The notes under the pieces were generated by a model that saw only the letters and a program-made list of their open reading frames with translations, was not told where the DNA came from and searched no databases. 56,478 bases of DNA from Hornefia butyriciproducens (GTDB lineage Bacteria > Bacillota > Clostridia > Peptostreptococcales > Anaerovoracaceae). A program made the position numbers and the translations under genes. This document shows, piece after piece, positions 1-56,478 of the stretch; position 1 is the first letter of the stretch, and each line of letters begins with the position of its first letter. Location: contig NZ_VUMZ01000012.1 of assembly GCF_009695915.1 (NCBI RefSeq), positions 1-56,478 on the forward strand, given 5' to 3'.

Positions 1-443
1 AATGGTGGTTTCCACCGCCGGAACGGCGGTGCCGTTGAACCGGAATACACGTATTTATGATTTCCACCGGCCGGACTGGTGATTTCCAGTTCACCGGATT
101 TGCGCTTTCAGCGCACCGGAATATTCAACGTGGGTATGGGGACGTAATCCCAATCAAGGTCTGCTACTCGTAAGTAATACAAAATTGTCAAAATGACAAT
201 ACTGTAATACCCGGGTGGATCTTGCTCTAGTTGTAACATATTAATTTATACAATAATAGGCCCAAATGGGCACTTTCGCCATTTGAGCCTATATATTGTA
301 TGTCTTTCAAATGATAGCTTAAAAAGTAGCTGTCTAGACTGTATGTTTTTAACATAGAATTGATTTTATGGAAGACAACATGTATTTATCCATAATGTCA
401 TTGCATCATTTTTACTTTCGACACCAGAATCATCAGTCATCAT
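1..443. other. Left-edge intergenic DNA with inverted repeats
   Basis: I see no convincing gene here. Positions 13-31 form a perfect hairpin (CACCGCCG, loop GAA, CGGCGGTG), and TTTCCACCGG-like words recur through the first 130 bases, which resembles the non-coding end of a mobile element, though I cannot name it. A long imperfect inverted repeat runs 249-269 against 279-300 (ATAGGCCCAAATGG pairing with CCATTTGAGCCTAT at its core), and TTGTCA-AAA-TGACAA lies near 186-200. The GC-rich first 180 bases contrast with the AT-rich DNA that follows, so a junction probably lies near position 180. Confidence 0.4.
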
Positions 444-599
444 TCAATTCACATAAGCCATTCTATAGCCTAATAAATTATGCTTTCTTTTTCGTTCATG
501 ATCATGAGGTTTTTTTCGTTTAAATTGTACGATTATACACTCTTTCGCCGGAAGTTCACTTGTTTTAATACTTAATCTTTTGGAATATCTGATGGACAT
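444..599 (-). CDS. Small basic ORF (51 aa), probably a gene remnant
   Basis: A 51-codon ORF starts at an ATG (597-599) and encodes a very basic peptide with the central run FKRKKPHDHERKRKHN. I do not recognise the family. The part encoding KRKKPHDHERK is repeated about 11.6 kb away at 12109-12163, where the frame is broken. No strong ribosome binding site is visible. It follows hamB on the same strand with a gap of about 115 bases. It could be a small real gene, or the surviving 3' end of a gene whose copies were left on both sides of the defence island. Confidence 0.3.
   Translation of the reverse strand: MSIRYSKRLSIKTSELPAKECIIVQFKRKKPHDHERKRKHNLLGYRMAYVN
483..537. repeat. Island-flanking imperfect direct repeat, copy 1
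   Basis: 55 bases match 12109-12163 at 46 of 55 positions, including the uninterrupted core CATGATCATGAGG. Both copies are in the same orientation. They bracket the fic-res-mod-DUF4062-hamA-hamB block. The repeat is partly coding (see the small ORF at 444-599), so it is more likely a duplicated gene fragment than a simple att core. Confidence 0.5.
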
Positions 600-715
600 T
601 GTACCCAAGTGTCATCCTCACCAAATTGACAGATCTGCTATTTCTAATTTCTTGTGTAAAAGAAATATCTATTTTTAATGCACATTCAGCAATCTGTAAA
701 TACAGTATGCTACCT

Positions 716-3700
716 TTATTTCATCAACACAGATAATCTATCCTTGAAATATTCCGGATACGAATCAAGACAACTAAAGATTTCTTCACTATGAGCTTTC
801 AACATATTAAGTATCTTGTCCGTTCCAATATTCGCATCAGATAAAATTTGAGCTAATTCTATAGCTAATAGACGATCATTAAAAATACTCTCACAAATAG
901 AAATTGCTGTCATATTTGGAACGCCATATTTTACTTTCTTTTGTAACAATGTCAAGATGTTCCTTTGATCAACTTGCTCCTCATTTTCTCCGTCAACTTC
1001 TATCAGATCACAGATATTGCCGATAAGAAAATTCATTTCATATGAGATTCTTTTATTACATAATGATTCTACTTCTGCAATTCCAATAGTTTCTTTGTTG
1101 TTAATTTCCGTTGGAGTCTGGCCATCAATCCATTTTTTACAAATGCTTTGTATATGCTCTTGGTATCTAAAGTCTCCACAGATTTGCAGATACAATTCTG
1201 CAATAACAGATAACAGTTCTGTTTCTGTATATATCTTCTCTGTAAGTTCATTCTGAACAATCCATTCCTCTATTAGAGAAGACAAACCTATTCCTGACAT
1301 TGCATTAGAATATCTGCTCAATTTTTCAACAGAATATTGTTGAATATTCTCTTCTATCTTCTGAAAAACTTTAATCAGTAATTCTTTCTCTTTTTCTGTT
1401 GCCATAGCATACGCCAATGTATTTGTACAAATATCCACAGCACTTTTCTTACTATCATTGACCAATGTTTCTGCGGAACGTACTAAACACAAATAATTTT
1501 CTATGTTTGATATAATATCCTGACGCAATAATATTTCCTGCACAATCAGATTTTGTGTTCTTTTGGGATTGGTTTTTAAGTATGCTTTTTCTAACTTCTT
1601 TGCGTAATCAAGCAAGAAATCTCTTTCGTCAAGGTGATCTATCACTCTATCAATAAATTTCTCACCACTTACGGTCACATCATAATCTATGTTAAAATTC
1701 TGGACTAACGAAAGAATAGAACTGCCACAAGGTTCTGTCAATTTTGCATCAAATAGCTTCACACAATCATTCCATAAATATCCTCCACCATTTTTCCAGT
1801 TGGTACGGTTGTCGTATATTTTGCAATCCGTAATAATAATACTTCCTTCTGTGTATATACCTGCTCGTGCTGTTCTACCCATCAAGTTTTGAAAATCTCG
1901 AGCTTTTACTAATTGCAATCCATTTCGAATGCTGGTAACCAATAAATATTTTATCGGAATATTCACACCCTGTGCAAGCGTCGATGTACACACTACGCAA
2001 GAAACATATTTATTCTTCAACGCATGTTCAACAACAAGCTTAACTCCATTTTGAAGATTAGATGAATGAGGCAAAACACCCAATTCCGCTGCTTTCGTAT
2101 AATAGTGCTCTGAACCATAATAGCTTTCTATAAATCCCTTGATTTTGGAAAGTTCTGCTTGATTTGTATTATCTTTTAATGCTTGCAAATCATAGTTTCT
2201 CTTATCCAAATTTATAATTCTTTCAAATACCGTTTTCATTGAACGTTGCTGCCCGAGATAGATAGCAACACCGCCGTTATGACACAACTTTATTGCATTA
2301 TAAATGGCCACATCTGTAGATGATGATAAATCTGGAAAATATTTATTACTTCTTTCTCGGGGTAACTTCTTCAATTGTTCAACTCGAAGGATTCGGGGAA
2401 TATAATAATCTTCATTTGATTTATCATCAGAAAAGAAATGAATATCCCTTTGTGTCGATGAAAATCCTATTGATTTAGGTGTAGATACAATACTATCATC
2501 TGTCGCCAAACAACCTCTATCCTCAAACAACCACTGTGCAATATCCCCTGAATTTGGCAATACCGCAGATAGCAAAACAAACTGCCGTTCGCTCGTTATG
2601 TTCTGACGTATATGTGTTACTAATAACTCATATGTTGCACCTCTACCTCCATCATCAAACATATGACCTTCATCAAACACAAATAAATCTATAGCACTTA
2701 AGAAAAACGGATCATGATGCAATACATAACTCAGTTTCTCTGGCGTACATATCAGTATCTGCCGTTTAATATCTTCAGAAAACAAATTCCAAAAATCATT
2801 TTGAAGTACATCAGAAAACTGATTTATCGTGACATCATTTCCAAAAGCTTTGTACATATCCATTGTTATTTCGTTGCACAATGCTCTTAATGGTGCCACT
2901 ATAATAGCAATATTCGCTCGTTCAGATAAAAAAGCTGCTCTAATAATTAGTTCAATACTTCTTGTCTTGCCTACCCCTGTCGGAAGTTGAACAATAGAGC
3001 TTTCTCCACGCAACAATCCCTTTTCGGCTATTAATCTTTGTGCTGGCCATAACATCTTTATTGACATCTTACTTTGTAGATATGGCTCCCATTCTTCATC
3101 CGGGATACCTGAACTACTCGGCAAAAGACTCCATGACGAATTTTCGCACGCCACAATAATAACTGCCACTAATATATCTACATAAAATATACTATCCGGA
3201 TCTCCATTCTCGTATATTTCATTTCTATATACCCATAAGTTTGACTTTAATGCTTCTAAAGACTTACCCTTTCCAAAGTAATCCAAGAAAAAATTATTTA
3301 TTCGCTCATAAGTATCTATAACTCTCAAATATGGCAAATACACTCCACCCAGAAGATAATTATAGAGATTCGTCAACAATTTCTGCGGAGATCGCTCCTC
3401 ATCAATTAAATCAACTACTCTGGCTGTCAACACTTTAGCACTACCAAAATCTTTTCTTAGAAAGTAGGCAGATGCTCCAGATAGCAAAAAATCCCAATCA
3501 TATTCTGGTCTATCTTTGGACTTAAAAGCTGAATCATAATATTCTGCAGTTGTAATCAAAAGTGACTCCAGCTCTTTTAATTCGTCATGATTATTTTCTA
3601 TAATGCATTCTGAGTATCGTGACAGCACATAAGTTGTTGGATACGATAATTCATTAGAATTCAACGGAAAATGTGGATACTCCTGCTTTGAAACATCGTA

Positions 3701-3766
3701 TTCTACCATTTTGGCCTTTGCTTTTTGATATTTTAACATTAAGCCTGCATTTTTCCCAAAAATCAT
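716..3766 (-). CDS. hamB: Hachiman helicase HamB
   Basis: 1016-residue superfamily 2 DNA helicase, the sensor/motor partner of HamA in the Hachiman anti-phage system. A long alpha-helical N-terminal part (about 1-235) precedes the helicase core. Walker A is QLPTGVGKTRS near residue 258, the DExH box reads FVFDEGHMFDD near 365, motif III is LLSAVLPNS, and motif VI is QNLMGRTARAG. The ATG overlaps the hamA stop by four bases (ATGA), which indicates translational coupling. In described Hachiman systems HamB surveys DNA and unleashes the HamA nuclease when phage DNA is sensed; that role is family knowledge. It is the last gene of the seven-gene defence operon and has the low GC of the whole island. 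Confidence 0.9.
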   Translation of the reverse strand: MIFGKNAGLMLKYQKAKAKMVEYDVSKQEYPHFPLNSNELSYPTTYVLSRYSECIIENNHDELKELESLLITTAEYYDSAFKSKDRPEYDWDFLLSGASAYFLRKDFGSAKVLTARVVDLIDEERSPQKLLTNLYNYLLGGVYLPYLRVIDTYERINNFFLDYFGKGKSLEALKSNLWVYRNEIYENGDPDSIFYVDILVAVIIVACENSSWSLLPSSSGIPDEEWEPYLQSKMSIKMLWPAQRLIAEKGLLRGESSIVQLPTGVGKTRSIELIIRAAFLSERANIAIIVAPLRALCNEITMDMYKAFGNDVTINQFSDVLQNDFWNLFSEDIKRQILICTPEKLSYVLHHDPFFLSAIDLFVFDEGHMFDDGGRGATYELLVTHIRQNITSERQFVLLSAVLPNSGDIAQWLFEDRGCLATDDSIVSTPKSIGFSSTQRDIHFFSDDKSNEDYYIPRILRVEQLKKLPRERSNKYFPDLSSSTDVAIYNAIKLCHNGGVAIYLGQQRSMKTVFERIINLDKRNYDLQALKDNTNQAELSKIKGFIESYYGSEHYYTKAAELGVLPHSSNLQNGVKLVVEHALKNKYVSCVVCTSTLAQGVNIPIKYLLVTSIRNGLQLVKARDFQNLMGRTARAGIYTEGSIIITDCKIYDNRTNWKNGGGYLWNDCVKLFDAKLTEPCGSSILSLVQNFNIDYDVTVSGEKFIDRVIDHLDERDFLLDYAKKLEKAYLKTNPKRTQNLIVQEILLRQDIISNIENYLCLVRSAETLVNDSKKSAVDICTNTLAYAMATEKEKELLIKVFQKIEENIQQYSVEKLSRYSNAMSGIGLSSLIEEWIVQNELTEKIYTETELLSVIAELYLQICGDFRYQEHIQSICKKWIDGQTPTEINNKETIGIAEVESLCNKRISYEMNFLIGNICDLIEVDGENEEQVDQRNILTLLQKKVKYGVPNMTAISICESIFNDRLLAIELAQILSDANIGTDKILNMLKAHSEEIFSCLDSYPEYFKDRLSVLMK

Positions 3767-4569
3767 TTACAACACCTCTGGTAAATGTTATGAGCCAATT
3801 CCATCAACTTTTTACCATGTACATAAAAAATCAGTTCATTTTTTCTAATTTCAAGTTCTTCACCAGAAAAATCTAATTCTATGGCATCATCTGCGTTTTC
3901 ACGACTACTAACTCCTGCAGCTACATATGTAATACGATAATTATTATCTGGTTTAAATAAGAATCTCTTTACCTCTTCTGCCTCTTCTATTTTGCCCAGT
4001 TCTTTTAATCGCTTTCTGCAGTAGTTTACTGATCTTGCTAATCGATGTTCATCTTTTCTGGAATCGATAATTGCATTTTTGATTGGTGTGTACTCCGTAT
4101 TAGAGAGGGTAGCTTTAACTTCTGCTGCTATCAATTCATCTTTATCATTTGGAGTTTTATCTTCATTTTTGTACTTATATGCAATGACATCAGTTCCTTG
4201 TTGTGAATTGTTTTTCCCGGATCTGTTCTTCAATTTATATCTCGGAACAGAATACTGATGAACAAACTCTAATAAATCGGAAATTAAAATTTCTGTTATG
4301 TCTGCAGAACGTACCGTAGCTCCCAATTCTTCTCCTTTTTGTGGAATTACATAATCATGCAAATACTGTTCAACAGTCATTGCATTGTCATCTGCGTCTT
4401 CTTTAAGTTCAGTATCTTCTATGTAATTTCTTCGAATGTGCAATGCCCAGTCATCAAGAATACTTTCATCATCTTTATAGTCAATTTTATAGCATTTTAG
4501 CGGTATGTCATCTTTAATTACAATACCAGTTTCTTCAACTATCCAATCGATGTATTGTGGCTTTTCCAT
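3763..4569 (-). CDS. hamA: Hachiman effector nuclease HamA (DUF1837)
   Basis: 268-residue DUF1837 protein, the effector of Hachiman. The conserved DUF1837 segment RSADITEILISDLLEF is at residues 87-102. A PD-(D/E)xK-type nuclease core follows: GTDVIAY at 125-131 and ELIAAEVKAT at 145-154, giving D127 and E150-x-K152 as candidate catalytic residues. A good ribosome binding site (AGGAAAGG) precedes the ATG at 4569. The gene lies 14 bases downstream of the DUF4062 gene and overlaps hamB by 4 bases. In characterised systems HamA degrades DNA indiscriminately once released by HamB, killing or arresting the infected cell. Key residues look intact, so it is probably functional. Confidence 0.88.
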   Translation of the reverse strand: MEKPQYIDWIVEETGIVIKDDIPLKCYKIDYKDDESILDDWALHIRRNYIEDTELKEDADDNAMTVEQYLHDYVIPQKGEELGATVRSADITEILISDLLEFVHQYSVPRYKLKNRSGKNNSQQGTDVIAYKYKNEDKTPNDKDELIAAEVKATLSNTEYTPIKNAIIDSRKDEHRLARSVNYCRKRLKELGKIEEAEEVKRFLFKPDNNYRITYVAAGVSSRENADDAIELDFSGEELEIRKNELIFYVHGKKLMELAHNIYQRCCK

Positions 4570-4583
4570 GTAGTATTCCTTTC

Positions 4584-6071
4584 CTAACTTTTAACCTTTA
4601 TACAGCCTTCAACAACATCCGGATTATTCTTAGATGTGATTTTATATGGTATCTCATCAATCTCATTTTTCACAAAAAGGATTGTCGGGAAAGCAACAGT
4701 TGTATTATGTTTTATATAATCTACTTTAAGCTTTACAATATACTTATCTTCACTTGAATAGAATCCATAACAAAACACATCTTTTATCTCATCAGTGAAA
4801 TCATCACTATAATCCGGAACATATCCAGGCAAACCATATGAACGTGCTCCATACGAAGTTCTTCCATTTTGCTCTGATTTTGAATATTCAATATATTCAG
4901 ATGTGCCTTCAATTCCGAACAAAATACTCATATCACAATCTGTAAGCAAATATCCCATCTCTGCATTATTAAACTTAGGGAATTCACCTAATGTAAGCAA
5001 GGATTCTTTTGGAACTTCAAACATAATTTCAGCATCTTCGTCAATGGCCTTACCACAATTCTGAATTGCTAATTTAATACAATTCATTCCAGAAAACGCT
5101 TTCTCAACCGGAGCCCATTCCAAAGCTTTAGAAATAGTTTCATGCAATCTTTTGATTTTCCAATATTTCTGCTTTTCTTCGGACGTTCCATTCAACTTAG
5201 GACCACTGAGTAGATTTGATGTTAAAGTATCTTGGTTTAAATTTCCAAGTTCAAAAAAGGAATCGGACAACTCACACTCCAGCTGTTCAGCCACAGCAGT
5301 AATAAACTCTTTCTCATCTTCATCTATGTCAACAGGGCTTGTAAATCCAGCAAAAAAAGTATTAGCTGTAACAGATCTACCACCTACATTCATATCAGAA
5401 ATCTCCTGATACATATTCTTAATCGAAGTAATGTATTCTTTCATGGTAATCTCTGCATTTAACACGAATGGGCATACCACCGCTTCTTCAGTCAATCTTC
5501 CAGTTTCGTCAATACCTAATAACTTTAACTCAGAACGATATTCATTGGCTGTTTCACTTACCCTCTTTTCTGTCAAAAAATGCATGGAAAGATGGGCAAA
5601 AAACATCTTTTTAAATTCTTCGTCGGATGAATAAGTGAAATATATTCCTTTGTCTTTATATTTGTCACGGAATGCTTGTATTTTCTCATAGCCGTCACCA
5701 TTTATTTTTGATGGTGGGATAGGCTTATCCGAAAAATACATAAACACTTGTTTTCCAGATTGAAGCATAATTTCAATTTCTTCTTCTGTTCCAGAACCAT
5801 ACTCATCAGTAGGTGAGCCAAATCTTGTCCAGAAAATCGCAACTGCTGCATCACATTTATTTACAAACTGTTCGTTAAGTAATGCCTGTGGTTTTCCTCC
5901 AGACTGAGCATAAGAACTCTTACTCCAATGGCGAGTTTTTATTGTGATTCCTAAAGTTTCAGCATATAATTCATTAAACTCATCTACTGCAGCTTCAATC
6001 AATGTAACTTCTTTCTTAATATCACCTGGGCAAGAAATCAAAAGGTTATACAATGTCACATTTTGAGCCAT
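4584..6071 (-). CDS. DUF4062/TIR-like domain protein, putative defence effector
   Basis: 495 residues. The first ~125 residues fit the DUF4062 pattern of TIR-like alpha/beta proteins: LLISCPGDIKKE at 10-21, a hydrophobic strand CDAAVAIFWTRFGSP at 73-87, and GTEEEIEIM followed by KQVFMYFSD at 94-115, where an acidic residue commonly sits in this fold. The remaining ~370 residues are unrecognised and may sense a ligand or phage product. The ribosome binding site GGGAGGTG lies inside the last codons of mod, so it is coupled to the restriction genes, and hamA follows after 14 bases. Its placement between a type III R-M pair and Hachiman suggests an accessory abortive-infection effector. That function is inferred from context. 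Confidence 0.6.
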   Translation of the reverse strand: MAQNVTLYNLLISCPGDIKKEVTLIEAAVDEFNELYAETLGITIKTRHWSKSSYAQSGGKPQALLNEQFVNKCDAAVAIFWTRFGSPTDEYGSGTEEEIEIMLQSGKQVFMYFSDKPIPPSKINGDGYEKIQAFRDKYKDKGIYFTYSSDEEFKKMFFAHLSMHFLTEKRVSETANEYRSELKLLGIDETGRLTEEAVVCPFVLNAEITMKEYITSIKNMYQEISDMNVGGRSVTANTFFAGFTSPVDIDEDEKEFITAVAEQLECELSDSFFELGNLNQDTLTSNLLSGPKLNGTSEEKQKYWKIKRLHETISKALEWAPVEKAFSGMNCIKLAIQNCGKAIDEDAEIMFEVPKESLLTLGEFPKFNNAEMGYLLTDCDMSILFGIEGTSEYIEYSKSEQNGRTSYGARSYGLPGYVPDYSDDFTDEIKDVFCYGFYSSEDKYIVKLKVDYIKHNTTVAFPTILFVKNEIDEIPYKITSKNNPDVVEGCIKVKS

Positions 6072-6074
6072 TGA

Positions 6075-7919
6075 TTACACCTCCCAAACAGTTTCATCCC
6101 CGCAAATATTACGAATTTTAAGGCGGAGAGGTTTCTTTGTGCTGCGGATGTAACCATCCCAGAACTCCTTGGTTTTATTGCCGTCTACGATAACATAGCC
6201 ATTTTTATCAATCTGGATTTCACTATCAGAATGCCACTCACCACCGGTCGCAGTGCAATCCAAGCTAAGGAATTCAATAAGTTCCAAGCCTTCTTCACTG
6301 ATTTCAATCTGTTTATACGGTTTCTTCGCAGAAGAATTAAGGAATGCTTTCTGATTGAATTCTGCAATTTTAGACAACACACGATCACTCATAAATTTAT
6401 CAATAGCAACAGCATATCTGCCTGCACTTTCTTCTGCATGGAATTCTGCATAATCACTAATGACAACATCATCAAGAATTGATTTAAGATCACGCAATTC
6501 AATTTCTACAGTTGTACTGTCATCTTCTTTGATGAAATTCATAATCTCCACTTCATCAGTAATGTCGATATAGTAAACAATAACCTTTTTAATATCATTA
6601 TCCAATTCTGGAATCGCCTGATGGATAATACGGTTCATAGTCACTTTATCAAGAAGTTTTGATGCACTATCCATTAAGTTTGGCACGTAAACAGGAATTG
6701 TACCAAGCTTGCTGTCAGAAATAGCACCTTCCCAGAAAGAATCAAGGGAATCTTCATTTTTCAAGCCAGGAATCAAAGATTTAATTTTATCCATTGTCTG
6801 AACCGGATTACGATAAAGTTGAACGCCATCTTTAATTTCCAGCACATCGAATTCAGCCCCATCTGCGACAAGACGATCACGGGTTGTCTGAATAGAATTC
6901 AATCCAATATCACAATGAATAAATTTTCTGCCAAGTTTATTTGCGCAAACTGCAGTTGTTCCGCTGCCTCCAAAAAAGTCTGCAACTATTAAATTTATAT
7001 CCGAAGAAGCTTGAATTGCCCTTTCAATCAATGCCTCTGGTTTTTGCGTAGCATATCCAACCGGTTCTTCTTTATCTGCAGGTTGAAGCATAGACATTCT
7101 CCAGACATCATCAATAGTCTTTTCTGATGATTCCTGGTAAATTACTCTACCATTTTCATCTTTTGCATTCACAAGCTTTTGAGTTTCAGAATCCCAAACC
7201 CTTTTAATTTGTTTAATAGTTTCATCTCTCTTTTCCTTAATGGGCGAGAAACTGTATATATCGCTTTTTGTATACAGAAAAATTACATCATGATTAGATG
7301 CAAATCTGTTTACATTCCCCTGCATTTTGTTGTAGTAATGCCAAACAATTTCATTCAGAAAATGTGATTCTCCAAATACTTCATCCAATAAGATTTTTAC
7401 ATAATGACCTATATGCCAATCAAGATGAACATAAATAGATGCCGTTTCGCTCATTATAGACTTAATCGCCATAAGATTTTCGTACATCCAGTTCAAATAT
7501 TTTTCTTTATCCCATACATCACCGTACATCTTTTCTTCAAAAGCTTTCAATTCATCAACATCCAACTCTTGTTCAGCCTGTGCAATAGCTTCTGCTACTT
7601 TCGGATTTCGACGAATATATACTTTCTTTGCATAGTCAGCACCACTGGCAAATGGTGGGTCAATGTAAACAAGATCAACCTGAATACCCTGCTCCTTCAG
7701 ATAAGCGCAAGCAGAAACACATTCTCCACGAATAACCATATTGCCGTCAGCGTTTTCGCCCAGGGTTTCCTGTTTTTCCATTTCATACAAAGGCATACCA
7801 CGCTGTAATGTCATAGAAACATCGTCAGCGCCTCTATATCTCAATATTCTATTAAAATTTCCAAGCACAGCTTGTCCTTCCACCGGCTCCGGTATAAACG
7901 GTACATATTTAATTGGCAT
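6075..7919 (-). CDS. mod: Type III restriction-modification methyltransferase (Mod)
   Basis: 614-residue beta-class DNA amino-methyltransferase. The catalytic motif IV VYIDPPFASGADY is at about residues 84-96 and the SAM-binding motif I ADFFGGSGTTAV lies later, near 313-324; this IV-before-I order defines the beta class seen in type III Mod subunits. The middle region should carry target recognition. The C-terminal ~200 residues are less conserved. The start ATG overlaps the stop of the 68-aa ORF (TAATG) and has a GGAGG site. With the downstream-acting Res protein it would form a Mod2Res-type complex; methylation on one strand protects the host. Gene order is res before mod, the reverse of the classic arrangement. 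Confidence 0.88.
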   Translation of the reverse strand: MPIKYVPFIPEPVEGQAVLGNFNRILRYRGADDVSMTLQRGMPLYEMEKQETLGENADGNMVIRGECVSACAYLKEQGIQVDLVYIDPPFASGADYAKKVYIRRNPKVAEAIAQAEQELDVDELKAFEEKMYGDVWDKEKYLNWMYENLMAIKSIMSETASIYVHLDWHIGHYVKILLDEVFGESHFLNEIVWHYYNKMQGNVNRFASNHDVIFLYTKSDIYSFSPIKEKRDETIKQIKRVWDSETQKLVNAKDENGRVIYQESSEKTIDDVWRMSMLQPADKEEPVGYATQKPEALIERAIQASSDINLIVADFFGGSGTTAVCANKLGRKFIHCDIGLNSIQTTRDRLVADGAEFDVLEIKDGVQLYRNPVQTMDKIKSLIPGLKNEDSLDSFWEGAISDSKLGTIPVYVPNLMDSASKLLDKVTMNRIIHQAIPELDNDIKKVIVYYIDITDEVEIMNFIKEDDSTTVEIELRDLKSILDDVVISDYAEFHAEESAGRYAVAIDKFMSDRVLSKIAEFNQKAFLNSSAKKPYKQIEISEEGLELIEFLSLDCTATGGEWHSDSEIQIDKNGYVIVDGNKTKEFWDGYIRSTKKPLRLKIRNICGDETVWEV

Positions 7920-8125
7920 TATTTGATTCCTCCATTTTTCATATAACTTACAAATTGTTCAAAAGAAATTGCCATACTATATGATGTTATAAATTCTTGT
8001 GCCAATTTTGCTTTTTGTATGTCATCCAACTCGTCTAATGCCTTAATAAAATCAAGCAATTTATTTTTTGCATTAGTATATTTATCATCAAACTCTATGC
8101 CTACAGTAGGTCTAATTCCATTCAT
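7919..8125 (-). CDS. Small ORF (68 aa) between res and mod
   Basis: A 68-residue, largely helical protein (segments KLLDFIKALDELDD and KAKLAQEFITS) that I do not recognise. It overlaps res by one base at its start and mod by one base at its end, so three genes are translationally linked. Conservation of such tight overlap suggests a real gene, possibly a small subunit or regulator of the type III enzyme. No catalytic motif is visible. Function unknown. Confidence 0.6.
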   Translation of the reverse strand: MNGIRPTVGIEFDDKYTNAKNKLLDFIKALDELDDIQKAKLAQEFITSYSMAISFEQFVSYMKNGGIK

Positions 8126-10995
8126 TACGCTTTCTCCTTAAAAAACTCACAGATTTTTTGATGTGTCTGTGTCAATCTATCTTTCTCTGGCATCGTATCT
8201 TCCAAATACAGGTAATCAAAACGTTCATAACCATACGCAGCATTATTCTGTTTTGAAAACTCTGTTTCCATAAAATTCTTCTTATCTTTAAAGACTGGAT
8301 CTTTGGCATAAATCTGCCCCTTGGTTTCCACTACAATAACCTTATGGATAACGCCATCTTTTCGTTTAATGATAAGGAAGTCCGGTGTGTAAATACCAAT
8401 GTAATTCCATTTTCCACTGGTTTTCTTATAGCACTTGATCTTAAACTCCGTCATAGCACGATCGCCATTGTAATACACCTCCAGACCTAATTCTTCGATA
8501 ATATCGAAGGACAGTACTTCTCTTAAAAATGTTTGTTCAAAACCACTGTCTGTATGATATGGCAAGTAGTGGAACGAACGATTCTTATTTGGGTGAGATG
8601 ATACACGCTGTTGCAATTCCAAAACGATTCTATCGTTTCCAGTTTCTATAGCGAGATCAATTAACTGCTGTGTCTTTTTATCAACTTTCAATTTTCCCTT
8701 ATCGTCAGCCATTATGTTTTCAACAACATTCTGTCTTGGATAGTAGTCATCCAGATTATCTGCATATATCTCAGAAGTAAAATTCGCAATGTTCAACAAA
8801 TTAGCTTCTTCTGGTATCAGTTCTTCTATTGTATTGAAATCCGTTTTGTCACAAAAAGCTTTGCGAATATTGGCTTCTATCAACTTTTTATTGTACTTCG
8901 AACTGAAATATCGTGAGCCACCTTTTTCGTATGTGATTTTTTCATATACTACTTTTAACTGCTCTGTATATGCATTTAATTCTGCCATGGAAAGTGTTCC
9001 AAATCCACTTCTCATAATGCCATAAATCCAAGAATTAAAGGTTGCATATTCTGTACCATATTCAGCATCATCCGCCTGGATACTGATATTATTTACATTC
9101 ATAGAAAGATCTGTTGTTTTGATAATATTACCTGCAATTTGCGCTGAATCAACAGATTTTTCAATAGAAACTTCAGGATTTGCCTTTTCCACAGTAAGTG
9201 TATCATAGCTGATTTTCAGCTGATAAAACTCTACTTTAGGCAACTTTAAATAAGCCGTACGATTATAACGTTTCAAAGTAGTCTTACTGTTGTCTGCAGA
9301 AGAAAATTCTTTAAGCGAAATATGGTGCTGCCGCTCAAGCTGCATATTTAATTTTTCGGCATTGCTTTCATTCAAATATATCAGCGCCGTTTCCTGACCG
9401 TTTTTAATCACCTGACGCAAGCATTGACAAGATGTCTGTAATACCATATTGGTTGGGCAGTCTCCTTCTTGAGAAAGAATAATACCTGTAAGACTTCGAC
9501 AGTCCCAACCTTCTTTACCAATCTGCACAAGCAAAACAATACGAATTTTAGAAATAGATTTATCCAAGATATCAAACTGCATCTGACTATCAGCCGACAT
9601 CTTATACTGTTTATTTCCTTTGTGGAATTTAAGTATAACATCAGTACCAAGGCCATATTCAACTACAATACGGGATACCTGTGGATATACTGTTTCTTCT
9701 AATTTTTCGATAGTACCGCAATAAATACCCAATTTAGCTGTTAAACCATCTGCATAAACAGTGTCTTTATAAGTATCAAGAAATTCTCTGACACCCTTTT
9801 CAATAATAAGGCTGCTATCTGCAATATCTGCAATTTTTACAACTGGACGTTTTAAGAAATTTCCTACACCGTCTATAAGTGGATAGTAATACACAATATT
9901 TGTGATTTCAGCTGTACCAATGGACAATGAATCTACAACTTTTATTTTTTCAACTTTGTCTAAATATGGAGTACCAGAAAAACCAATTACAGAATTGACT
10001 GTATGATTCTGCGCCCATCTTGTAACTACAGCACGAAGCTTAATTTCATCACTTACTGCATGATGAACTTCATCAATAAAGATAGACAATGATGGTAACT
10101 TACCAATTAAATTACGAAGTTCATTTGCCTGTCGGTCTTTATCGTCCTCGCTTTCTTCAAACATATTTATCTGTCCCTGTTTTTCCTGAATACGGTCAAG
10201 AATTACTTTTTCCGCATTAGTAACAGCAACAAGACCAAACAACTCAGAAAGCGGCTGATGATTAGCGATTTTCTGAACATTTGGATTTTTTATCTTATTT
10301 GATTTTTTTGCAGTTTTGCTTTGATCCAACACTTCAAAAGAAATCATCCTCTTGATGTCTGTTGCTGCCGGCTCCGGAAGAATCCATGATGGATTAAAGT
10401 TTTGTATTGTTTTAAGACTTGGAACCACTGATGATTTCAAACCTGATGGTGCAAATATGATAAAGTTATGTGCAAATGCTGGATTTGTTGGCTCGTTATA
10501 AGCAAAATATAAATCCAAGTAAATAAATGCCGCCATCAAATACGTTTTACCAGCACCCATAGGAAGGCTAAACAGATAATCCGTATAGGAAACACCATAA
10601 AACGCATTACGAAAGAATTCATTATAATCAATTCCCGCTGGCTCTTTCTTTATCTGTTTTTCCAGTTTTTCAGATACCTGTTCATCTTTATCATTTGTCA
10701 AACATGCATATTCAAACAATGCCGCAGCCGCTGGATTCTGAAACAAATATTCACGAGTGGATTTTGACAATTCTATCTCATTCAAATCAATAGAATTAAA
10801 GAATCCCTGTCTAAACAGCTGTGTCAACGGCTTACATTCACAGGCAATTTTGAGAAACAGATATACCTTAATAGCCTCAATCTGAGCATCACGCATCTGC
10901 CCTGCTTTCTCTATATACTCAATTATGCTTTTAACCGTACACCGTTCTGATTCATACCATTGTGTACACTTATTTTCTATCATTTTATAGAACAT
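8125..10995 (-). CDS. res: Type III restriction enzyme helicase-nuclease subunit (Res)
   Basis: 956 residues from the ATG at 10995, chosen because GGGAG lies 7 bases upstream; an in-frame ATG at 11040 has no good site and would add 15 residues. It is a superfamily 2 ATPase: Walker A LPMGAGKTYL near residue 143, DExH box FIDEVHHAVSD near 305, then VIGFSGTPYL. The C-terminus carries a PD-(D/E)xK nuclease: TPDFLII near 868 and VETKGQIYAKD near 887. Res uses ATP hydrolysis for one-dimensional communication between two head-to-head sites and cuts DNA nearby when bound to Mod. Active residues are present. It is the second gene of the operon, about 70 bases after fic. Confidence 0.85.
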   Translation of the reverse strand: MFYKMIENKCTQWYESERCTVKSIIEYIEKAGQMRDAQIEAIKVYLFLKIACECKPLTQLFRQGFFNSIDLNEIELSKSTREYLFQNPAAAALFEYACLTNDKDEQVSEKLEKQIKKEPAGIDYNEFFRNAFYGVSYTDYLFSLPMGAGKTYLMAAFIYLDLYFAYNEPTNPAFAHNFIIFAPSGLKSSVVPSLKTIQNFNPSWILPEPAATDIKRMISFEVLDQSKTAKKSNKIKNPNVQKIANHQPLSELFGLVAVTNAEKVILDRIQEKQGQINMFEESEDDKDRQANELRNLIGKLPSLSIFIDEVHHAVSDEIKLRAVVTRWAQNHTVNSVIGFSGTPYLDKVEKIKVVDSLSIGTAEITNIVYYYPLIDGVGNFLKRPVVKIADIADSSLIIEKGVREFLDTYKDTVYADGLTAKLGIYCGTIEKLEETVYPQVSRIVVEYGLGTDVILKFHKGNKQYKMSADSQMQFDILDKSISKIRIVLLVQIGKEGWDCRSLTGIILSQEGDCPTNMVLQTSCQCLRQVIKNGQETALIYLNESNAEKLNMQLERQHHISLKEFSSADNSKTTLKRYNRTAYLKLPKVEFYQLKISYDTLTVEKANPEVSIEKSVDSAQIAGNIIKTTDLSMNVNNISIQADDAEYGTEYATFNSWIYGIMRSGFGTLSMAELNAYTEQLKVVYEKITYEKGGSRYFSSKYNKKLIEANIRKAFCDKTDFNTIEELIPEEANLLNIANFTSEIYADNLDDYYPRQNVVENIMADDKGKLKVDKKTQQLIDLAIETGNDRIVLELQQRVSSHPNKNRSFHYLPYHTDSGFEQTFLREVLSFDIIEELGLEVYYNGDRAMTEFKIKCYKKTSGKWNYIGIYTPDFLIIKRKDGVIHKVIVVETKGQIYAKDPVFKDKKNFMETEFSKQNNAAYGYERFDYLYLEDTMPEKDRLTQTHQKICEFFKEKA

Positions 10996-11068
10996 GTATT
11001 TACTCCCGTCTTTAAAATGTATATCATTATTTTTTCTCAAAGCGCAAATTTTTCACTTTGAATCACGT

Positions 11069-11959
11069 TTAATATGCAATTCTAAAATAATCCAAATATG
11101 CCTTATACTTATCCTGTGCGGTCAAACAGGTATCTGTCAAATAACCTTTCTCATTGTTCCACTCTTTCAGTCCACGGTAATAGAACATCTTCAGATTATC
11201 CTCAATGATAAACGGAACGATATTATATTTCAGACATTCCTTAAACATAATTAATCTGCCCACACGACCGTTGCCGTCCTGGAATGGATGGATCCGCTCA
11301 AACTTCACATGGAAGTCCAGAATATCCGCAAAGGTTTTTTCTTCTTTGGCGTTGTATTCCGTCAGCAAGGCCTTCATTTTATCGGCAACTTCTTCTGGAA
11401 GGGCTGTATTCCTGCCACCGACTTCATTCGGAAGTTTCTTATAATTACCAACAGCAAACCAATCTTTTCTAGAATCGCTGGTGCCATTCTTCAAAACCAA
11501 ATGAAGTTCTTTGATGAATTTCTCCGTCAAAGCTGCTTTTGCATGATCAATAATCATGTCAATGCACCGGAAGTGATTTGCCGTTTCGATCACATCATCC
11601 ACATTCAGCACTTCTTTTTCTACGCCAATAGTATTGGTTTCAAAAATATATCTAGTTTGATCGTGTGTCAGGCGGCTTCCCTCCATATGGTTAGAGTTAT
11701 AGGTCAAATCAATCTGTGTCTTATGATAAATCCCACCGGAATATTTACTTGCCTTCTGCTCTTTCAGAATATCCAACAGAGTAATCGGCTCTTCTTTTCT
11801 TTTGTTGGTGCGCTCCGGTTTTTCTGCATTTTCTGGAATGTTCCATGTCTTACCAGTGAGAAATGCACCGTTCACACGCCCTTGGGCACAGTAATTTCTA
11901 ACACTGCGCTCTGACATATTCCATTTTTTTGCTATATCAGCAACTAAAAGGTATCTCAT
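11069..11959 (-). CDS. Fic-domain protein with N-terminal HTH
   Basis: 296 residues. An N-terminal winged/MerR-like helix-turn-helix (about 1-45, VADIAKKWNMSERSVRNYC) is followed by a Fic domain. The inhibitory motif (S/T)xxxE(G/N) appears as SNHMEG at 89-94, placing it in the class with an N-terminal inhibitory helix. The catalytic motif HPFQDGNGRVGR near 223-234 is canonical, so AMP transfer (or another nucleotidyl transfer) from ATP to a protein hydroxyl is expected. A GGAGGAT site precedes the ATG. As first gene behind the operon promoter and with a DNA-binding domain, it could autoregulate the defence operon, as Fic toxin-antitoxin-like proteins sometimes do; this is inference. Confidence 0.8.
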   Translation of the reverse strand: MRYLLVADIAKKWNMSERSVRNYCAQGRVNGAFLTGKTWNIPENAEKPERTNKRKEEPITLLDILKEQKASKYSGGIYHKTQIDLTYNSNHMEGSRLTHDQTRYIFETNTIGVEKEVLNVDDVIETANHFRCIDMIIDHAKAALTEKFIKELHLVLKNGTSDSRKDWFAVGNYKKLPNEVGGRNTALPEEVADKMKALLTEYNAKEEKTFADILDFHVKFERIHPFQDGNGRVGRLIMFKECLKYNIVPFIIEDNLKMFYYRGLKEWNNEKGYLTDTCLTAQDKYKAYLDYFRIAY

Positions 11960-12007
11960 CTACAATCCTCCATCACAAATCATAACCCATATCCAAAACG
12001 TACCGAT

Positions 12008-12079
12008 CTATTAATTAGTATATCACACCATCGGCAAAAACGCTATTCCTTTTGCCCACCGCACTATTTTTTAGCCGAT
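12008..12079 (-). promoter_or_regulatory. Promoter and inverted repeat upstream of the defence operon
   Basis: On the minus strand an extended -10 (TGTGATATACT; TATACT at 12017-12022) sits about 50 bases before the fic ATG. No good -35 is present, consistent with an extended -10 promoter. Immediately upstream, ATCGGC-T-AAAAA (minus strand 12079-12068) and TTTTTGCCGAT (12040-12030) form an inverted repeat that could bind a repressor, perhaps the HTH of Fic. The 19-base word TGGTGTGATATACTNATTA also occurs upstream of the gene at 13911. Confidence 0.45.
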
Positions 12080-12108
12080 ATAACAATTATATCATCTAAT
12101 AAGTTTCA

Positions 12109-12163
12109 CTTTCATTTTCGCACATGATCATGAGGCTTTTTACGTTCAAATTGTGCAATCATA
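12109..12163. repeat. Island-flanking imperfect direct repeat, copy 2
   Basis: Matches 483-537 at 46 of 55 bases. In this copy the related reading frame is reduced to a 16-codon stub (minus strand 12162-12112, ending ERKKPHDHVRK). It lies just upstream of the defence operon promoter, so the seven-gene block sits between the two copies. Confidence 0.5.
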
Positions 12164-12296
12164 TGTAAAAGGTGGATGTTCTTCATCAAAATAAAAATGG
12201 CGAAGTGCTTATCGTAACACTCCGCTGGAAGCCTAACCGGTTTGAGCCAGATGCTTGGTTAGGTCTGCTTTATTATTTTATGCACTTCCACTGCAT
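12164..12296. other. Intergenic hairpins downstream of the Abi gene
   Basis: No gene. Two hairpins are visible: GCG-A-AGTG pairing with CACT-C-CGC at about 12200-12225, and a perfect CCTAACC (12232-12238) with GGTTAGG (12257-12263). They lie just after the Abi stop codon and may end its transcript, although no clear U-tract follows on the minus strand. Confidence 0.4.
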
Positions 12297-13205
12297 TTAT
12301 ACACTTAAATGTTCTTTCCAATCCGCAGGAAGATTCATTGCTGCGAGACTGACCACACCATTATTAGTTTGAATCAACTTATCGAAAGCATTTACAAATA
12401 CTGTCCACTCCTCATCAAATGAACGCAGGTACTTCATCGCCAGTAAGATTTGATACAAGCCATTATGCGCTGGTGTTGGCATAATTTTATCTACATCAAG
12501 AATCTCCGGTGTCGTATGAATTGTACGATTATAAATTCTGGAATTATGAGCACACATATTACGCAATACTGAAACACCCTGTATCCATGAAGCAAGCATT
12601 TTCTGTGATGGTTTTACCAAATTTCCTTTTTTCGATCTATACTGATAATTCGACGCCAAGATAGAGTATGAACTTCCGGTACCTGTTTTCAAATTCTTAA
12701 TTATCTTCGATAATGTACCGAACGAAAGGACTTCAACGGCTGCCCATACAGGTACTTCTCCATCATGATTGTCAAAATTATGTTTGATAAACACATCATT
12801 AGAGCGAGCAATTTCTGACGCTACAGTAGCCATATTCTGCCAATACCGTTTTTTCTCTTTAAAAATCGATGAATCTTGCAAAACAAGTGGTTCTCCGTGT
12901 ATAAGCAATGCTTCCACCAATCGCACTCTCAAAGCAACCTCAATCTTAGAAATCATTGAAAAAACCAAAGCAGATAATTCCTGATCAAATTGATACAATT
13001 TTATAATATCTTCAAACTTTGTTCCCGGAACATACTTCTTTGCAGCATTATCATATAATTGAAACGAATAACCTCTCAAACGATAAAATCCAATTGACTT
13101 CAATGCCTTCTCTACATCTTCTTGAGATGTAATCTTCATTCCTGCATCCACATAAGATTGCACCTGCTGTTCTATTGTTAATATTTGTTTTGGATATTGA
13201 TACAT
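12297..13205 (-). CDS. Abi_2 family abortive infection protein (AbiD/AbiF-like)
   Basis: 302 residues from the ATG at 13205, favoured because GGGGTG lies 4 bases upstream; an ATG at 13217 would add four residues. The N-terminus QILTIEQQVQSYVDAGM and IGFYRLRGYSFQLYD match the Abi_2 (PF07751) signature. Near residue 210 the segment SVLRNMCAHNSRIYNR contains an R-x4-H motif typical of HEPN ribonucleases, which suggests RNA cleavage as the toxic activity. It has its own consensus promoter and a structured leader RNA (next entries), so it is separate from the operon downstream. AbiF-type proteins with an upstream structured RNA are known as RNA-regulated defence or toxin-antitoxin-like units; assignment here rests on family and layout. 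Confidence 0.82.
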   Translation of the reverse strand: MYQYPKQILTIEQQVQSYVDAGMKITSQEDVEKALKSIGFYRLRGYSFQLYDNAAKKYVPGTKFEDIIKLYQFDQELSALVFSMISKIEVALRVRLVEALLIHGEPLVLQDSSIFKEKKRYWQNMATVASEIARSNDVFIKHNFDNHDGEVPVWAAVEVLSFGTLSKIIKNLKTGTGSSYSILASNYQYRSKKGNLVKPSQKMLASWIQGVSVLRNMCAHNSRIYNRTIHTTPEILDVDKIMPTPAHNGLYQILLAMKYLRSFDEEWTVFVNAFDKLIQTNNGVVSLAAMNLPADWKEHLSV

Positions 13206-13224
13206 AAAACACCCCATAAATAAG

Positions 13225-13276
13225 AAAGTCCCACCGGGTTGCGCATGAAAAATCAGAGGCGTGGTGGGTTCTGTTA
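13225..13276 (-). ncRNA. Hairpin leader RNA upstream of the Abi_2 gene (abiF-RNA-like)
   Basis: On the minus strand the transcript should begin near 13275 and run into a hairpin whose outer arms are CCCACC (13268-13263) and GGTGGG (13235-13230), enclosing about 27 bases with an inner CGC/GCG pairing. It ends about 20 bases before the Abi start region. Small structured RNAs upstream of abiF genes have been described (the abiF RNA motif). The position fits; I cannot check the covariance model. Confidence 0.5.
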
Positions 13277-13281
13277 ATGTT

Positions 13282-13309
13282 ATTATACAGCTTTCAATGC
13301 CACTGTCAA
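13282..13309 (-). promoter_or_regulatory. Consensus promoter for the Abi leader RNA and gene
   Basis: Both hexamers are perfect on the minus strand: TTGACA (13309-13304) and TATAAT (13287-13282), separated by 16 bases. This is unusually strong for a toxin gene and makes sense if the main product is a regulatory RNA. Confidence 0.75.
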
Positions 13310-13910
13310 GATTGTTTTTGTAAAAAAATCAGCAGTCTATTTGTTTCTTGAAGTTATGCTCTCATTCATAAATTCCTATTTTTCAAAACATATCTCTTGT
13401 AGTTACCATATGTTTTAAATACCAATCCGATCTTCCAAAGGTGTAAATAAGGTGTAAATTCTACGTTGCCGTCTAAGAAACCTAATAAACTCAAGGCTTT
13501 TGCTCCGTCCCTTAAACACTTCCGTGGCAAATAAACAAAATGTTAAGCATTGATTTACGTTACCTCCAATTGACGTGCTTTGTGACGGCCCAGGAAACGA
13601 CCCCGGAACAGAGAGAACACCTCAGAATACGTCAAGATATATCAGGTCACAACAGACCTAATGTGAGATGAAGTCCTGACATTTATTTTTTGATACTCCA
13701 ATTTGGTGTGATATACTTATTATATCGAACAGGAATAAAAAATCCAAAAAAGTTTTCAAAATGATGTCACATTTTTGCGGTTTCCGAGGTTTATATATAT
13801 GGAAACGTAAAAGGATGGAAAACTAATAAATACAATATTTATCCTGAATTATCAGATGCGTACCCAAGGACAGAGTTGGTAAAACTAACAGAACTAGGGG
13901 GAGATGTCTT
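13310..13910. other. Intergenic DNA with short direct repeats and a promoter
   Basis: No gene seen in about 600 bases. GGTGTAAAT occurs twice at an 11-base period (13440-13448, 13451-13459), which resembles small iterons or recombinase arm sites. A likely promoter for the gene at 13911 is TTGATA (13690-13695), a 16-base spacer and TATACT (13712-13717), with an extended TG. Its region shares 18 of 19 bases (TGGTGTGATATACTNATTA) with the defence operon promoter. Confidence 0.4.
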
Positions 13911-14327
13911 ATGAAATTTTTAACAAAAAAATGGAACATACCTCCAGGGAAAGAGAGAACTGCAATTGTGGCAACCCTTGCGGCGCTCGTGGTAGCTCCT
14001 GCCTTATGGGTTTTGTCAAATTGGATACTTTCTGATGATTGGTTTTCAGATGCGTGGACTATGATACCAATCTTCTTGGCGATGCAGTATGTCTTTATAG
14101 GTTTCTGCAAATGCACTACGCCACTTACGTTCCGTGCACATATGATAGTACGATGGGTGGTTTGTGTGGCTCTTTGCGGAAAAGTGATCACCTCAATTGT
14201 TCTGGTACTTACGCAGGGCTTTGAACCAGGTTTACTGGTATATGAAATGATTCTGGCGTTGGTAGGGATACAGTTTTTAAGGAATGGTTATTATAAGCCA
14301 GATGATGAAATCTATAATGAAGAATAA
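13911..14327 (+). CDS. Small integral membrane protein, unknown
   Basis: 138 residues with a strong AGGGGGAG ribosome binding site. I do not recognise the family. Hydrophobic segments near residues 20-38, 50-66, 80-103 and 108-122 suggest four membrane helices, with a short acidic C-terminal tail (KPDDEIYNEE). It is the first of three small genes (13911-15089) that end at a terminator at 15156-15190. All three are AT-rich relative to the core genes. The next ORF starts inside its 3' end, implying coupling. No function is proposed. Confidence 0.55.
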   Translation: MKFLTKKWNIPPGKERTAIVATLAALVVAPALWVLSNWILSDDWFSDAWTMIPIFLAMQYVFIGFCKCTTPLTFRAHMIVRWVVCVALCGKVITSIVLVLTQGFEPGLLVYEMILALVGIQFLRNGYYKPDDEIYNEE

Positions 14328-14616
14328 TGGTAATCTGGCCCCAACGGAAAAGTATAGATACGCCCTAATCACACTTCTTCTGGTACTGGCATTTTTTCTT
14401 GCGGCATGTCAAAAAACTGCCTGGTATAAAGAGACGCTAGATTGCGAGGTGTTAGCGAAGTATGATGAATCCACGCAGACTATCGCTTTTATTGATACAG
14501 GAATAAGCAAGGAATTAGAAGAGGATTTCAACATAATTGATAAGTACCGATGTGGAAATAACGTGGTCAGAAAAGGAATGTCAAACCGAGTAATGTACAG
14601 AAAAGAGGGGAAATGA
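14284..14616 (+). CDS. Putative small lipoprotein
   Basis: 110 residues in the longest form. A basic N-terminus is followed by a hydrophobic stretch ending in a lipobox (LVLAFFLAAC-Q), so signal peptidase II processing and lipid anchoring are likely; the mature part is about 70 residues and has two further cysteines only in unremarkable context. The start is uncertain: in-frame ATGs at 14284, 14302, 14305 and 14317 all lie within the end of the preceding gene, none with a strong site. A weak AT-rich hairpin plus T-run (14664-14686) follows. Family not recognised. Confidence 0.5.
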   Translation: MVIISQMMKSIMKNNGNLAPTEKYRYALITLLLVLAFFLAACQKTAWYKETLDCEVLAKYDESTQTIAFIDTGISKELEEDFNIIDKYRCGNNVVRKGMSNRVMYRKEGK

Positions 14617-14714
14617 TGTGGAAAGCTTAGTAAATCGAGAATTCGGTTACTGTTTGAGTAAATGAATTTTAGAAATTCGTTTTTTATTGAAAGGGAAATA
14701 TTAGGAGCAGCATC

Positions 14715-15089
14715 ATGGAAAGGAAACGTTATTCAATATATTTATTTATATCAGTGCTTCCGGCTTTGGCCAGTGCACAGGCGGCATATCGGACTGATGA
14801 GAATCTTCCGTATGTTACCAATTTCTTATTATTACTGGTTGTCAGCTTTGCAGCACTTACAATATGGGATTATTTCCGAAAGAAATCGGTTAGGCGAGAC
14901 GTAGTAGTGTATCTCTTGAAGTGGACAGTTCCTTTTTTGTGGGGAGTGGCATTTTCTAAATTGTTCTATACGTTAGGAGCATCAGAGCCGGGGATAAGCC
15001 TTTCGGCAAGGGGATTGTTATATGCAGGTGCTGTATACTACTCGCTGTTCTTGTCAATTTTCTATGTATCTCAGAGAAAACGTACATGA
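14715..15089 (+). CDS. Small integral membrane protein, unknown
   Basis: 124 residues from an ATG with AGGAG 7 bases upstream. Hydrophobic segments near residues 7-22, 33-50, 65-85 and 97-117 suggest four membrane helices; a basic loop (RKKSVRR) should face the cytoplasm. I do not recognise the family. Same arrangement and base composition as the two upstream small genes, and followed by the terminator at 15156-15190, so it is probably the last gene of a three-gene unit. Confidence 0.5.
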   Translation: MERKRYSIYLFISVLPALASAQAAYRTDENLPYVTNFLLLLVVSFAALTIWDYFRKKSVRRDVVVYLLKWTVPFLWGVAFSKLFYTLGASEPGISLSARGLLYAGAVYYSLFLSIFYVSQRKRT

Positions 15090-15155
15090 TGGCACATACC
15101 TGGTAAATTGACAAAGCATAAAGGTATGGAATTGAAAATAGCAGATTACTACACA

Positions 15156-15190
15156 GCCTCACGTTCATGACGGCGTGGGGCTTTTTCTTT
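15156..15190 (+). terminator. Rho-independent terminator
   Basis: GCCTCACG (15156-15163) pairs with CGTGGGGC (15174-15181) with one G-T pair, followed by TTTTTCTTT. It closes the three-gene membrane/lipoprotein unit. Confidence 0.75.
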
Positions 15191-15205
15191 GTTCGGAACA
15201 AAAGT

Positions 15206-15468
15206 AAATAGTGTCTGCTCATTAAGTTCCCGTCGGAATTAATGGGCGCTGACGGCAGTTTGTCAGCAGCGCCGCGGCGCACCATCCAATGGAAGGGTGC
15301 GCCGGCAGACACTACTTGATGCTTGTGCTCAGGGATTCGGCCGTTTCCGAATCCCACTGCCGCAAGGTTTTCGGATGAAACGTCTGAAAACCCTGCAGCG
15401 GGCTACCGAATATGTTCTTTGTATTATTGATATTTCAAGCATATTCGATAGCTGAGCACGTATTAAAT
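15206..15468 (+). repeat. Tandem-cloverleaf repeat, copy A (modules 1+2)
   Basis: 263 bases, the same length as copy D. Module 1 (15206-15317, 112 nt) has outer arms AGTGTCTGC (15210-15218) and GCAGACACT (15305-15313). Module 2 (15314-15468, 155 nt) has outer arms GTGCTCAG (15325-15332) and CTGAGCAC (15452-15459), and contains the perfect hairpin GGGATTCGG/CCGAATCCC (15332-15355) and a 14-base-pair hairpin 15403-15416 with 15438-15451 containing one mismatch. This copy has several stem mismatches that copy D lacks. It lies between the terminator at 15156 and the isochorismatase promoter. Confidence 0.85.
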
Positions 15469-15528
15469 ACGCAATCAGGCATCAAAGGCTTCCGCAGGGC
15501 AGGCGAAGTCTGTTCTGTATATTTTTCC

Positions 15529-15585
15529 TTGACGAGAGCCACAAATAAGTTTACACTGAAAAGTAACTGTAAAGACATATGTCTT
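15529..15585 (+). promoter_or_regulatory. Promoter and palindrome upstream of the isochorismatase-family gene
   Basis: TTGACG (15529-15534), 17-base spacer, TACACT (15552-15557). The expected transcript start is near 15564. Just downstream, AAGACATATGTCTT (15572-15585) is a perfect 14-base palindrome, well placed for a repressor operator. Confidence 0.5.
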
Positions 15586-15608
15586 GTTAAATAAATGGAG
15601 GTTTGGAA

Positions 15609-16154
15609 ATGGAACGTAAATATGCAGTACTTGTGGTGGATATGCTGAATGATTTTGTAACTGGAGCATTGAAATGTGACCGTGGTCTGGCAATCGTGCC
15701 GAAGACGGCTGAGCTTCTCAAAGGCTGCCGGGAAAAGGGAATCCCTGTGGTCTTTTGCAATGATGCGCATCTGAAAGGCATTGATCACGAACTGAAGCTG
15801 TGGGGCGACCATGCTATTGCAGGCACCAGGGGTGCAGAGGTTATTCCGGAACTGGAATTGTCAGATAAGGACTATGTGGTGCCAAAGCGGCGTTACAGCG
15901 GATTTTTCCACACAGATCTGGATCTTCTGCTGAAGGAACTGGGAGTAGACACTGTTGTCATGACGGGTCTCCACGCGCACATGTGTGTTCGCCATACATC
16001 CGCAGATGCATACCAGCTGGGCTACGATATTGTAGTTCCTAAGGATGCTACAGATTCCTTCACAGAGGAAGATTACAACATGGGAATCAGATATCTGAAA
16101 GAAGTTTACGGAGCGGAAATTACGGACGTAGACAGTTTCCTGGCTAGTCTGTAA
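15609..16154 (+). CDS. Isochorismatase/nicotinamidase-family cysteine hydrolase
   Basis: 181 residues from the ATG at 15609, which has GGAGG 7 bases upstream; a TTG at 15603 is also in frame. The catalytic triad is visible: Asp in VVDMLNDF (about residue 10), Lys in VVPKRRYSGF, and the nucleophilic Cys in TGLHAHMCVRHTSADA. The family hydrolyses nicotinamide, isochorismate, ureidoacrylate or similar amides and esters; the substrate cannot be read from sequence. It is a single gene with its own promoter and terminator (16184-16208), flanked by cloverleaf copies A and B. Length is normal for the family. Confidence 0.82.
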   Translation: MERKYAVLVVDMLNDFVTGALKCDRGLAIVPKTAELLKGCREKGIPVVFCNDAHLKGIDHELKLWGDHAIAGTRGAEVIPELELSDKDYVVPKRRYSGFFHTDLDLLLKELGVDTVVMTGLHAHMCVRHTSADAYQLGYDIVVPKDATDSFTEEDYNMGIRYLKEVYGAEITDVDSFLASL

Positions 16155-16183
16155 AAGAAACGGCTGCATACCGACTATCTGAG

Positions 16184-16208
16184 GCATCGCAACAGCGGTG
16201 CTTTTTTT
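16184..16208 (+). terminator. Rho-independent terminator
   Basis: GCATCGC and GCGGTGC pair around a short AACA loop and are followed by TTTTTTT. It ends the isochorismatase-family transcript. Confidence 0.7.
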
Positions 16209-16402
16209 GCTGTTATGTCCGCACTGCTGAGGAATTTGCAGATTCGCGGAGGGAGATAGCAAAATGCGGACAAAGAATGATTTTTTTAGTATACAGACGC
16301 CGGAAATGAGTATACAAAAAGCAAAGGAAAGGTAATTGACATGCCATATAATTTATGCGATAAAATGATACAAGAACCCATAGTATTCCACGTAATCTAT
16401 TT

Positions 16403-16557
16403 AATTAATGCGTGCTCAGCTATCGAATATGCTTGAAATATCAATAATATGAAGAGCATATTCGATAGCCTGCCGCAAGGTTTTCAAGCGTTTCATCCGA
16501 AAACCTTGCGGCGGTGGGATTCGGAAACGGCCGAATCCCTGAGCACAAGCATCAATT
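16403..16557 (-). repeat. Cloverleaf repeat, copy B (module 2 only, inverted)
   Basis: 155 bases, exactly the length of module 2 in copies A and D. Read on the minus strand it matches module 2 of copy D at about 150 of 155 positions. Outer arms are AATTAATGC-GTGCTCAG (16403-16419) and CTGAGCAC-AA-GCATCAATT (16539-16557). Its presence alone shows that module 2 is a separate unit with its own terminal inverted repeats. It directly abuts the abiEii remnant. Confidence 0.85.
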
Positions 16558-16878
16558 CATTATAAAAGGCGGAAAGCTTGTAACTCCGTTGAAAATCGAT
16601 ATTTCCACCGGAGATCAGGTTACGCCAAGAGAAACCGAATTCCATTTATGAAGCGGATATCGATACGCAAGTCTTCCATAATGCGTTTCTTCAAACTTGC
16701 AATAGGCGTGGACGAAATATTTACATGAACAAAATGAAGAAATACTGTCCGCCATTGAATCCGATGAGCAACTTCGGAAGCTTTGGGATTCTTATCGCAG
16801 AAAATTTTCTTACGCCTCCGAGATAACCTATCAAGATACGATAGACAACATAAAGATATTAATAGCATTGATCAGGTA
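16558..16878 (+). pseudogene. Remnant of an AbiEii/AbiGii-type nucleotidyltransferase gene
   Basis: Plus-strand translation recovers disconnected pieces of the AbiEii family (PF08843): KGGKLVTPLKIDISTGD and VTPRETEFH near 16567-16650, a short piece ADIDTQVFHNAFLQTCNRRG after a frame break, and an intact-looking C-terminal piece NEEILSAIESDEQLRKLWD continuing to KILIALIR and a TAA at 16876-16878. The N-terminal nucleotidyltransferase core is missing, the segment between the first pieces is deleted, and at least two frameshifts are needed. Cloverleaf copy B lies immediately upstream, at or near the truncation point. It is the fossil of a type IV toxin-antitoxin or abortive-infection toxin. Confidence 0.75.
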
Positions 16879-17036
16879 ACGGCAATATCTGCTATTTATG
16901 ATCGGGCGGAGGCGTTAAGCTGTATTCTGCGCATTATAATTTCCATTATTTTCTACTGTTAATCCACTACATATAGTGCTATAATAGGTGATGCAACGCA
17001 CATGATGTGCTGTTCGCAAAACAATCTGAATTTAAT
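16879..17036. other. Upstream region of nrdJ
   Basis: No gene. A TATAAT hexamer at 16980-16985 is a possible -10 for nrdJ but its -35 (TGTTAA) is poor. A transcript from here would carry the whole of cloverleaf copy C as its 5' leader. Confidence 0.3.
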
Positions 17037-17308
17037 CAGTGCCTGCTCATCAAGTTCCCGTCGGACTTAATGGGTGCTGACGGCAGTTCACGGCAGTGCT
17101 GCGGTGCGCCGTCCGATGGCAGTCTGCGGCGCGTCAACTACCGGCGCACGCTCGCCGCCTTTGTTGAAGTTGTCGGGGCCTGCGGCTCGCTGTGTATCAG
17201 TGGCACCCGCTTGCCGGTCGCGGGCTCATCCGTCGTGTGACAATCGCTCGCCCAGCGCCCGCCAACAGTCGGAAGGACTCGCTCGACGACCGAGGTGGGC
17301 AGGAACTG
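17037..17308 (+). repeat. Cloverleaf repeat, copy C (expanded module 1)
   Basis: The first ~75 bases follow module 1 of copies A and D, including the AAGTTC-CCGTC-GGACTT hairpin. The interior then diverges and is about 160 bases longer. The outer stem is still closed: CAGTGCCTGC (17037-17046) against GCAGGAACTG (17299-17308), 9 of 10 paired. GTGCGCCG (17104-17111) pairs with CGGCGCAC (17142-17149). It ends about 30 bases before the nrdJ start, so it would form the leader of that mRNA. Confidence 0.6.
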
Positions 17309-17339
17309 TAATAATGGAAATGGAAAAGGAGTTGGAATC

Positions 17340-19643
17340 ATGGCAATATCGGATATTAGTGAAAATGCTTTGAAAGTCCTGGAGAAACGGTACCAGGGGA
17401 AGGATGAGGAAGGAAATGTGGTGGAGTCTGTAGAGCAGATGTTCCGCCGGGTTTCGGACACCATCGCCAGAGTCGATGCTAATTTTGACAATACGGTGGA
17501 CACAGGGAAAGTGTCCGATGAGTTTTTTGAACTGATGACCAGCCTGCGGTTTATGCCGAATTCTCCGACGCTGATGAATGCCGGACGGACGCTGGGACAG
17601 CTGTCCGCATGTTTTGTGCTGCCGGTCGGAGACAGCATGGAGGAGATTTTCGATTCCGTGAAGAATGCGGCGCTGATCCATAAATCCGGAGGAGGGACGG
17701 GATTCTCGTTCTCCCGCCTGCGTCAGAGCGGTGCGTCTGTAAAATCCACCGGTGGAGTTGCCAGCGGTCCGGTGAGCTTCATGAAGGTCTTTAATGCGGC
17801 TACAGAAGCGGTCAAGCAGGGCGGGACCCGGAGAGGCGCCAACATGGGTATTCTGCGCGTGGATCATCCGGACATTCTGGAGTTCATCGACTGCAAGGCC
17901 AATAACAGCGATATCACCAATTTCAACATCAGCATCGGGATTACCGAGAAATTCATGCAGGCGGTAGAGGAGCAGACTGATTATGACCTGATTGATCCCA
18001 AGTCCGGAACTGCGGTCGGTCACCTGAGCGCCGTCAAGGTTTTCGAGCTCATTGTGGATCATGCGTGGAAAAACGGGGAGCCGGGAATCATCTTCCTGGA
18101 TCGTCTGAATCGGGACAATGTTGTGCCGTCTCAGGGAGAGATCGAGAGTACAAATCCATGCGGGGAACAGCCGCTGCTGCCCTATGAGAGCTGCAACCTC
18201 GGATCAATCAATCTGACGAAAATGCTTCGCCGGACTCTGACAGGATACGAGTTTGATTTCCCGCTGATTGAGCAGACCGTTAACGAGGCGGTGCATTTCC
18301 TGGATAACGTAATCGAAGCCAACAACTATCCGCTGGACATCATCGCGGAAACCACCCGGGCCACCCGTAAAATCGGACTGGGAGTCATGGGCTGGGCTGA
18401 CGCGCTCCTGATGCTGGAAATTCCGTACAATTCTGAGGAGGCGATTCGTCTGGCGGATAAAGTCATGGGCTTCATCAATAACACCGGGCACGCGGCCAGC
18501 GCGAGACTGGCGGAAAAACGAGGGAGTTTCCCTTTGTTTTCCGTCAGCACCCTCAGAGAGGGTCCCGCAATGCGGAACGCAACTGTCACTACCATCGCGC
18601 CCACCGGAACGATTTCCATGATCGCGGGGTGTTCCTCCGGCGTAGAGCCGGTGTTCGCCTATGCTTTTGTGCGCAACATCATGGACGGAACGGAGATGGT
18701 AGAGGTGAATCCGATCCTCATGCATAAGCTGGAAACCCTGGGCCTTGATAAGGACAGGGCACTCCTGAAACGGATCGCCGGAGAAGGGACCATCGCGCAT
18801 ATCGAGGAGATTCCGCAGGAAATCCGGGATGTGTTCGTCTGCGCTCATGATATCAAGCCGGTGGATCACATCAGGATGCAGGCGGCGTTCCAGAACCATA
18901 CAGACAATGCGGTTTCCAAGACCGTCAATTTCCCGAAGGAGGCCACGCGCGGCGATGTGCGGGAGGCGTATCTGCTGGCCTATGAAGAGGGCTGCAAGGG
19001 AGTGACGATCTATCGCGACGGGAGCCGCGAGGAGCAGGTGCTGAACATCGGCGCGGTGAACCACGGGAACAAAACCTCTGCCCCCGAGACGCCTGCGGCA
19101 CCTCTGCATGTGGAGCCCCGTCCCCGTCCGGAAATCACCAGAGGCTTTACGGAAAAGGTCAGGATCGGGTGCGGAAACCTGTATATTACAACCAATTACG
19201 ATGAAAACGGAATCTGTGAGGTGTTCACCAGCACCGGAAAAGCCGGCGGCTGTCCCAGCCAGAGCGAGGCCACGGCCCGTCTGGTTTCCGTTGCGCTGCG
19301 GAGCGGCATCTCCATCGAGGAGGTTTACGATCAGCTGAAGGGAATCCGGTGCCCATCGACTATCCGCCAGCAGGGGATGAGTTGTACATCCTGCCCAGAC
19401 GCCATCGCCAAGGTAATCATGAAGGTGTCCAAGGCCATCGAGGAAGAGCAGAAAAACGGTATTACGGCATCGCTGGCACAGGAACGGGAGATGCTGAAAA
19501 GCAAACCGCTTCCCAAGCCCGGAACGGTGAATATCCCGGCCAACTCGGCGGAGATCCACGTCTGTCCGGAGTGCGGCGGACCGGTGGAGCATGAGGGCGG
19601 CTGCGTGATCTGTCGGAACTGCGGCTTCAGCAAGTGCGGCTGA
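17340..19643 (+). CDS. nrdJ: Adenosylcobalamin-dependent ribonucleotide reductase (class II)
   Basis: 767 residues from the ATG at 17340, preceded by AAAAGGAG; an upstream in-frame GTG (17295) is less likely. It reduces ribonucleotides to deoxyribonucleotides using a cobalamin-derived radical and so works without oxygen. Landmarks: FMPNSPTLMNAGR and CFVLPVGDSMEEIF, HKSGGGTGFSFSRLR, the active-site loop NPCGEQPLLPYESCNLGS near residue 271, and PTGTISMIAGCSSGVEP. The C-terminus has TSCPDA and a zinc-ribbon-like tail (CPECGGPVEHEGGCVICRNC) typical of NrdJ. It is the first gene of a plus-strand core block. Its leader is occupied by cloverleaf copy C. I see no recognisable cobalamin riboswitch. 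Confidence 0.93.
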   Translation: MAISDISENALKVLEKRYQGKDEEGNVVESVEQMFRRVSDTIARVDANFDNTVDTGKVSDEFFELMTSLRFMPNSPTLMNAGRTLGQLSACFVLPVGDSMEEIFDSVKNAALIHKSGGGTGFSFSRLRQSGASVKSTGGVASGPVSFMKVFNAATEAVKQGGTRRGANMGILRVDHPDILEFIDCKANNSDITNFNISIGITEKFMQAVEEQTDYDLIDPKSGTAVGHLSAVKVFELIVDHAWKNGEPGIIFLDRLNRDNVVPSQGEIESTNPCGEQPLLPYESCNLGSINLTKMLRRTLTGYEFDFPLIEQTVNEAVHFLDNVIEANNYPLDIIAETTRATRKIGLGVMGWADALLMLEIPYNSEEAIRLADKVMGFINNTGHAASARLAEKRGSFPLFSVSTLREGPAMRNATVTTIAPTGTISMIAGCSSGVEPVFAYAFVRNIMDGTEMVEVNPILMHKLETLGLDKDRALLKRIAGEGTIAHIEEIPQEIRDVFVCAHDIKPVDHIRMQAAFQNHTDNAVSKTVNFPKEATRGDVREAYLLAYEEGCKGVTIYRDGSREEQVLNIGAVNHGNKTSAPETPAAPLHVEPRPRPEITRGFTEKVRIGCGNLYITTNYDENGICEVFTSTGKAGGCPSQSEATARLVSVALRSGISIEEVYDQLKGIRCPSTIRQQGMSCTSCPDAIAKVIMKVSKAIEEEQKNGITASLAQEREMLKSKPLPKPGTVNIPANSAEIHVCPECGGPVEHEGGCVICRNCGFSKCG

Positions 19644-19697
19644 AGCCGTGTCCATACGCCCGTTGCATCGGGAACAGTCTGACGAAAGGAGCCTGAC

Positions 19698-20465
19698 TTG
19701 GAGCAGCTGACACCCTATCTGATAACTGTCATAAAATGTCTGGCGGCCATTCTCGCAGCGATTTTTCTGGGGAATGGCGCTGTCTATTTCTTTAACAAAA
19801 TGCCGGCCCGGTGGTTCTGCGACTATGGCGAGGCTCCGCCCAATGAAGCATCGAAGAAAACACCGAATGGATCGCCGGAGGGAACATCGAAGGACCCGAC
19901 GGGTTCCGGCAGGCGCCGGATTCGGAGCCATCCCTGGAAAATCGTTTTCACGATGCTTTTTGTCGTGCTGGGGATATGGCTTGTCATCGATGACTGGCGT
20001 TTCGCCGTTGCCGCACTGTGCAGCGCCTGGCTGCTGATTGAAATGGCAATCGGAGACGTCCTCTATCGGATTGTGCCGGATCAGCTGATTCTGCTGCTGG
20101 GCGTCACCGCGGTGGGTTATCTCCCTTACTATGATAACTGGCAGTTCTGCGTTTTCGGCGGGCTGGCCGGTTTCGGGCTTATGGGTTTTGTGGCACTGCT
20201 GGGAAGGCTTATTTATCGCCGGGACACGGTGGGCGGCGGAGATATCAAACTTTTCGCGGCACTCGGTTTTGTTACGGGCGCCTACGGCATTGTTGCGATC
20301 TTTGTGGTAAGCACACTGCTCAGCGCGGTGCATTTTCTGTTTCTCATGGCACAAAAAAAGGTACGGCGCGGCGAAAGCCGCCCGATGGTTCCGTACATTG
20401 CTGTTGCGGCGATCGCGTACCTTGCGTTTTTCTGGGGAATCCCCGAAATGATGTTCAGTCTGTAG
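19698..20465 (+). CDS. A24 family prepilin peptidase
   Basis: 255 residues from a TTG codon with AAAGGAG about 7 bases upstream. Membrane aspartyl protease: the catalytic aspartates lie in the segment AIGDVLYRIVPDQL and in GGGDIKLFAALG, the hallmark of type IV prepilin peptidases. About seven hydrophobic segments are present. An unusual hydrophilic, basic and Pro/Gly-rich insert (about residues 45-80) follows the first helix, where canonical enzymes have a cytoplasmic zinc-binding loop; only one cysteine remains nearby. It would cleave leader peptides of pilin-like proteins, but no pilus genes are in the window. Single gene between nrdJ and truA. Confidence 0.82.
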   Translation: MEQLTPYLITVIKCLAAILAAIFLGNGAVYFFNKMPARWFCDYGEAPPNEASKKTPNGSPEGTSKDPTGSGRRRIRSHPWKIVFTMLFVVLGIWLVIDDWRFAVAALCSAWLLIEMAIGDVLYRIVPDQLILLLGVTAVGYLPYYDNWQFCVFGGLAGFGLMGFVALLGRLIYRRDTVGGGDIKLFAALGFVTGAYGIVAIFVVSTLLSAVHFLFLMAQKKVRRGESRPMVPYIAVAAIAYLAFFWGIPEMMFSL

Positions 20466-20576
20466 AGCGGCGGAGCTCCGGATGCAGAAGTGATGACACT
20501 TCGGCTGCAGAAAATTGTGGATTCAGATGGCAATGTTTGCTATAATGAATAATACAGTACGTCCGGAAGGAAGACC

Positions 20577-21344
20577 ATGGAACGGAATATTCTGCTGACA
20601 ATCGAATACGACGGAACCGGATTTTCCGGCTGGCAGAGACAGCCGGACAGGAGAACCGTACAGGGAACGCTGGAGGAGGCGCTCTCCAGAGTCTGCGCTA
20701 TACCCGTTCAGGTGGACGGCACCAGCAGGACAGACGCCGGCGTTCACGCGCTGGGGCAGAGGGCGAGCTTTCACGGGGATTTCGGAATCCCCGTGGAACG
20801 CATTCCGCTGGCGGTAAACAATCTGGTTTCAGAAGCAGGGAAAGACGGTGATATGAGGATCCGGAAGGCACAGCTTGTGCCGGAGGGGTTTCATGCCCGT
20901 TATGACTCGAAGGGAAAGAAGTACCGTTATCGGATTCACAATGGGGAAGAGATGCCGGTATTTTTGCGTAATTACCGTTATCATGTGCGCGGCGCACTGG
21001 ATGCGGCCGCGATGTGCCGCGCTGCGGAGCATATTACAGGCACTCATGATTTTGCCTGCTTCCAGGCGGCGGGAGGAACTCCCCGGAAGACGACGGTGCG
21101 GACGATCCGTCAGCTTACGGTCAATGAAAGCGCCGTGGACGGCGGCAGGCTCATTGATATCGATGTTGCCGGAGACGGATTTCTGTATAACATGGTCCGG
21201 ATCATAGCCGGGACGCTGGTAGAGGCGGGGCAGGGAAAAATCCCGCCGGAGGCGGTTCCCGGTATTATCGCGTCACGGGATCGGCGAAGGGCCGGGCATA
21301 CGGCACCTCCGCAGGGACTGTATCTGACAGAGGTGTATTACTGA
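20577..21344 (+). CDS. truA: tRNA pseudouridine(38-40) synthase TruA
   Basis: 255 residues, standard TruA length. N-terminal IEYDGTGFSGWQRQP and the catalytic segment GTSRTDAGVHALGQ (Asp near residue 53) are canonical; the C-terminal NMVRIIAGTLVEAGQGK also matches. It converts uridines 38-40 of the tRNA anticodon stem-loop to pseudouridine. The start ATG at 20577 follows GGAAGG. It sits among housekeeping genes on the plus strand with short gaps. Nothing is missing. Confidence 0.95.
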   Translation: MERNILLTIEYDGTGFSGWQRQPDRRTVQGTLEEALSRVCAIPVQVDGTSRTDAGVHALGQRASFHGDFGIPVERIPLAVNNLVSEAGKDGDMRIRKAQLVPEGFHARYDSKGKKYRYRIHNGEEMPVFLRNYRYHVRGALDAAAMCRAAEHITGTHDFACFQAAGGTPRKTTVRTIRQLTVNESAVDGGRLIDIDVAGDGFLYNMVRIIAGTLVEAGQGKIPPEAVPGIIASRDRRRAGHTAPPQGLYLTEVYY

Positions 21345-21443
21345 TTACTGAAGGGACGGAACGGCCCGATGAACAGCCGGAACGGATGAAGGGACGGCCG
21401 GCTCGCAGAACGATCGAAACGAATAGAATAAAGGAACGGACAT

Positions 21444-21923
21444 ATGGAACATTATGAAGACAACAGGCCATCATGGGATGAATATTTCATGTCCATGGCG
21501 GAGCTGACCGCGAAGCGCTCGACCTGTCTGAGACGGCATGTGGGCGCTGTGATCGTCAAGGATCGACATATCATTGCCACAGGCTATAACGGCGCACCGA
21601 GAGGCGTGGCGCACTGTGCGGAGAAGGGAGGCTGCCTGCGGGAGGAACTGGGAGTTCCGTCCGGAGAGCGTCACGAGCTCTGCAGGGCGCTTCACGCGGA
21701 GCAGAACGCGATTATTCAGGCGGCAACGCTGGGACAGAGCATTGAGGACGGCGCAATCTACATCACCCATCAGCCCTGCGCCATCTGCGCCAAGATGATT
21801 ATCAACGCGGGAATCAAGCGCATCGTCGTCCGGGAGGGATATCCGGATAACCTTGCCGTCGATATTCTGGATGAAGCCGGCCTGAAGGTCATAACGATGG
21901 GAAAAGAAACGACGGAAAAATAG
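21444..21923 (+). CDS. Deoxycytidylate (dCMP) deaminase
   Basis: 159 residues. Zinc-dependent deaminase: HAEQNAI supplies the zinc-binding His and catalytic Glu, and PCAICAKM the two Cys ligands. The N-terminal [20 protein letters not shown] and the [12 protein letters not shown] segment match the ComEB/dCMP deaminase family. It makes dUMP from dCMP for thymidylate synthesis, fitting the nearby ribonucleotide reductase. The gene for the tagO-type transferase starts 9 bases downstream, indicating co-transcription. Confidence 0.9.
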
Positions 21924-21932
21924 AGGAAACCA

Positions 21933-23045
21933 ATGGAAGTAAGCAGGACAGTTGTCTTTGGCTCCTTCGTGCTGGCATTTGTGATCGCGCTGGCGGCTAC
22001 GCCTCTGGCGATCCGGATCGCCCCGAAGATAGGAGCCATGGACATTCCAAAGGACAGCAGAAGAATGCATGATCACGCGATGCCCAGGTTCGGCGGGATG
22101 GCCATATTTCTGGGCACCATGATTTCGATGATTTTCTTTCTGCACGATAAGCCGAAAATGCTGCCGGTGCTGATCGGCGGAACACTGATTTATCTGCTGG
22201 GAGTCGTGGATGATCTCCGGGATCTGGACGCCCGGGTCAAATTCGGCGGACAGACCGCCATCGCAATACTCATGTATGTGATGGGACTGAAGATCGAATT
22301 TATCAGCAATTATATCGCGGGAGAGGGACTGTGGCGTTTCGGAACGATTGTATGCTTCATCGTCACCGTGCTATGGATCGTTGGAATTACCAATACCATC
22401 AACCTGATCGACGGGCTGGACGGACTGGCGGCCGGTGTGACTGCCATCGCGTCCCTGGCAATTGCGTATGTCGCATACATTCACGGCAACCAGTTCGGAT
22501 TTCTGATCGTCTGCGCCGCGATGATGGCGGTGGCAGGCGGCTGTATAGGATTTCTGCCGTATAATTTCTATCCCGCCAGAATTTTTATGGGGGACAGCGG
22601 TTCACTGTTTCTCGGATTTATGATCGCTGTGCTGTCTGTGGTGGGGCCGCTGAAGCGGTCCACGATGGTGGCGGTGGTGATCCCGGTTCTGGTGCTTGGC
22701 ATTCCGATATTTGATACGTTCTTTGCGATTTTCCGCAGGGTGATTAACCGGAGACCGATTATGCAGGCGGACAAAGGCCATCTCCATCATCATCTGATCG
22801 CGTCCGGCTACGGACAGCGCAGAGCGGTTCTGATGCTGTACGGGATAAGCGCCATCATGGGAATGGCCGCTGTCCTGATCAGCCGGGACCTGTACAAGGA
22901 TTCCTTTGTCCTGATCGGCATCGCATGTATCTATCTGTATGTATTCCTGACCGATCCGAATCATAAGATGCCGCAGATTAAGGCGGTCAACATCGAGAAA
23001 GAGGAGAAGGAGGAACAGAAAGCAAGAAAAAATGGAAAAATATAA
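21933..23045 (+). CDS. Undecaprenyl-phosphate HexNAc-1-phosphate transferase (TagO/WecA type)
   Basis: 370 residues with about ten membrane helices. Conserved cytoplasmic motifs are in order: RMHDHAMPRFGGMAIF, VVDDLRDLDARVKFGGQ with the DD pair, NTINLIDGLDGLAAG, FYPARIFMGDSGSLFLGF, and KGHLHHHLIASGYGQRRAVL. It transfers a GlcNAc-1-phosphate-type group to undecaprenyl phosphate, starting teichoic acid or other surface glycan synthesis. The C-terminal tail is highly charged (EKEEKEEQKARKN). It is probably co-transcribed with the dCMP deaminase and mtnA. The MraY paralogue is excluded by the HHH motif context and isolated location. Confidence 0.88.
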   Translation: MEVSRTVVFGSFVLAFVIALAATPLAIRIAPKIGAMDIPKDSRRMHDHAMPRFGGMAIFLGTMISMIFFLHDKPKMLPVLIGGTLIYLLGVVDDLRDLDARVKFGGQTAIAILMYVMGLKIEFISNYIAGEGLWRFGTIVCFIVTVLWIVGITNTINLIDGLDGLAAGVTAIASLAIAYVAYIHGNQFGFLIVCAAMMAVAGGCIGFLPYNFYPARIFMGDSGSLFLGFMIAVLSVVGPLKRSTMVAVVIPVLVLGIPIFDTFFAIFRRVINRRPIMQADKGHLHHHLIASGYGQRRAVLMLYGISAIMGMAAVLISRDLYKDSFVLIGIACIYLYVFLTDPNHKMPQIKAVNIEKEEKEEQKARKNGKI

Positions 23046-23080
23046 CGAATCTGTTGATGATTTTTTGAGGTGAGGGGAAA

Positions 23081-24130
23081 ATGAATTTATCAGAAATCGT
23101 ACCAGTAAAATTTACCGGTGACAAGATGCTTGTGCTGGACCAGACGAAGCTGCCGGGAGAGCAGAAGTATCTTGAGATGACGACGAAGGAGGATGTCTTT
23201 GTCGCCATCAAGAAGATGAAGGTCAGAGGGGCCCCGGCCATCGGCGTGGCTGCAGGATACGGACTCTACATTTCGCTGAGAGATTATGACGGGACGAATC
23301 TGAACGAGTTCAGAGAGAAAGCGCACGAGGTCGCCGATTATCTGGTCAACGCGCGCCCCACCGCCGTGAACCTTTCCTGGGCGCTCAAGAGGATGCTTGC
23401 CCGGCTGGATGATTTCCACGGATCGGTGTCCGGTGCGAAAAAGCTTTTGTTCGAGGAGGCGGATCGCATCCGGAAGGAGGACGAGCAGTCGTGCCGAAAG
23501 ATGGGAGAGTACGGACTGACCCTCCTGAAGCCGGGGATGGGGATCCTGACACACTGCAACGCGGGTACGCTGGCGACCGCTAAATACGGAACCAGCCTGG
23601 CGCCGCTGTATCTGGGGCAGGAGAAGAACTACCGGTTCCGCGTGTTCGCAGACGAGACGAGGCCTGCTCTGCAGGGAGCGCGACTGACTGCATGGGAGCT
23701 GAGCAAGGCAGGCATTGATGTGACGCTGATCTGCGATGATATGGCCTCCATTGTCATGAAGAACGGATGGATCGATGCGGTTCTCGTGGGGTGTGACCGG
23801 ATGGCTGCCAACGGAGACGGAGCGAACAAAATCGGGACCTCCGGGGTAGCGATTCTGGCGAAGGAATACGGGATTCCGTTCTATATGTTTGTGCCGACGT
23901 CCACCATCGACTACGATACGCCGAAGGGCGACGACATCGAGATTGAGCTGAGGGACGGCCGGGAGATCTGTGAGATGTGGTACAAAACAAGAATGGCGCC
24001 GGTCGGTATCAAGACATACAACCCGTCCTTCGATGTCACCAGTGCAGAGTACATTACAGCCGTTGTTACGGAGAAAGGAATCGTGTACCCGCCTTACGAG
24101 GAGAACCTGCAGAAGCTGCGGGAGAAATAA
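23081..24130 (+). CDS. mtnA: S-methyl-5-thioribose-1-phosphate isomerase
   Basis: 349 residues, normal for MtnA. Motifs: KVRGAPAIGVAAGYGL, RPTAVNLSWALKRM, ILTHCNAGTLATA with the active-site Cys, ADETRPALQGARLTAWEL, and VGCDRMAANGDGANKIGT containing the catalytic Asp. It converts methylthioribose-1-phosphate to methylthioribulose-1-phosphate in methionine salvage. Other salvage genes are absent; metK lies 30 kb away. Its 3' end is the first unit of a 48-base tandem repeat that continues past the stop codon. Confidence 0.94.
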   Translation: MNLSEIVPVKFTGDKMLVLDQTKLPGEQKYLEMTTKEDVFVAIKKMKVRGAPAIGVAAGYGLYISLRDYDGTNLNEFREKAHEVADYLVNARPTAVNLSWALKRMLARLDDFHGSVSGAKKLLFEEADRIRKEDEQSCRKMGEYGLTLLKPGMGILTHCNAGTLATAKYGTSLAPLYLGQEKNYRFRVFADETRPALQGARLTAWELSKAGIDVTLICDDMASIVMKNGWIDAVLVGCDRMAANGDGANKIGTSGVAILAKEYGIPFYMFVPTSTIDYDTPKGDDIEIELRDGREICEMWYKTRMAPVGIKTYNPSFDVTSAEYITAVVTEKGIVYPPYEENLQKLREK

Positions 24131-24249
24131 CCGACAAAGACAGATACGGAGAGGACCCGCAGAGACTGTGGGGGAATGACAGACAAAGACAAATACGGAG
24201 AGGCTCTGCAGAAATTGCAGGGAAATAATAGACAAAAATAAAATGGAGA
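24100..24249 (+). repeat. 48-base tandem repeat across the mtnA stop codon
   Basis: Three imperfect units (starts near 24100, 24148 and 24197), each beginning GGAGA and containing CTGCAGA or CCGCAGA and GACAAA. Unit 1 includes the last codons and stop of mtnA; units 2 and 3 fill the gap to the next gene, and the first bases of a fourth unit form its start (ATGGAGAGG). Produced by tandem duplication of the mtnA 3' end. Confidence 0.8.
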
Positions 24250-25166
24250 GGAAAAAAAGTTTTTTAGAAAAGTATGTAAAGATTATCGTGGTGCTGGCGG
24301 TGGTCGCGGGATCCTCGTCGGGGATCTTCGGCGCTGCGATTTCAGCACCGTCCATGGCTATCGGGTTCTGGAGGCTGACGCTGGGCATGCCGTTTTTTGC
24401 TGTTCCGGTGCTGCTGCACCAGAGGGAACAGCTGAAGGCCATTGAGAAGAAGGATCTGCTCTGGACCTTCGCTGCGGGGGCGTTTCTGTTCGGCCATTTT
24501 TTCAGCTGGTTCACTGCCGTCAAGCTGACGAATATCGCCAGCGGCGTTGTTCTGGCGGCGCTTCACCCGCTTGTGGTGCTGGTGGTGACGGTTTTCGTGT
24601 TCCACCGCCATGTGGGACGGCGGCCCGTGATGGGAATCGTTCTGGCGCTGCTGGGCGGCGTTCTGGTGGCAGGGCTTGACAAGAGCCAGCTGTCCTCGGG
24701 AAATTTCAAAGGGGACGTTCTGGCTTTCATGGCCGCGATGTTCATGGGCTTTTATTTTGTGATAGGCAATGAGGTGCGCAGGAGAGTGGCGGGACCGCCG
24801 TATGTGTTCCTGTGCTTCCTGTCCTGCTGGATCTGTTTCTGCATCGGCATGGTGGTGACAAAGACTCCGGCACTGGGCTATTCCGCGCACGATTATGTGC
24901 TGCTGGTCGGACTGACGCTGGTCTGCCAGATCGGCGCCCATGCGGTGTTCAACCTTTGTTTCGGTTATGTGGATTCCCTGTATGTTTCCGCCTGGGAATC
25001 CGGAGAATCGGTGTTCGCCATCATTCTGAGCCTGATCTTTCTTCATCAGATTCCGACCTCCTGGGAGGTGCTGGGGGCTGCAGTCGTGGTCATCGGCCTG
25101 CTGTACTACAATTACTGTACAGGTCTGGAGGAGAAGGCCAGGGCGGAGATACGCGGGAACAAATGA
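24243..25166 (+). CDS. EamA/DMT superfamily transporter
   Basis: 307 residues with ten predicted membrane helices in two five-helix halves, typical of drug/metabolite transporters. The first half contains SSSGIFGAAISAPSMAIGFWRLT, the characteristic loop where the family has its SxSA-R motif, and FSWFTAVKLTNIASGVVLAALHPLV; the second half ends in EVLGAAVVVIGLLYYNY. Substrate unknown; relatives export amino acids, nucleobases or drugs. Its start region was created by the tandem repeat after mtnA, and no strong ribosome binding site is seen. scpA follows after 8 bases. Confidence 0.8.
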   Translation: MERKKSFLEKYVKIIVVLAVVAGSSSGIFGAAISAPSMAIGFWRLTLGMPFFAVPVLLHQREQLKAIEKKDLLWTFAAGAFLFGHFFSWFTAVKLTNIASGVVLAALHPLVVLVVTVFVFHRHVGRRPVMGIVLALLGGVLVAGLDKSQLSSGNFKGDVLAFMAAMFMGFYFVIGNEVRRRVAGPPYVFLCFLSCWICFCIGMVVTKTPALGYSAHDYVLLVGLTLVCQIGAHAVFNLCFGYVDSLYVSAWESGESVFAIILSLIFLHQIPTSWEVLGAAVVVIGLLYYNYCTGLEEKARAEIRGNK

Positions 25167-25174
25167 GGTAGCGG

Positions 25175-26059
25175 ATGAGTTACAAAGTCAGACTTCCGAT
25201 TTTCGAGGGGCCTTTCGACCTTCTCGTTTACCTGATCGAAAACGCGCAGATGAGCATCTACGATATTCAGGTGTCGGAAATTACAAGTCAATATCTGGAC
25301 TACATCAGTGAAATGCGGCAGCGGAACGTGAACCTGTCTTCCGAGTTCATGGTGCTGGCGGCGGAACTCATCGAAATTAAATCCAGGATGATACTGCCTA
25401 AGCCACGGCTGGACGAGGAACTCCTGAATGTGGAGGATCCGCGCAGTCAGCTGGCAGAACGGCTGTTGGCGTACAAACGCTGTAAAAAACAGAGCGAGAT
25501 GCTGGCGGAACGGGAACGCGCTCAGTCCGGCGTGTTTGAGAAACCCCAGGAAGACATTTCAGTGTATCTGGACAATCCGGACGTCTATCTGAACCTCAGC
25601 ATAGAGGATTTCGCAGGAGCGTTTCACGCGTTTCTCGGTCGAAAACAGAGAATCGAAGCGGTTCGCCGCCACTATACCCGCGTAGAGCGCGAAAAAGTCA
25701 CCATGGAAAACCGTATGGAGCTTATCCGGAGAATCTTCCGGAAAACGACGGCCGGCGGTGCCACCTCCGTCCCATTTCAGGAGCTGGTGCCGAATCTGCG
25801 AAACCGTTATGATGTGGTGGTCTCCTTCATGTCCGTCCTTCAGATGATGCGAGACCGTTACCTCGACGCGGTACAGAAGAAGACCTACGGGGAGATTACG
25901 GTAATTGCCGGAGAGAGGGACTTTGACCGGCCGCCGGATGAAGAGGGGACTGAACGCGAGTACGGGAACAGGCCGGGAGACCGACACGATGGCGAGTCGG
26001 GAGGCCGGCACGATGGTGGACGCGGTGACCGGCCCGAGGAGGATCAGAATGACCAGTAG
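25175..26059 (+). CDS. scpA: Segregation and condensation protein A
   Basis: 294 residues. N-terminal VRLPIFEGPFDLLVYLIENAQMSIYDI and SSEFMVLAAELIEIKSRMILP are diagnostic of the ScpA kleisin that bridges SMC heads. The C-terminal winged-helix part (about 185-245) ends in the family's usual VIAGERDF region. Unusual: a ~45-residue Gly/Arg/Asp/Glu-rich tail (residues 250-294) with repeated GDRHDGE-like words, longer than typical. It overlaps scpB by 11 bases, so the two condensin subunits are coupled. Confidence 0.93.
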   Translation: MSYKVRLPIFEGPFDLLVYLIENAQMSIYDIQVSEITSQYLDYISEMRQRNVNLSSEFMVLAAELIEIKSRMILPKPRLDEELLNVEDPRSQLAERLLAYKRCKKQSEMLAERERAQSGVFEKPQEDISVYLDNPDVYLNLSIEDFAGAFHAFLGRKQRIEAVRRHYTRVEREKVTMENRMELIRRIFRKTTAGGATSVPFQELVPNLRNRYDVVVSFMSVLQMMRDRYLDAVQKKTYGEITVIAGERDFDRPPDEEGTEREYGNRPGDRHDGESGGRHDGGRGDRPEEDQNDQ

Positions 26060-26660
26060 AAAAGTGATTAAATCGGCCTTCGAGTCGATGCTGTTTGTCT
26101 GGGGACAGCCGCTTCCGGCAAAGGATGCTGCGGAAATTTTCGATATCAGTGAGCAGGAGGCTATCGGCTGCTTTGAGGAGCTTCAGGCGGAATACGAGCA
26201 GGAAGGCCGGGGAATCCGGATACGCAGAGTGGGGAAATCCTTTCAGTTTGTGACCCACGGCGAGAACGAGACGTTCGTGCGGAGGCTTTGTACTCCGGTA
26301 AAAATCAAGAAGCTCTCGCAGGCCGCTCTGGAGGTCCTTGCGATAATCGCCTACAAACAGCCGGTGACAAAGGGCGAGATCGATTCCATACGGGGAATCC
26401 GGTGTGACCGCGTCGTGGAAGGCCTTCTGAAGAAGGGCCTGATACGGGACATGGGACGTTCCGAGGCGGTCGGTCGGCCGGTTCTCTACGGAACGACGGA
26501 AGAGTTTCTGAAGCATTTCGGCTTCTCCTCCCTGAAGGAGCTTCCGGATATCGAGGACATCGAAGGGATTATGGGAGTCGATGACGACGAAGGTGAAGAA
26601 GAGGATTCGAGACAGATCTCGATAGAAATGGAGATGGCAGATGGCAGTGGAGATCATTGA
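26049..26660 (+). CDS. scpB: Segregation and condensation protein B
   Basis: 203 residues from the ATG at 26049 (MTSRKVIKSAFESMLFVWG), with GAGGAGG upstream; the frame is open further upstream but those residues are scpA sequence in another frame. Two winged helices are recognisable, with SQAALEVLAIIAYKQPVTKGEIDSIRG as the classic ScpB segment and GRPVLYGTTEEFLKHFG after it. It binds ScpA and regulates SMC condensin in chromosome segregation. It overlaps the next gene by 20 bases. Confidence 0.93.
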   Translation: MTSRKVIKSAFESMLFVWGQPLPAKDAAEIFDISEQEAIGCFEELQAEYEQEGRGIRIRRVGKSFQFVTHGENETFVRRLCTPVKIKKLSQAALEVLAIIAYKQPVTKGEIDSIRGIRCDRVVEGLLKKGLIRDMGRSEAVGRPVLYGTTEEFLKHFGFSSLKELPDIEDIEGIMGVDDDEGEEEDSRQISIEMEMADGSGDH

Positions 26661-27285
26661 GGTGGAATGCCCCGGCTGCGGGGAGATGATTCAGGTTCGC
26701 CAGGAAGAATTTGTGGATGTAAAAGAAAATCCGGAATACCGGGAGAAGATTATCGAAGGTGACTTTTTCCTCAACCGGTGCCCGTCCTGCGGAGATGTGG
26801 TTATGGTGGAATATCCGCTCATGTACATGGATCCGGACCGGAAACTGAATTTCTACATGGCGCCGGAGCACGAGGACGACCTGCTGGAGCAGCTGAACAG
26901 TCTGGAACTTCCGGAGGCTGCGGTGGACGCGGAGGCGGTGTTCCGCCTGGTTCCCAACGGCCTCGGCCTGACGGAGAAGATTCTGATTGCGGAAACGGGA
27001 CGGGATGACCGGGTGCTTGAGCTCTGCAAATTTGTAATCTGGGATCAGGTCAGGGAGGAATGGCCGGATCTGGAGCCGGGTGATCTGCTGTACATGTTTG
27101 ACGAGGACGGGGAATATTTTGTGATCTGGCCCTCGGACAACGGACAGGACGAGAAGCTGACGGTTCCTCTGGACGCAGAGCTGTACCGGGAAATCGAGGA
27201 GCATTACATGGATGCGCTGGCGATACCGGCGGGGAAATACGCCGAGGTGGATCAGCACTGGATCAGCGAGAGGTTTGAGCGGTAG
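26641..27285 (+). CDS. CpXC domain protein
   Basis: 214 residues. Two zinc-knuckle-like pairs occur: ECPGCGEMIQVRQ near residue 9 and NRCPSCGDVVMVEYP near 45, matching the CpXC domain. The rest is acidic and unrecognised. It overlaps scpB by 20 bases and is the last gene of the scpAB run. Function is not established for the family. The start at 26641 is supported by an upstream GGAGATGG. Confidence 0.7.
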   Translation: MAVEIIEVECPGCGEMIQVRQEEFVDVKENPEYREKIIEGDFFLNRCPSCGDVVMVEYPLMYMDPDRKLNFYMAPEHEDDLLEQLNSLELPEAAVDAEAVFRLVPNGLGLTEKILIAETGRDDRVLELCKFVIWDQVREEWPDLEPGDLLYMFDEDGEYFVIWPSDNGQDEKLTVPLDAELYREIEEHYMDALAIPAGKYAEVDQHWISERFER

Positions 27286-27649
27286 AGCGGTGTACAAATG
27301 CAGTACAACTGTATAAAATAGTAAATCAGATCCAACCAGGCATTTTATGCTCAAAGCAGGCAAAATCGGCCGAAGAAAATGACTGAAAATTCCGTTTATG
27401 AGTTGCTCTTATTATTATATTATGTTATTCTCTAAGTAGTTTCACGTAGCATCATGGCGGCGGAGACGGGCAGTTTTATTACCGGAAACGCACTTTGTAT
27501 GTTAATGAACAGATGTGTGCGTTAATGACCAGACATTGTGTGTGAGTTACTTCAACTTTTTATGTGACAAATCTAATGAATTTCCAATGCCTTCACTCAT
27601 GTTGGAGCGGGGAGAGTTTGAGTTATCAGCAGGAAGAAGATAGAGTCAT
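27286..27649. other. Intergenic region before the subtilisin gene
   Basis: 364 bases without a gene. Composition changes from GC-rich core to AT-rich DNA, so this is the left border of an accessory patch. AT-rich words around 27405-27435 could include a promoter, but I cannot pick convincing -35 and -10 elements. A GGAAGAAG-type site precedes the next ATG. Confidence 0.35.
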
Positions 27650-30082
27650 ATGAGAGCGATATCAGAAAGAATTACAATAATAATCTTGACTGCATCAATG
27701 GTATTTGCAGGCTTTAATTGCACAAAACAGACAGTAAGTGCTCAGGAAACCGGAACCGATCGGTATATAGTTATAACAAAGACAGATAAAGCGGCGGAAA
27801 TAATAGAAAACAAATACAGCGTAAGTGCAGATGCGACGATCAAAGGGGCGGATAATGTTTTAAGCGGAACATTGACAGCCTCTCAGGCAGGAGAAATTAA
27901 GGAGATGAAGAGTGTGAAATGTGTGGAAAAGGATTTCACACTCAATGAAAATGCGAAAGAAAATATTATACCTGATGTTAAACCGGCAGAGAATAACTGG
28001 GAGAAGAAAATGATTGGAGCGTCTGATGCAGCGGAGACAGGTGAGAAAATAAAAATCTGCATTATAGATTCGGGCATAGATGCGAATGAAAACGTTGACG
28101 TGGTTGAGAGGATAGATTTTATAAACGATAATCACGTTGCAGGTACTGACAATTGTAGCAAAGATATAACAGATGAACAGGAATTCACTGGTAAAGAGGA
28201 CGAGAGTACAGTTGACGAAGAGGAGATAGATGATTCAGATGAAGAAGACATTGCCCAGGAAGAAGATTGCGAAGATACAGGGTCATTTGAGTTATTCGAT
28301 GATACATGTGGGCACGGAACAAGCGTAGCAAGTGTAATAGCGGGAAAAGGTGTTAACAGTGAAGTGGAGGGTGCTGCACCAAACGCAGAACTGTATTCGG
28401 CGAAAATACTTGATGAAGAACGTCAGGCTCCGGTCAGCAGAGCGGTAAAGGCCATATACTGGGCAATAGACAATGATATGGACATAATCAATCTTAGTTT
28501 TGGGACCTTGAAATATTCAGAAGCTCTGGAACAGGCGGTAAATGATGCGGCAAATAATAATATACTTGTGATAGCCTCGGCAGGAAACAATGGAAATAGA
28601 GGTATAGATTATCCGGCAAGATACGAATCTGCACTGTCTGTCGGCGCTGTAAATGCTGCAGGAGAAGTGTGTGACTTCAGTTCAAAAGGAGATAAAATCG
28701 ATGTTGTTGCACCGGGAGAAGCAATAACGGCACAGGCAAATTTCGGAGAAGACCTGACACTGACAGGAACGAGTCTGGCTACACCGTATGTTACAGCGAT
28801 AGCGGCAGATCTCTGGTCGAAAGATAAGAGCAAGCCTGCAAAATTTATAAAAGAACTGATAAAGGCAAGTGGAAAAACTATCGCGTCAGAGGATAGTCAA
28901 GAGTACAGGATTGCAGATTATGGCTATGCAAATGAGATATATAACGACGCATATCAGGCATATCGGACAAAGACGGAAGAAGCAGAGTCTGAATCACAGG
29001 AAGATAATCAAAGCACTGCAGAAAAGTCAAAGACTGAAAGCAACACTGCCATTGATGATGAAAAGGCCGCTCCGGACGCGACAAGTAGTGGAGCAAGTAC
29101 CAGAGACATTGTCGGCATTGATAATCTGACAAGTGATGAAGAAGTTGTATCGGATGAAGAAGAGAGTGGAGACGTCCAGAAAGAAAGTGAAGAAGCAGAT
29201 GGTTCTACAGTCGGTGATGCAGATGGAACATACGAAAACGAAGACACAGATGAGGCGGATACAGATATCTCTGAAGAAATCGATGAAAACGATGGAGAAC
29301 CGCAGGACTTATCCGAAGATACAGTAAAGGCCAGCTGGAAAAAGGAAACCCATAGAAAGAATGCCTGTAATACGAAAATGAAATGGGGAGCATCTTATCC
29401 GGACGCGAAATCATCCACAGTTAGTGGGATGACAGCAAATCCGCTTTTTCATGGTTGCGCAAAACTTAAAAAGAATGATCCCAGATACAATTATGTAGCT
29501 GCATACAGGTATATGGCTATAGTTGCGAAAAAATATGCTGACGGAGGAAAGTATTCTGACGTATCCGTTGGAGAAAGCAATACAGCAGGGCTTACCGACA
29601 AACAATACACTAAAATCAGGGATTTCTTCAAGTCGCTGAACAGCGGAAAACTTGGCGGAAATGCGAAAGGATTTAATAAATGGAAAAACCGGGAGCAGGC
29701 AAGCTTCATTTATGGAATTGCTATGCACACTGCAACAGATGCGTTTGCGCATTCAACCTATAAATTGAAGTCAAATGGCAAATTTAGAAGAATCAAGCAT
29801 GCTGATGTTTCGGATAAGTGTTTAAGTTGGTGTTGTGATCGAACAACAGTTTATCCGAACAGAGCTAAAATCGCTCTGCAAATTGAGCAAAACATTGTAG
29901 ACAGGTATAAAGGTAATAGAAAGGGAATAGGATATGGAAGAGATTTCTTTGTAAGCAAGATGAAGACAACAGATAATTATAAAAACTGGCGCATTAACAG
30001 ATTGAAATCTTTTGCCGAGGCTGCAAAGGTAGAGCATGCAGAAAGTCTGAAATACTTTGGAAAAATATCGGTTACGGAATAA
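27650..30082 (+). CDS. Secreted subtilisin-like protease fused to a phospholipase C-like C-terminal domain
   Basis: 810 residues. A signal peptide (about 1-32) precedes an I9-type propeptide (37-100, ending VKCVEKDFTLNE). The S8 peptidase domain has Asp140 (CIIDSGID), His222 (DTCGHGTSVASV), the oxyanion Asn in ASAGNNGNRG and Ser375 (TGTSLATPYV). A ~45-residue acidic insert lies between Asp and His. A long acidic low-complexity linker (about 435-560) connects to a C-terminal domain (570-810) with FIYGIAMHTATDAFAHSTY near 686-704, resembling the zinc-binding H-x3-D-x2-AH pattern of phospholipase C-like domains in polymorphic toxins. A relic of this C-terminus recurs at 30818-30954. A secreted toxin that may self-process is an inference. 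Confidence 0.72.
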   Translation: MRAISERITIIILTASMVFAGFNCTKQTVSAQETGTDRYIVITKTDKAAEIIENKYSVSADATIKGADNVLSGTLTASQAGEIKEMKSVKCVEKDFTLNENAKENIIPDVKPAENNWEKKMIGASDAAETGEKIKICIIDSGIDANENVDVVERIDFINDNHVAGTDNCSKDITDEQEFTGKEDESTVDEEEIDDSDEEDIAQEEDCEDTGSFELFDDTCGHGTSVASVIAGKGVNSEVEGAAPNAELYSAKILDEERQAPVSRAVKAIYWAIDNDMDIINLSFGTLKYSEALEQAVNDAANNNILVIASAGNNGNRGIDYPARYESALSVGAVNAAGEVCDFSSKGDKIDVVAPGEAITAQANFGEDLTLTGTSLATPYVTAIAADLWSKDKSKPAKFIKELIKASGKTIASEDSQEYRIADYGYANEIYNDAYQAYRTKTEEAESESQEDNQSTAEKSKTESNTAIDDEKAAPDATSSGASTRDIVGIDNLTSDEEVVSDEEESGDVQKESEEADGSTVGDADGTYENEDTDEADTDISEEIDENDGEPQDLSEDTVKASWKKETHRKNACNTKMKWGASYPDAKSSTVSGMTANPLFHGCAKLKKNDPRYNYVAAYRYMAIVAKKYADGGKYSDVSVGESNTAGLTDKQYTKIRDFFKSLNSGKLGGNAKGFNKWKNREQASFIYGIAMHTATDAFAHSTYKLKSNGKFRRIKHADVSDKCLSWCCDRTTVYPNRAKIALQIEQNIVDRYKGNRKGIGYGRDFFVSKMKTTDNYKNWRINRLKSFAEAAKVEHAESLKYFGKISVTE

Positions 30083-30111
30083 GTCACATAACTGTTTACT
30101 GAGGTGGGAAA

Positions 30112-30798
30112 ATGAAGAAGCTCAAAAGGATACTGCTCGTATCCATATGCGTTATTTTAGCCTCATTCGGTCTGTTTAGACTGAGCGTATATATCTTTGA
30201 CAACAGCACAAGCGTCAAAGGGATAGAGCAGGCAAAAATATCCATCATAGATTGGGATGGAGAAGGGTATTATGTCGACGATTACTGGCATACAACATTT
30301 GACGAAAAGAGCATGATAAAAATGGTGAAAGAGGCAGGAAAAGACATGTCTCATCGTAGTAAGTGGTATTATGCAGAGATTGAAGGGAAATTTCATTTCA
30401 GAATCGTGTATAAGTGCCTGCTGGGACTAAAGGTAACGAGAACATATCACATGGATTACACGGAATTAAAAAAGCTCAAAGCCTTTGAGAAATTATATGA
30501 AGCAAAAGGCTTCAAGGAAAAATTCCTGCTTTCCGGCACAGAGAGAGGAAAGAAGTACTGTTATGATGAGAATGGAAAAAAAGTCTCCAAAGAACTGTTG
30601 AAGAATTTAGATTTGGATTTCTTGGAAAGAAAGTATGATCAGGAGCATTTCGGTGAAGAGGATTGCGAAGATTATAGTAGCTACAGTGTTACCTTATATC
30701 CAAAGCGTGGTGATTACATGGATTATATTGCTCCTGCTATTTACAAGACCGATAAGCATACACCGAAATGGTTGAAAGAGCATGGAGGTAAGTATTAG
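30112..30798 (+). CDS. Membrane-anchored protein, paralogue 1; candidate immunity protein
   Basis: 228 residues. One N-terminal membrane segment (about 7-27) is followed by an extracytoplasmic domain. I do not recognise the family. It is clearly paralogous to the gene at 30985: both share IFDN(S/G)T, (V/I)DDxWxxxF, KMIKMV/SMIKMV, HFRIVYK and a C-terminal KTD(K/R)HTxKWLK. It starts 29 bases after the protease-toxin fusion, the usual place for an immunity gene, and the membrane anchor would put it where a secreted phospholipase-like toxin acts. Immunity is inferred from layout only. Confidence 0.55.
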   Translation: MKKLKRILLVSICVILASFGLFRLSVYIFDNSTSVKGIEQAKISIIDWDGEGYYVDDYWHTTFDEKSMIKMVKEAGKDMSHRSKWYYAEIEGKFHFRIVYKCLLGLKVTRTYHMDYTELKKLKAFEKLYEAKGFKEKFLLSGTERGKKYCYDENGKKVSKELLKNLDLDFLERKYDQEHFGEEDCEDYSSYSVTLYPKRGDYMDYIAPAIYKTDKHTPKWLKEHGGKY

Positions 30799-30817
30799 GA
30801 ACAATTCATATAAACCG

Positions 30818-30954
30818 CACACTATAACAGATGCGTTTGCACATGTGACCTGTAAAACTGGAATATTAACAGACTGAAATCTTTTGCCGAGGCTGCAAAG
30901 GTAGAGCATGCAGAAAGTCTGAAATACTTTGGAAAAATATCGGTGATTAAGTAA
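30818..30954 (+). pseudogene. Relic of the fusion protein C-terminus
   Basis: Starts with HTITDAFAHVT-coding sequence equivalent to the AHxxDAFAH region of the upstream gene, then jumps by deletion and a frameshift to its last 30 codons (about 95% identical DNA through GGAAAAATATCGGT) and stop at 30952-30954. About 250 bases are missing in between. It lies between the two paralogous anchored proteins, so one toxin-end-plus-partner cassette has been duplicated and then decayed. Confidence 0.8.
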
Positions 30955-30984
30955 GGTGTTCAGTCTTTGCAAGGAGAGCGCGGG

Positions 30985-31701
30985 ATGAAGAGGGTTAAAA
31001 GTGTAGTAAAAGGAATATTAATGATACTGATTATACTGATTTGTATCATTGTGGTAGTGCTTATCCACATAAACCTGTACGTACTCATTTTTGATAATGG
31101 CACAAATATAGCGGGAATCAGAGAGGCAAAAATAGCAGCAGTCGATTATGATTTTGATGGAGACGGTGGATTTTATGTTATTGATGACCACTGGCAGGCA
31201 GCTTTTAAATCAAAGAAAATGATTAAAATGGTAAGGGCTACCGGAAGGGAGATGTCGCGTTATAATAAATGGATCATAGTTGACGACCAAATTCACTTTA
31301 GAATAGTGTACAAGTGGATATTTGGAATGAAAATAACAAGGATATATAGTATGCCGCCTGAAAAATTGAGCGAGTTAAAATGTCTGAAAGAGTTATATGA
31401 AGCAAAGGAAACTAAGGCGAAGCTCAGGCTTGTAAAGTCAGCCGCAATGAAAAATGGCAAATACGTCTGGAAATATGCTGAGGTGGGAATGCTCGGGGAA
31501 AATTGCAAAAAACCGGAAGAATTAATATATAATATGGACTTGGATCTTATGGAAAGAAGCTTTGCTGAAGAGATTACAGAGGCAAATGTAATTTCAAAAG
31601 CTGACTTTCGCAGTGAAAATGGCGATATAATATCTCTGTCGATTCATAAAACCGACAGGCATACATTAAAATGGCTTAAAGATAATGGATATGACTATTA
31701 A
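30985..31701 (+). CDS. Membrane-anchored protein, paralogue 2; candidate immunity protein
   Basis: 238 residues from the ATG at 30985 (GGAGAG upstream). One strong N-terminal membrane segment (about 10-34), then an extracytoplasmic domain homologous along its length to the protein at 30112, with the same ending KTDRHTLKWLKDNG. It has a DFDGDGG insertion absent from paralogue 1. It follows the toxin relic, so its cognate toxin end is no longer intact here; orphan immunity genes like this are common beside polymorphic toxins. Function unproven. Confidence 0.55.
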   Translation: MKRVKSVVKGILMILIILICIIVVVLIHINLYVLIFDNGTNIAGIREAKIAAVDYDFDGDGGFYVIDDHWQAAFKSKKMIKMVRATGREMSRYNKWIIVDDQIHFRIVYKWIFGMKITRIYSMPPEKLSELKCLKELYEAKETKAKLRLVKSAAMKNGKYVWKYAEVGMLGENCKKPEELIYNMDLDLMERSFAEEITEANVISKADFRSENGDIISLSIHKTDRHTLKWLKDNGYDY

Positions 31702-31713
31702 CGGGGAATTATC

Positions 31714-32229
31714 ATGCAACGTTCGAAAAATAAAAATGAGATAAAATTGTATAGCGTAATTTGTCCGATTTGGTTTCTGATGCTTATGCCATCATGGCAA
31801 TCGCTTTTGATTTTTCCGGTAAATTACATTATTGATACCGCCGTAACCTTTTTTACACTGCCTAAAAGCGAGAAACGTTGGAGCTTTTGTAAAAGGCACA
31901 CATGGAAGGTGTTCATCGCAGGTTTGGCAACGGATCTGGCGGGAGGTTTGCTGCTTTTCCCTGCAGTACCCGTCGCGGGTGATACAGGGATTGAATGGGT
32001 AGACGATGCGATGATTGCAATTTATGGGAATCCATTTTCAGATTATGTTGCTTTAGCGGTTTGTAGTGCAGCAATAATAGTTGCAGCATTTCTTACATAT
32101 TTAATTGACAAAAGGATTTTTCTAAAAGCAGGGCTTACAATAAGACAGGCAAAAAAATCGGCTATAATATTGGCGGTCATAACAGCGCCATACCTGTTTT
32201 TATTTCCGTCGGAATTATTAGGCACATAA
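31714..32229 (+). CDS. Hypothetical membrane protein
   Basis: 171 residues with about four hydrophobic segments (near 14-42, 62-86, 110-132 and 148-166). I do not recognise the family. It follows paralogue 2 by 12 bases and shares its AT-rich composition, so it may belong to the same transcript as the toxin-immunity-like genes. No catalytic motif is visible. Confidence 0.5.
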   Translation: MQRSKNKNEIKLYSVICPIWFLMLMPSWQSLLIFPVNYIIDTAVTFFTLPKSEKRWSFCKRHTWKVFIAGLATDLAGGLLLFPAVPVAGDTGIEWVDDAMIAIYGNPFSDYVALAVCSAAIIVAAFLTYLIDKRIFLKAGLTIRQAKKSAIILAVITAPYLFLFPSELLGT

Positions 32230-32254
32230 TAAACGTAACAGGGGGGAGTAATAT

Positions 32255-32506
32255 ATGAATCAACAAAAGGGCAGGATTGCAGAACTGCTTCCTAAGCAGT
32301 CTGTAAGAGAATTAAGTTACATCATTTTCTTTGCACAAATAGTCATTATTGCAGCGATACTGTGTGTAACGTTTACAGATGTAGGAGCGGAAAAACTGAC
32401 AGGATTAATTCTGGTTCTGGCATTAGCGTCTTTAATTGCGGCGATTAAGCTCCTGAAAAAATCCCGGAGCGCCAGTCCCGGCGACGATGATTCCGGCCAG
32501 CCATGA
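32255..32506 (+). CDS. Small membrane protein
   Basis: 83 residues with two hydrophobic segments (about 20-42 and 48-66) and a charged C-terminus (KKSRSASPGDDDSGQP). A strong AGGGGGGAG ribosome binding site precedes the ATG. Family not recognised. It is the last gene of the AT-rich patch; its 3' end is already GC-rich, marking the right border near 32450. Confidence 0.5.
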   Translation: MNQQKGRIAELLPKQSVRELSYIIFFAQIVIIAAILCVTFTDVGAEKLTGLILVLALASLIAAIKLLKKSRSASPGDDDSGQP

Positions 32507-32529
32507 CCGGGAGAATGTAGATCTGATGC

Positions 32530-32578
32530 GTAACGGCGTTCCGGGCGGTACTCCAGCCAGAGCGCCGTTATTTTGACC
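32530..32578 (+). terminator. Probable terminator
   Basis: AACGGCG and CGCCGTT pair across about 24 bases and are followed by ATTTT. The word GCGCCGTTATTTTG recurs at about 32629-32642, so this end has been partly duplicated. The rest of the gap to 32779 holds no gene. Confidence 0.45.
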
Positions 32579-32779
32579 GGGGTTTTCTTTTTGTTCATTT
32601 TCTTTTGTTCACTGGGGTTCACGGGCGCGCCGTTATTTTGTTATGGAGAAACGCCTCTATCTATGGTACAATATCGGTGGAGAGGCCGGCACATCGACTG
32701 ACCGGGAGCGGAATCCCCGGAAGGTTTGGAAGGCGTGGCAAGCCAGGACGGAATGCGGCCATTCGGGAGGGAACAAATA

Positions 32780-33376
32780 TTGATTAAGATACTCTTTGTC
32801 TGCCACGGCAACATCTGCCGTTCGCCTATGGCAGAATATATGATGAAGGATATGGTTCGGTACCGGCAGCTGGAGGAACAGTTTTACATTGAATCCGCCG
32901 GCGTGGCTTCCGACAATGTGGGAATGGAGATGCAGGAGGGAGCGAAAAACAAGCTGCGGTCTGTGGGCGTCCCTTATGACAATCACAGAACTGCCCGCAG
33001 AATGACGCGGGAGGATTACGCAGGCTTCGACTACGTGATCTGCATGGATGAGAACAACAAAAGAGAGCTGTATAATCTGATCGGAGGCGATCCAGAGAAG
33101 AAGATCCATCTCCTTCTGGATTTTACGGAGAGAGAGGAGAAAAACATCCCCGATCCGTGGTTTACCAACGATTTTGATGATACCTACGATGATATGCTGG
33201 TGGGAATCAGCGGGCTGCTGAAGGCTCTCCGGGAGCAGGACGGAGCGCTTTCCCGTGAAAACCCGGCGGCGGCTCCGGCTTTGCACACTGAACCGGGCCG
33301 TGTTTCGGCTCCGCGCACTGAACCGGGCCGTGCCCCGGCGCCCCGAAGCCTTGACAAAATGGCGGGATGTCGTTAA
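32780..33376 (+). CDS. Low-molecular-weight protein tyrosine phosphatase
   Basis: 198 residues from the TTG at 32780, with GGGAGG about 10 bases upstream; longer in-frame starts lack support. The P-loop FVCHGNICRSPMAEYMM (C-x5-R) is immediately N-terminal and the general-acid loop reads NIPDPWFTNDFDDTYDDM. The phosphatase core ends near residue 150. The last ~45 residues are an unusual Ala/Pro/Arg-rich tail containing the duplicated phrase APRTEPGRAPAPR, possibly from a local repeat expansion. Substrate unknown; such enzymes often regulate tyrosine kinases of surface polysaccharide synthesis. Confidence 0.85.
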   Translation: MIKILFVCHGNICRSPMAEYMMKDMVRYRQLEEQFYIESAGVASDNVGMEMQEGAKNKLRSVGVPYDNHRTARRMTREDYAGFDYVICMDENNKRELYNLIGGDPEKKIHLLLDFTEREEKNIPDPWFTNDFDDTYDDMLVGISGLLKALREQDGALSRENPAAAPALHTEPGRVSAPRTEPGRAPAPRSLDKMAGCR

Positions 33377-33413
33377 TATGAATAAGGAACAGAAAAGAAA
33401 GGTGGAACATACG

Positions 33414-33557
33414 ATGAAGAGAATTAAAACAATCGAGACGAGAAATCTGAAGGAAAGCCTGAAAGACGGCGGATGCGGCGAGTGCCAGACCTCCTGCCAG
33501 TCGGCCTGCAAGACTTCCTGCGGAATTGCCAATCAGAAGTGCGAGAAGGCTGAGTAA
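33414..33557 (+). CDS. scfA: SCIFF peptide (six-cysteine RiPP precursor)
   Basis: 47 residues from the ATG at 33414 with AGGTGG upstream. MKRIKTIETRNLKES is followed by the signature GGCGECQTSCQSACKTSC and a final Cys, giving six cysteines in the C-terminal half. This is the SCIFF precursor found almost universally in Clostridia. The adjacent radical SAM enzyme forms a thioether between Cys and Thr. An upstream ATG (33378) in the same frame is possible. Physiological role of the peptide is unknown. Confidence 0.93.
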   Translation: MKRIKTIETRNLKESLKDGGCGECQTSCQSACKTSCGIANQKCEKAE

Positions 33558-34955
33558 ATGATACATCAGTACAGGCTGAACGGCTATAATATCGTGCTGG
33601 ATGTGAACAGCGGTTCTGTACACAGTGTGGATGATGTTGCGTATGACATCATCCAGCTTTTTTGTGACGGAGAAATTTCACGCGAGGAGATTGCGTCCCG
33701 CATGCTGGAGAAGTACGGCGAATCCCAGGGACTGACCCGCGGGGATATTGAAGAGGTTTTCGGGGATATAGACAAGCTGCGCGAGGAGGGCAGGCTCTTC
33801 ACAGAGGATCTGTATGAACCCTGCGCCTTTGATCTGAAAAACCATCATACGGAGCTCAAGGCGCTGTGCCTGCATGTGGCTCACACCTGCAATCTCAGCT
33901 GCTCTTACTGCTTTGCCGCACAGGGAAGGTTCCACGGAGAGCGTGGACTGATGAGTCTGGAAACCGGAAAACGCGCTCTGGATTTTCTGGTGGAGAATTC
34001 CGGTGACCGGGTGAATCTGGAGGTGGATTTTTTCGGAGGCGAGCCGCTGATGAACTGGGACGTGGTGAAGGGCATCGTGGAATACGGCCGCTCTATTGAG
34101 AAGGAGCACGGAAAAAACTTCCGCTTCACGCTGACCACCAACGGCGTGGGAATTAACGATGAGGTCATCGAATTTTCAAACCGGGAGATGCATAATGTGG
34201 TGCTGAGTCTGGACGGACGGAAGGAGGTTCACGACCGTCTGCGGAAAACCGTGGACGGGCGCGGAAGCTATGATCTGATCGTCCCGAAATTCCGGAAATT
34301 CGTTGAAGCCCGCGGCGGCAGAAATTATTACATGCGGGGAACATTTACTCACGCAAACACAGATTTTACCAATGATATTTTTCACATGGCGGATCTGGGA
34401 TTCGATCAGCTTTCGATGGAGCCGGTGGTATGTTCGCCGGAGGATCCCGCGGCACTGACGGAGGAAGATCTGCCGGTTCTGTTTCAGCAGTACGAGCTGC
34501 TGGCTGAGGAGATGCTGCGCCGTGAGAGGGAGGGACATCCGATCACATTCTATCACTATATGATCGATCTCAGCGGCGGCCCCTGCATCTACAAAAGAAT
34601 ATCCGGCTGCGGCTCCGGCACGGAGTATCTCGCTGTAACGCCCTGGGGCGACCTGTACCCATGTCATCAGTTCGTGGGCGAGGAGCAGTTCTGTATGGGC
34701 GATATCTGGCAGGGAATTACTGCTCCGGACATCCAGGAGGAGTTCCGCAGCTGTAATGTCTACGCCCGTGAAGAATGCAGAGACTGCTGGGCCAGACTGT
34801 ACTGCTCGGGCGGCTGCGCCGCCAACGCCTGGCACGCCGCCGGGTCAGTCCGGGGCGTCTATGAGTACGGATGCAGACTGTTCCGCAAACGGGTTGAATG
34901 CGCGATTATGATGAAGGTCGCAGAAGCATACGGAGAAGAAAATGAGAATCAATAA
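33558..34955 (+). CDS. scfB: SCIFF peptide maturase (radical SAM/SPASM)
   Basis: 465 residues. An N-terminal peptide-recognition region (about 1-95, including VLDVNSGSVHSVDDVAYDII) precedes the radical SAM core with C-x3-C-x2-C as CNLSCSYCF near residue 112, DFFGGEPLMNWD, and a C-terminal SPASM region rich in Cys (GPCIYKRISGCGSGTEY, YPCHQF, CRDCWARLYCSGGCAANAW, GCRLF). It binds auxiliary 4Fe-4S clusters and installs the thioether in ScfA. It begins at the base after the scfA stop and overlaps rluB by 14 bases. Confidence 0.94.
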   Translation: MIHQYRLNGYNIVLDVNSGSVHSVDDVAYDIIQLFCDGEISREEIASRMLEKYGESQGLTRGDIEEVFGDIDKLREEGRLFTEDLYEPCAFDLKNHHTELKALCLHVAHTCNLSCSYCFAAQGRFHGERGLMSLETGKRALDFLVENSGDRVNLEVDFFGGEPLMNWDVVKGIVEYGRSIEKEHGKNFRFTLTTNGVGINDEVIEFSNREMHNVVLSLDGRKEVHDRLRKTVDGRGSYDLIVPKFRKFVEARGGRNYYMRGTFTHANTDFTNDIFHMADLGFDQLSMEPVVCSPEDPAALTEEDLPVLFQQYELLAEEMLRREREGHPITFYHYMIDLSGGPCIYKRISGCGSGTEYLAVTPWGDLYPCHQFVGEEQFCMGDIWQGITAPDIQEEFRSCNVYAREECRDCWARLYCSGGCAANAWHAAGSVRGVYEYGCRLFRKRVECAIMMKVAEAYGEENENQ

Positions 34956-35646
34956 GTATATCGCCGCCGCAGGCGTGACCAGTCGCCGGAAAGCGGATGA
35001 GCTGATCCGCGCGGGAAAGGTGGAGGTAAACGGAGTCCGCCTTACGGAGCCGGGATATGACGTGCAGCCCGGGGACAAGGTCTTTGTGGACGGGAACAGA
35101 ATATCATACGGCGGCCGCGACGCGTACTACGTCATGAATAAGCCGATCGGATGCATCACGGCAGTTTCCGACGACCGGGGGCGGATCACAGTGCTGGATC
35201 TGATGCCGGATGTTGAGGAACGGGTCTTTCCGGTGGGAAGACTGGACTACAATACATCGGGACTGCTGTTCCTGACCTCCGACGGCGAGTTCGCCCATCA
35301 TATCATGCATCCTTCCGGGGCGGTAAACAAAACCTATCGGGTGCGTGTGGCCGGAAGCGTCAGCGCGGTGAAACTCGCAAAGCTCCGCCGCGGCGTTGAC
35401 ATCGGGGGCTTCGTTACCTCCCGCGCAAAGGTGGATGTCATCACCTGGAACCGCCACTCCACGATTCTGGAAGTCACCATCCACGAAGGCAAAAACCGTC
35501 AGATCCGCCGCATGTTCAGCGCGGTGGGATGCCCTGTGCAGGAACTCACCCGCATCTCCATAGGCAATATCAAGCTTGGACATCTGAAGCCCGGCCAGTA
35601 CCGGAAAATGACCCGGGGCGAGATCGAACACCTGCGCAGCCTGTGA
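34942..35646 (+). CDS. Ribosomal large-subunit pseudouridine synthase (RluB/RsuA family)
   Basis: 234 residues. An S4 RNA-binding domain (MRINKYIAAAGVTSRRKADELI, residues 1-60) is followed by the catalytic domain with VGRLDYNTSGLLFLTSDG (catalytic Asp near residue 104) and KNRQIRRMFSAVG. It isomerises a uridine in rRNA; RluB versus RsuA cannot be decided from sequence alone, though Gram-positive homologues are usually called RluB. Overlaps scfB. Terminator at 35687-35735 follows. Confidence 0.9.
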   Translation: MRINKYIAAAGVTSRRKADELIRAGKVEVNGVRLTEPGYDVQPGDKVFVDGNRISYGGRDAYYVMNKPIGCITAVSDDRGRITVLDLMPDVEERVFPVGRLDYNTSGLLFLTSDGEFAHHIMHPSGAVNKTYRVRVAGSVSAVKLAKLRRGVDIGGFVTSRAKVDVITWNRHSTILEVTIHEGKNRQIRRMFSAVGCPVQELTRISIGNIKLGHLKPGQYRKMTRGEIEHLRSL

Positions 35647-35686
35647 GAAATGCGCAGGCTCCTGCTGGTTGTAAAATGTAAAGAAA

Positions 35687-35735
35687 AAGAAGCCGCGCAT
35701 CGGCGAACTCTCGTCGGATGCACGGCCTCTTTAAA
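35687..35735 (+). terminator. Terminator after rluB
   Basis: GCCG-C-GCATC pairs with GATGC-A-CGGC around a 15-base loop, followed by CTCTTT. It ends the scfA-scfB-rluB transcript. Confidence 0.65.
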
Positions 35736-35769
35736 ATAAAGGATACTCAAGATGTTCTCTTAATTAAGT

Positions 35770-35895
35770 TTCATATCGGGAAGAATTCGCGGCAGCGCCG
35801 TTACAATGGAAGTTATCCTTTAGAAACTGAAGTTTATCTTCAGTTTCGCAAGTGTTTGTTTCCTTGCGGCAACGCCGTTACAGTGGAAACAAACC
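35770..35895. other. Tandem hairpins between rluB and kal
   Basis: AAACTGAAG-TTTAT-CTTCAGTTT is a perfect 9-base-pair hairpin (about 35824-35846) and GTTTGTTTCC pairs perfectly with GGAAACAAAC (about 35854-35894). The words GCGGCA(G/A)CGCCGTTACA occur twice. They follow kal on the minus strand and probably act as its transcription terminator. Confidence 0.55.
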
Positions 35896-36291
35896 TTATT
35901 TACGCTTCATTTCCTTCGGTGTTACGCAGGTTCCGGTTGCTCTGCAGACCACGATCGGCTCTTCCAGGAAGTCCGCCGCGGAATCGTTGATGTCTTTTCT
36001 GGAAACAACGACCTTGCGGGCCTCGAACTTCATCTGGCGGGAGGTGTTTCCGATCTTGGTGATTTCGCCGTAAGCTTCGATGTAGTCTCCTGCGTAGGTC
36101 GGAGCCAGGAACTCTACGTTGTCATATGCGCAGAACAGACCTTCGTCTCCGTCGAGTTTGATCAGCAGCTCGGTCGCCACGTCTCCGAACAGGTGAACCA
36201 TATGAGCTCCGTCAACCAGCTCGCCGCCGTAGTGCGCGTCCTTCGCGGACATTCTGACTCTGATCAGTGATGTGATTTTTTCTTCTGCCAT
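35896..36291 (-). CDS. kal: 3-aminobutyryl-CoA ammonia-lyase
   Basis: 131 residues, the short hotdog-fold length of Kal. Recognisable segments: [30 protein letters not shown] with an acidic active-site residue, [18 protein letters not shown] and [13 protein letters not shown]. It eliminates ammonia from L-3-aminobutyryl-CoA to give crotonyl-CoA, the second deamination step of lysine fermentation. It is transcribed away from the rest of the cluster, divergent from the regulator, with its own promoter (36334-36362) and upstream dyad. GGAG precedes the ATG. Confidence 0.87.
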
Positions 36292-36333
36292 TGTTGTACT
36301 CCTTTTCCAATAATTGATTTAATCGATAAAATA

Positions 36334-36362
36334 ATTATAGTTTTCCTTTTTTCAGATGTAAA
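36334..36362 (-). promoter_or_regulatory. kal promoter
   Basis: On the minus strand TTTACA (36362-36357), 17-base spacer, TATAAT (36339-36334); expected start near 36327. It is a housekeeping-sigma type. The dyad at 36407-36426 lies 44 bases upstream of the -35. Confidence 0.75.
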
Positions 36363-36368
36363 TATCAA

Positions 36369-36397
36369 TTGAAAAAAATGTCCGGAGGGTTTATGAT
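36369..36397 (+). promoter_or_regulatory. Promoter of the lysine-cluster regulator gene
   Basis: TTGAAA (36369-36374), 17-base spacer, TATGAT (36392-36397); expected start near 36404. The dyad at 36407-36426 then covers about +3 to +22, a position suited to autorepression. Confidence 0.55.
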
Positions 36398-36406
36398 TTA
36401 ATCAGA

Positions 36407-36426
36407 GTGAACCGTTTTGTGTTCGA
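36407..36426. promoter_or_regulatory. Candidate regulator-binding dyad, kal/regulator side
   Basis: Read in the direction of kal it is TCGAACACAAAACGGTTCAC, matching the kdd-side site (TTGAACACAATTCGGTTCAA) at 16 of 20 bases with the same orientation to the promoter and the same 44-base gap to the -35. The GAAC-N8-GTTC arms give it dyad symmetry, as expected for a Fis-type HTH dimer. Confidence 0.7.
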
Positions 36427-36447
36427 CTGAAATGAGGTGAATCGAAA

Positions 36448-38526
36448 ATGAACCAGACCAGAGACTTTGGTGAAAACAGAGTGCTGGAACCACAGTATGT
36501 TCTGCCGACATCAGCCTGGAAGCTTGATAACCGGAGGGAAATCGAGCCCTTTGAGATGCGTGTGAGGCTGAAGAAAATCCACATTGAAGGCACGAGCTTC
36601 AAGCAGATCCGGATGGAAGCGAACGACAATGACGAGAAAATCAAACAGAAAATCATCGATATCGTGATCCGTCGCGGCAAGCTGCACAATCCGGTGACGG
36701 ACACCGGCGGGCTCGCCTACGGCACCGTCGAGGAAATCGGACCGGAGTATGAGAACCGTCTTGGACTCTCTCCGGGAGACGATGTGATCTGTAACGCGTC
36801 GCTGACGACGATTCCTATTTATATCGACAAAGTGATATCCGTTGACCGCGCCTTCGGGCAGGCGGACGTGGAGGGCTACACGATTCTCTATTCCAGAATT
36901 CCTGTGGTACGGAAGGCAGAAGATGTTCCGATGAATCTGATGCTGTACGCGCTGAACGAGTCGGGGACCCTGCTGAAGGTCAGTAATATTGCGGTGGGAA
37001 AACGGAAATTCCTGGTAGTGGGAAACGACGAGCTGACAAATATTTTCTACGGTTACGCTATCCGGAAGATTGCCAGAGAGGATGCAGAGATTATCTGCCT
37101 TCTGGACCGCAAGACAGAGTCCGTGCTGCAGGGCAGCTCGATGGAGCGCCTGATGGAGAAGGTCTTCACCGAGGTGCGGATGGTCGATATTCTGAAGCCG
37201 ATGGAATGTCTGGCGGAGCTGCGGGATCGTGCCCCCTTCGATCTGACGGTGAACTGTGCGGATATTCCGGGGGCTGAAACCATCAACATTCTGGCTACCC
37301 GCGAAGGCGGGACCGTAATGTTCGCAAATCTGATTAACAACTACAATATTGCTTTGTACATCACAGAGTCTATCTCTAAGCGGCTGAACGTCCTCTGCGC
37401 CGACGGGTACAGCGAGGTCTACGACCGGTTCGACGTGGAGCTGGTCCGCGATCTGGCGCCGTATGTGGAACGGGCGGTGGAGGCGAACGTGCAGCTGGAC
37501 GATGATCCGGCCTATCCGGTGGACCGCAAGAGCCGGCTGCGCGAGGTTTCCGGACAGCGGCAGACCATGCTGGAGGATTTTGTGTGCGAAAGCCGTGCGA
37601 TGGCGGCGGTTCTGGACGAGATCCTTACGGTTTCTCGATACGACTGCAACGTGCTGATCGCCGGGGACACGGGGGTCGGCAAGGAGAAGGTCGCCAACAT
37701 CATCTACAAAAATAGCATGCGGAAGATGCAGCCGTTCATCAAGGTGAACTGCGCATCGATTACTTCCGACCTGATAGAAAGCGAGTTCTTCGGCTGTGAA
37801 GAGGGGGCGATGGGCGAGAAACGCCCCGGCGGCCGGAAGGGGTATTTCGAGCTGGCGGATAACGGAACTGTTTTCCTGGACGATGTGGGCGAGCTTTCCC
37901 AGGATATGCAGGCCAAACTTCTGCGCGTGATTCAGGACGGTGAGTTCCGCAGAGTCGGCGGGAGCGTGCCGGTGAAAACTAACGTGAGGATTTTATCGGC
38001 AACGAATTGCGACCTGGAGGCGGCGATCGAAGACGGGAGCTTCCGACGGGATCTCTACTACCGGCTGAACGTGGTTCGCATACGGATCCCCAGCCTGAAG
38101 GACCGGCCCGGTGATATCCCGGCGCTGGTTCATCACTTCCTGAAGAAATACGGGAAGAAATTCGATATGAAACGGTACATCGACGAGGATGCGGTGGAAT
38201 ACCTGAAGCAGTGTGAATGGGAAGGGAATATCCGGGAGCTGGAGAATGTTGTGCAGCGCCTGATGATCAGCTCGGACCAGGAACAGATTACACTCCTGGA
38301 TGTGATGAAGGAACTGCACGGTGACGTCTTTGAGGCAGCGGCTCTGGACAGTGGAGATACAAAGGAAGACGGGCAGATCATGGATCTGGAGAAAATGGTC
38401 CAGAATTTCGAGAAAAACATTCTGAAGATGGCCTGTGAACAGTACGGCTCCACAAGAAAAGCGGCCAGGGCCGTCGGAATCAGCCAGACACAGCTGGTGC
38501 GGAAAAAGAAAAAGTATGACATCTGA
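36448..38526 (+). CDS. Enhancer-binding-type regulator with Kdd-like sensor domain
   Basis: 692 residues. Residues 1-355 are collinear with Kdd (39643): RV.P..VLP, KLHNPVTDTGG, GTVEEIGP, SLTTIPIYIDK, but the Rossmann glycine motif GGGGKSG is replaced by VVGNDEL, so NAD binding and catalysis are probably lost. Residues 375-620 are a sigma-54-type AAA+ module: Walker A GDTGVGKE (~405), Walker B VFLDDVGELS (~474), RRDLYYRLNV and LKDRPGDIPAL. The sigma-54-contacting GAFTGA loop reads GAMGEK (~452). A Fis-type HTH ends the protein (STRKAARAVGISQTQLVRKKK). It probably senses a lysine-pathway intermediate and controls kal and the kdd operon; like TyrR it may not need sigma-54. Confidence 0.85.
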   Translation: MNQTRDFGENRVLEPQYVLPTSAWKLDNRREIEPFEMRVRLKKIHIEGTSFKQIRMEANDNDEKIKQKIIDIVIRRGKLHNPVTDTGGLAYGTVEEIGPEYENRLGLSPGDDVICNASLTTIPIYIDKVISVDRAFGQADVEGYTILYSRIPVVRKAEDVPMNLMLYALNESGTLLKVSNIAVGKRKFLVVGNDELTNIFYGYAIRKIAREDAEIICLLDRKTESVLQGSSMERLMEKVFTEVRMVDILKPMECLAELRDRAPFDLTVNCADIPGAETINILATREGGTVMFANLINNYNIALYITESISKRLNVLCADGYSEVYDRFDVELVRDLAPYVERAVEANVQLDDDPAYPVDRKSRLREVSGQRQTMLEDFVCESRAMAAVLDEILTVSRYDCNVLIAGDTGVGKEKVANIIYKNSMRKMQPFIKVNCASITSDLIESEFFGCEEGAMGEKRPGGRKGYFELADNGTVFLDDVGELSQDMQAKLLRVIQDGEFRRVGGSVPVKTNVRILSATNCDLEAAIEDGSFRRDLYYRLNVVRIRIPSLKDRPGDIPALVHHFLKKYGKKFDMKRYIDEDAVEYLKQCEWEGNIRELENVVQRLMISSDQEQITLLDVMKELHGDVFEAAALDSGDTKEDGQIMDLEKMVQNFEKNILKMACEQYGSTRKAARAVGISQTQLVRKKKKYDI

Positions 38527-38612
38527 TACGCCTGGAGAGTTTCGGGAAACTGTTACGGGCTGCCGGGGGCTGATCTGCTCAGAGTTCAATCCCGGCAGTC
38601 CGTTCTGTTCTG

Positions 38613-38879
38613 TTAAGGGAGAAACAGATTTATCGCAATGCCGATGGCGACGCTGATGGAAAGCAATATAAGAAAAAGCTTTGCGTGAGACCTGCTGTTT
38701 GTCCGGCTGAGCATAATTACATAGGCAATTATTAAAAGGGCAGTATTTAATATAGCCGATAAGATGAGCACTGGCACGGTATCTGTCGAGACAAACCGGC
38801 AGGCGGCAAAAATGATGGCGTTGACGATGAATACGGCGACTCCCAGCATAAATACCTGTTTTCTGATACTGCTCTTCAT
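38613..38879 (-). CDS. Small membrane protein
   Basis: 88 residues with three hydrophobic stretches (about 9-26, 36-57 and 66-86). GGGG lies about 10 bases upstream of the ATG. I do not recognise it. It stands alone, convergent with the regulator gene. A perfect 16-base palindrome, GTGATATCGGTATCAC (38973-38988), lies in its upstream region and could be an operator. Confidence 0.5.
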   Translation of the reverse strand: MKSSIRKQVFMLGVAVFIVNAIIFAACRFVSTDTVPVLILSAILNTALLIIAYVIMLSRTNSRSHAKLFLILLSISVAIGIAINLFLP

Positions 38880-39096
38880 AGTTTTTTACCCCACACTTTA
38901 ATAACTTCGTAGGTTTCTTTTGCGTTCAAATAATCCCGTCTGGATTTGAAAAAATTCGGGGATACTCCACTTGTGATATCGGTATCACATTTCTGTACGA
39001 TAAGATAAATGTTAATATGCTTTTTTTAATGCAGCAAATACATATATATGCTCATCTGGTGCCATAGTGAAGCGCTTTGTATGTAAATTATATAAT
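38880..39096. other. Intergenic region with a perfect palindrome
   Basis: 217 bases without a gene. It contains GTGATATCGGTATCAC (38973-38988) and AT-rich DNA leading into cloverleaf copy D. Confidence 0.4.
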
Positions 39097-39359
39097 AATT
39101 AGTGTCTGCTCATCAAGTCCCCGTCGGACTTAATGGGCGCTGACGGCAGTTTTTCAGCAGCGCCGCGGCGCACCATCCAATGGAAGGGTGCGCCGGCAGA
39201 CACTAATTGATGCTTGTGCTCAGGGATTCGGCCGTTTCCGAATCCCACTGCCGCAAGGTTTTCGGGTGAAACGCTTGAAAACCTTGCGGCAGGCTATCGA
39301 ATATGCTCTTTGTATTATTGATATTTCAAGCATATTCGATGGCTGAGCACGCATTAATT
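39097..39359 (+). repeat. Tandem-cloverleaf repeat, copy D (best-paired copy)
   Basis: Module 1 (39097-39208): outer stem AATTAGTGTCTGC/GCAGACACTAATT, a perfect 13 base pairs; inside it hairpins 39115-39131 (AAGTCC/GGACTT), 39136-39164 (GGCGCTG/CAGCGCC) and 39166-39195 (CGGCGCACC/GGTGCGCCG). Module 2 (39205-39359): outer stem 39205-39223 with 39343-39359, 17 pairs with a TT bulge; inside it hairpins 39223-39246 (9 pairs), 39248-39292 (16 perfect pairs) and 39294-39342 (14 pairs). The modules share AATT at 39205-39208, and AATT also marks both outer ends. It ends about 115 bases before the regulator dyad of the kdd operon. Confidence 0.9.
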
Positions 39360-39474
39360 AGGAAAAATGTCAATATTTCCAGGAAATGCAATTCGCCTGC
39401 TTTGCATCTGCCGATTGTAAATGTAATCTCACTGAGCCAGGAGCGAACCGACATAGAATCACGCCCGTTTGCCT

Positions 39475-39494
39475 TTGAACACAATTCGGTTCAA
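39475..39494. promoter_or_regulatory. Candidate regulator-binding dyad, kdd side
   Basis: TTGAACACAATTCGGTTCAA, a dyad with TTGAAC/GTTCAA arms (8 of 10 pairs). It ends 44 bases before the kdd -35, centred near -90 from the expected start, identical to the geometry at kal. Confidence 0.7.
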
Positions 39495-39538
39495 TTGGCG
39501 AATAATCAAATTTTTCACAATCCCCGTGTACTTAATTG

Positions 39539-39567
39539 TGGACACGATTTCAGTTGGATTTTATAAT
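39539..39567 (+). promoter_or_regulatory. kdd operon promoter
   Basis: TGGACA (39539-39544), 17-base spacer, TATAAT (39562-39567); expected start near 39574, giving a leader of about 70 bases. I found no -24/-12 (TGGCAC-N5-TTGC) element in this region. Confidence 0.7.
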
Positions 39568-39642
39568 TAAGTTAATCGGAGAATTCCGATATCACGTAGT
39601 TTATATTAATTCAATCAATTTTCTATCTAGGAGGATACAACA

Positions 39643-40704
39643 ATGAAAAAAGGAAATCCATATGGAACACACAGAGTCATCTCCCCGAAGGGTGTTCTGC
39701 CGCAGCCGGCAGACGTTATCGACAACGATATGGAGATCTATGACAACGAAGTCAAGATCAACGTCAAGACCCTGAACATCGACTCTGCGTCATTCACATC
39801 TGTATGCGATCACGCATGTGGAAAGAAGCCTGCTGACATCACTTCCGACGAGGACAAGAAGGCAGTTGCGGACACCATGCTGGGCATTGTTGCTAAGGCA
39901 GGAAAGCATAAGAACCCCTGGACAGGTTCCGGCGGAATGCTGATCGGTACTGTTGAGGAAATCGGACCGAACTGGAAGGGTGACCTGAAGGTTGGCGACA
40001 AGATCGCTACACTGGTTTCTCTGTCCCTGACACCGCTGGTTATCGATGAGATTCTGGAGATGAGACCGGCTATCGACCAGGTTGACATCAAGGGTCATGC
40101 GATTCTGTTCCAGAGCGGCATCTATGCGAAGCTGCCTGACGATATGGAAGAGGGTCTGGCTCTGTCTGCTCTGGACGTTGCGGGAGCTCCGGCTCAGGCT
40201 GCGAAGCTCTGCCAGCTGGGACAGACTGTTCTGGTCATCGGCGGCGGCGGAAAATCCGGACTGCTGTGCCTGTATGAGGCAAAGAAGAGAGTCGGCGTTA
40301 CCGGTAAGGTTATCTGCGCTGCGGGATCTCAGAAATCTGAAGACAGAGCACGCAACCTGGATCTGGCGGACGAGTACTTCCACATGGATGCTACCGATGC
40401 GGTCGGCATGTATGAGAAGATCATGGAACTGACAGACGGACAGCTCTGCGACGTCGTTATCAACTGCGTTAACATCGAGAACACTGAGATGGCTTCCATC
40501 CTGACCTGCAAGGACGACGGAACCGTTTACTTCTTCTCCATGGCGACCAGCTTCACAAAGGCTGCTCTGGGCGCTGAGGGCGTAGGCAAGGACGTCAACA
40601 TGATCATCGGAAACGGCTACACCAAGGGCCACGCGGAGGTTACTCTGCAGGTACTGAGAGAGCATGACGGAATCCGCAAGCTCTTCCAGGAAATGTATGC
40701 GTAA
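39643..40704 (+). CDS. kdd: L-erythro-3,5-diaminohexanoate dehydrogenase
   Basis: 353 residues. Rossmann motif VLVIGGGGKSGLLCLYEA near residues 200-217, N-terminal RVISPKGVLPQP, KHKNPWTGSGGMLIGTVEEIGP and SLTPLVIDEI all match Kdd. It oxidises and deaminates 3,5-diaminohexanoate with NAD(P) to 3-keto-5-aminohexanoate. AGGAGG precedes the ATG. It is the first gene of the operon kdd-kamA-kamB-kamC-kamD-kamE. The regulator upstream contains a degenerate copy of this enzyme. A strong hairpin follows it (40767-40790). Confidence 0.93.
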   Translation: MKKGNPYGTHRVISPKGVLPQPADVIDNDMEIYDNEVKINVKTLNIDSASFTSVCDHACGKKPADITSDEDKKAVADTMLGIVAKAGKHKNPWTGSGGMLIGTVEEIGPNWKGDLKVGDKIATLVSLSLTPLVIDEILEMRPAIDQVDIKGHAILFQSGIYAKLPDDMEEGLALSALDVAGAPAQAAKLCQLGQTVLVIGGGGKSGLLCLYEAKKRVGVTGKVICAAGSQKSEDRARNLDLADEYFHMDATDAVGMYEKIMELTDGQLCDVVINCVNIENTEMASILTCKDDGTVYFFSMATSFTKAALGAEGVGKDVNMIIGNGYTKGHAEVTLQVLREHDGIRKLFQEMYA

Positions 40705-40766
40705 GCATAGACAACAAAGGGCAATTTAACTGTACCTCATAAAACTTTAAACATTTAACAAATGCG

Positions 40767-40790
40767 CGGCCGGCGTTCCGGCCGCGCGAA
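40767..40790 (+). other. Stable hairpin between kdd and kamA
   Basis: GCGCGGCCGG, loop CGTT, CCGGCCGCGC: a perfect 10-base-pair stem followed by GAAAAAT rather than a U-tract. It may stabilise the kdd message or attenuate read-through. About 70 bases on, TTCGTTT and AAACGAA can also pair just before the kamA ribosome binding site. Confidence 0.6.
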
Positions 40791-40890
40791 AAATCCTGAG
40801 AATATAATCATACGAAAATCCAAGAAATTAAAAGAACTACTGCGTTTCGTTTAAAAAATTTAAGAAACAAACGAAGATAGGAGATTTATT

Positions 40891-42162
40891 ATGGCAATCA
40901 GAAATTGGAAGGACATTCCTTTGTTCAAGGATGTCACGGATGAGCAGTGGAACGATTGGCACTGGCAGGTATCCCACAGACTCTCAACGGTAGAGGATAT
41001 CGCTCAGGTTGTGAATCTGACAGATCAGGAAAAGGCTGACATCGAGAAGGTTATGGGCGGATTCCGCGTCGGAATCACTCCGTACTATGCTTCTCTGATG
41101 GATCCGGATGATCCGAGAGACCCGGTCAGAATGCAGGCTGTTCCGACGCTGGCAGAGATGCACAGATCGGAAGCGGACGATGCGGACCCGCTGCATGAGG
41201 ATTCCGATTCTCCGGCTCCGGGACTGACCCACAGATATCCGGACAGAGTGCTGTTCCTGATTACGGACCAGTGTTCCATGTACTGCCGTCACTGCACCAG
41301 AAGAAGACTGGCCGGCGAAACTGACGGAGCGAGATCCAGAGAAGACATCGACGCGTGTATCGATTACATCAGACGGACTCCGCAGGTCAGAGACGTCCTG
41401 CTGTCCGGCGGCGACGCGCTCTGCGTTGAGGACGACACGCTGGAGTACATCATCAGCGAGCTGAGAAAGATCGACCACGTTGAAATCGTCAGACTCGGTT
41501 CCAGAACGCCGGTGGTTATGCCGATGCGTATTACGGACAACCTGGTCAACATGCTGAAGAAATATCACCCGGTATGGCTGAATACACACTTCAACCATCC
41601 GAAGGAAATGACTCCGGACGCGGCGGAAGCATGCCGCAAGCTGGCTGATGCGGGTATTCCGCTCGGAAACCAGTCCGTACTGCTGAGAGGCGTCAACGAC
41701 TGCAAGCACATCATGAGAGACTTGGTACACGTGCTGGTCAAGAACAGAGTCAGACCGTACTACATCTACATCTGCGACCTGTCCGTCGGCATCGAGCACT
41801 TCAGAACCTCCGTTGCCAAGGGCATCGAGATTATCGAGGGTCTGAGAGGACATACTTCCGGATACTGCGTACCGACCTTTGTTGTCGACGCTCCGGGAGG
41901 CGGCGGAAAGACGCCGGTACAGCCTCAGTACGTAATCTCCGAGACGCCGGACAAGGTGATCCTGAGAAACTACGAAGGCGTTATCACCACGTACACGCAG
42001 CCGCATCTGCCTGATCTGCCGTGCAAATGCGACTACTGCACCGGGAAGAAGACCTACAAGTATGAAGGCGTTTCCGCTCTGGGCGAAGGACTCCAGATTA
42101 AATCCATGGAGCCGGCGCACCTGGCGAGACATGAAAGAAACGCGAAGAACAAGCAGAAATAA
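40891..42162 (+). CDS. kamA: L-lysine 2,3-aminomutase
   Basis: 423 residues. Radical SAM cluster motif CSMYCRHCTRRR near residue 130, SGGDALCVEDDTLEYI, and the PLP-binding lysine in VDAPGGGGKTPVQPQY. A C-terminal Cys cluster (CKCDYCTGKK) resembles the zinc site of clostridial enzymes. It converts L-lysine to L-beta-lysine, the first step of fermentation. TAGGAG precedes the ATG. The length and all motifs are as in the clostridial enzyme. Confidence 0.95.
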   Translation: MAIRNWKDIPLFKDVTDEQWNDWHWQVSHRLSTVEDIAQVVNLTDQEKADIEKVMGGFRVGITPYYASLMDPDDPRDPVRMQAVPTLAEMHRSEADDADPLHEDSDSPAPGLTHRYPDRVLFLITDQCSMYCRHCTRRRLAGETDGARSREDIDACIDYIRRTPQVRDVLLSGGDALCVEDDTLEYIISELRKIDHVEIVRLGSRTPVVMPMRITDNLVNMLKKYHPVWLNTHFNHPKEMTPDAAEACRKLADAGIPLGNQSVLLRGVNDCKHIMRDLVHVLVKNRVRPYYIYICDLSVGIEHFRTSVAKGIEIIEGLRGHTSGYCVPTFVVDAPGGGGKTPVQPQYVISETPDKVILRNYEGVITTYTQPHLPDLPCKCDYCTGKKTYKYEGVSALGEGLQIKSMEPAHLARHERNAKNKQK

Positions 42163-42196
42163 GAGGGCGTCTGCCTGAGCAGACCCGAAGAAAAAC

Positions 42197-42226
42197 GACA
42201 TAGGGAGGCTTCGGTCTCCCTATGTC
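42197..42226 (+). other. UUCG hairpin overlapping the first possible kamB start
   Basis: GACATAGGGAG (42197-42207) pairs perfectly with CTCCCTATGTC (42216-42226). The loop closes further to C-TTCG-G, a UUCG tetraloop. The 5' arm holds GGGAGG and the 3' arm holds the ATG at 42222. Confidence 0.75.
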
Positions 42227-43277
42227 ATTCAAGAATATCCACAGGCAACAATCAATTATGGGCTTATTATACGATCTGTCAACTGAATACAAGACACTGT
42301 CTATTGTCGGCATGGCGAAAAACGCCGGGAAGACCACCGCGCTGAACTATCTGATCGAGGAAGCGGATGACGAAATGATCAGACTCGGAATCACATCCAC
42401 AGGGCGGGACGGGGAAACCTCCGACCTGGTGACGGGAACGGAGAAGCCCCGGGTGTACCTTTATGAGGACACGATTGTTTCCGTTCCGGCGCAGCTGTAT
42501 GAGCTGGCTGAGGCGGGGCTGGAGATTCTGGAGCTGACAAAGTTCGGTACGGCGATCGGAGACATCATGCTCTGCCGCGTCGTGGAGAGCGGGTATGTGC
42601 AGATTGCCGGACCCGTGGCGACCGCAGACAACAAAAAAATGTGCGCCCGGATGTTTGATTTCGGTGCGGAACTGATTCTGATCGACGGTGCCATCGACAG
42701 GAAGTCCATTGCAGCGCCGGAAACATCGGACGCAATTATTTTGTCGACCGGAGCGGTTCTCTCCAGGAGCCTGAAAAAAGTGGTGGAGGAAACCTCCCAC
42801 ATCGTCAATCTGTATCGGCTTCCGGAACTTGAGGACGAAACGGCCCGGAAGGCACTGGCGGAGACGCGCGGAGAAGAGCGTGTGACGCTGATTGACAGAG
42901 ACGGCGGCGTGCAGCGGCTGGAGCTGGCTACCGGACTCGGCGGCAGTCGTTTTATCGACGACGCGATTACGGAAGACACGCAGTATGTATATATCCCGGG
43001 GGCTTTTACAAACAGCGTGATCGCCGATATTCAGCCGGAGAAGCTGAAGAGAGTCAGGTTCATTCTGAAGGATCCCACAAGGATCTTCATCAATGTAATG
43101 GACTGGAGGCAGCTGATCAAGCGCGGATTCTCGGTAAGCGTCCTGAAGAACATCAGGATTGCGGCGGTGACCGTCAATCCTTTTTCGCCGGGCGGATATT
43201 CGTTTGAACATGGAGTGCTGAGAGATACAATGCAGGAAGCGCTTCCCGACATACCGGTTATCGATGTGAGAATGTAG
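42222..43277 (+). CDS. kamB: Lysine 5,6-aminomutase reactivase subunit KamB
   Basis: 351 residues if started at 42222; a shorter start at 42258 (MGLLYDLSTEYK, 339 residues) is plausible because the first ATG and its GGGAGG are buried in a UUCG hairpin. A P-loop GMAKNAGKTT lies near the N-terminus (residues 30-39), so it should bind nucleotide. Position between kamA and the MutS-like kamC, and general features, match KamB, which with KamC is thought to restore B12 inactivated during KamDE turnover. Identification rests on context and P-loop rather than a detailed domain match. Confidence 0.78.
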   Translation: MSFKNIHRQQSIMGLLYDLSTEYKTLSIVGMAKNAGKTTALNYLIEEADDEMIRLGITSTGRDGETSDLVTGTEKPRVYLYEDTIVSVPAQLYELAEAGLEILELTKFGTAIGDIMLCRVVESGYVQIAGPVATADNKKMCARMFDFGAELILIDGAIDRKSIAAPETSDAIILSTGAVLSRSLKKVVEETSHIVNLYRLPELEDETARKALAETRGEERVTLIDRDGGVQRLELATGLGGSRFIDDAITEDTQYVYIPGAFTNSVIADIQPEKLKRVRFILKDPTRIFINVMDWRQLIKRGFSVSVLKNIRIAAVTVNPFSPGGYSFEHGVLRDTMQEALPDIPVIDVRM

Positions 43278-43294
43278 TCAGAAAGGGAGTAGAC

Positions 43295-44938
43295 ATGAAG
43301 CAGGGTTCTAACAGAAGGCTGGCCAATGTGAAGACCAGGACGGAGACGGGTTTTGAGTATGTCATGGCTCATCTGGATCTGAATACGCCTTTTGGAAAGA
43401 AACTCCTGAAAGAGAGAAAACCGTTTTATCCCGGTGAGGAGAACGAACTGCGGCACGAGCTGGACAAGGTCGAAGACATGATGAAATTTGTCCGGGAAAG
43501 TGACCGTCAGGTTTCAAGAATACAGGAGACCTTCATGGAAATGAAGGATCTTTCCTACACGATCCGGAGAAGTCACAGAAATGCGTTGTCGGTGCTGGAA
43601 CTGTTTGAGGTGAAGACGATGCTTCTGCAGATGCAGAAGATCGAAAAGCTTTGCGCACAGACAGAAAGCCCGGTGCCGAAGGAGTATGTTCTGGACGACG
43701 TGACACCCCTGCTGGACAGGCTGGACCCCAGAGGAGATCGACTTAACACATTCTACATCTACGATGATTTTTCGGAAAAACTGGCTGAGCTGCGGAAGGA
43801 GAAGCATCGCTACGAGATTCTGATCCGCAGAACACAGAAGGCCAGAAAGGAAGAAATCCGGAAGGAATACGGTATCGTACTGACGCCGAAATTCGATGTC
43901 ATCATTTCCAGGTCCAGCGAGGATCTGGAGAAAGCAAGACAGATAAAGGACCTGGAGCAGATTTCGGAAGATTATATGTCAGTCACGTTTGAACTGACAA
44001 AATCGGACAAGGTTTATGAACTCGTCAGAGACATGGAAGAGGTCAACGGCGAGATTGAGGAAGAAGAGTTGAGAATACGGGAGCTTCTCTCGCAGGAGGT
44101 GGCCTCCTGCGAGGAGCTTCTGACTGAGAATTGTGGAAAGATAGGAGCTCTGGATCTTGCTCTTGCGAAAGCAATCTATGGAATCAGGCATGATTGTGTC
44201 AAACCGGAAATTGTCGAGGAGCACGTTGTTGAATTTGAGGAGGGCAGACACCTGCAGGTAGAAGAGGTCCTGCATTCCAAAGGAAAAGAGTACTGTCCCG
44301 TCAGCATTGCGCTGACGGACGGCGTGACCTGCATCACAGGCGCCAATATGGGTGGCAAGACGATTTCGCTGAAATTGTCTGGTCTGGTGCCGATGCTGGC
44401 CCAATACGGATTCTTTGTCCCTTGCAGGAGGGCGAGAATCGGATTATCGAATTATATGCAGATTCTGATTGGCGACAGTCAGTCTGTGGAACGCGGCTTA
44501 TCCAGCTTCGGAAGTGAAATGGAGGAGCTGAAGGAGATTCTGGACAACAGTCAGGACCGTTCTCTGATCCTGATCGATGAGATTGCCAGCGGAACCAACC
44601 CGATTGAAGGGCTGGCTCTGACCAGGAGCCTGATCGATTATCTGAAGGTCCGCAGCTATATCTCACTGATCACTACACATTTCGACGCGGTAACTGAAGA
44701 ACGCGATATCAAGAACATGCAGGTTCGCGGGCTGGCCGACGTGGATTTCAGAAAGCTGGACAGTGAACTTCATCTTGCAAACAGAAGAGAAAGAATAAAT
44801 ATTATTTCCCGGTATATGGACTATCGATTATATACGGTGACAGAAAACAGAGAGATCCCGAAGGACGCTCTGAATATCGCTAAGATGCTGGGCCTCAATG
44901 AGGAAATCATCGAAGGCGCCAAAAAGTATATTAAGTAA
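43295..44938 (+). CDS. kamC: Lysine 5,6-aminomutase reactivase ATPase KamC (MutS-like)
   Basis: 547 residues with a MutS-type ATPase at the C-terminus: Walker A TGANMGGKTISLK near 350, VERGLSSFGSEMEEL, Walker B RSLILIDEIASGTNP and SLITTHFDAV. The N-terminal half is coiled and lacks mismatch-recognition domains, so it is not a repair MutS. AAGGGAG precedes the ATG; kamD follows after 12 bases. In lysine-fermenting bacteria this gene lies beside kamDE and is annotated as the ATPase of the aminomutase reactivase. Activity is inferred from that conserved context. Confidence 0.85.
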   Translation: MKQGSNRRLANVKTRTETGFEYVMAHLDLNTPFGKKLLKERKPFYPGEENELRHELDKVEDMMKFVRESDRQVSRIQETFMEMKDLSYTIRRSHRNALSVLELFEVKTMLLQMQKIEKLCAQTESPVPKEYVLDDVTPLLDRLDPRGDRLNTFYIYDDFSEKLAELRKEKHRYEILIRRTQKARKEEIRKEYGIVLTPKFDVIISRSSEDLEKARQIKDLEQISEDYMSVTFELTKSDKVYELVRDMEEVNGEIEEEELRIRELLSQEVASCEELLTENCGKIGALDLALAKAIYGIRHDCVKPEIVEEHVVEFEEGRHLQVEEVLHSKGKEYCPVSIALTDGVTCITGANMGGKTISLKLSGLVPMLAQYGFFVPCRRARIGLSNYMQILIGDSQSVERGLSSFGSEMEELKEILDNSQDRSLILIDEIASGTNPIEGLALTRSLIDYLKVRSYISLITTHFDAVTEERDIKNMQVRGLADVDFRKLDSELHLANRRERINIISRYMDYRLYTVTENREIPKDALNIAKMLGLNEEIIEGAKKYIK

Positions 44939-44950
44939 GGAGATAACAGG

Positions 44951-46507
44951 ATGAAAAGCAAATTGAACATTGATCCTAAAATGGTCGACAGCGCGCGTCA
45001 GCACGCCGCTAATGTGGCCAGGGACATGCAGGAATTCATCGACGTACATACGACAGTAAGTACGGAGAGAACCGTCCTGAGACTGCTGGGGGTGGACGGC
45101 ATTGACGATGTCGAAACTCCGCTTCCGAATGTCATTGTAGAGCAGATCCAGGCGGCCGGCGGCCTCCCGCGCGGCGCAGCGTACTGGATGGGCAACGCAA
45201 TGATTCAGACGGGACTGAAGCCCCAGGAGATCGCAGAAAAGGTGGGCGCGGGTGAGCTGGATATCACCAAGCTTGACACTGTTTCTGCAAAAGAAGCGGA
45301 AGAGGCGATTATGCCGATTGTGCATGAGTCTCTGAAGAAAATCAAGGCGCAGACTGCCAAGAGAAATGAATATATTGAGCGTCTGGGTGAAGGCAGCAGA
45401 CCGTATCTGTATGTTATCGTCGCGACCGGAAACATCTATGAGGACGTTGTCCAGGCGAAGGCGGCGGCGAGACAGGGCGCGGATATTATCGCTGTAATCA
45501 GAACCACAGCGCAGTCCCTGCTGGATTACGTACCTTACGGACCGACCACAGAAGGATTCGGAGGAACCTACGCAACGCAGGAGAACTTCCGCATCATGAG
45601 AAAGGCACTGGATGAAGTCGGAGAGGAAGTCGGCAGATACATCCGTCTGTGCAACTATTCCTCCGGTATGTGTATGCCGGAGATCGCAGCCATGGGCGCC
45701 ATCGAGAGACTGGACGTCATGCTGAACGACGCGATTTACGGAATTCTGTTCCGTGACATCAATATGCAGAGAACCATCGTTGACCAGTATTTCAGCCGTG
45801 TGATCATTGGCTACTGCGGAATCATCTTCAATTCCGGAGAGGACAACTATCTGACCACCGACGACGCTTTCGAGGCGGCGCATACCGTCACAGCGTCCCA
45901 GTTCATCAATGAGCAGTTCGCGGTTCTGGCCAACATTCCAGAGGAACAGATGGGACTCGGCCATGCCTTCGAGATGGACCCGATGATGGAGGACGGCTTC
46001 CTGTACGAGCTGGCGCAGGCTGTTATGGCCAAGGAGATTTTCCCGAACGCAAGCCTCAAGTACATGCCGCCGACAAAGTTCATGACCGGAAATATTTTCC
46101 GCGGACATATTCAGGATGCGCTGTTTAATCTGGTTTCCATCTGGAGCGGACAGTCGCTGCAGCTCCTCGGCATGATGACCGAGGCGATTCTGACGCCGCA
46201 TATGCAGGACCGGTATCTGTCCATTGAGAACGCTCAGTACATCTTCAACAACGCCAGACACATCGGCGACGAGGTGGAGTTCAAGAAGGATGGTATCATC
46301 CAGAAGAGAGCTCAGCTCGTTCTGTCCAAGGCTAACGACCTGCTGGCGGAGGTTGAAAAGGACGGCCTGTTCTCGACAATCGAACAGGGTAAATTCGGCG
46401 GAGTCAAAAGACCTAAGGATGGCGGACACGGACTGGACGGCGTCTGCTCGAAGGACGACCAGTACTTCAATCCGTTCATTCCTCTGATGAAAGAAGGTGC
46501 AGAATAA
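44951..46507 (+). CDS. kamD: Lysine 5,6-aminomutase alpha subunit
   Basis: 518 residues, the normal size of the large subunit. Segments such as GLPRGAAYWMGNAMIQTGL, RPYLYVIVATGNIYEDVVQAKAAARQGADIIAVIRTTAQSLLDYVPYG and NYSSGMCMPEIAAMGAIERLDVMLND form the TIM-barrel that holds the PLP-substrate adduct. With KamE it moves the terminal amino group of beta-lysine (or D-lysine) using adenosylcobalamin and PLP. GGAG precedes the ATG. The stop and the kamE start overlap (TAATG). Confidence 0.95.
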   Translation: MKSKLNIDPKMVDSARQHAANVARDMQEFIDVHTTVSTERTVLRLLGVDGIDDVETPLPNVIVEQIQAAGGLPRGAAYWMGNAMIQTGLKPQEIAEKVGAGELDITKLDTVSAKEAEEAIMPIVHESLKKIKAQTAKRNEYIERLGEGSRPYLYVIVATGNIYEDVVQAKAAARQGADIIAVIRTTAQSLLDYVPYGPTTEGFGGTYATQENFRIMRKALDEVGEEVGRYIRLCNYSSGMCMPEIAAMGAIERLDVMLNDAIYGILFRDINMQRTIVDQYFSRVIIGYCGIIFNSGEDNYLTTDDAFEAAHTVTASQFINEQFAVLANIPEEQMGLGHAFEMDPMMEDGFLYELAQAVMAKEIFPNASLKYMPPTKFMTGNIFRGHIQDALFNLVSIWSGQSLQLLGMMTEAILTPHMQDRYLSIENAQYIFNNARHIGDEVEFKKDGIIQKRAQLVLSKANDLLAEVEKDGLFSTIEQGKFGGVKRPKDGGHGLDGVCSKDDQYFNPFIPLMKEGAE

Positions 46508-47307
46508 TGGCAGATAAGAATTGTGCTGCGGCAATTGCTCAGGTCGATCTGACAAAGGTCAAGCCTTACGGCGACACTTTGAACGATGGCTATATGGAAC
46601 TCGCTTTTACTCTCCCGGTACCATACGGCGAAGAGGCAGAGGAAGCTGCCAAGCAGTATGTGGTCAAGATGGGCATGGAGGAACCGAACGTAACCTACTA
46701 CCATGAACTCTGCCCGGGATATACATTCTTTGTTGTATACGCAAAGAGCACGCATACCGTAGACTTCACAAAGATCAAGGTCAAGAAGGTTGATGTCGAG
46801 GTGCTGGATCGTGTGGAATGCGGCAAATGGATCGAGGAAAACGTCGGCAGAGACATCGTCGTCGTCGGTGCATCCATCGAATCCGACGCGCACACAGTCG
46901 GTATCGATGCGATCATTCAGATGAAGGGCTTCCACGGACACTTCGGACTGGAACGTTTCAAGAATGTGGTTGCCTACAACATGGGTTCTCAGGTTCCCTG
47001 CGAGCAGCTGCTTGCAAAGGCCAGAGAGGTGAACGCGGATGCAATTCTGGTTTCCCAGACGGTTACGCAGAAAGACATTCACATCAAACAGCTGACCCAG
47101 ATGATCGAGCTGGTCGAGGCAGAAGGCCTCAGAGACAAGCTGATCTGCACCTGCGGCGGACCGAGAATTTCTCATGAGCTGGCACAGGAGCTTGGCTATG
47201 ATGCCGGATTCGGGCCGGGAAAATATGCAGAGCATGTAATGTCCTTCATCATGGAGGAAGTCGTGAAGCGCGGCTGGCAGAAGAAACCGAAAATCGAAGA
47301 CAGATAA
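46507..47307 (+). CDS. kamE: Lysine 5,6-aminomutase beta subunit (B12-binding)
   Basis: 266 residues. The cobalamin-binding motif DxHxxG appears as SDAHTVGIDAII near residue 124, preceded by DIVVVGASIE of the Rossmann-like B12 domain. The N-terminal dimerisation part (about 1-100) carries the usual KPYGDTLNDGYMELAFTLPVPYG segment. It supplies the cobalamin and, by family knowledge, the PLP lysine of the heterodimer. Coupled to kamD by TAATG. A terminator at 47338-47375 follows, ending the kdd operon. Confidence 0.94.
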   Translation: MADKNCAAAIAQVDLTKVKPYGDTLNDGYMELAFTLPVPYGEEAEEAAKQYVVKMGMEEPNVTYYHELCPGYTFFVVYAKSTHTVDFTKIKVKKVDVEVLDRVECGKWIEENVGRDIVVVGASIESDAHTVGIDAIIQMKGFHGHFGLERFKNVVAYNMGSQVPCEQLLAKAREVNADAILVSQTVTQKDIHIKQLTQMIELVEAEGLRDKLICTCGGPRISHELAQELGYDAGFGPGKYAEHVMSFIMEEVVKRGWQKKPKIEDR

Positions 47308-47375
47308 CACATCTTGTGTTAAAAAATGAACAAAATTGCGTAAGCGTTGAAATTTAGCGGTTTCGACGCTTGCGC
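47306..47375 (+). terminator. Terminator region after kamE
   Basis: AACACA-TCT-TGTGTT (47306-47320) is a small perfect hairpin. GCGTAAGCGT (47338-47347) pairs with ACGCTTGCGC (47366-47375) with one G-T pair and is followed by CATATTTTG. Overlapping its left arm, ATGAACAAAATT resembles half of the regulator dyad, 47 bases before the next -35. Confidence 0.6.
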
Positions 47376-47392
47376 CATATTTTGATAAATTG

Positions 47393-47421
47393 TTGACAAC
47401 TTATATCTCCGAGACTATAAT
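47393..47421 (+). promoter_or_regulatory. Consensus promoter of the atoE-atoD-atoA unit
   Basis: TTGACA (47393-47398), 17-base spacer, TATAAT (47416-47421). A leader hairpin GCAGCAG-GGGA-CTGCTGC (47428-47445) lies just after the expected start. Confidence 0.8.
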
Positions 47422-47493
47422 GTAGTTGCAGCAGGGGACTGCTGCGGGAAGAATTTTTATTATTGATATATTATAGTTATAAGGAGAAGTGAG

Positions 47494-48864
47494 ATGTTCA
47501 AGAAATTAACTGACGGCTGCGTTCATCTGGTGAACCGCTATCTGCCGGATCCGTTCATTTTCTGTATTATCCTGACGATCGTCGTGTTCATCGGCGCACT
47601 GCCGGCGACACATGCCGGCGTTATCGCCGTAATTAACGCATGGGGCGTGGGAGTATGGAATCTGCTGGCGTTCTCGATGCAGATGGTTCTGGTTCTGGTA
47701 CTGGGCAGCGCATTCGCAAACGCGCCGGCGATCAAGAAGCTGATTGCCAGAATCGCAAGTATCGCCAAGACGCCGATACAGGCGATTATCGTTGTTACGT
47801 TTTTCTCACTGCTGGCCTGCTGGCTGAACTGGGGTTTCGGCCTGGTTGTCGGAGCTATTCTGGCTAAAGAGCTGGCGAGACAGGTCAAGGGAGTCGATTA
47901 CAGACTGCTGATCGCTTCAGCCTATTCAGGTTTTGTGGTATGGCACGCCGGAATTTCCGGATCGATCCCGCTTGCGCTGGCGACTCCGGACGCACCGGGA
48001 GCACCGGGAGCTCTGGCGGCGGCTACCGGAGGGGCGGTAACTCATATCATTTCCACCTCGCAGACGATCTTTGCGCCGTGGAACCTGATCTGCTGCCTGA
48101 TCATTCTGGTATGTCTGCCGTTCATCAACGCTAAGATGCATCCGGCTCCGGGAGAGGCAATCACTGTTGACCCGAAGCTGCTTGCAGAGGCGCAGATCGA
48201 ATACGCCGCTCCGGTGACCCCAGCTGAGAAAATGGAGAACAGCGTGATATGCTCAGCGATTATCGCAATCGCGGGACTGGTGTACCTGGTTTACTATTTT
48301 GCGACCTCCGGATTCAACCTGTCGCTGAATATTGTAAACTTCATTTTCCTGATTTTGGGAATTATCTTCCACAAGACGCCGATCGGATATGTGAGGGCAA
48401 TTGCGGATTCCGCGAAGGGCGCTGCGGGCATCATCCTTCAGTTCCCGTTCTATGCGGGCATCATGGGAATGATGACCTTCGCTCCGGAAGGCGGCACTTC
48501 CCTGGCAGGCGTGATCAGTAATTTCTTCGTATCGATTTCGAACAATGTGACGTTCCCGCTGTTCACATTCCTGTCCGCAGGAATCGTAAACTTCTTTGTA
48601 CCCTCCGGCGGAGGCCAGTGGGCGGTACAGGGTCCGATCATGATGCCGGCCGGACTGAAGCTGGGAGTCGATCCGAGCATTACCGGAATGGCCATTGCCT
48701 GGGGTGACGCGTGGACCAACATGATCCAGCCGTTCTGGGCACTGCCGGCACTGGGAATTGCCGGACTTTCAGCAAGAGATATTATGGGATATTGCTTGAT
48801 AACATTGTTCTTTGTTGGTATAGTAGTATGTGGAGGTTTCGTAGTCGTAGGACTGATGGCCTGA
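47494..48864 (+). CDS. Short-chain fatty acid transporter (AtoE family)
   Basis: 456 residues with about 12 membrane helices. N-terminal YLPDPFIFCIILTIVVF, NWGFGLVVGAILAKELAR and IVNFFVPSGGGQWAVQGPIMMPA match the AtoE family. It likely exports butyrate or acetate made by lysine fermentation, or imports short-chain acids or acetoacetate as CoA acceptors. It has its own strong promoter and AAGGAG site, and precedes atoD by 71 bases; the three genes probably form one transcript. Confidence 0.85.
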   Translation: MFKKLTDGCVHLVNRYLPDPFIFCIILTIVVFIGALPATHAGVIAVINAWGVGVWNLLAFSMQMVLVLVLGSAFANAPAIKKLIARIASIAKTPIQAIIVVTFFSLLACWLNWGFGLVVGAILAKELARQVKGVDYRLLIASAYSGFVVWHAGISGSIPLALATPDAPGAPGALAAATGGAVTHIISTSQTIFAPWNLICCLIILVCLPFINAKMHPAPGEAITVDPKLLAEAQIEYAAPVTPAEKMENSVICSAIIAIAGLVYLVYYFATSGFNLSLNIVNFIFLILGIIFHKTPIGYVRAIADSAKGAAGIILQFPFYAGIMGMMTFAPEGGTSLAGVISNFFVSISNNVTFPLFTFLSAGIVNFFVPSGGGQWAVQGPIMMPAGLKLGVDPSITGMAIAWGDAWTNMIQPFWALPALGIAGLSARDIMGYCLITLFFVGIVVCGGFVVVGLMA

Positions 48865-48935
48865 CGCTTTCGTGAAGCCGGAGATCCTGGGGAGACGGTC
48901 TTCCATGACTAAAATTTATAGAAAGGTGATTTATT

Positions 48936-49658
48936 ATGATTGACAAAGTAATTACTGCCGATGAAGCAGTTGCTGGCGTTAAAGACGGTATGACCATCAT
49001 GATCGGTGGCTTCCTCGGAACAGGTTCCCCGGAAATCCTGATGGATGCGCTTGTCAGAAAAGGCGTCAAGCACTTGACTGTAATCGCAAATGACGGCGGA
49101 CTGGATGTCGGACAGCCGGCGAACGGCCCCGGAAAGACCCCGAGAGGCGTAGGCAAGCTCCTTGTCGGCCATCAGGTTGACCACATCATCGCTTCCCATC
49201 TGGGCGTAAACCCGAAACTGAACGAGCAGTTCGCTGAGGGAACTCTGACCTATACGCTGGTACCGCAGGGTACGCTGGCTGAGAAGATCAGAGCGGCCAG
49301 CTACGGACTGGGCGGCGTTCTGACCCCGACCGGTCTGGGAACTCCGATGGAGACCGAGAAGGACGAGCTGGGCAGAGACAAGATGACCATTGAAATCGAT
49401 GGAAAGCGCTTCCTGCTGGAGAGACCTCTGCACGCGGATTACGCCTTCTGCAGAGCTTCCGTCTGCGACAGATTCGGCAACTTCATGAGCGCCAAGGCAA
49501 CCAAGAACTATAACTACGTTATGGCCGGCGCTGCGGATCACGTTGTCGTCGCGACGGAGAAGCTGGTCGAGATCGGCGAGGTTGATCCGGATACATTTGA
49601 CGTTGCAGGCGTACTTGTAGATGATGTTGTGGAAGGAGAACCAAAATGGCAGATATAA
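48936..49658 (+). CDS. atoD: Butyrate-acetoacetate CoA-transferase subunit A
   Basis: 240 residues, alpha subunit of a family I CoA-transferase. GMTIMIGGFLGTGSPEILMDAL is the N-terminal CoA-binding signature, and HVVVATEKLVEIGEVDPD closes the domain. It works with AtoA to transfer CoA from butyryl-CoA to acetoacetate or 3-keto acid substrates in lysine fermentation. AAAGGTG precedes the ATG; it overlaps atoA by 13 bases. Confidence 0.92.
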   Translation: MIDKVITADEAVAGVKDGMTIMIGGFLGTGSPEILMDALVRKGVKHLTVIANDGGLDVGQPANGPGKTPRGVGKLLVGHQVDHIIASHLGVNPKLNEQFAEGTLTYTLVPQGTLAEKIRAASYGLGGVLTPTGLGTPMETEKDELGRDKMTIEIDGKRFLLERPLHADYAFCRASVCDRFGNFMSAKATKNYNYVMAGAADHVVVATEKLVEIGEVDPDTFDVAGVLVDDVVEGEPKWQI

Positions 49659-50311
49659 AACTCAAGGAAAGAATTGCCAAGAGAGTGGCAAAGGAAATGC
49701 ATGACGGGGATGTCGTAAACCTTGGAATCGGCCTTCCGACCATGGTTCCGAATTACATTCCTGAGGATGTGATCGTGACTCTGCACTCCGAGAACGGATT
49801 CGCAGGGCTTGACGAGACTGTCAGCGATCCGTCCAAGATCGATGTGGATATCATTGATTCCGGCGGGAGCTACGTTACCGTGCTGCCGAGAGTTAAGTAT
49901 TTCGATACGTCGGACAGCTTCGGGATCATCCGCGGCGGACATTTGGACGCTACTGTTCTGGGTGCGATGCAGGTTGCGGAAAACGGCGATCTGGCGAACT
50001 GGATCATTCCGGGTCACAAAGTTGCCGGTATGGGCGGCGCCATGGACCTGGTTGTCGGCGCGAAAAAGGTTATCATCGCGATGACTCACACCCAGAAGGG
50101 CAACCCGAAAATCATGGAGAAGTGCACACTGCCTCTGACTGCAGAGAAGTGCGTTGACATGATCGTGACCGAAATGGGCGTTATGGAAGTAAGACCGGAA
50201 GGGCTGGTCGTAACCGAGCTGCATCCGGATTACAGCAAGGAGGACATCCAGAACGCGACAGCATGCAAGCTGATCTTCGCGGATGACCTCAAACCGATGG
50301 AAGAGGAATAA
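49646..50311 (+). CDS. atoA: Butyrate-acetoacetate CoA-transferase subunit B
   Basis: 221 residues, beta subunit. GIGLPTMVPNYI and the catalytic glutamate motif SENGFAG (Glu near residue 51) are present, as is GGAMDLVVGAKKVIIAMTHT. The glutamate forms the glutamyl-CoA thioester intermediate. It overlaps atoD and is followed by a terminator at 50402-50439, so it ends the unit. Confidence 0.93.
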   Translation: MADIKLKERIAKRVAKEMHDGDVVNLGIGLPTMVPNYIPEDVIVTLHSENGFAGLDETVSDPSKIDVDIIDSGGSYVTVLPRVKYFDTSDSFGIIRGGHLDATVLGAMQVAENGDLANWIIPGHKVAGMGGAMDLVVGAKKVIIAMTHTQKGNPKIMEKCTLPLTAEKCVDMIVTEMGVMEVRPEGLVVTELHPDYSKEDIQNATACKLIFADDLKPMEEE

Positions 50312-50401
50312 TCGGTTTCCGTTCCGGACGATCCGGTCAAACTGAACAGAAACGGCGCACCGGGGAAAACGGTTCGCCACAAGAATGTAAATTCCTGAAA
50401 C

Positions 50402-50439
50402 AAACGGCGCAGTCGGAGATACCGGCTGCGTCGTTGTTT
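50402..50439 (+). terminator. Terminator after atoA
   Basis: A long stem (AAACGGCGCAG-T-CGG against CCG-G-CTGCGTCGTTT-like arm) around AGATA is followed by GTTTAATTT. The remainder of 50312-50532 holds no gene. Confidence 0.6.
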
Positions 50440-50532
50440 AATTTGTGGATATGATAAACGGTATCTGCCGGTTAAATCCCCGGTGAAATCGATAGGTATG
50501 CCAGCAGCGCCGCGTCTGCATCAGTGCGGCGC

Positions 50533-51753
50533 TCACAGGAGTGCTGCGTTCAGGAAAGCCTCCAGATGTTCTTTGTCCGGGAAAAAGGCGCGGGCAGAGC
50601 TGTCGCTTCCGCCGCCCTTACCGCTGAATTGGGGAGCGATGGCTTTCACCAGCCTGCCGCAGTGTTTCTCGTTGGACAGAAGGATTGCGGTATGACTTGG
50701 CTCGTGGACAAGTGCGATTACGCCCTGACATACGGGACCAATTTTCTTGCCGAGGTTGAACAGATCGTCTACGGACAGGTCGTCATAACGGGAGATCAGA
50801 CCGGGGCGCATTTCCGCAGCGAGGCGCTGCTGTTCCGCATTCAGGATCCGGGTGCGGAAAGCGGAAAGTCGGTCATGGAGTTGCTGATTCTTCGCTGTCT
50901 GGGCGTCGTATTTACGGAGCAGGTCATCATATCCTGCGGACATACGGTTTCCCAGCTCGTACAGGGTGTTGAACTGGTTCTGATAATGAGTCAGCGCGCG
51001 CTGCCCCGCTTCGAAATAGATGCGGGACATTCCTTTGTTGGGTTCGATTTTGTATATCTTAATCAGGCCTACCGCACCGCTCCGGGCGGGATGAGTCCCG
51101 CAGCAGGCTACGCAGTCCGCAGGATTGTCCTCGGAGCCGATGGTAACGATGGAGATATCTTCATCAAACGTCAGTGTTTTTCGGAGAGGAAACTTTTCGG
51201 CTTCTTCGCGGGTATCGAACCGATCCACAGAAACCGGGAGATCCTGCCAGATGACGCGGTTCGCTTCTGTTTCCGCAGCTTCAGCCATTTCCCATGTCAT
51301 TTTTTCGTATGCGCCGGATGACGAATCGCCATTGAACGATATGTCGATCGTGATGGAGTCCTCACCCATATGGAAGCCTTTGTTGGCGCCGCCGAACAGC
51401 CGATAAACCGCGCCGCTCAGAATATGCTCGCCGCAGTGCCGCTGCATGTTGTCGAAACGGTGCGGCCAGTCAAGGACCGCCTCTACCGTGTCACCCGGGC
51501 AGAGGTTTTCCGTGCGTCCGGAGATGATATGGAGAATTTCTCCTGTATCTCCTTCCTGCGTATCGATAACAGGGAAGACTGTTCCGTTCTTCGTTAACGT
51601 GCCGCAGTCGCCACTCTGACCGCCGCCTTCAGGGAAAAAGACTGTCTGATCCAGGGTGACAATGGTATTATCTGAATCGTAATTAACCGATGAAACGGTC
51701 GCTGTCACGCTTTTGAGATAAACATTCTGCTGGAATAATTTTCTGGTTTTCAT
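50533..51753 (-). CDS. Alanyl-tRNA editing protein (AlaX type, with DHHA1 domain)
   Basis: 406 residues from the ATG at 51753; GGGAGG immediately upstream decides this start over the ATG at 51765. The editing domain has FPEGGGQSGDCG and the zinc ligands H-x3-H in QRHCGEHILSG and C-x3-H in CVACCGTHPARSG. A coiled-coil segment leads to a C-terminal DHHA1 domain (IAPQFSGKGGGSDSSARAF). It hydrolyses Ser-tRNA(Ala), and perhaps Gly-tRNA(Ala), in trans. No alanyl activation domain is present, so it is not AlaS. It stands alone, convergent with atoA. Confidence 0.88.
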   Translation of the reverse strand: MKTRKLFQQNVYLKSVTATVSSVNYDSDNTIVTLDQTVFFPEGGGQSGDCGTLTKNGTVFPVIDTQEGDTGEILHIISGRTENLCPGDTVEAVLDWPHRFDNMQRHCGEHILSGAVYRLFGGANKGFHMGEDSITIDISFNGDSSSGAYEKMTWEMAEAAETEANRVIWQDLPVSVDRFDTREEAEKFPLRKTLTFDEDISIVTIGSEDNPADCVACCGTHPARSGAVGLIKIYKIEPNKGMSRIYFEAGQRALTHYQNQFNTLYELGNRMSAGYDDLLRKYDAQTAKNQQLHDRLSAFRTRILNAEQQRLAAEMRPGLISRYDDLSVDDLFNLGKKIGPVCQGVIALVHEPSHTAILLSNEKHCGRLVKAIAPQFSGKGGGSDSSARAFFPDKEHLEAFLNAALL

Positions 51754-52170
51754 AGTTCCTCCCATTTACGAAATTCTGAAAAAATAATGCGTTCAAAAAT
51801 GTGGATAACTACCTCTTGACAAAAAAGAATCAATGGGTATAGTCTTGAAATTCCAACGATTTATGAGGATTAAAGTTTCCACATCGGGTTGTGACAAAAA
51901 TCGTATACAATTTCTCGGATTCATGTGGAAAACTCCCTCGATTCCTTATATTTATGGGCTTTGCGGAGTGTTGACAATCGTTTGCCAAACCGCGAACATA
52001 AGTTGACATAATACCTTTTCCGCAGATTGAATTTTGTATACTTTTCGAAACAGGATTGCGGACAGGACTGCGGTGCCGCGAGACCGCGGGCGCGTGAGGT
52101 CGTGAGTTTGCAGAATCGTGTTTCGCGAAGTCTGTGCTCGCCGGACGCAATGCCGCCGGTCGCCGCGGGC
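51754..52170. other. Intergenic region with a DnaA-box-like site and several TTGACA words
   Basis: About 400 AT-rich bases without a gene. TGTGGATAA (about 51800-51808) is the complement of a perfect DnaA box, and TGTGGAAAA and TTTCCACA-like words recur. TTGACA occurs at 51816, 51971 and 52003 on the plus strand; 51816-51821 is followed after 16 bases by TATAGT (51838-51843), a plausible promoter that reads plus-strand without a gene downstream. Confidence 0.4.
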
Positions 52171-53310
52171 TCATTCCACCTTGATGGAGTCGATGAATTC
52201 CAGAAAGTCTGTGAAATCGCTGTCCAGGTATTGCATGAGCACAGGCTCATTGAATTCAAAACTCGAAACCGGCGTCAGCTTCTCCCGCAGCGGGCTGAAG
52301 TGCAGGTCGAGCTCAAGCTTCCGTATGTTCCTCAGCGTGGCGGAGCTGACCAGAAGCTGTCCACTGTCATCCATATGATAGACTCCGGTGAGATCGTTAT
52401 ACAGAAGGTACACCGGCTCCTTGACATGATCGTTGGTCGGGTTGTAAATCATGAACGTCCGGCCGTTGTGCTCCGGCAGAATCATCGCGTTCTTCGTGAG
52501 CTCGGTGCTGCTCCGGACGAATTCCTCCGGATTCCCCTCATACCGGTACACCGTGACGAACTCGGAGTGCGCCAGATTCATGTACGCCTCCATGTCGGAA
52601 ATCCGCATATTCGAGATGCACCGGAACCCGCTGATCTTCATGCCGGTGAATGTCAGCGCAGTGACGATGACGCGGAAGCCCTGTGTGGTCTCAATCAGCG
52701 ATTCACAGCGGCAGCTGCTTCGTCCCTCCGCCATCGTGATCTCGTTGCGGTAGTAGGTAAGGACGCTGAGGTCGGGGAACAAATCAAGTTCCACGCCGTC
52801 GGTGGCAAGCCTTGCGGCCGCCGGAAAGTCATGCCCGAAGACGCGCATCAGAAAATAATTGGCCAGTGCGTTTTTCGAGGTCAGCCGAACGCAGCTTTTG
52901 TCGAAAAGAGCGGCCTGTTGTTCCTCCGTCAGCGTTCCGTCCATTTCCAGAAGGAACAGATATTTGTCCTCCGGCTCCGGAAGAGCGAGGGCGTATTTTT
53001 TGTTGTAGCGGATGAAATACTGTGCAAGATGCACGGCCTCCTGCTGCCGGATCGCCACCTTGCGGCCGCCGAGACCGCCGATGAGCGAGGCCTCGAGCTC
53101 CCTGAGAGAGGTTTTGTCCACGCCGTCGTGCCATTCAAAACGGTCAAAGCCCTGCCCCTCGGCTTCAAAATAAAAAAACTGGTAGAGGTCGCCGGACCTG
53201 GGACTGTCTCCGGTCCAGCGGATGCAGAGACAAATCACGCCCATCAGTCTCGTGTTTGTGATCCACGCGGAGTGGAATGTCTGGTACAGCGGGGTGGCGG
53301 TGCGGGCCAT
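52171..53310 (-). CDS. Uncharacterised protein
   Basis: 379 residues from the ATG at 53310, supported by GGAGGG immediately upstream; an ATG at 53403 would add 31 residues of leader-like sequence. I do not recognise the family. It is a soluble, mixed alpha/beta protein with several aromatic-rich strands (DLYQFFYFEAEGQGFDRFEW, VTVYRYEGNPEEFV, VYLLYNDLTGVYHMD) and no signal peptide or clear catalytic motif. It is convergent with nothing and divergent from the metK riboswitch. High GC and normal codon use suggest a long-resident gene. Confidence 0.6.
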   Translation of the reverse strand: MARTATPLYQTFHSAWITNTRLMGVICLCIRWTGDSPRSGDLYQFFYFEAEGQGFDRFEWHDGVDKTSLRELEASLIGGLGGRKVAIRQQEAVHLAQYFIRYNKKYALALPEPEDKYLFLLEMDGTLTEEQQAALFDKSCVRLTSKNALANYFLMRVFGHDFPAAARLATDGVELDLFPDLSVLTYYRNEITMAEGRSSCRCESLIETTQGFRVIVTALTFTGMKISGFRCISNMRISDMEAYMNLAHSEFVTVYRYEGNPEEFVRSSTELTKNAMILPEHNGRTFMIYNPTNDHVKEPVYLLYNDLTGVYHMDDSGQLLVSSATLRNIRKLELDLHFSPLREKLTPVSSFEFNEPVLMQYLDSDFTDFLEFIDSIKVE

Positions 53311-53417
53311 ACCGCCCTCCAGAACCTTGAATGTTCTTTTGATATCAGTCAAATTGAAACTCCTTTTGCTTTTGATAAAAGTATACCTTTTTTTGACAAA
53401 CATAGCAACATTGTATA

Positions 53418-53445
53418 TTGACGGAAGTACCGCTGATAGTATAGA
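53418..53445 (+). promoter_or_regulatory. Probable promoter of the metK transcript
   Basis: TTGACG (53418-53423), 16-base spacer, TATAGA (53440-53445); the transcript would start about 5 bases before the riboswitch. Confidence 0.45.
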
Positions 53446-53455
53446 ATGACGGTAT

Positions 53456-53570
53456 CCTTATCAAGAGTGGCGGAGGGAATAGGCCCTTTGATGCCCGGCA
53501 ACCTGGATGCGGCGCAATAAGGCGCTGCCGGCAAGGTGCTACGTCCTACAGTATATCTGAGAGATGAGGA
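53456..53570 (+). promoter_or_regulatory. SAM-I (S-box) riboswitch
   Basis: CCTTATCAAGAG opens the element, followed by GGCGGAGGGA, CCCTTTGATGCCCGGCAACC and later GCCGGCAAGGTGCTA, and it closes with GAGAGATGAGG, which pairs with the first bases as helix P1. These are the conserved S-box segments in the right order. SAM binding should favour the terminator just downstream and so switch off metK, the SAM-synthesis gene. Confidence 0.92.
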
Positions 53571-53586
53571 ACGTGAAGGTAATCAC

Positions 53587-53614
53587 GCCTTTTCTTTCCG
53601 GAAAGGGCTTTTTT
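53587..53614 (+). terminator. Riboswitch expression-platform terminator
   Basis: GCC-TTTTCTTTCC and GGAAAG-GGC form a hairpin followed by TTTTTT at 53609-53614, the standard position for S-box termination control. Confidence 0.75.
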
Positions 53615-53679
53615 ATTGCGAGGGTGCCGTGGAGGACGCGCGGCGGAAGCACACCGGGGGTGTGAAACAGGAGGAAAAT

Positions 53680-54858
53680 ATGAAAAGATTATTTACATCA
53701 GAATCGGTTACAGAAGGACATCCTGATAAGATGTGCGACCAGATCTCGGACGCGATTCTGGACGCGATTCTGGAGAAGGATCCGAACGGGCGCGTTGCCT
53801 GCGAGACGACAACAACGACGGGATACGCTATGGTCATGGGCGAAATCAGCACAGACTGTTATGTGGACATCCCCAAGATCGTCCGGGGTGTCATCCGCGA
53901 TATCGGCTATGACCGTGCCAAATACGGATTCGACGCGGAGACCTGTGCGATTCTAAGTGCGATCGATGAGCAGTCCGCGGACATCGCCATGGGCGTGGAC
54001 GACGCTCTGGAGCACAAAGAAGGAACCATGGATGATGGTATCGAGGCCATCGGTGCGGGCGACCAGGGAATCATGTTCGGATACGCCTGCAACGAGACGC
54101 CGGAACTGATGCCGATGCCGATTTCGCTGGCTCATAAGCTGGCACTGCAGCTGACAAAGGTAAGAAAGGACGGAACGCTGAAATACCTGCGTCCGGACGG
54201 AAAGACACAGGTTACGGTGGAATATGACGGTGACAAAGTCAAGAGAATCGATACCGTTCTGATTTCCACTCAGCACGATCCTGAGGCAACGCAGGAACAG
54301 ATCCGTAAGGATCTCATCGAATACGTTGTGAAACCCATCATTCCGGCAGAACTGCTGGACGATGAGACCAAATACTTTGTGAACCCGACGGGACGTTTCG
54401 TAATCGGCGGACCTCACGGAGACTCCGGCCTGACAGGACGGAAGATCATCGTGGACACCTACGGCGGCTATGCTCATCACGGCGGCGGCGCGTTCTCCGG
54501 CAAGGATCCTACAAAGGTAGACCGTTCCGCGACCTACGCCGCAAGATACGCGGCCAAGAACCTGGTGGCGGCGGGATTCGCGGATAAACTGGAAATTCAG
54601 CTGGCGTACGCCATCGGCGTTGCGAGACCGGTTTCCATCATGGTAGACACCTTCGGAACAGGAAAACTTGCGGATGAGAAGATCGCCGAGATCGTAGACA
54701 AGCACTTCGATCTGCGTCCGGCGGCGATTATCAGGGATCTGGATCTCAGACGACCGATTTACAGACAGACTGCTGCATACGGTCACTTCGGAAGAACGGA
54801 TGTGGAGTTCCCCTGGGAGCGCCTGGACAAGGTGGAGGAACTGAAAGCAGAGCTGTAA
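53680..54858 (+). CDS. metK: S-adenosylmethionine synthetase
   Basis: 392 residues from the ATG at 53680, which has CAGGAGG upstream; the longer open frame runs back into the riboswitch. Motifs: [15 protein letters not shown], the [12 protein letters not shown] signature, [14 protein letters not shown] and [16 protein letters not shown]. It makes SAM from methionine and ATP, needed here for KamA and ScfB radical chemistry as well as methylation. Controlled by the upstream SAM-I riboswitch. The aspartate kinase gene begins 20 bases downstream. Confidence 0.96.
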
Positions 54859-54878
54859 TTTGGAGGCATAATCGGTAA

Positions 54879-56189
54879 ATGGGAGTTAAAGTACTGAAAT
54901 TCGGCGGGTCCTCTGTGGCGGATGGCATCCAGCTTGAAAAGACCCGCAAGATCATCGAGAGCGATCCGGACCGCAGGTACATTGTGGTGTCTGCGCCGGG
55001 AAAACGTTTCGAGGTGGATAACAAAGTGACAGATCTGCTGTACCTGTGCAAGACGCACATGGATCAGAATCTGCCCTATGATCAGCTGTTTCAGGTCATC
55101 GAAGATCGTTTTAACGCGGCGAAGATGAATCTGGGAATTGATGTGGATCTGCAGAAGCATTTCGATGTGATTTTACAGAAAATGAAGAGCGGGGCCAGTG
55201 CTGACTATATCGCAAGCCGCGGGGAGTATCTCTCCGCGGTGCTGGTGGCGGCTTACATCGGCTATGATTTTGTAGATACGGCGGGTCTGATTTTGTTCGA
55301 CAAAAAAGGGCGTCTCCTCACGGAGGAAACGAACCGTGCTCTTTCTGCGGAACTCGCGAAACATGAGCATGCGGTAATCCCGGGGTTCTACGGCTCTGAT
55401 AAAGAAACGGGTGAGATCGTCACGTTCTCCCGGGGCGGCTCGGATATCACGGGAGCGCTGGTGTCCCGGGCAGTGAACGCGGAGATGTATGAGAACTGGA
55501 CAGATGTTTCCGGTTTTCTGATGGCGGATCCGCGGATCGTGAAAGACCCAAGACCTATCGACCGCATATCGTACAAAGAACTGCGGGAGCTGTCGTACAT
55601 GGGCGCATCGGTGCTGCATGAGGACGCGATTTATCCGTGCCGCGTGGAGAATATTCCGATTAACATCAGGAACACCAACCAGCCTGAGGATCCGGGCACG
55701 ATTATTACGGCGGAGGAAGAGACCAGCGAGAAAATCGTTACGGGCATCGCCGGAAGTCGTGATTTCACGGTTATCGCCATCTATAAAAATATGCTGGCCG
55801 CTGAGAAGGGGTTCGTGCGCAGAATTCTGATGATCCTGGAGGACTTTGATATCAGCATCGAGCATATGCCTACCGGAATTGACACGATTTCCGTGGTTCT
55901 GGCGGACAGCGCCATTGACGGCCGGCTGGATGAAATTCTGGAGGAATTTAATGCACAGCTGAAGCCGGATAATATTGAAGTGTTTGAGGATATCTCTCTG
56001 ATTGCAACAGTGGGATATGGAATGAACCGGCGCGCCGGCGTGGCGGCCAGACTGTTCACTGCATTGGCGGATGCGAAGGTGAATATCCGGATGATCGACC
56101 AGGGTTCCAGCGAGATGAACATCATCGTGGGCGTGGAGAACAGAGATTTCGAGAACGCTATCCGTGCAATTTACGCGGCGTTTTCATGA
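54879..56189 (+). CDS. Aspartate kinase
   Basis: 436 residues. The N-terminal kinase domain has VKVLKFGGSSVADG, FSRGGSDITGALVSRAVNAE and WTDVSGFLMADPRIV; two ACT domains follow (about 300-436; TVIAIYKNMLAAEKGFVRRI and GYGMNRRAGVAARLFTAL), the usual site of lysine or threonine feedback. It phosphorylates aspartate at the head of lysine, methionine and threonine synthesis. It lies 20 bases after metK, so it is probably under the SAM riboswitch too, which suggests a role in methionine supply. I see no lysine riboswitch. Confidence 0.93.
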   Translation: MGVKVLKFGGSSVADGIQLEKTRKIIESDPDRRYIVVSAPGKRFEVDNKVTDLLYLCKTHMDQNLPYDQLFQVIEDRFNAAKMNLGIDVDLQKHFDVILQKMKSGASADYIASRGEYLSAVLVAAYIGYDFVDTAGLILFDKKGRLLTEETNRALSAELAKHEHAVIPGFYGSDKETGEIVTFSRGGSDITGALVSRAVNAEMYENWTDVSGFLMADPRIVKDPRPIDRISYKELRELSYMGASVLHEDAIYPCRVENIPINIRNTNQPEDPGTIITAEEETSEKIVTGIAGSRDFTVIAIYKNMLAAEKGFVRRILMILEDFDISIEHMPTGIDTISVVLADSAIDGRLDEILEEFNAQLKPDNIEVFEDISLIATVGYGMNRRAGVAARLFTALADAKVNIRMIDQGSSEMNIIVGVENRDFENAIRAIYAAFS

Positions 56190-56478
56190 GCGTTTGCGGC
56201 ATACCGTGGAATGGAATACGGCGGAGCTGCGGAGAACCGGGACGCCGGAGCACGGGAATGCAAGTGGTGCGAAATACATGCACTGCGAAATGCCGGTGCA
56301 GCGGCACACCGCAATACATGAAGGACAGAAAATCCCCGGAGCATTATGTGCGCTTGAATGAAAAGGTAACTTCCACATTTAAGAGAAAAACGACCGGCAG
56401 AGGCTGGTTTCATAAAATCAGGTATAGGAATCAGGCCTGAAATGCTGTAAAATTCAATTAGCCAATACGGGTTCATTG
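56190..56478. other. Right-edge region without a clear gene
   Basis: 289 bases after aspartate kinase. Short repeated words (AATACATG, GCACACCG) occur, but no terminator or convincing reading frame is visible before the window ends. Confidence 0.4.

Follow-up and report, generated by a model that had tools for sequence, protein, structure and literature searches.

The dispersed repeat carried several times by the Hornefia butyriciproducens window (the whole stretch of 56,478 nucleotides analysed here) is probably a type II MITE: a non-autonomous transposable element about 255 bp long, with further forms of about 165 and 45 bp, which would be moved in trans by an IS5-type (DUF772/DDE) transposase. 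Its ends and its targets tie it to an IS5-type insertion sequence (IS), and it combines a conserved two-cloverleaf fold with one-sided, promoter-proximal insertion. The initial annotation, based on the copy that we call copy D, had already suggested a non-autonomous mobile element. This suggestion is supported by the terminal inverted repeats, the target duplications, the empty orthologous sites and the ends shared with a transposase-bearing IS. Below, G000 is the genome of the window (2.44 Mb, 28 contigs), G007 that of a sister species (2.80 Mb) and G005 that of a third species of the genus; G186 and G226 belong to a second and a third genus. The features of the window that bear on the argument are the following.

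15206..15468, + strand: copy A, full length, with an AAAT duplication on both sides; the same insertion is present in G007 and in the MAG contig ONLK01000116.1 (RUG409) (sequence comparison)
16403..16557, - strand: copy B, module 2 alone, 97% identical to copy D (sequence comparison)
17034..17131, + strand: copy C, a decayed module 1 located 5' of the gene at 17295-19643 (sequence comparison)
39091..39096, + strand: TATAAT, a -10-like box directly 5' of the left end of copy D, with a weak -35 match in this copy (sequence; left versus right flank counts)
39097..39100, no strand: left target duplication AATT, matching 39356-39359 (direct left/right match in other copies with unusual letters, AAAC, AAGT and AAGC)
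39101..39355, + strand: copy D, element proper, 255 bp, with left inverted repeat AGTGTCTGCTCA, six hairpins and right inverted repeat TGAGCACGCATT (ends from 27 distinct near-complete copies, orthologues included, and from empty sites)
39097..39208, + strand: module 1, outer stem and hairpins 39111-39135, 39136-39164 and 39166-39195 (fold; module 1 covariation)
39205..39208, + strand: junction tetranucleotide AATT between the modules, frequently the reverse complement of the tetranucleotide at the target (comparison of 30 copies with permutations)
39205..39359, + strand: module 2, outer stem and hairpins 39223-39246, 39248-39292 and 39293-39343 (fold; whole-element covariation)
39356..39359, no strand: right target duplication AATT (comparison of copies)

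Under both RNA and DNA energy models, copy D (39097-39359) folds as two multi-hairpin modules, with a z of about -14 relative to shuffles. Its folding energy is -91.8 kcal/mol as DNA (shuffled -39.0, sd 3.8) and -154.3 kcal/mol as RNA (shuffled -81.5, sd 5.2), and none of 200 shuffles folded as well in either case. The two-module fold proposed in the initial annotation is confirmed by this folding and by direct reading. Module 1 has the announced outer stem of 13 pairs (AATTAGTGTCTGC/GCAGACACTAATT) and inner stems of 6 (AAGTCC/GGACTT), 7 (GGCGCTG/CAGCGCC) and 9 pairs (CGGCGCACC/GGTGCGCCG). For module 2, a bulged outer stem of 17 pairs and inner stems of 9, 16 and 14 had been announced; we find the outer stem (AATTGATGC-TT-GTGCTCAG/CTGAGCACGCATTAATT) with its 2-base bulge and one G.T pair, and inner stems of 9, 16 (21 when wobble pairs are included) and 14-15 pairs. 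Two corrections are needed. The modules had been described as abutting, but they overlap by the central AATT (39205-39208), which is common to both, so that the two outer stems cannot be complete simultaneously. Moreover, the whole extent folds as claimed, but the terminal AATT on each side (39097-39100 and 39356-39359) is best read as target duplication rather than as part of the element, which then runs from 39101 to 39355.

The surroundings of the copies deserve a brief description. Copy D lies between a regulator-like gene and a dehydrogenase-like gene of a cluster (36448-50311) that resembles lysine fermentation. The alpha subunit of lysine 5,6-aminomutase is recognised there at 44951-46507 (Pfam), with neighbours which we take to be lysine 2,3-aminomutase, 3,5-diaminohexanoate dehydrogenase and CoA-transferase subunits. 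Towards the start of the window, 716-13217 looks by eye like a defence island, with two helicase-like genes, a type III-like methylase/restriction pair, a Fic-like gene and an Abi-like gene. Finally, duplicated stretches (102 nt at 91% and 40 nt at 83%) occur at 29725-30955, in and after a subtilisin-like gene and beside two related small genes.

The limits of the element are given by its copies. In 27 distinct near-complete copies, orthologues included, it spans AGTG to GCATT, and its terminal inverted repeats are imperfect and 12 bp long (AGTGTCTGCTCA / AATGCGTGCTCA). The four bases on the left often recur at the right end, AAAC, AAGT, AAGC, AATA and ATTT being among the cases, and in other copies the two sides differ. 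The target duplication is 4 or 5 bp long in an AT-rich target, T-AATT-A (flank consensus T-AATT on the left, AATT-A on the right), and tandem copies have one duplication in common. Clean empty orthologous sites exist in G007 for two G000 insertions, L002 (AATA) and L003 (AATTT), and an approximate one for L006 (AATAT). These sites could reflect insertion in G000 or exact loss in G007; either way, the unit gained or lost is the element plus one duplication. Three other candidates were set aside. The L039 copy is full in G007, and its G000 site (L192) retains the first letters of the element, which points to a deletion between two TGTCT repeats; the G007 site of L004 is too diverged; and the G000 site of L047 contains a decayed copy. 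Copy D itself has no clean empty site, G007 lacking about 700 bp around its position.

Which transposase could act on these ends? A search with the left end led to an IS of G007 (L150, 586-2213) whose perfect 12-bp ends, AGTGTCTGCTCA, are identical to the left end of the element. Its transposase gene is broken; the pieces match the NCBIfam IS5 family (3e-78 and 1e-9), the larger one also Pfam DUF772, and beyond the terminal 12 bp the ends of this IS are unlike the repeat. A related IS in G012 has an intact frame of 479 aa, the only transposase that we saw whole, and another, in pieces, is flanked by AAATT on both sides in G003; no clean target duplication surrounds the G007 and G012 copies. 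Of 296 family genomes searched, 9 have a related transposase (E up to 1e-30). End sequences fitting A[G/A]T[G/A]NNTGCTCA are present at 7 of the 11 transposase loci scanned (6 distinct ones, L159 and L191 being the same G003 locus), for 0.13 chance matches expected. Two such ends are found in G007, G012 and G003 and one in G268, G225 and G162; the other 4 loci scanned, some at contig edges, have none. The right end of the element, AATGCGTGCTCA, is not identical to any IS end seen.

G000 retains two remnants of the IS left end (about 85% identity over 116 and 126 bp). Beside an IS5-type end remnant (L145) lie an IS1634-type transposase and an IS21 IstB gene, and an IS66 fragment was found at L140; since the remnant matches the IS5-type end beyond 12 bp, we read these three as neighbouring elements and not as the mobiliser. 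The search for an IS5-type transposase found none in the element carriers G000, G005, G186 and G226, and only G007 has both element and transposase gene, the latter broken. Among matches to the end patterns, one mismatch allowed, we saw by eye no left/right pair 0.4-6 kb apart that could delimit an autonomous element with both repeat-type ends; a pair about 6.1 kb apart on contig C1 was taken as probable chance.

The element is abundant in two sister species and rare elsewhere. BLAST gave at least 52 matches in G000 (from the 40 candidates scored out of 113; a few of the matches are palindromic arms read on the reverse strand), which merge to 45 separate places within the sequence stretches retrieved, 57 matches in G007 and 3, diverged, in G005; there was none in the other 14 genomes of the genus, nor in the 44 family and order genomes searched. 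The initial annotation had called for a covariance-model search of relatives: the module 1 model matched 4 of 247 family genomes (G000, G005, G186 and G226; G007 was not among the matches listed), with 10 matches in G186, several of them short, and 2 in G226, where only module 1 is recognised. An exact 20-mer of the repeat had three matches across genome contigs, of which one is genuine (L086) and two, from unrelated genomes, were put down to chance, and no match in viral contigs. The RUG409 contig ('uncultured Clostridiales bacterium'), which contains copy A, is 99.2% identical to the window across 880 of its 4,615 bases; RUG names presumably designate rumen MAGs.

The copies vary greatly in form. 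In the shorter form of about 165 bp, found at several places in G000 and G007, bases 1-103 are joined to about 191-262, and minimal forms of about 45 bp (L122 and L123) are reduced to the inverted repeats and hairpin 1, with AAAT or AAGC at either end. Internal deletions affect many copies, and some of these are deleted differently in G000 and G007. At two places (L096, G000:C3:5100-5600; L149, G007:C1:837400-838700), left-end copies or remnants face each other across about 175-400 bp of other sequence, and these could be composite insertions. The repeat codes for no protein, and its 255 bp leave no room for a transposase. Module 1 has 52-61% G+C in most copies of the genus. A limited search of the open-licence PMC literature returned no recognisable description of this repeat.

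The fold is kept while the letters change. Two G186 copies (L163 and L172) are complete, with two modules and six hairpins as in copy D, and their arms differ from those of copy D, notably in hairpins 2, 3 and 6. The islands common to these copies and copy D lie in the end region, in hairpin 1, at the junction (TTGATGCTTG.GCTC), in the loop of hairpin 4 (CCGTTTCCG) and, within hairpin 5, at GCAAG.TTTT. Among the incomplete G186 copies, L167 consists of module 1 only and L170 has, by eye, an insert in hairpin 4, as if the arms can take up DNA. Across the 24 full copies from three species, pairing holds in 93.3% of cells, and both sides have changed at 24 of 105 pairs, versus 10.3 in shuffles and 4-10 with partners slid. 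For module 1 alone, in 29 sequences from five genomes and three genera, whose alignment had been fitted to the structure, both sides have changed at 22 of 33 pairs, versus 11.3 shuffled and 4-9 slid. A loss of pairing in related copies would have spoken against the fold; pairing is largely kept. That a two-module, six-hairpin layout persists in a second genus after several arm sequences were replaced argues that something acts on the structure of a non-coding parasite.

This constraint is hardly visible in copies once they are inserted. Eight orthologous G000/G007 copy pairs differ by 2-14%, a divergence similar to or above that of their flanks where the flanks can be aligned; this is expected of inert insertions and counts for a MITE. 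In 22 copies, singletons per column are 0.35 in stems and 0.69 in loops, and when a singleton hits a formed pair, 29 of 65 keep the pair (22% expected from loop mutations) and 36 break it; the lower rate in stems hints at some, at most modest, constraint on inserted copies. Since inserted copies decay although several species and a second genus retain the layout, either the fold plays a part in how source copies spread, or the hairpins undergo templated repair, or both.

The second of these terms could by itself account for the compensatory changes, which would then come from mutation and not from selection: template-switching during replication of palindromes would copy one arm onto the other, so that hairpins are restored to perfect palindromes and even reach out into the target duplication. 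We regard this as possible, although we lean against it. The stem and loop singleton rates and the excess of pair-keeping singletons agree with it, selection being an equally possible cause; so does the match, described below, between junction letters and target letters that the element does not inherit. However, most singletons that hit a pair break it, mismatches persist at one hairpin 6 pair in 13 of 24 copies (columns 212-254), and the retention of six hairpins in a second genus is left unexplained. Template-switching bears on the maintenance of the fold, and the element may be a MITE all the same.

The position of the copies relative to genes and promoters is also peculiar. With codon-scored gene calls, no predicted gene contains any of 55 copies, and for the 49 copies with genes called on both sides, some orthologous pairs included, the downstream gene is co-directional with the element in 32 (two-sided p 0.044) and opposed in 17. 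A first count, on length-ranked ORFs, had shown no clear bias, but genes were mis-called and the codon-scored version was used instead. Of 78 distinct left flanks, 21 have an exact TATAAT whose last base is no more than 12 nt from the left end (shuffled mean 1.3, maximum 6 in 300 shuffles), versus none of 78 in a window further upstream and 1 of 54 near right ends read inward (Fisher p 7e-5 versus left ends). With one mismatch allowed, the counts are 49/78 on the left and 9/54 on the right. These flank sets were gathered by pattern and are uncurated: an internal reading (L036) and an IS remnant (L140), at the least, are among the left flanks, and some truncated or doubtful ends among the right ones. 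At the 21 TATAAT sites the -35 is enriched (sum 66 versus 52.4, sd 4.1, p 0.001), and at L003 the TATAAT is already present in the empty site. The left end therefore lies behind promoter-like sequence more often than an AT-rich composition explains by itself, and the orientation is almost always the same. Given the upstream TATAAT, the + strand of the element would stand at the start of transcripts.

Could the repeat then be a family of structured leader RNAs, cis-regulatory or protective for the host, spread mainly by duplication with genes? The covariation, which for module 1 extends across three genera, the promoter-like boxes with their enriched -35 and the excess of co-directional downstream genes are what such leaders would show, and to this extent the structured RNA offered as an alternative in the initial annotation gains from our results. 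It loses from the lack of any Rfam family above the gathering score at the element (the best matches reach 20 bits where 98 are required and 19 where 59 are), a result which also leaves the repeat without a match to a named Rfam family. The sole Rfam match in the window is a SAM riboswitch (RF00162, 69 bits) at 53455-53570, just 5' of the gene at 53536, whose product we assume to be an S-adenosylmethionine synthetase. Host leaders are also hard to reconcile with orthologous copies no better conserved than their flanks, with many internal deletions, some differing between sister genomes, with empty sites bearing target duplications and with the opposed downstream genes; moreover, the few downstream genes inspected by eye looked unrelated. 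We therefore hold this explanation to be very unlikely.

A further peculiarity links the element to its target. In 17 of 30 copies, the tetranucleotide of the left target and that of the junction are reverse complements of each other, versus 8.4 by permutation, and none of 20,000 permutations reached as high a count. The match persists without the two G186 AAAT copies (15/28 versus 8.6, p 0.00035) and in G000 and G007 only (13/24 versus 7.6, p 0.0013). The 30 copies are the full copies plus L034, L097, L100, L163, L167, L170 and L172; orthologues (one of which, L038, has no match), one tandem-internal copy and partial copies such as L016-L019 were left out, and L046 was retained although it too is in a tandem. 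At the three sites with an empty counterpart (AATA, ATTT and ATAT), the target letters do not pair exactly with the junction AATT, which argues against a strict guide and for later palindrome correction.

Pairing of this kind recalls REP/REPIN-like or IS200/IS605-like elements, in which single-stranded DNA is moved by a Y1 (HuH) transposase that recognises hairpins and the target is chosen by base pairing. The strong single-strand DNA fold, the covarying stems, the one-sided target preference and the above-chance pairing of a stem-adjoining tetranucleotide with the target all fit such elements, and two Y1 genes were found in G005. However, the search for a Y1/TnpA-like gene, recommended with the initial proposal of a structure-recognising REP-type transposase, found none in G000 or G007, the genomes richest in copies (the control search gave a signal in 5 of 14 named genomes). 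IS200/IS605 insertion is not known to make a target duplication, and one is present here; the ends match an IS5-type DDE element; and the empty-site insertions lack the exact pairing. This part of the earlier proposal is not sustained, and a Y1-driven element now appears highly improbable.

A more speculative scheme would combine these observations in a mobile element with a built-in guide. Selection for mobility would maintain the two cloverleaves, and the element, as RNA or as a single DNA strand, would direct insertion into melted promoter DNA (the -10 region of the open complex), with four target bases paired to the four bases that separate the cloverleaves; insertion would thus be one-sided with respect to promoters, and the element would become the 5' leader of the transcript. 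We consider this scheme improbable. If true, it would join guidance of the IS605 or bridge-RNA type to DDE-transposon ends and target duplications.

We return to the probable type II MITE, presumably dependent on an IS5-type IS. The IS5-type transposase would cut the ends of the element in trans. Hairpin integrity would be selected while source copies spread, possibly because mobility or host tolerance depends on the fold of the transcript or of the single DNA strand, and copies, once inserted, would decay under little constraint. The one-sided placement behind -10 boxes would stem from the insertion mechanism and would put the cloverleaves at the 5' end of host transcripts. Several points weigh against a MITE. 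In the sequences compared, the resemblance to the IS is limited to the terminal 12 bp and the AT-rich target choice; the empty sites could be precise losses; and covarying hairpins, one-sided -10 placement and target/junction pairing are not predicted by an ordinary MITE. To these are added several results given above: four carriers in which no IS5-type transposase was found, a right end identical to no IS end seen, four scanned loci without such ends, G007 and G012 IS copies without clean duplications, a duplication length of either 4 or 5 bp, and the low singleton rate in stems. Bacterial MITEs are usually regarded as degraded IS ends whose fold is incidental. The one-sided placement at -10 boxes points to a coupling of transposition with transcription initiation, and it would supply the host with ready-made structured leaders. 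Furthermore, with dozens of sites per sister genome, the family offers natural replicates for separating selection from palindrome-templated mutation.

Four known systems come closest. Type II MITEs of bacteria are shorter than 500 bp, with inverted repeats of 4-30 bp, flanking direct repeats and AT-rich intergenic targets (PMC10969869). The repeat resembles them in size, inverted repeats, direct repeats, targets, IS similarity at the ends only, many truncated copies and a strongly folding transcript (predicted here). Unlike the MITEs of that description, it is not AT-rich, it has six hairpins in two modules, a layout kept in a second genus with compensatory changes, and it lies, with a single orientation, behind -10 boxes. 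Pneumococcal BOX elements (PMC3049150), compared by layout description only, are likewise modular and multi-hairpin, with inverted repeats, target duplications and modules absent or multiplied, and are thought parasitic; however, they are built as boxA-boxB-boxC with a variable number of boxB, whereas the repeat has two three-hairpin modules. REP/REPIN-RAYT systems share the high copy number, the palindromic intergenic repeats and the strong fold, and differ by their Y1 gene, for which the two copy-rich genomes have no counterpart, by the target duplication and IS5-type ends seen here, and by the much greater length of the repeat. Finally, IS5-type IS with a DUF772/DDE transposase (NCBIfam NF033578) have ends of the form given above and AT-rich targets, and occur in the same genus and family, but they encode a transposase of about 480 aa, for which the repeat has no room, and the ends of the G007 IS differ from it beyond 12 bp.
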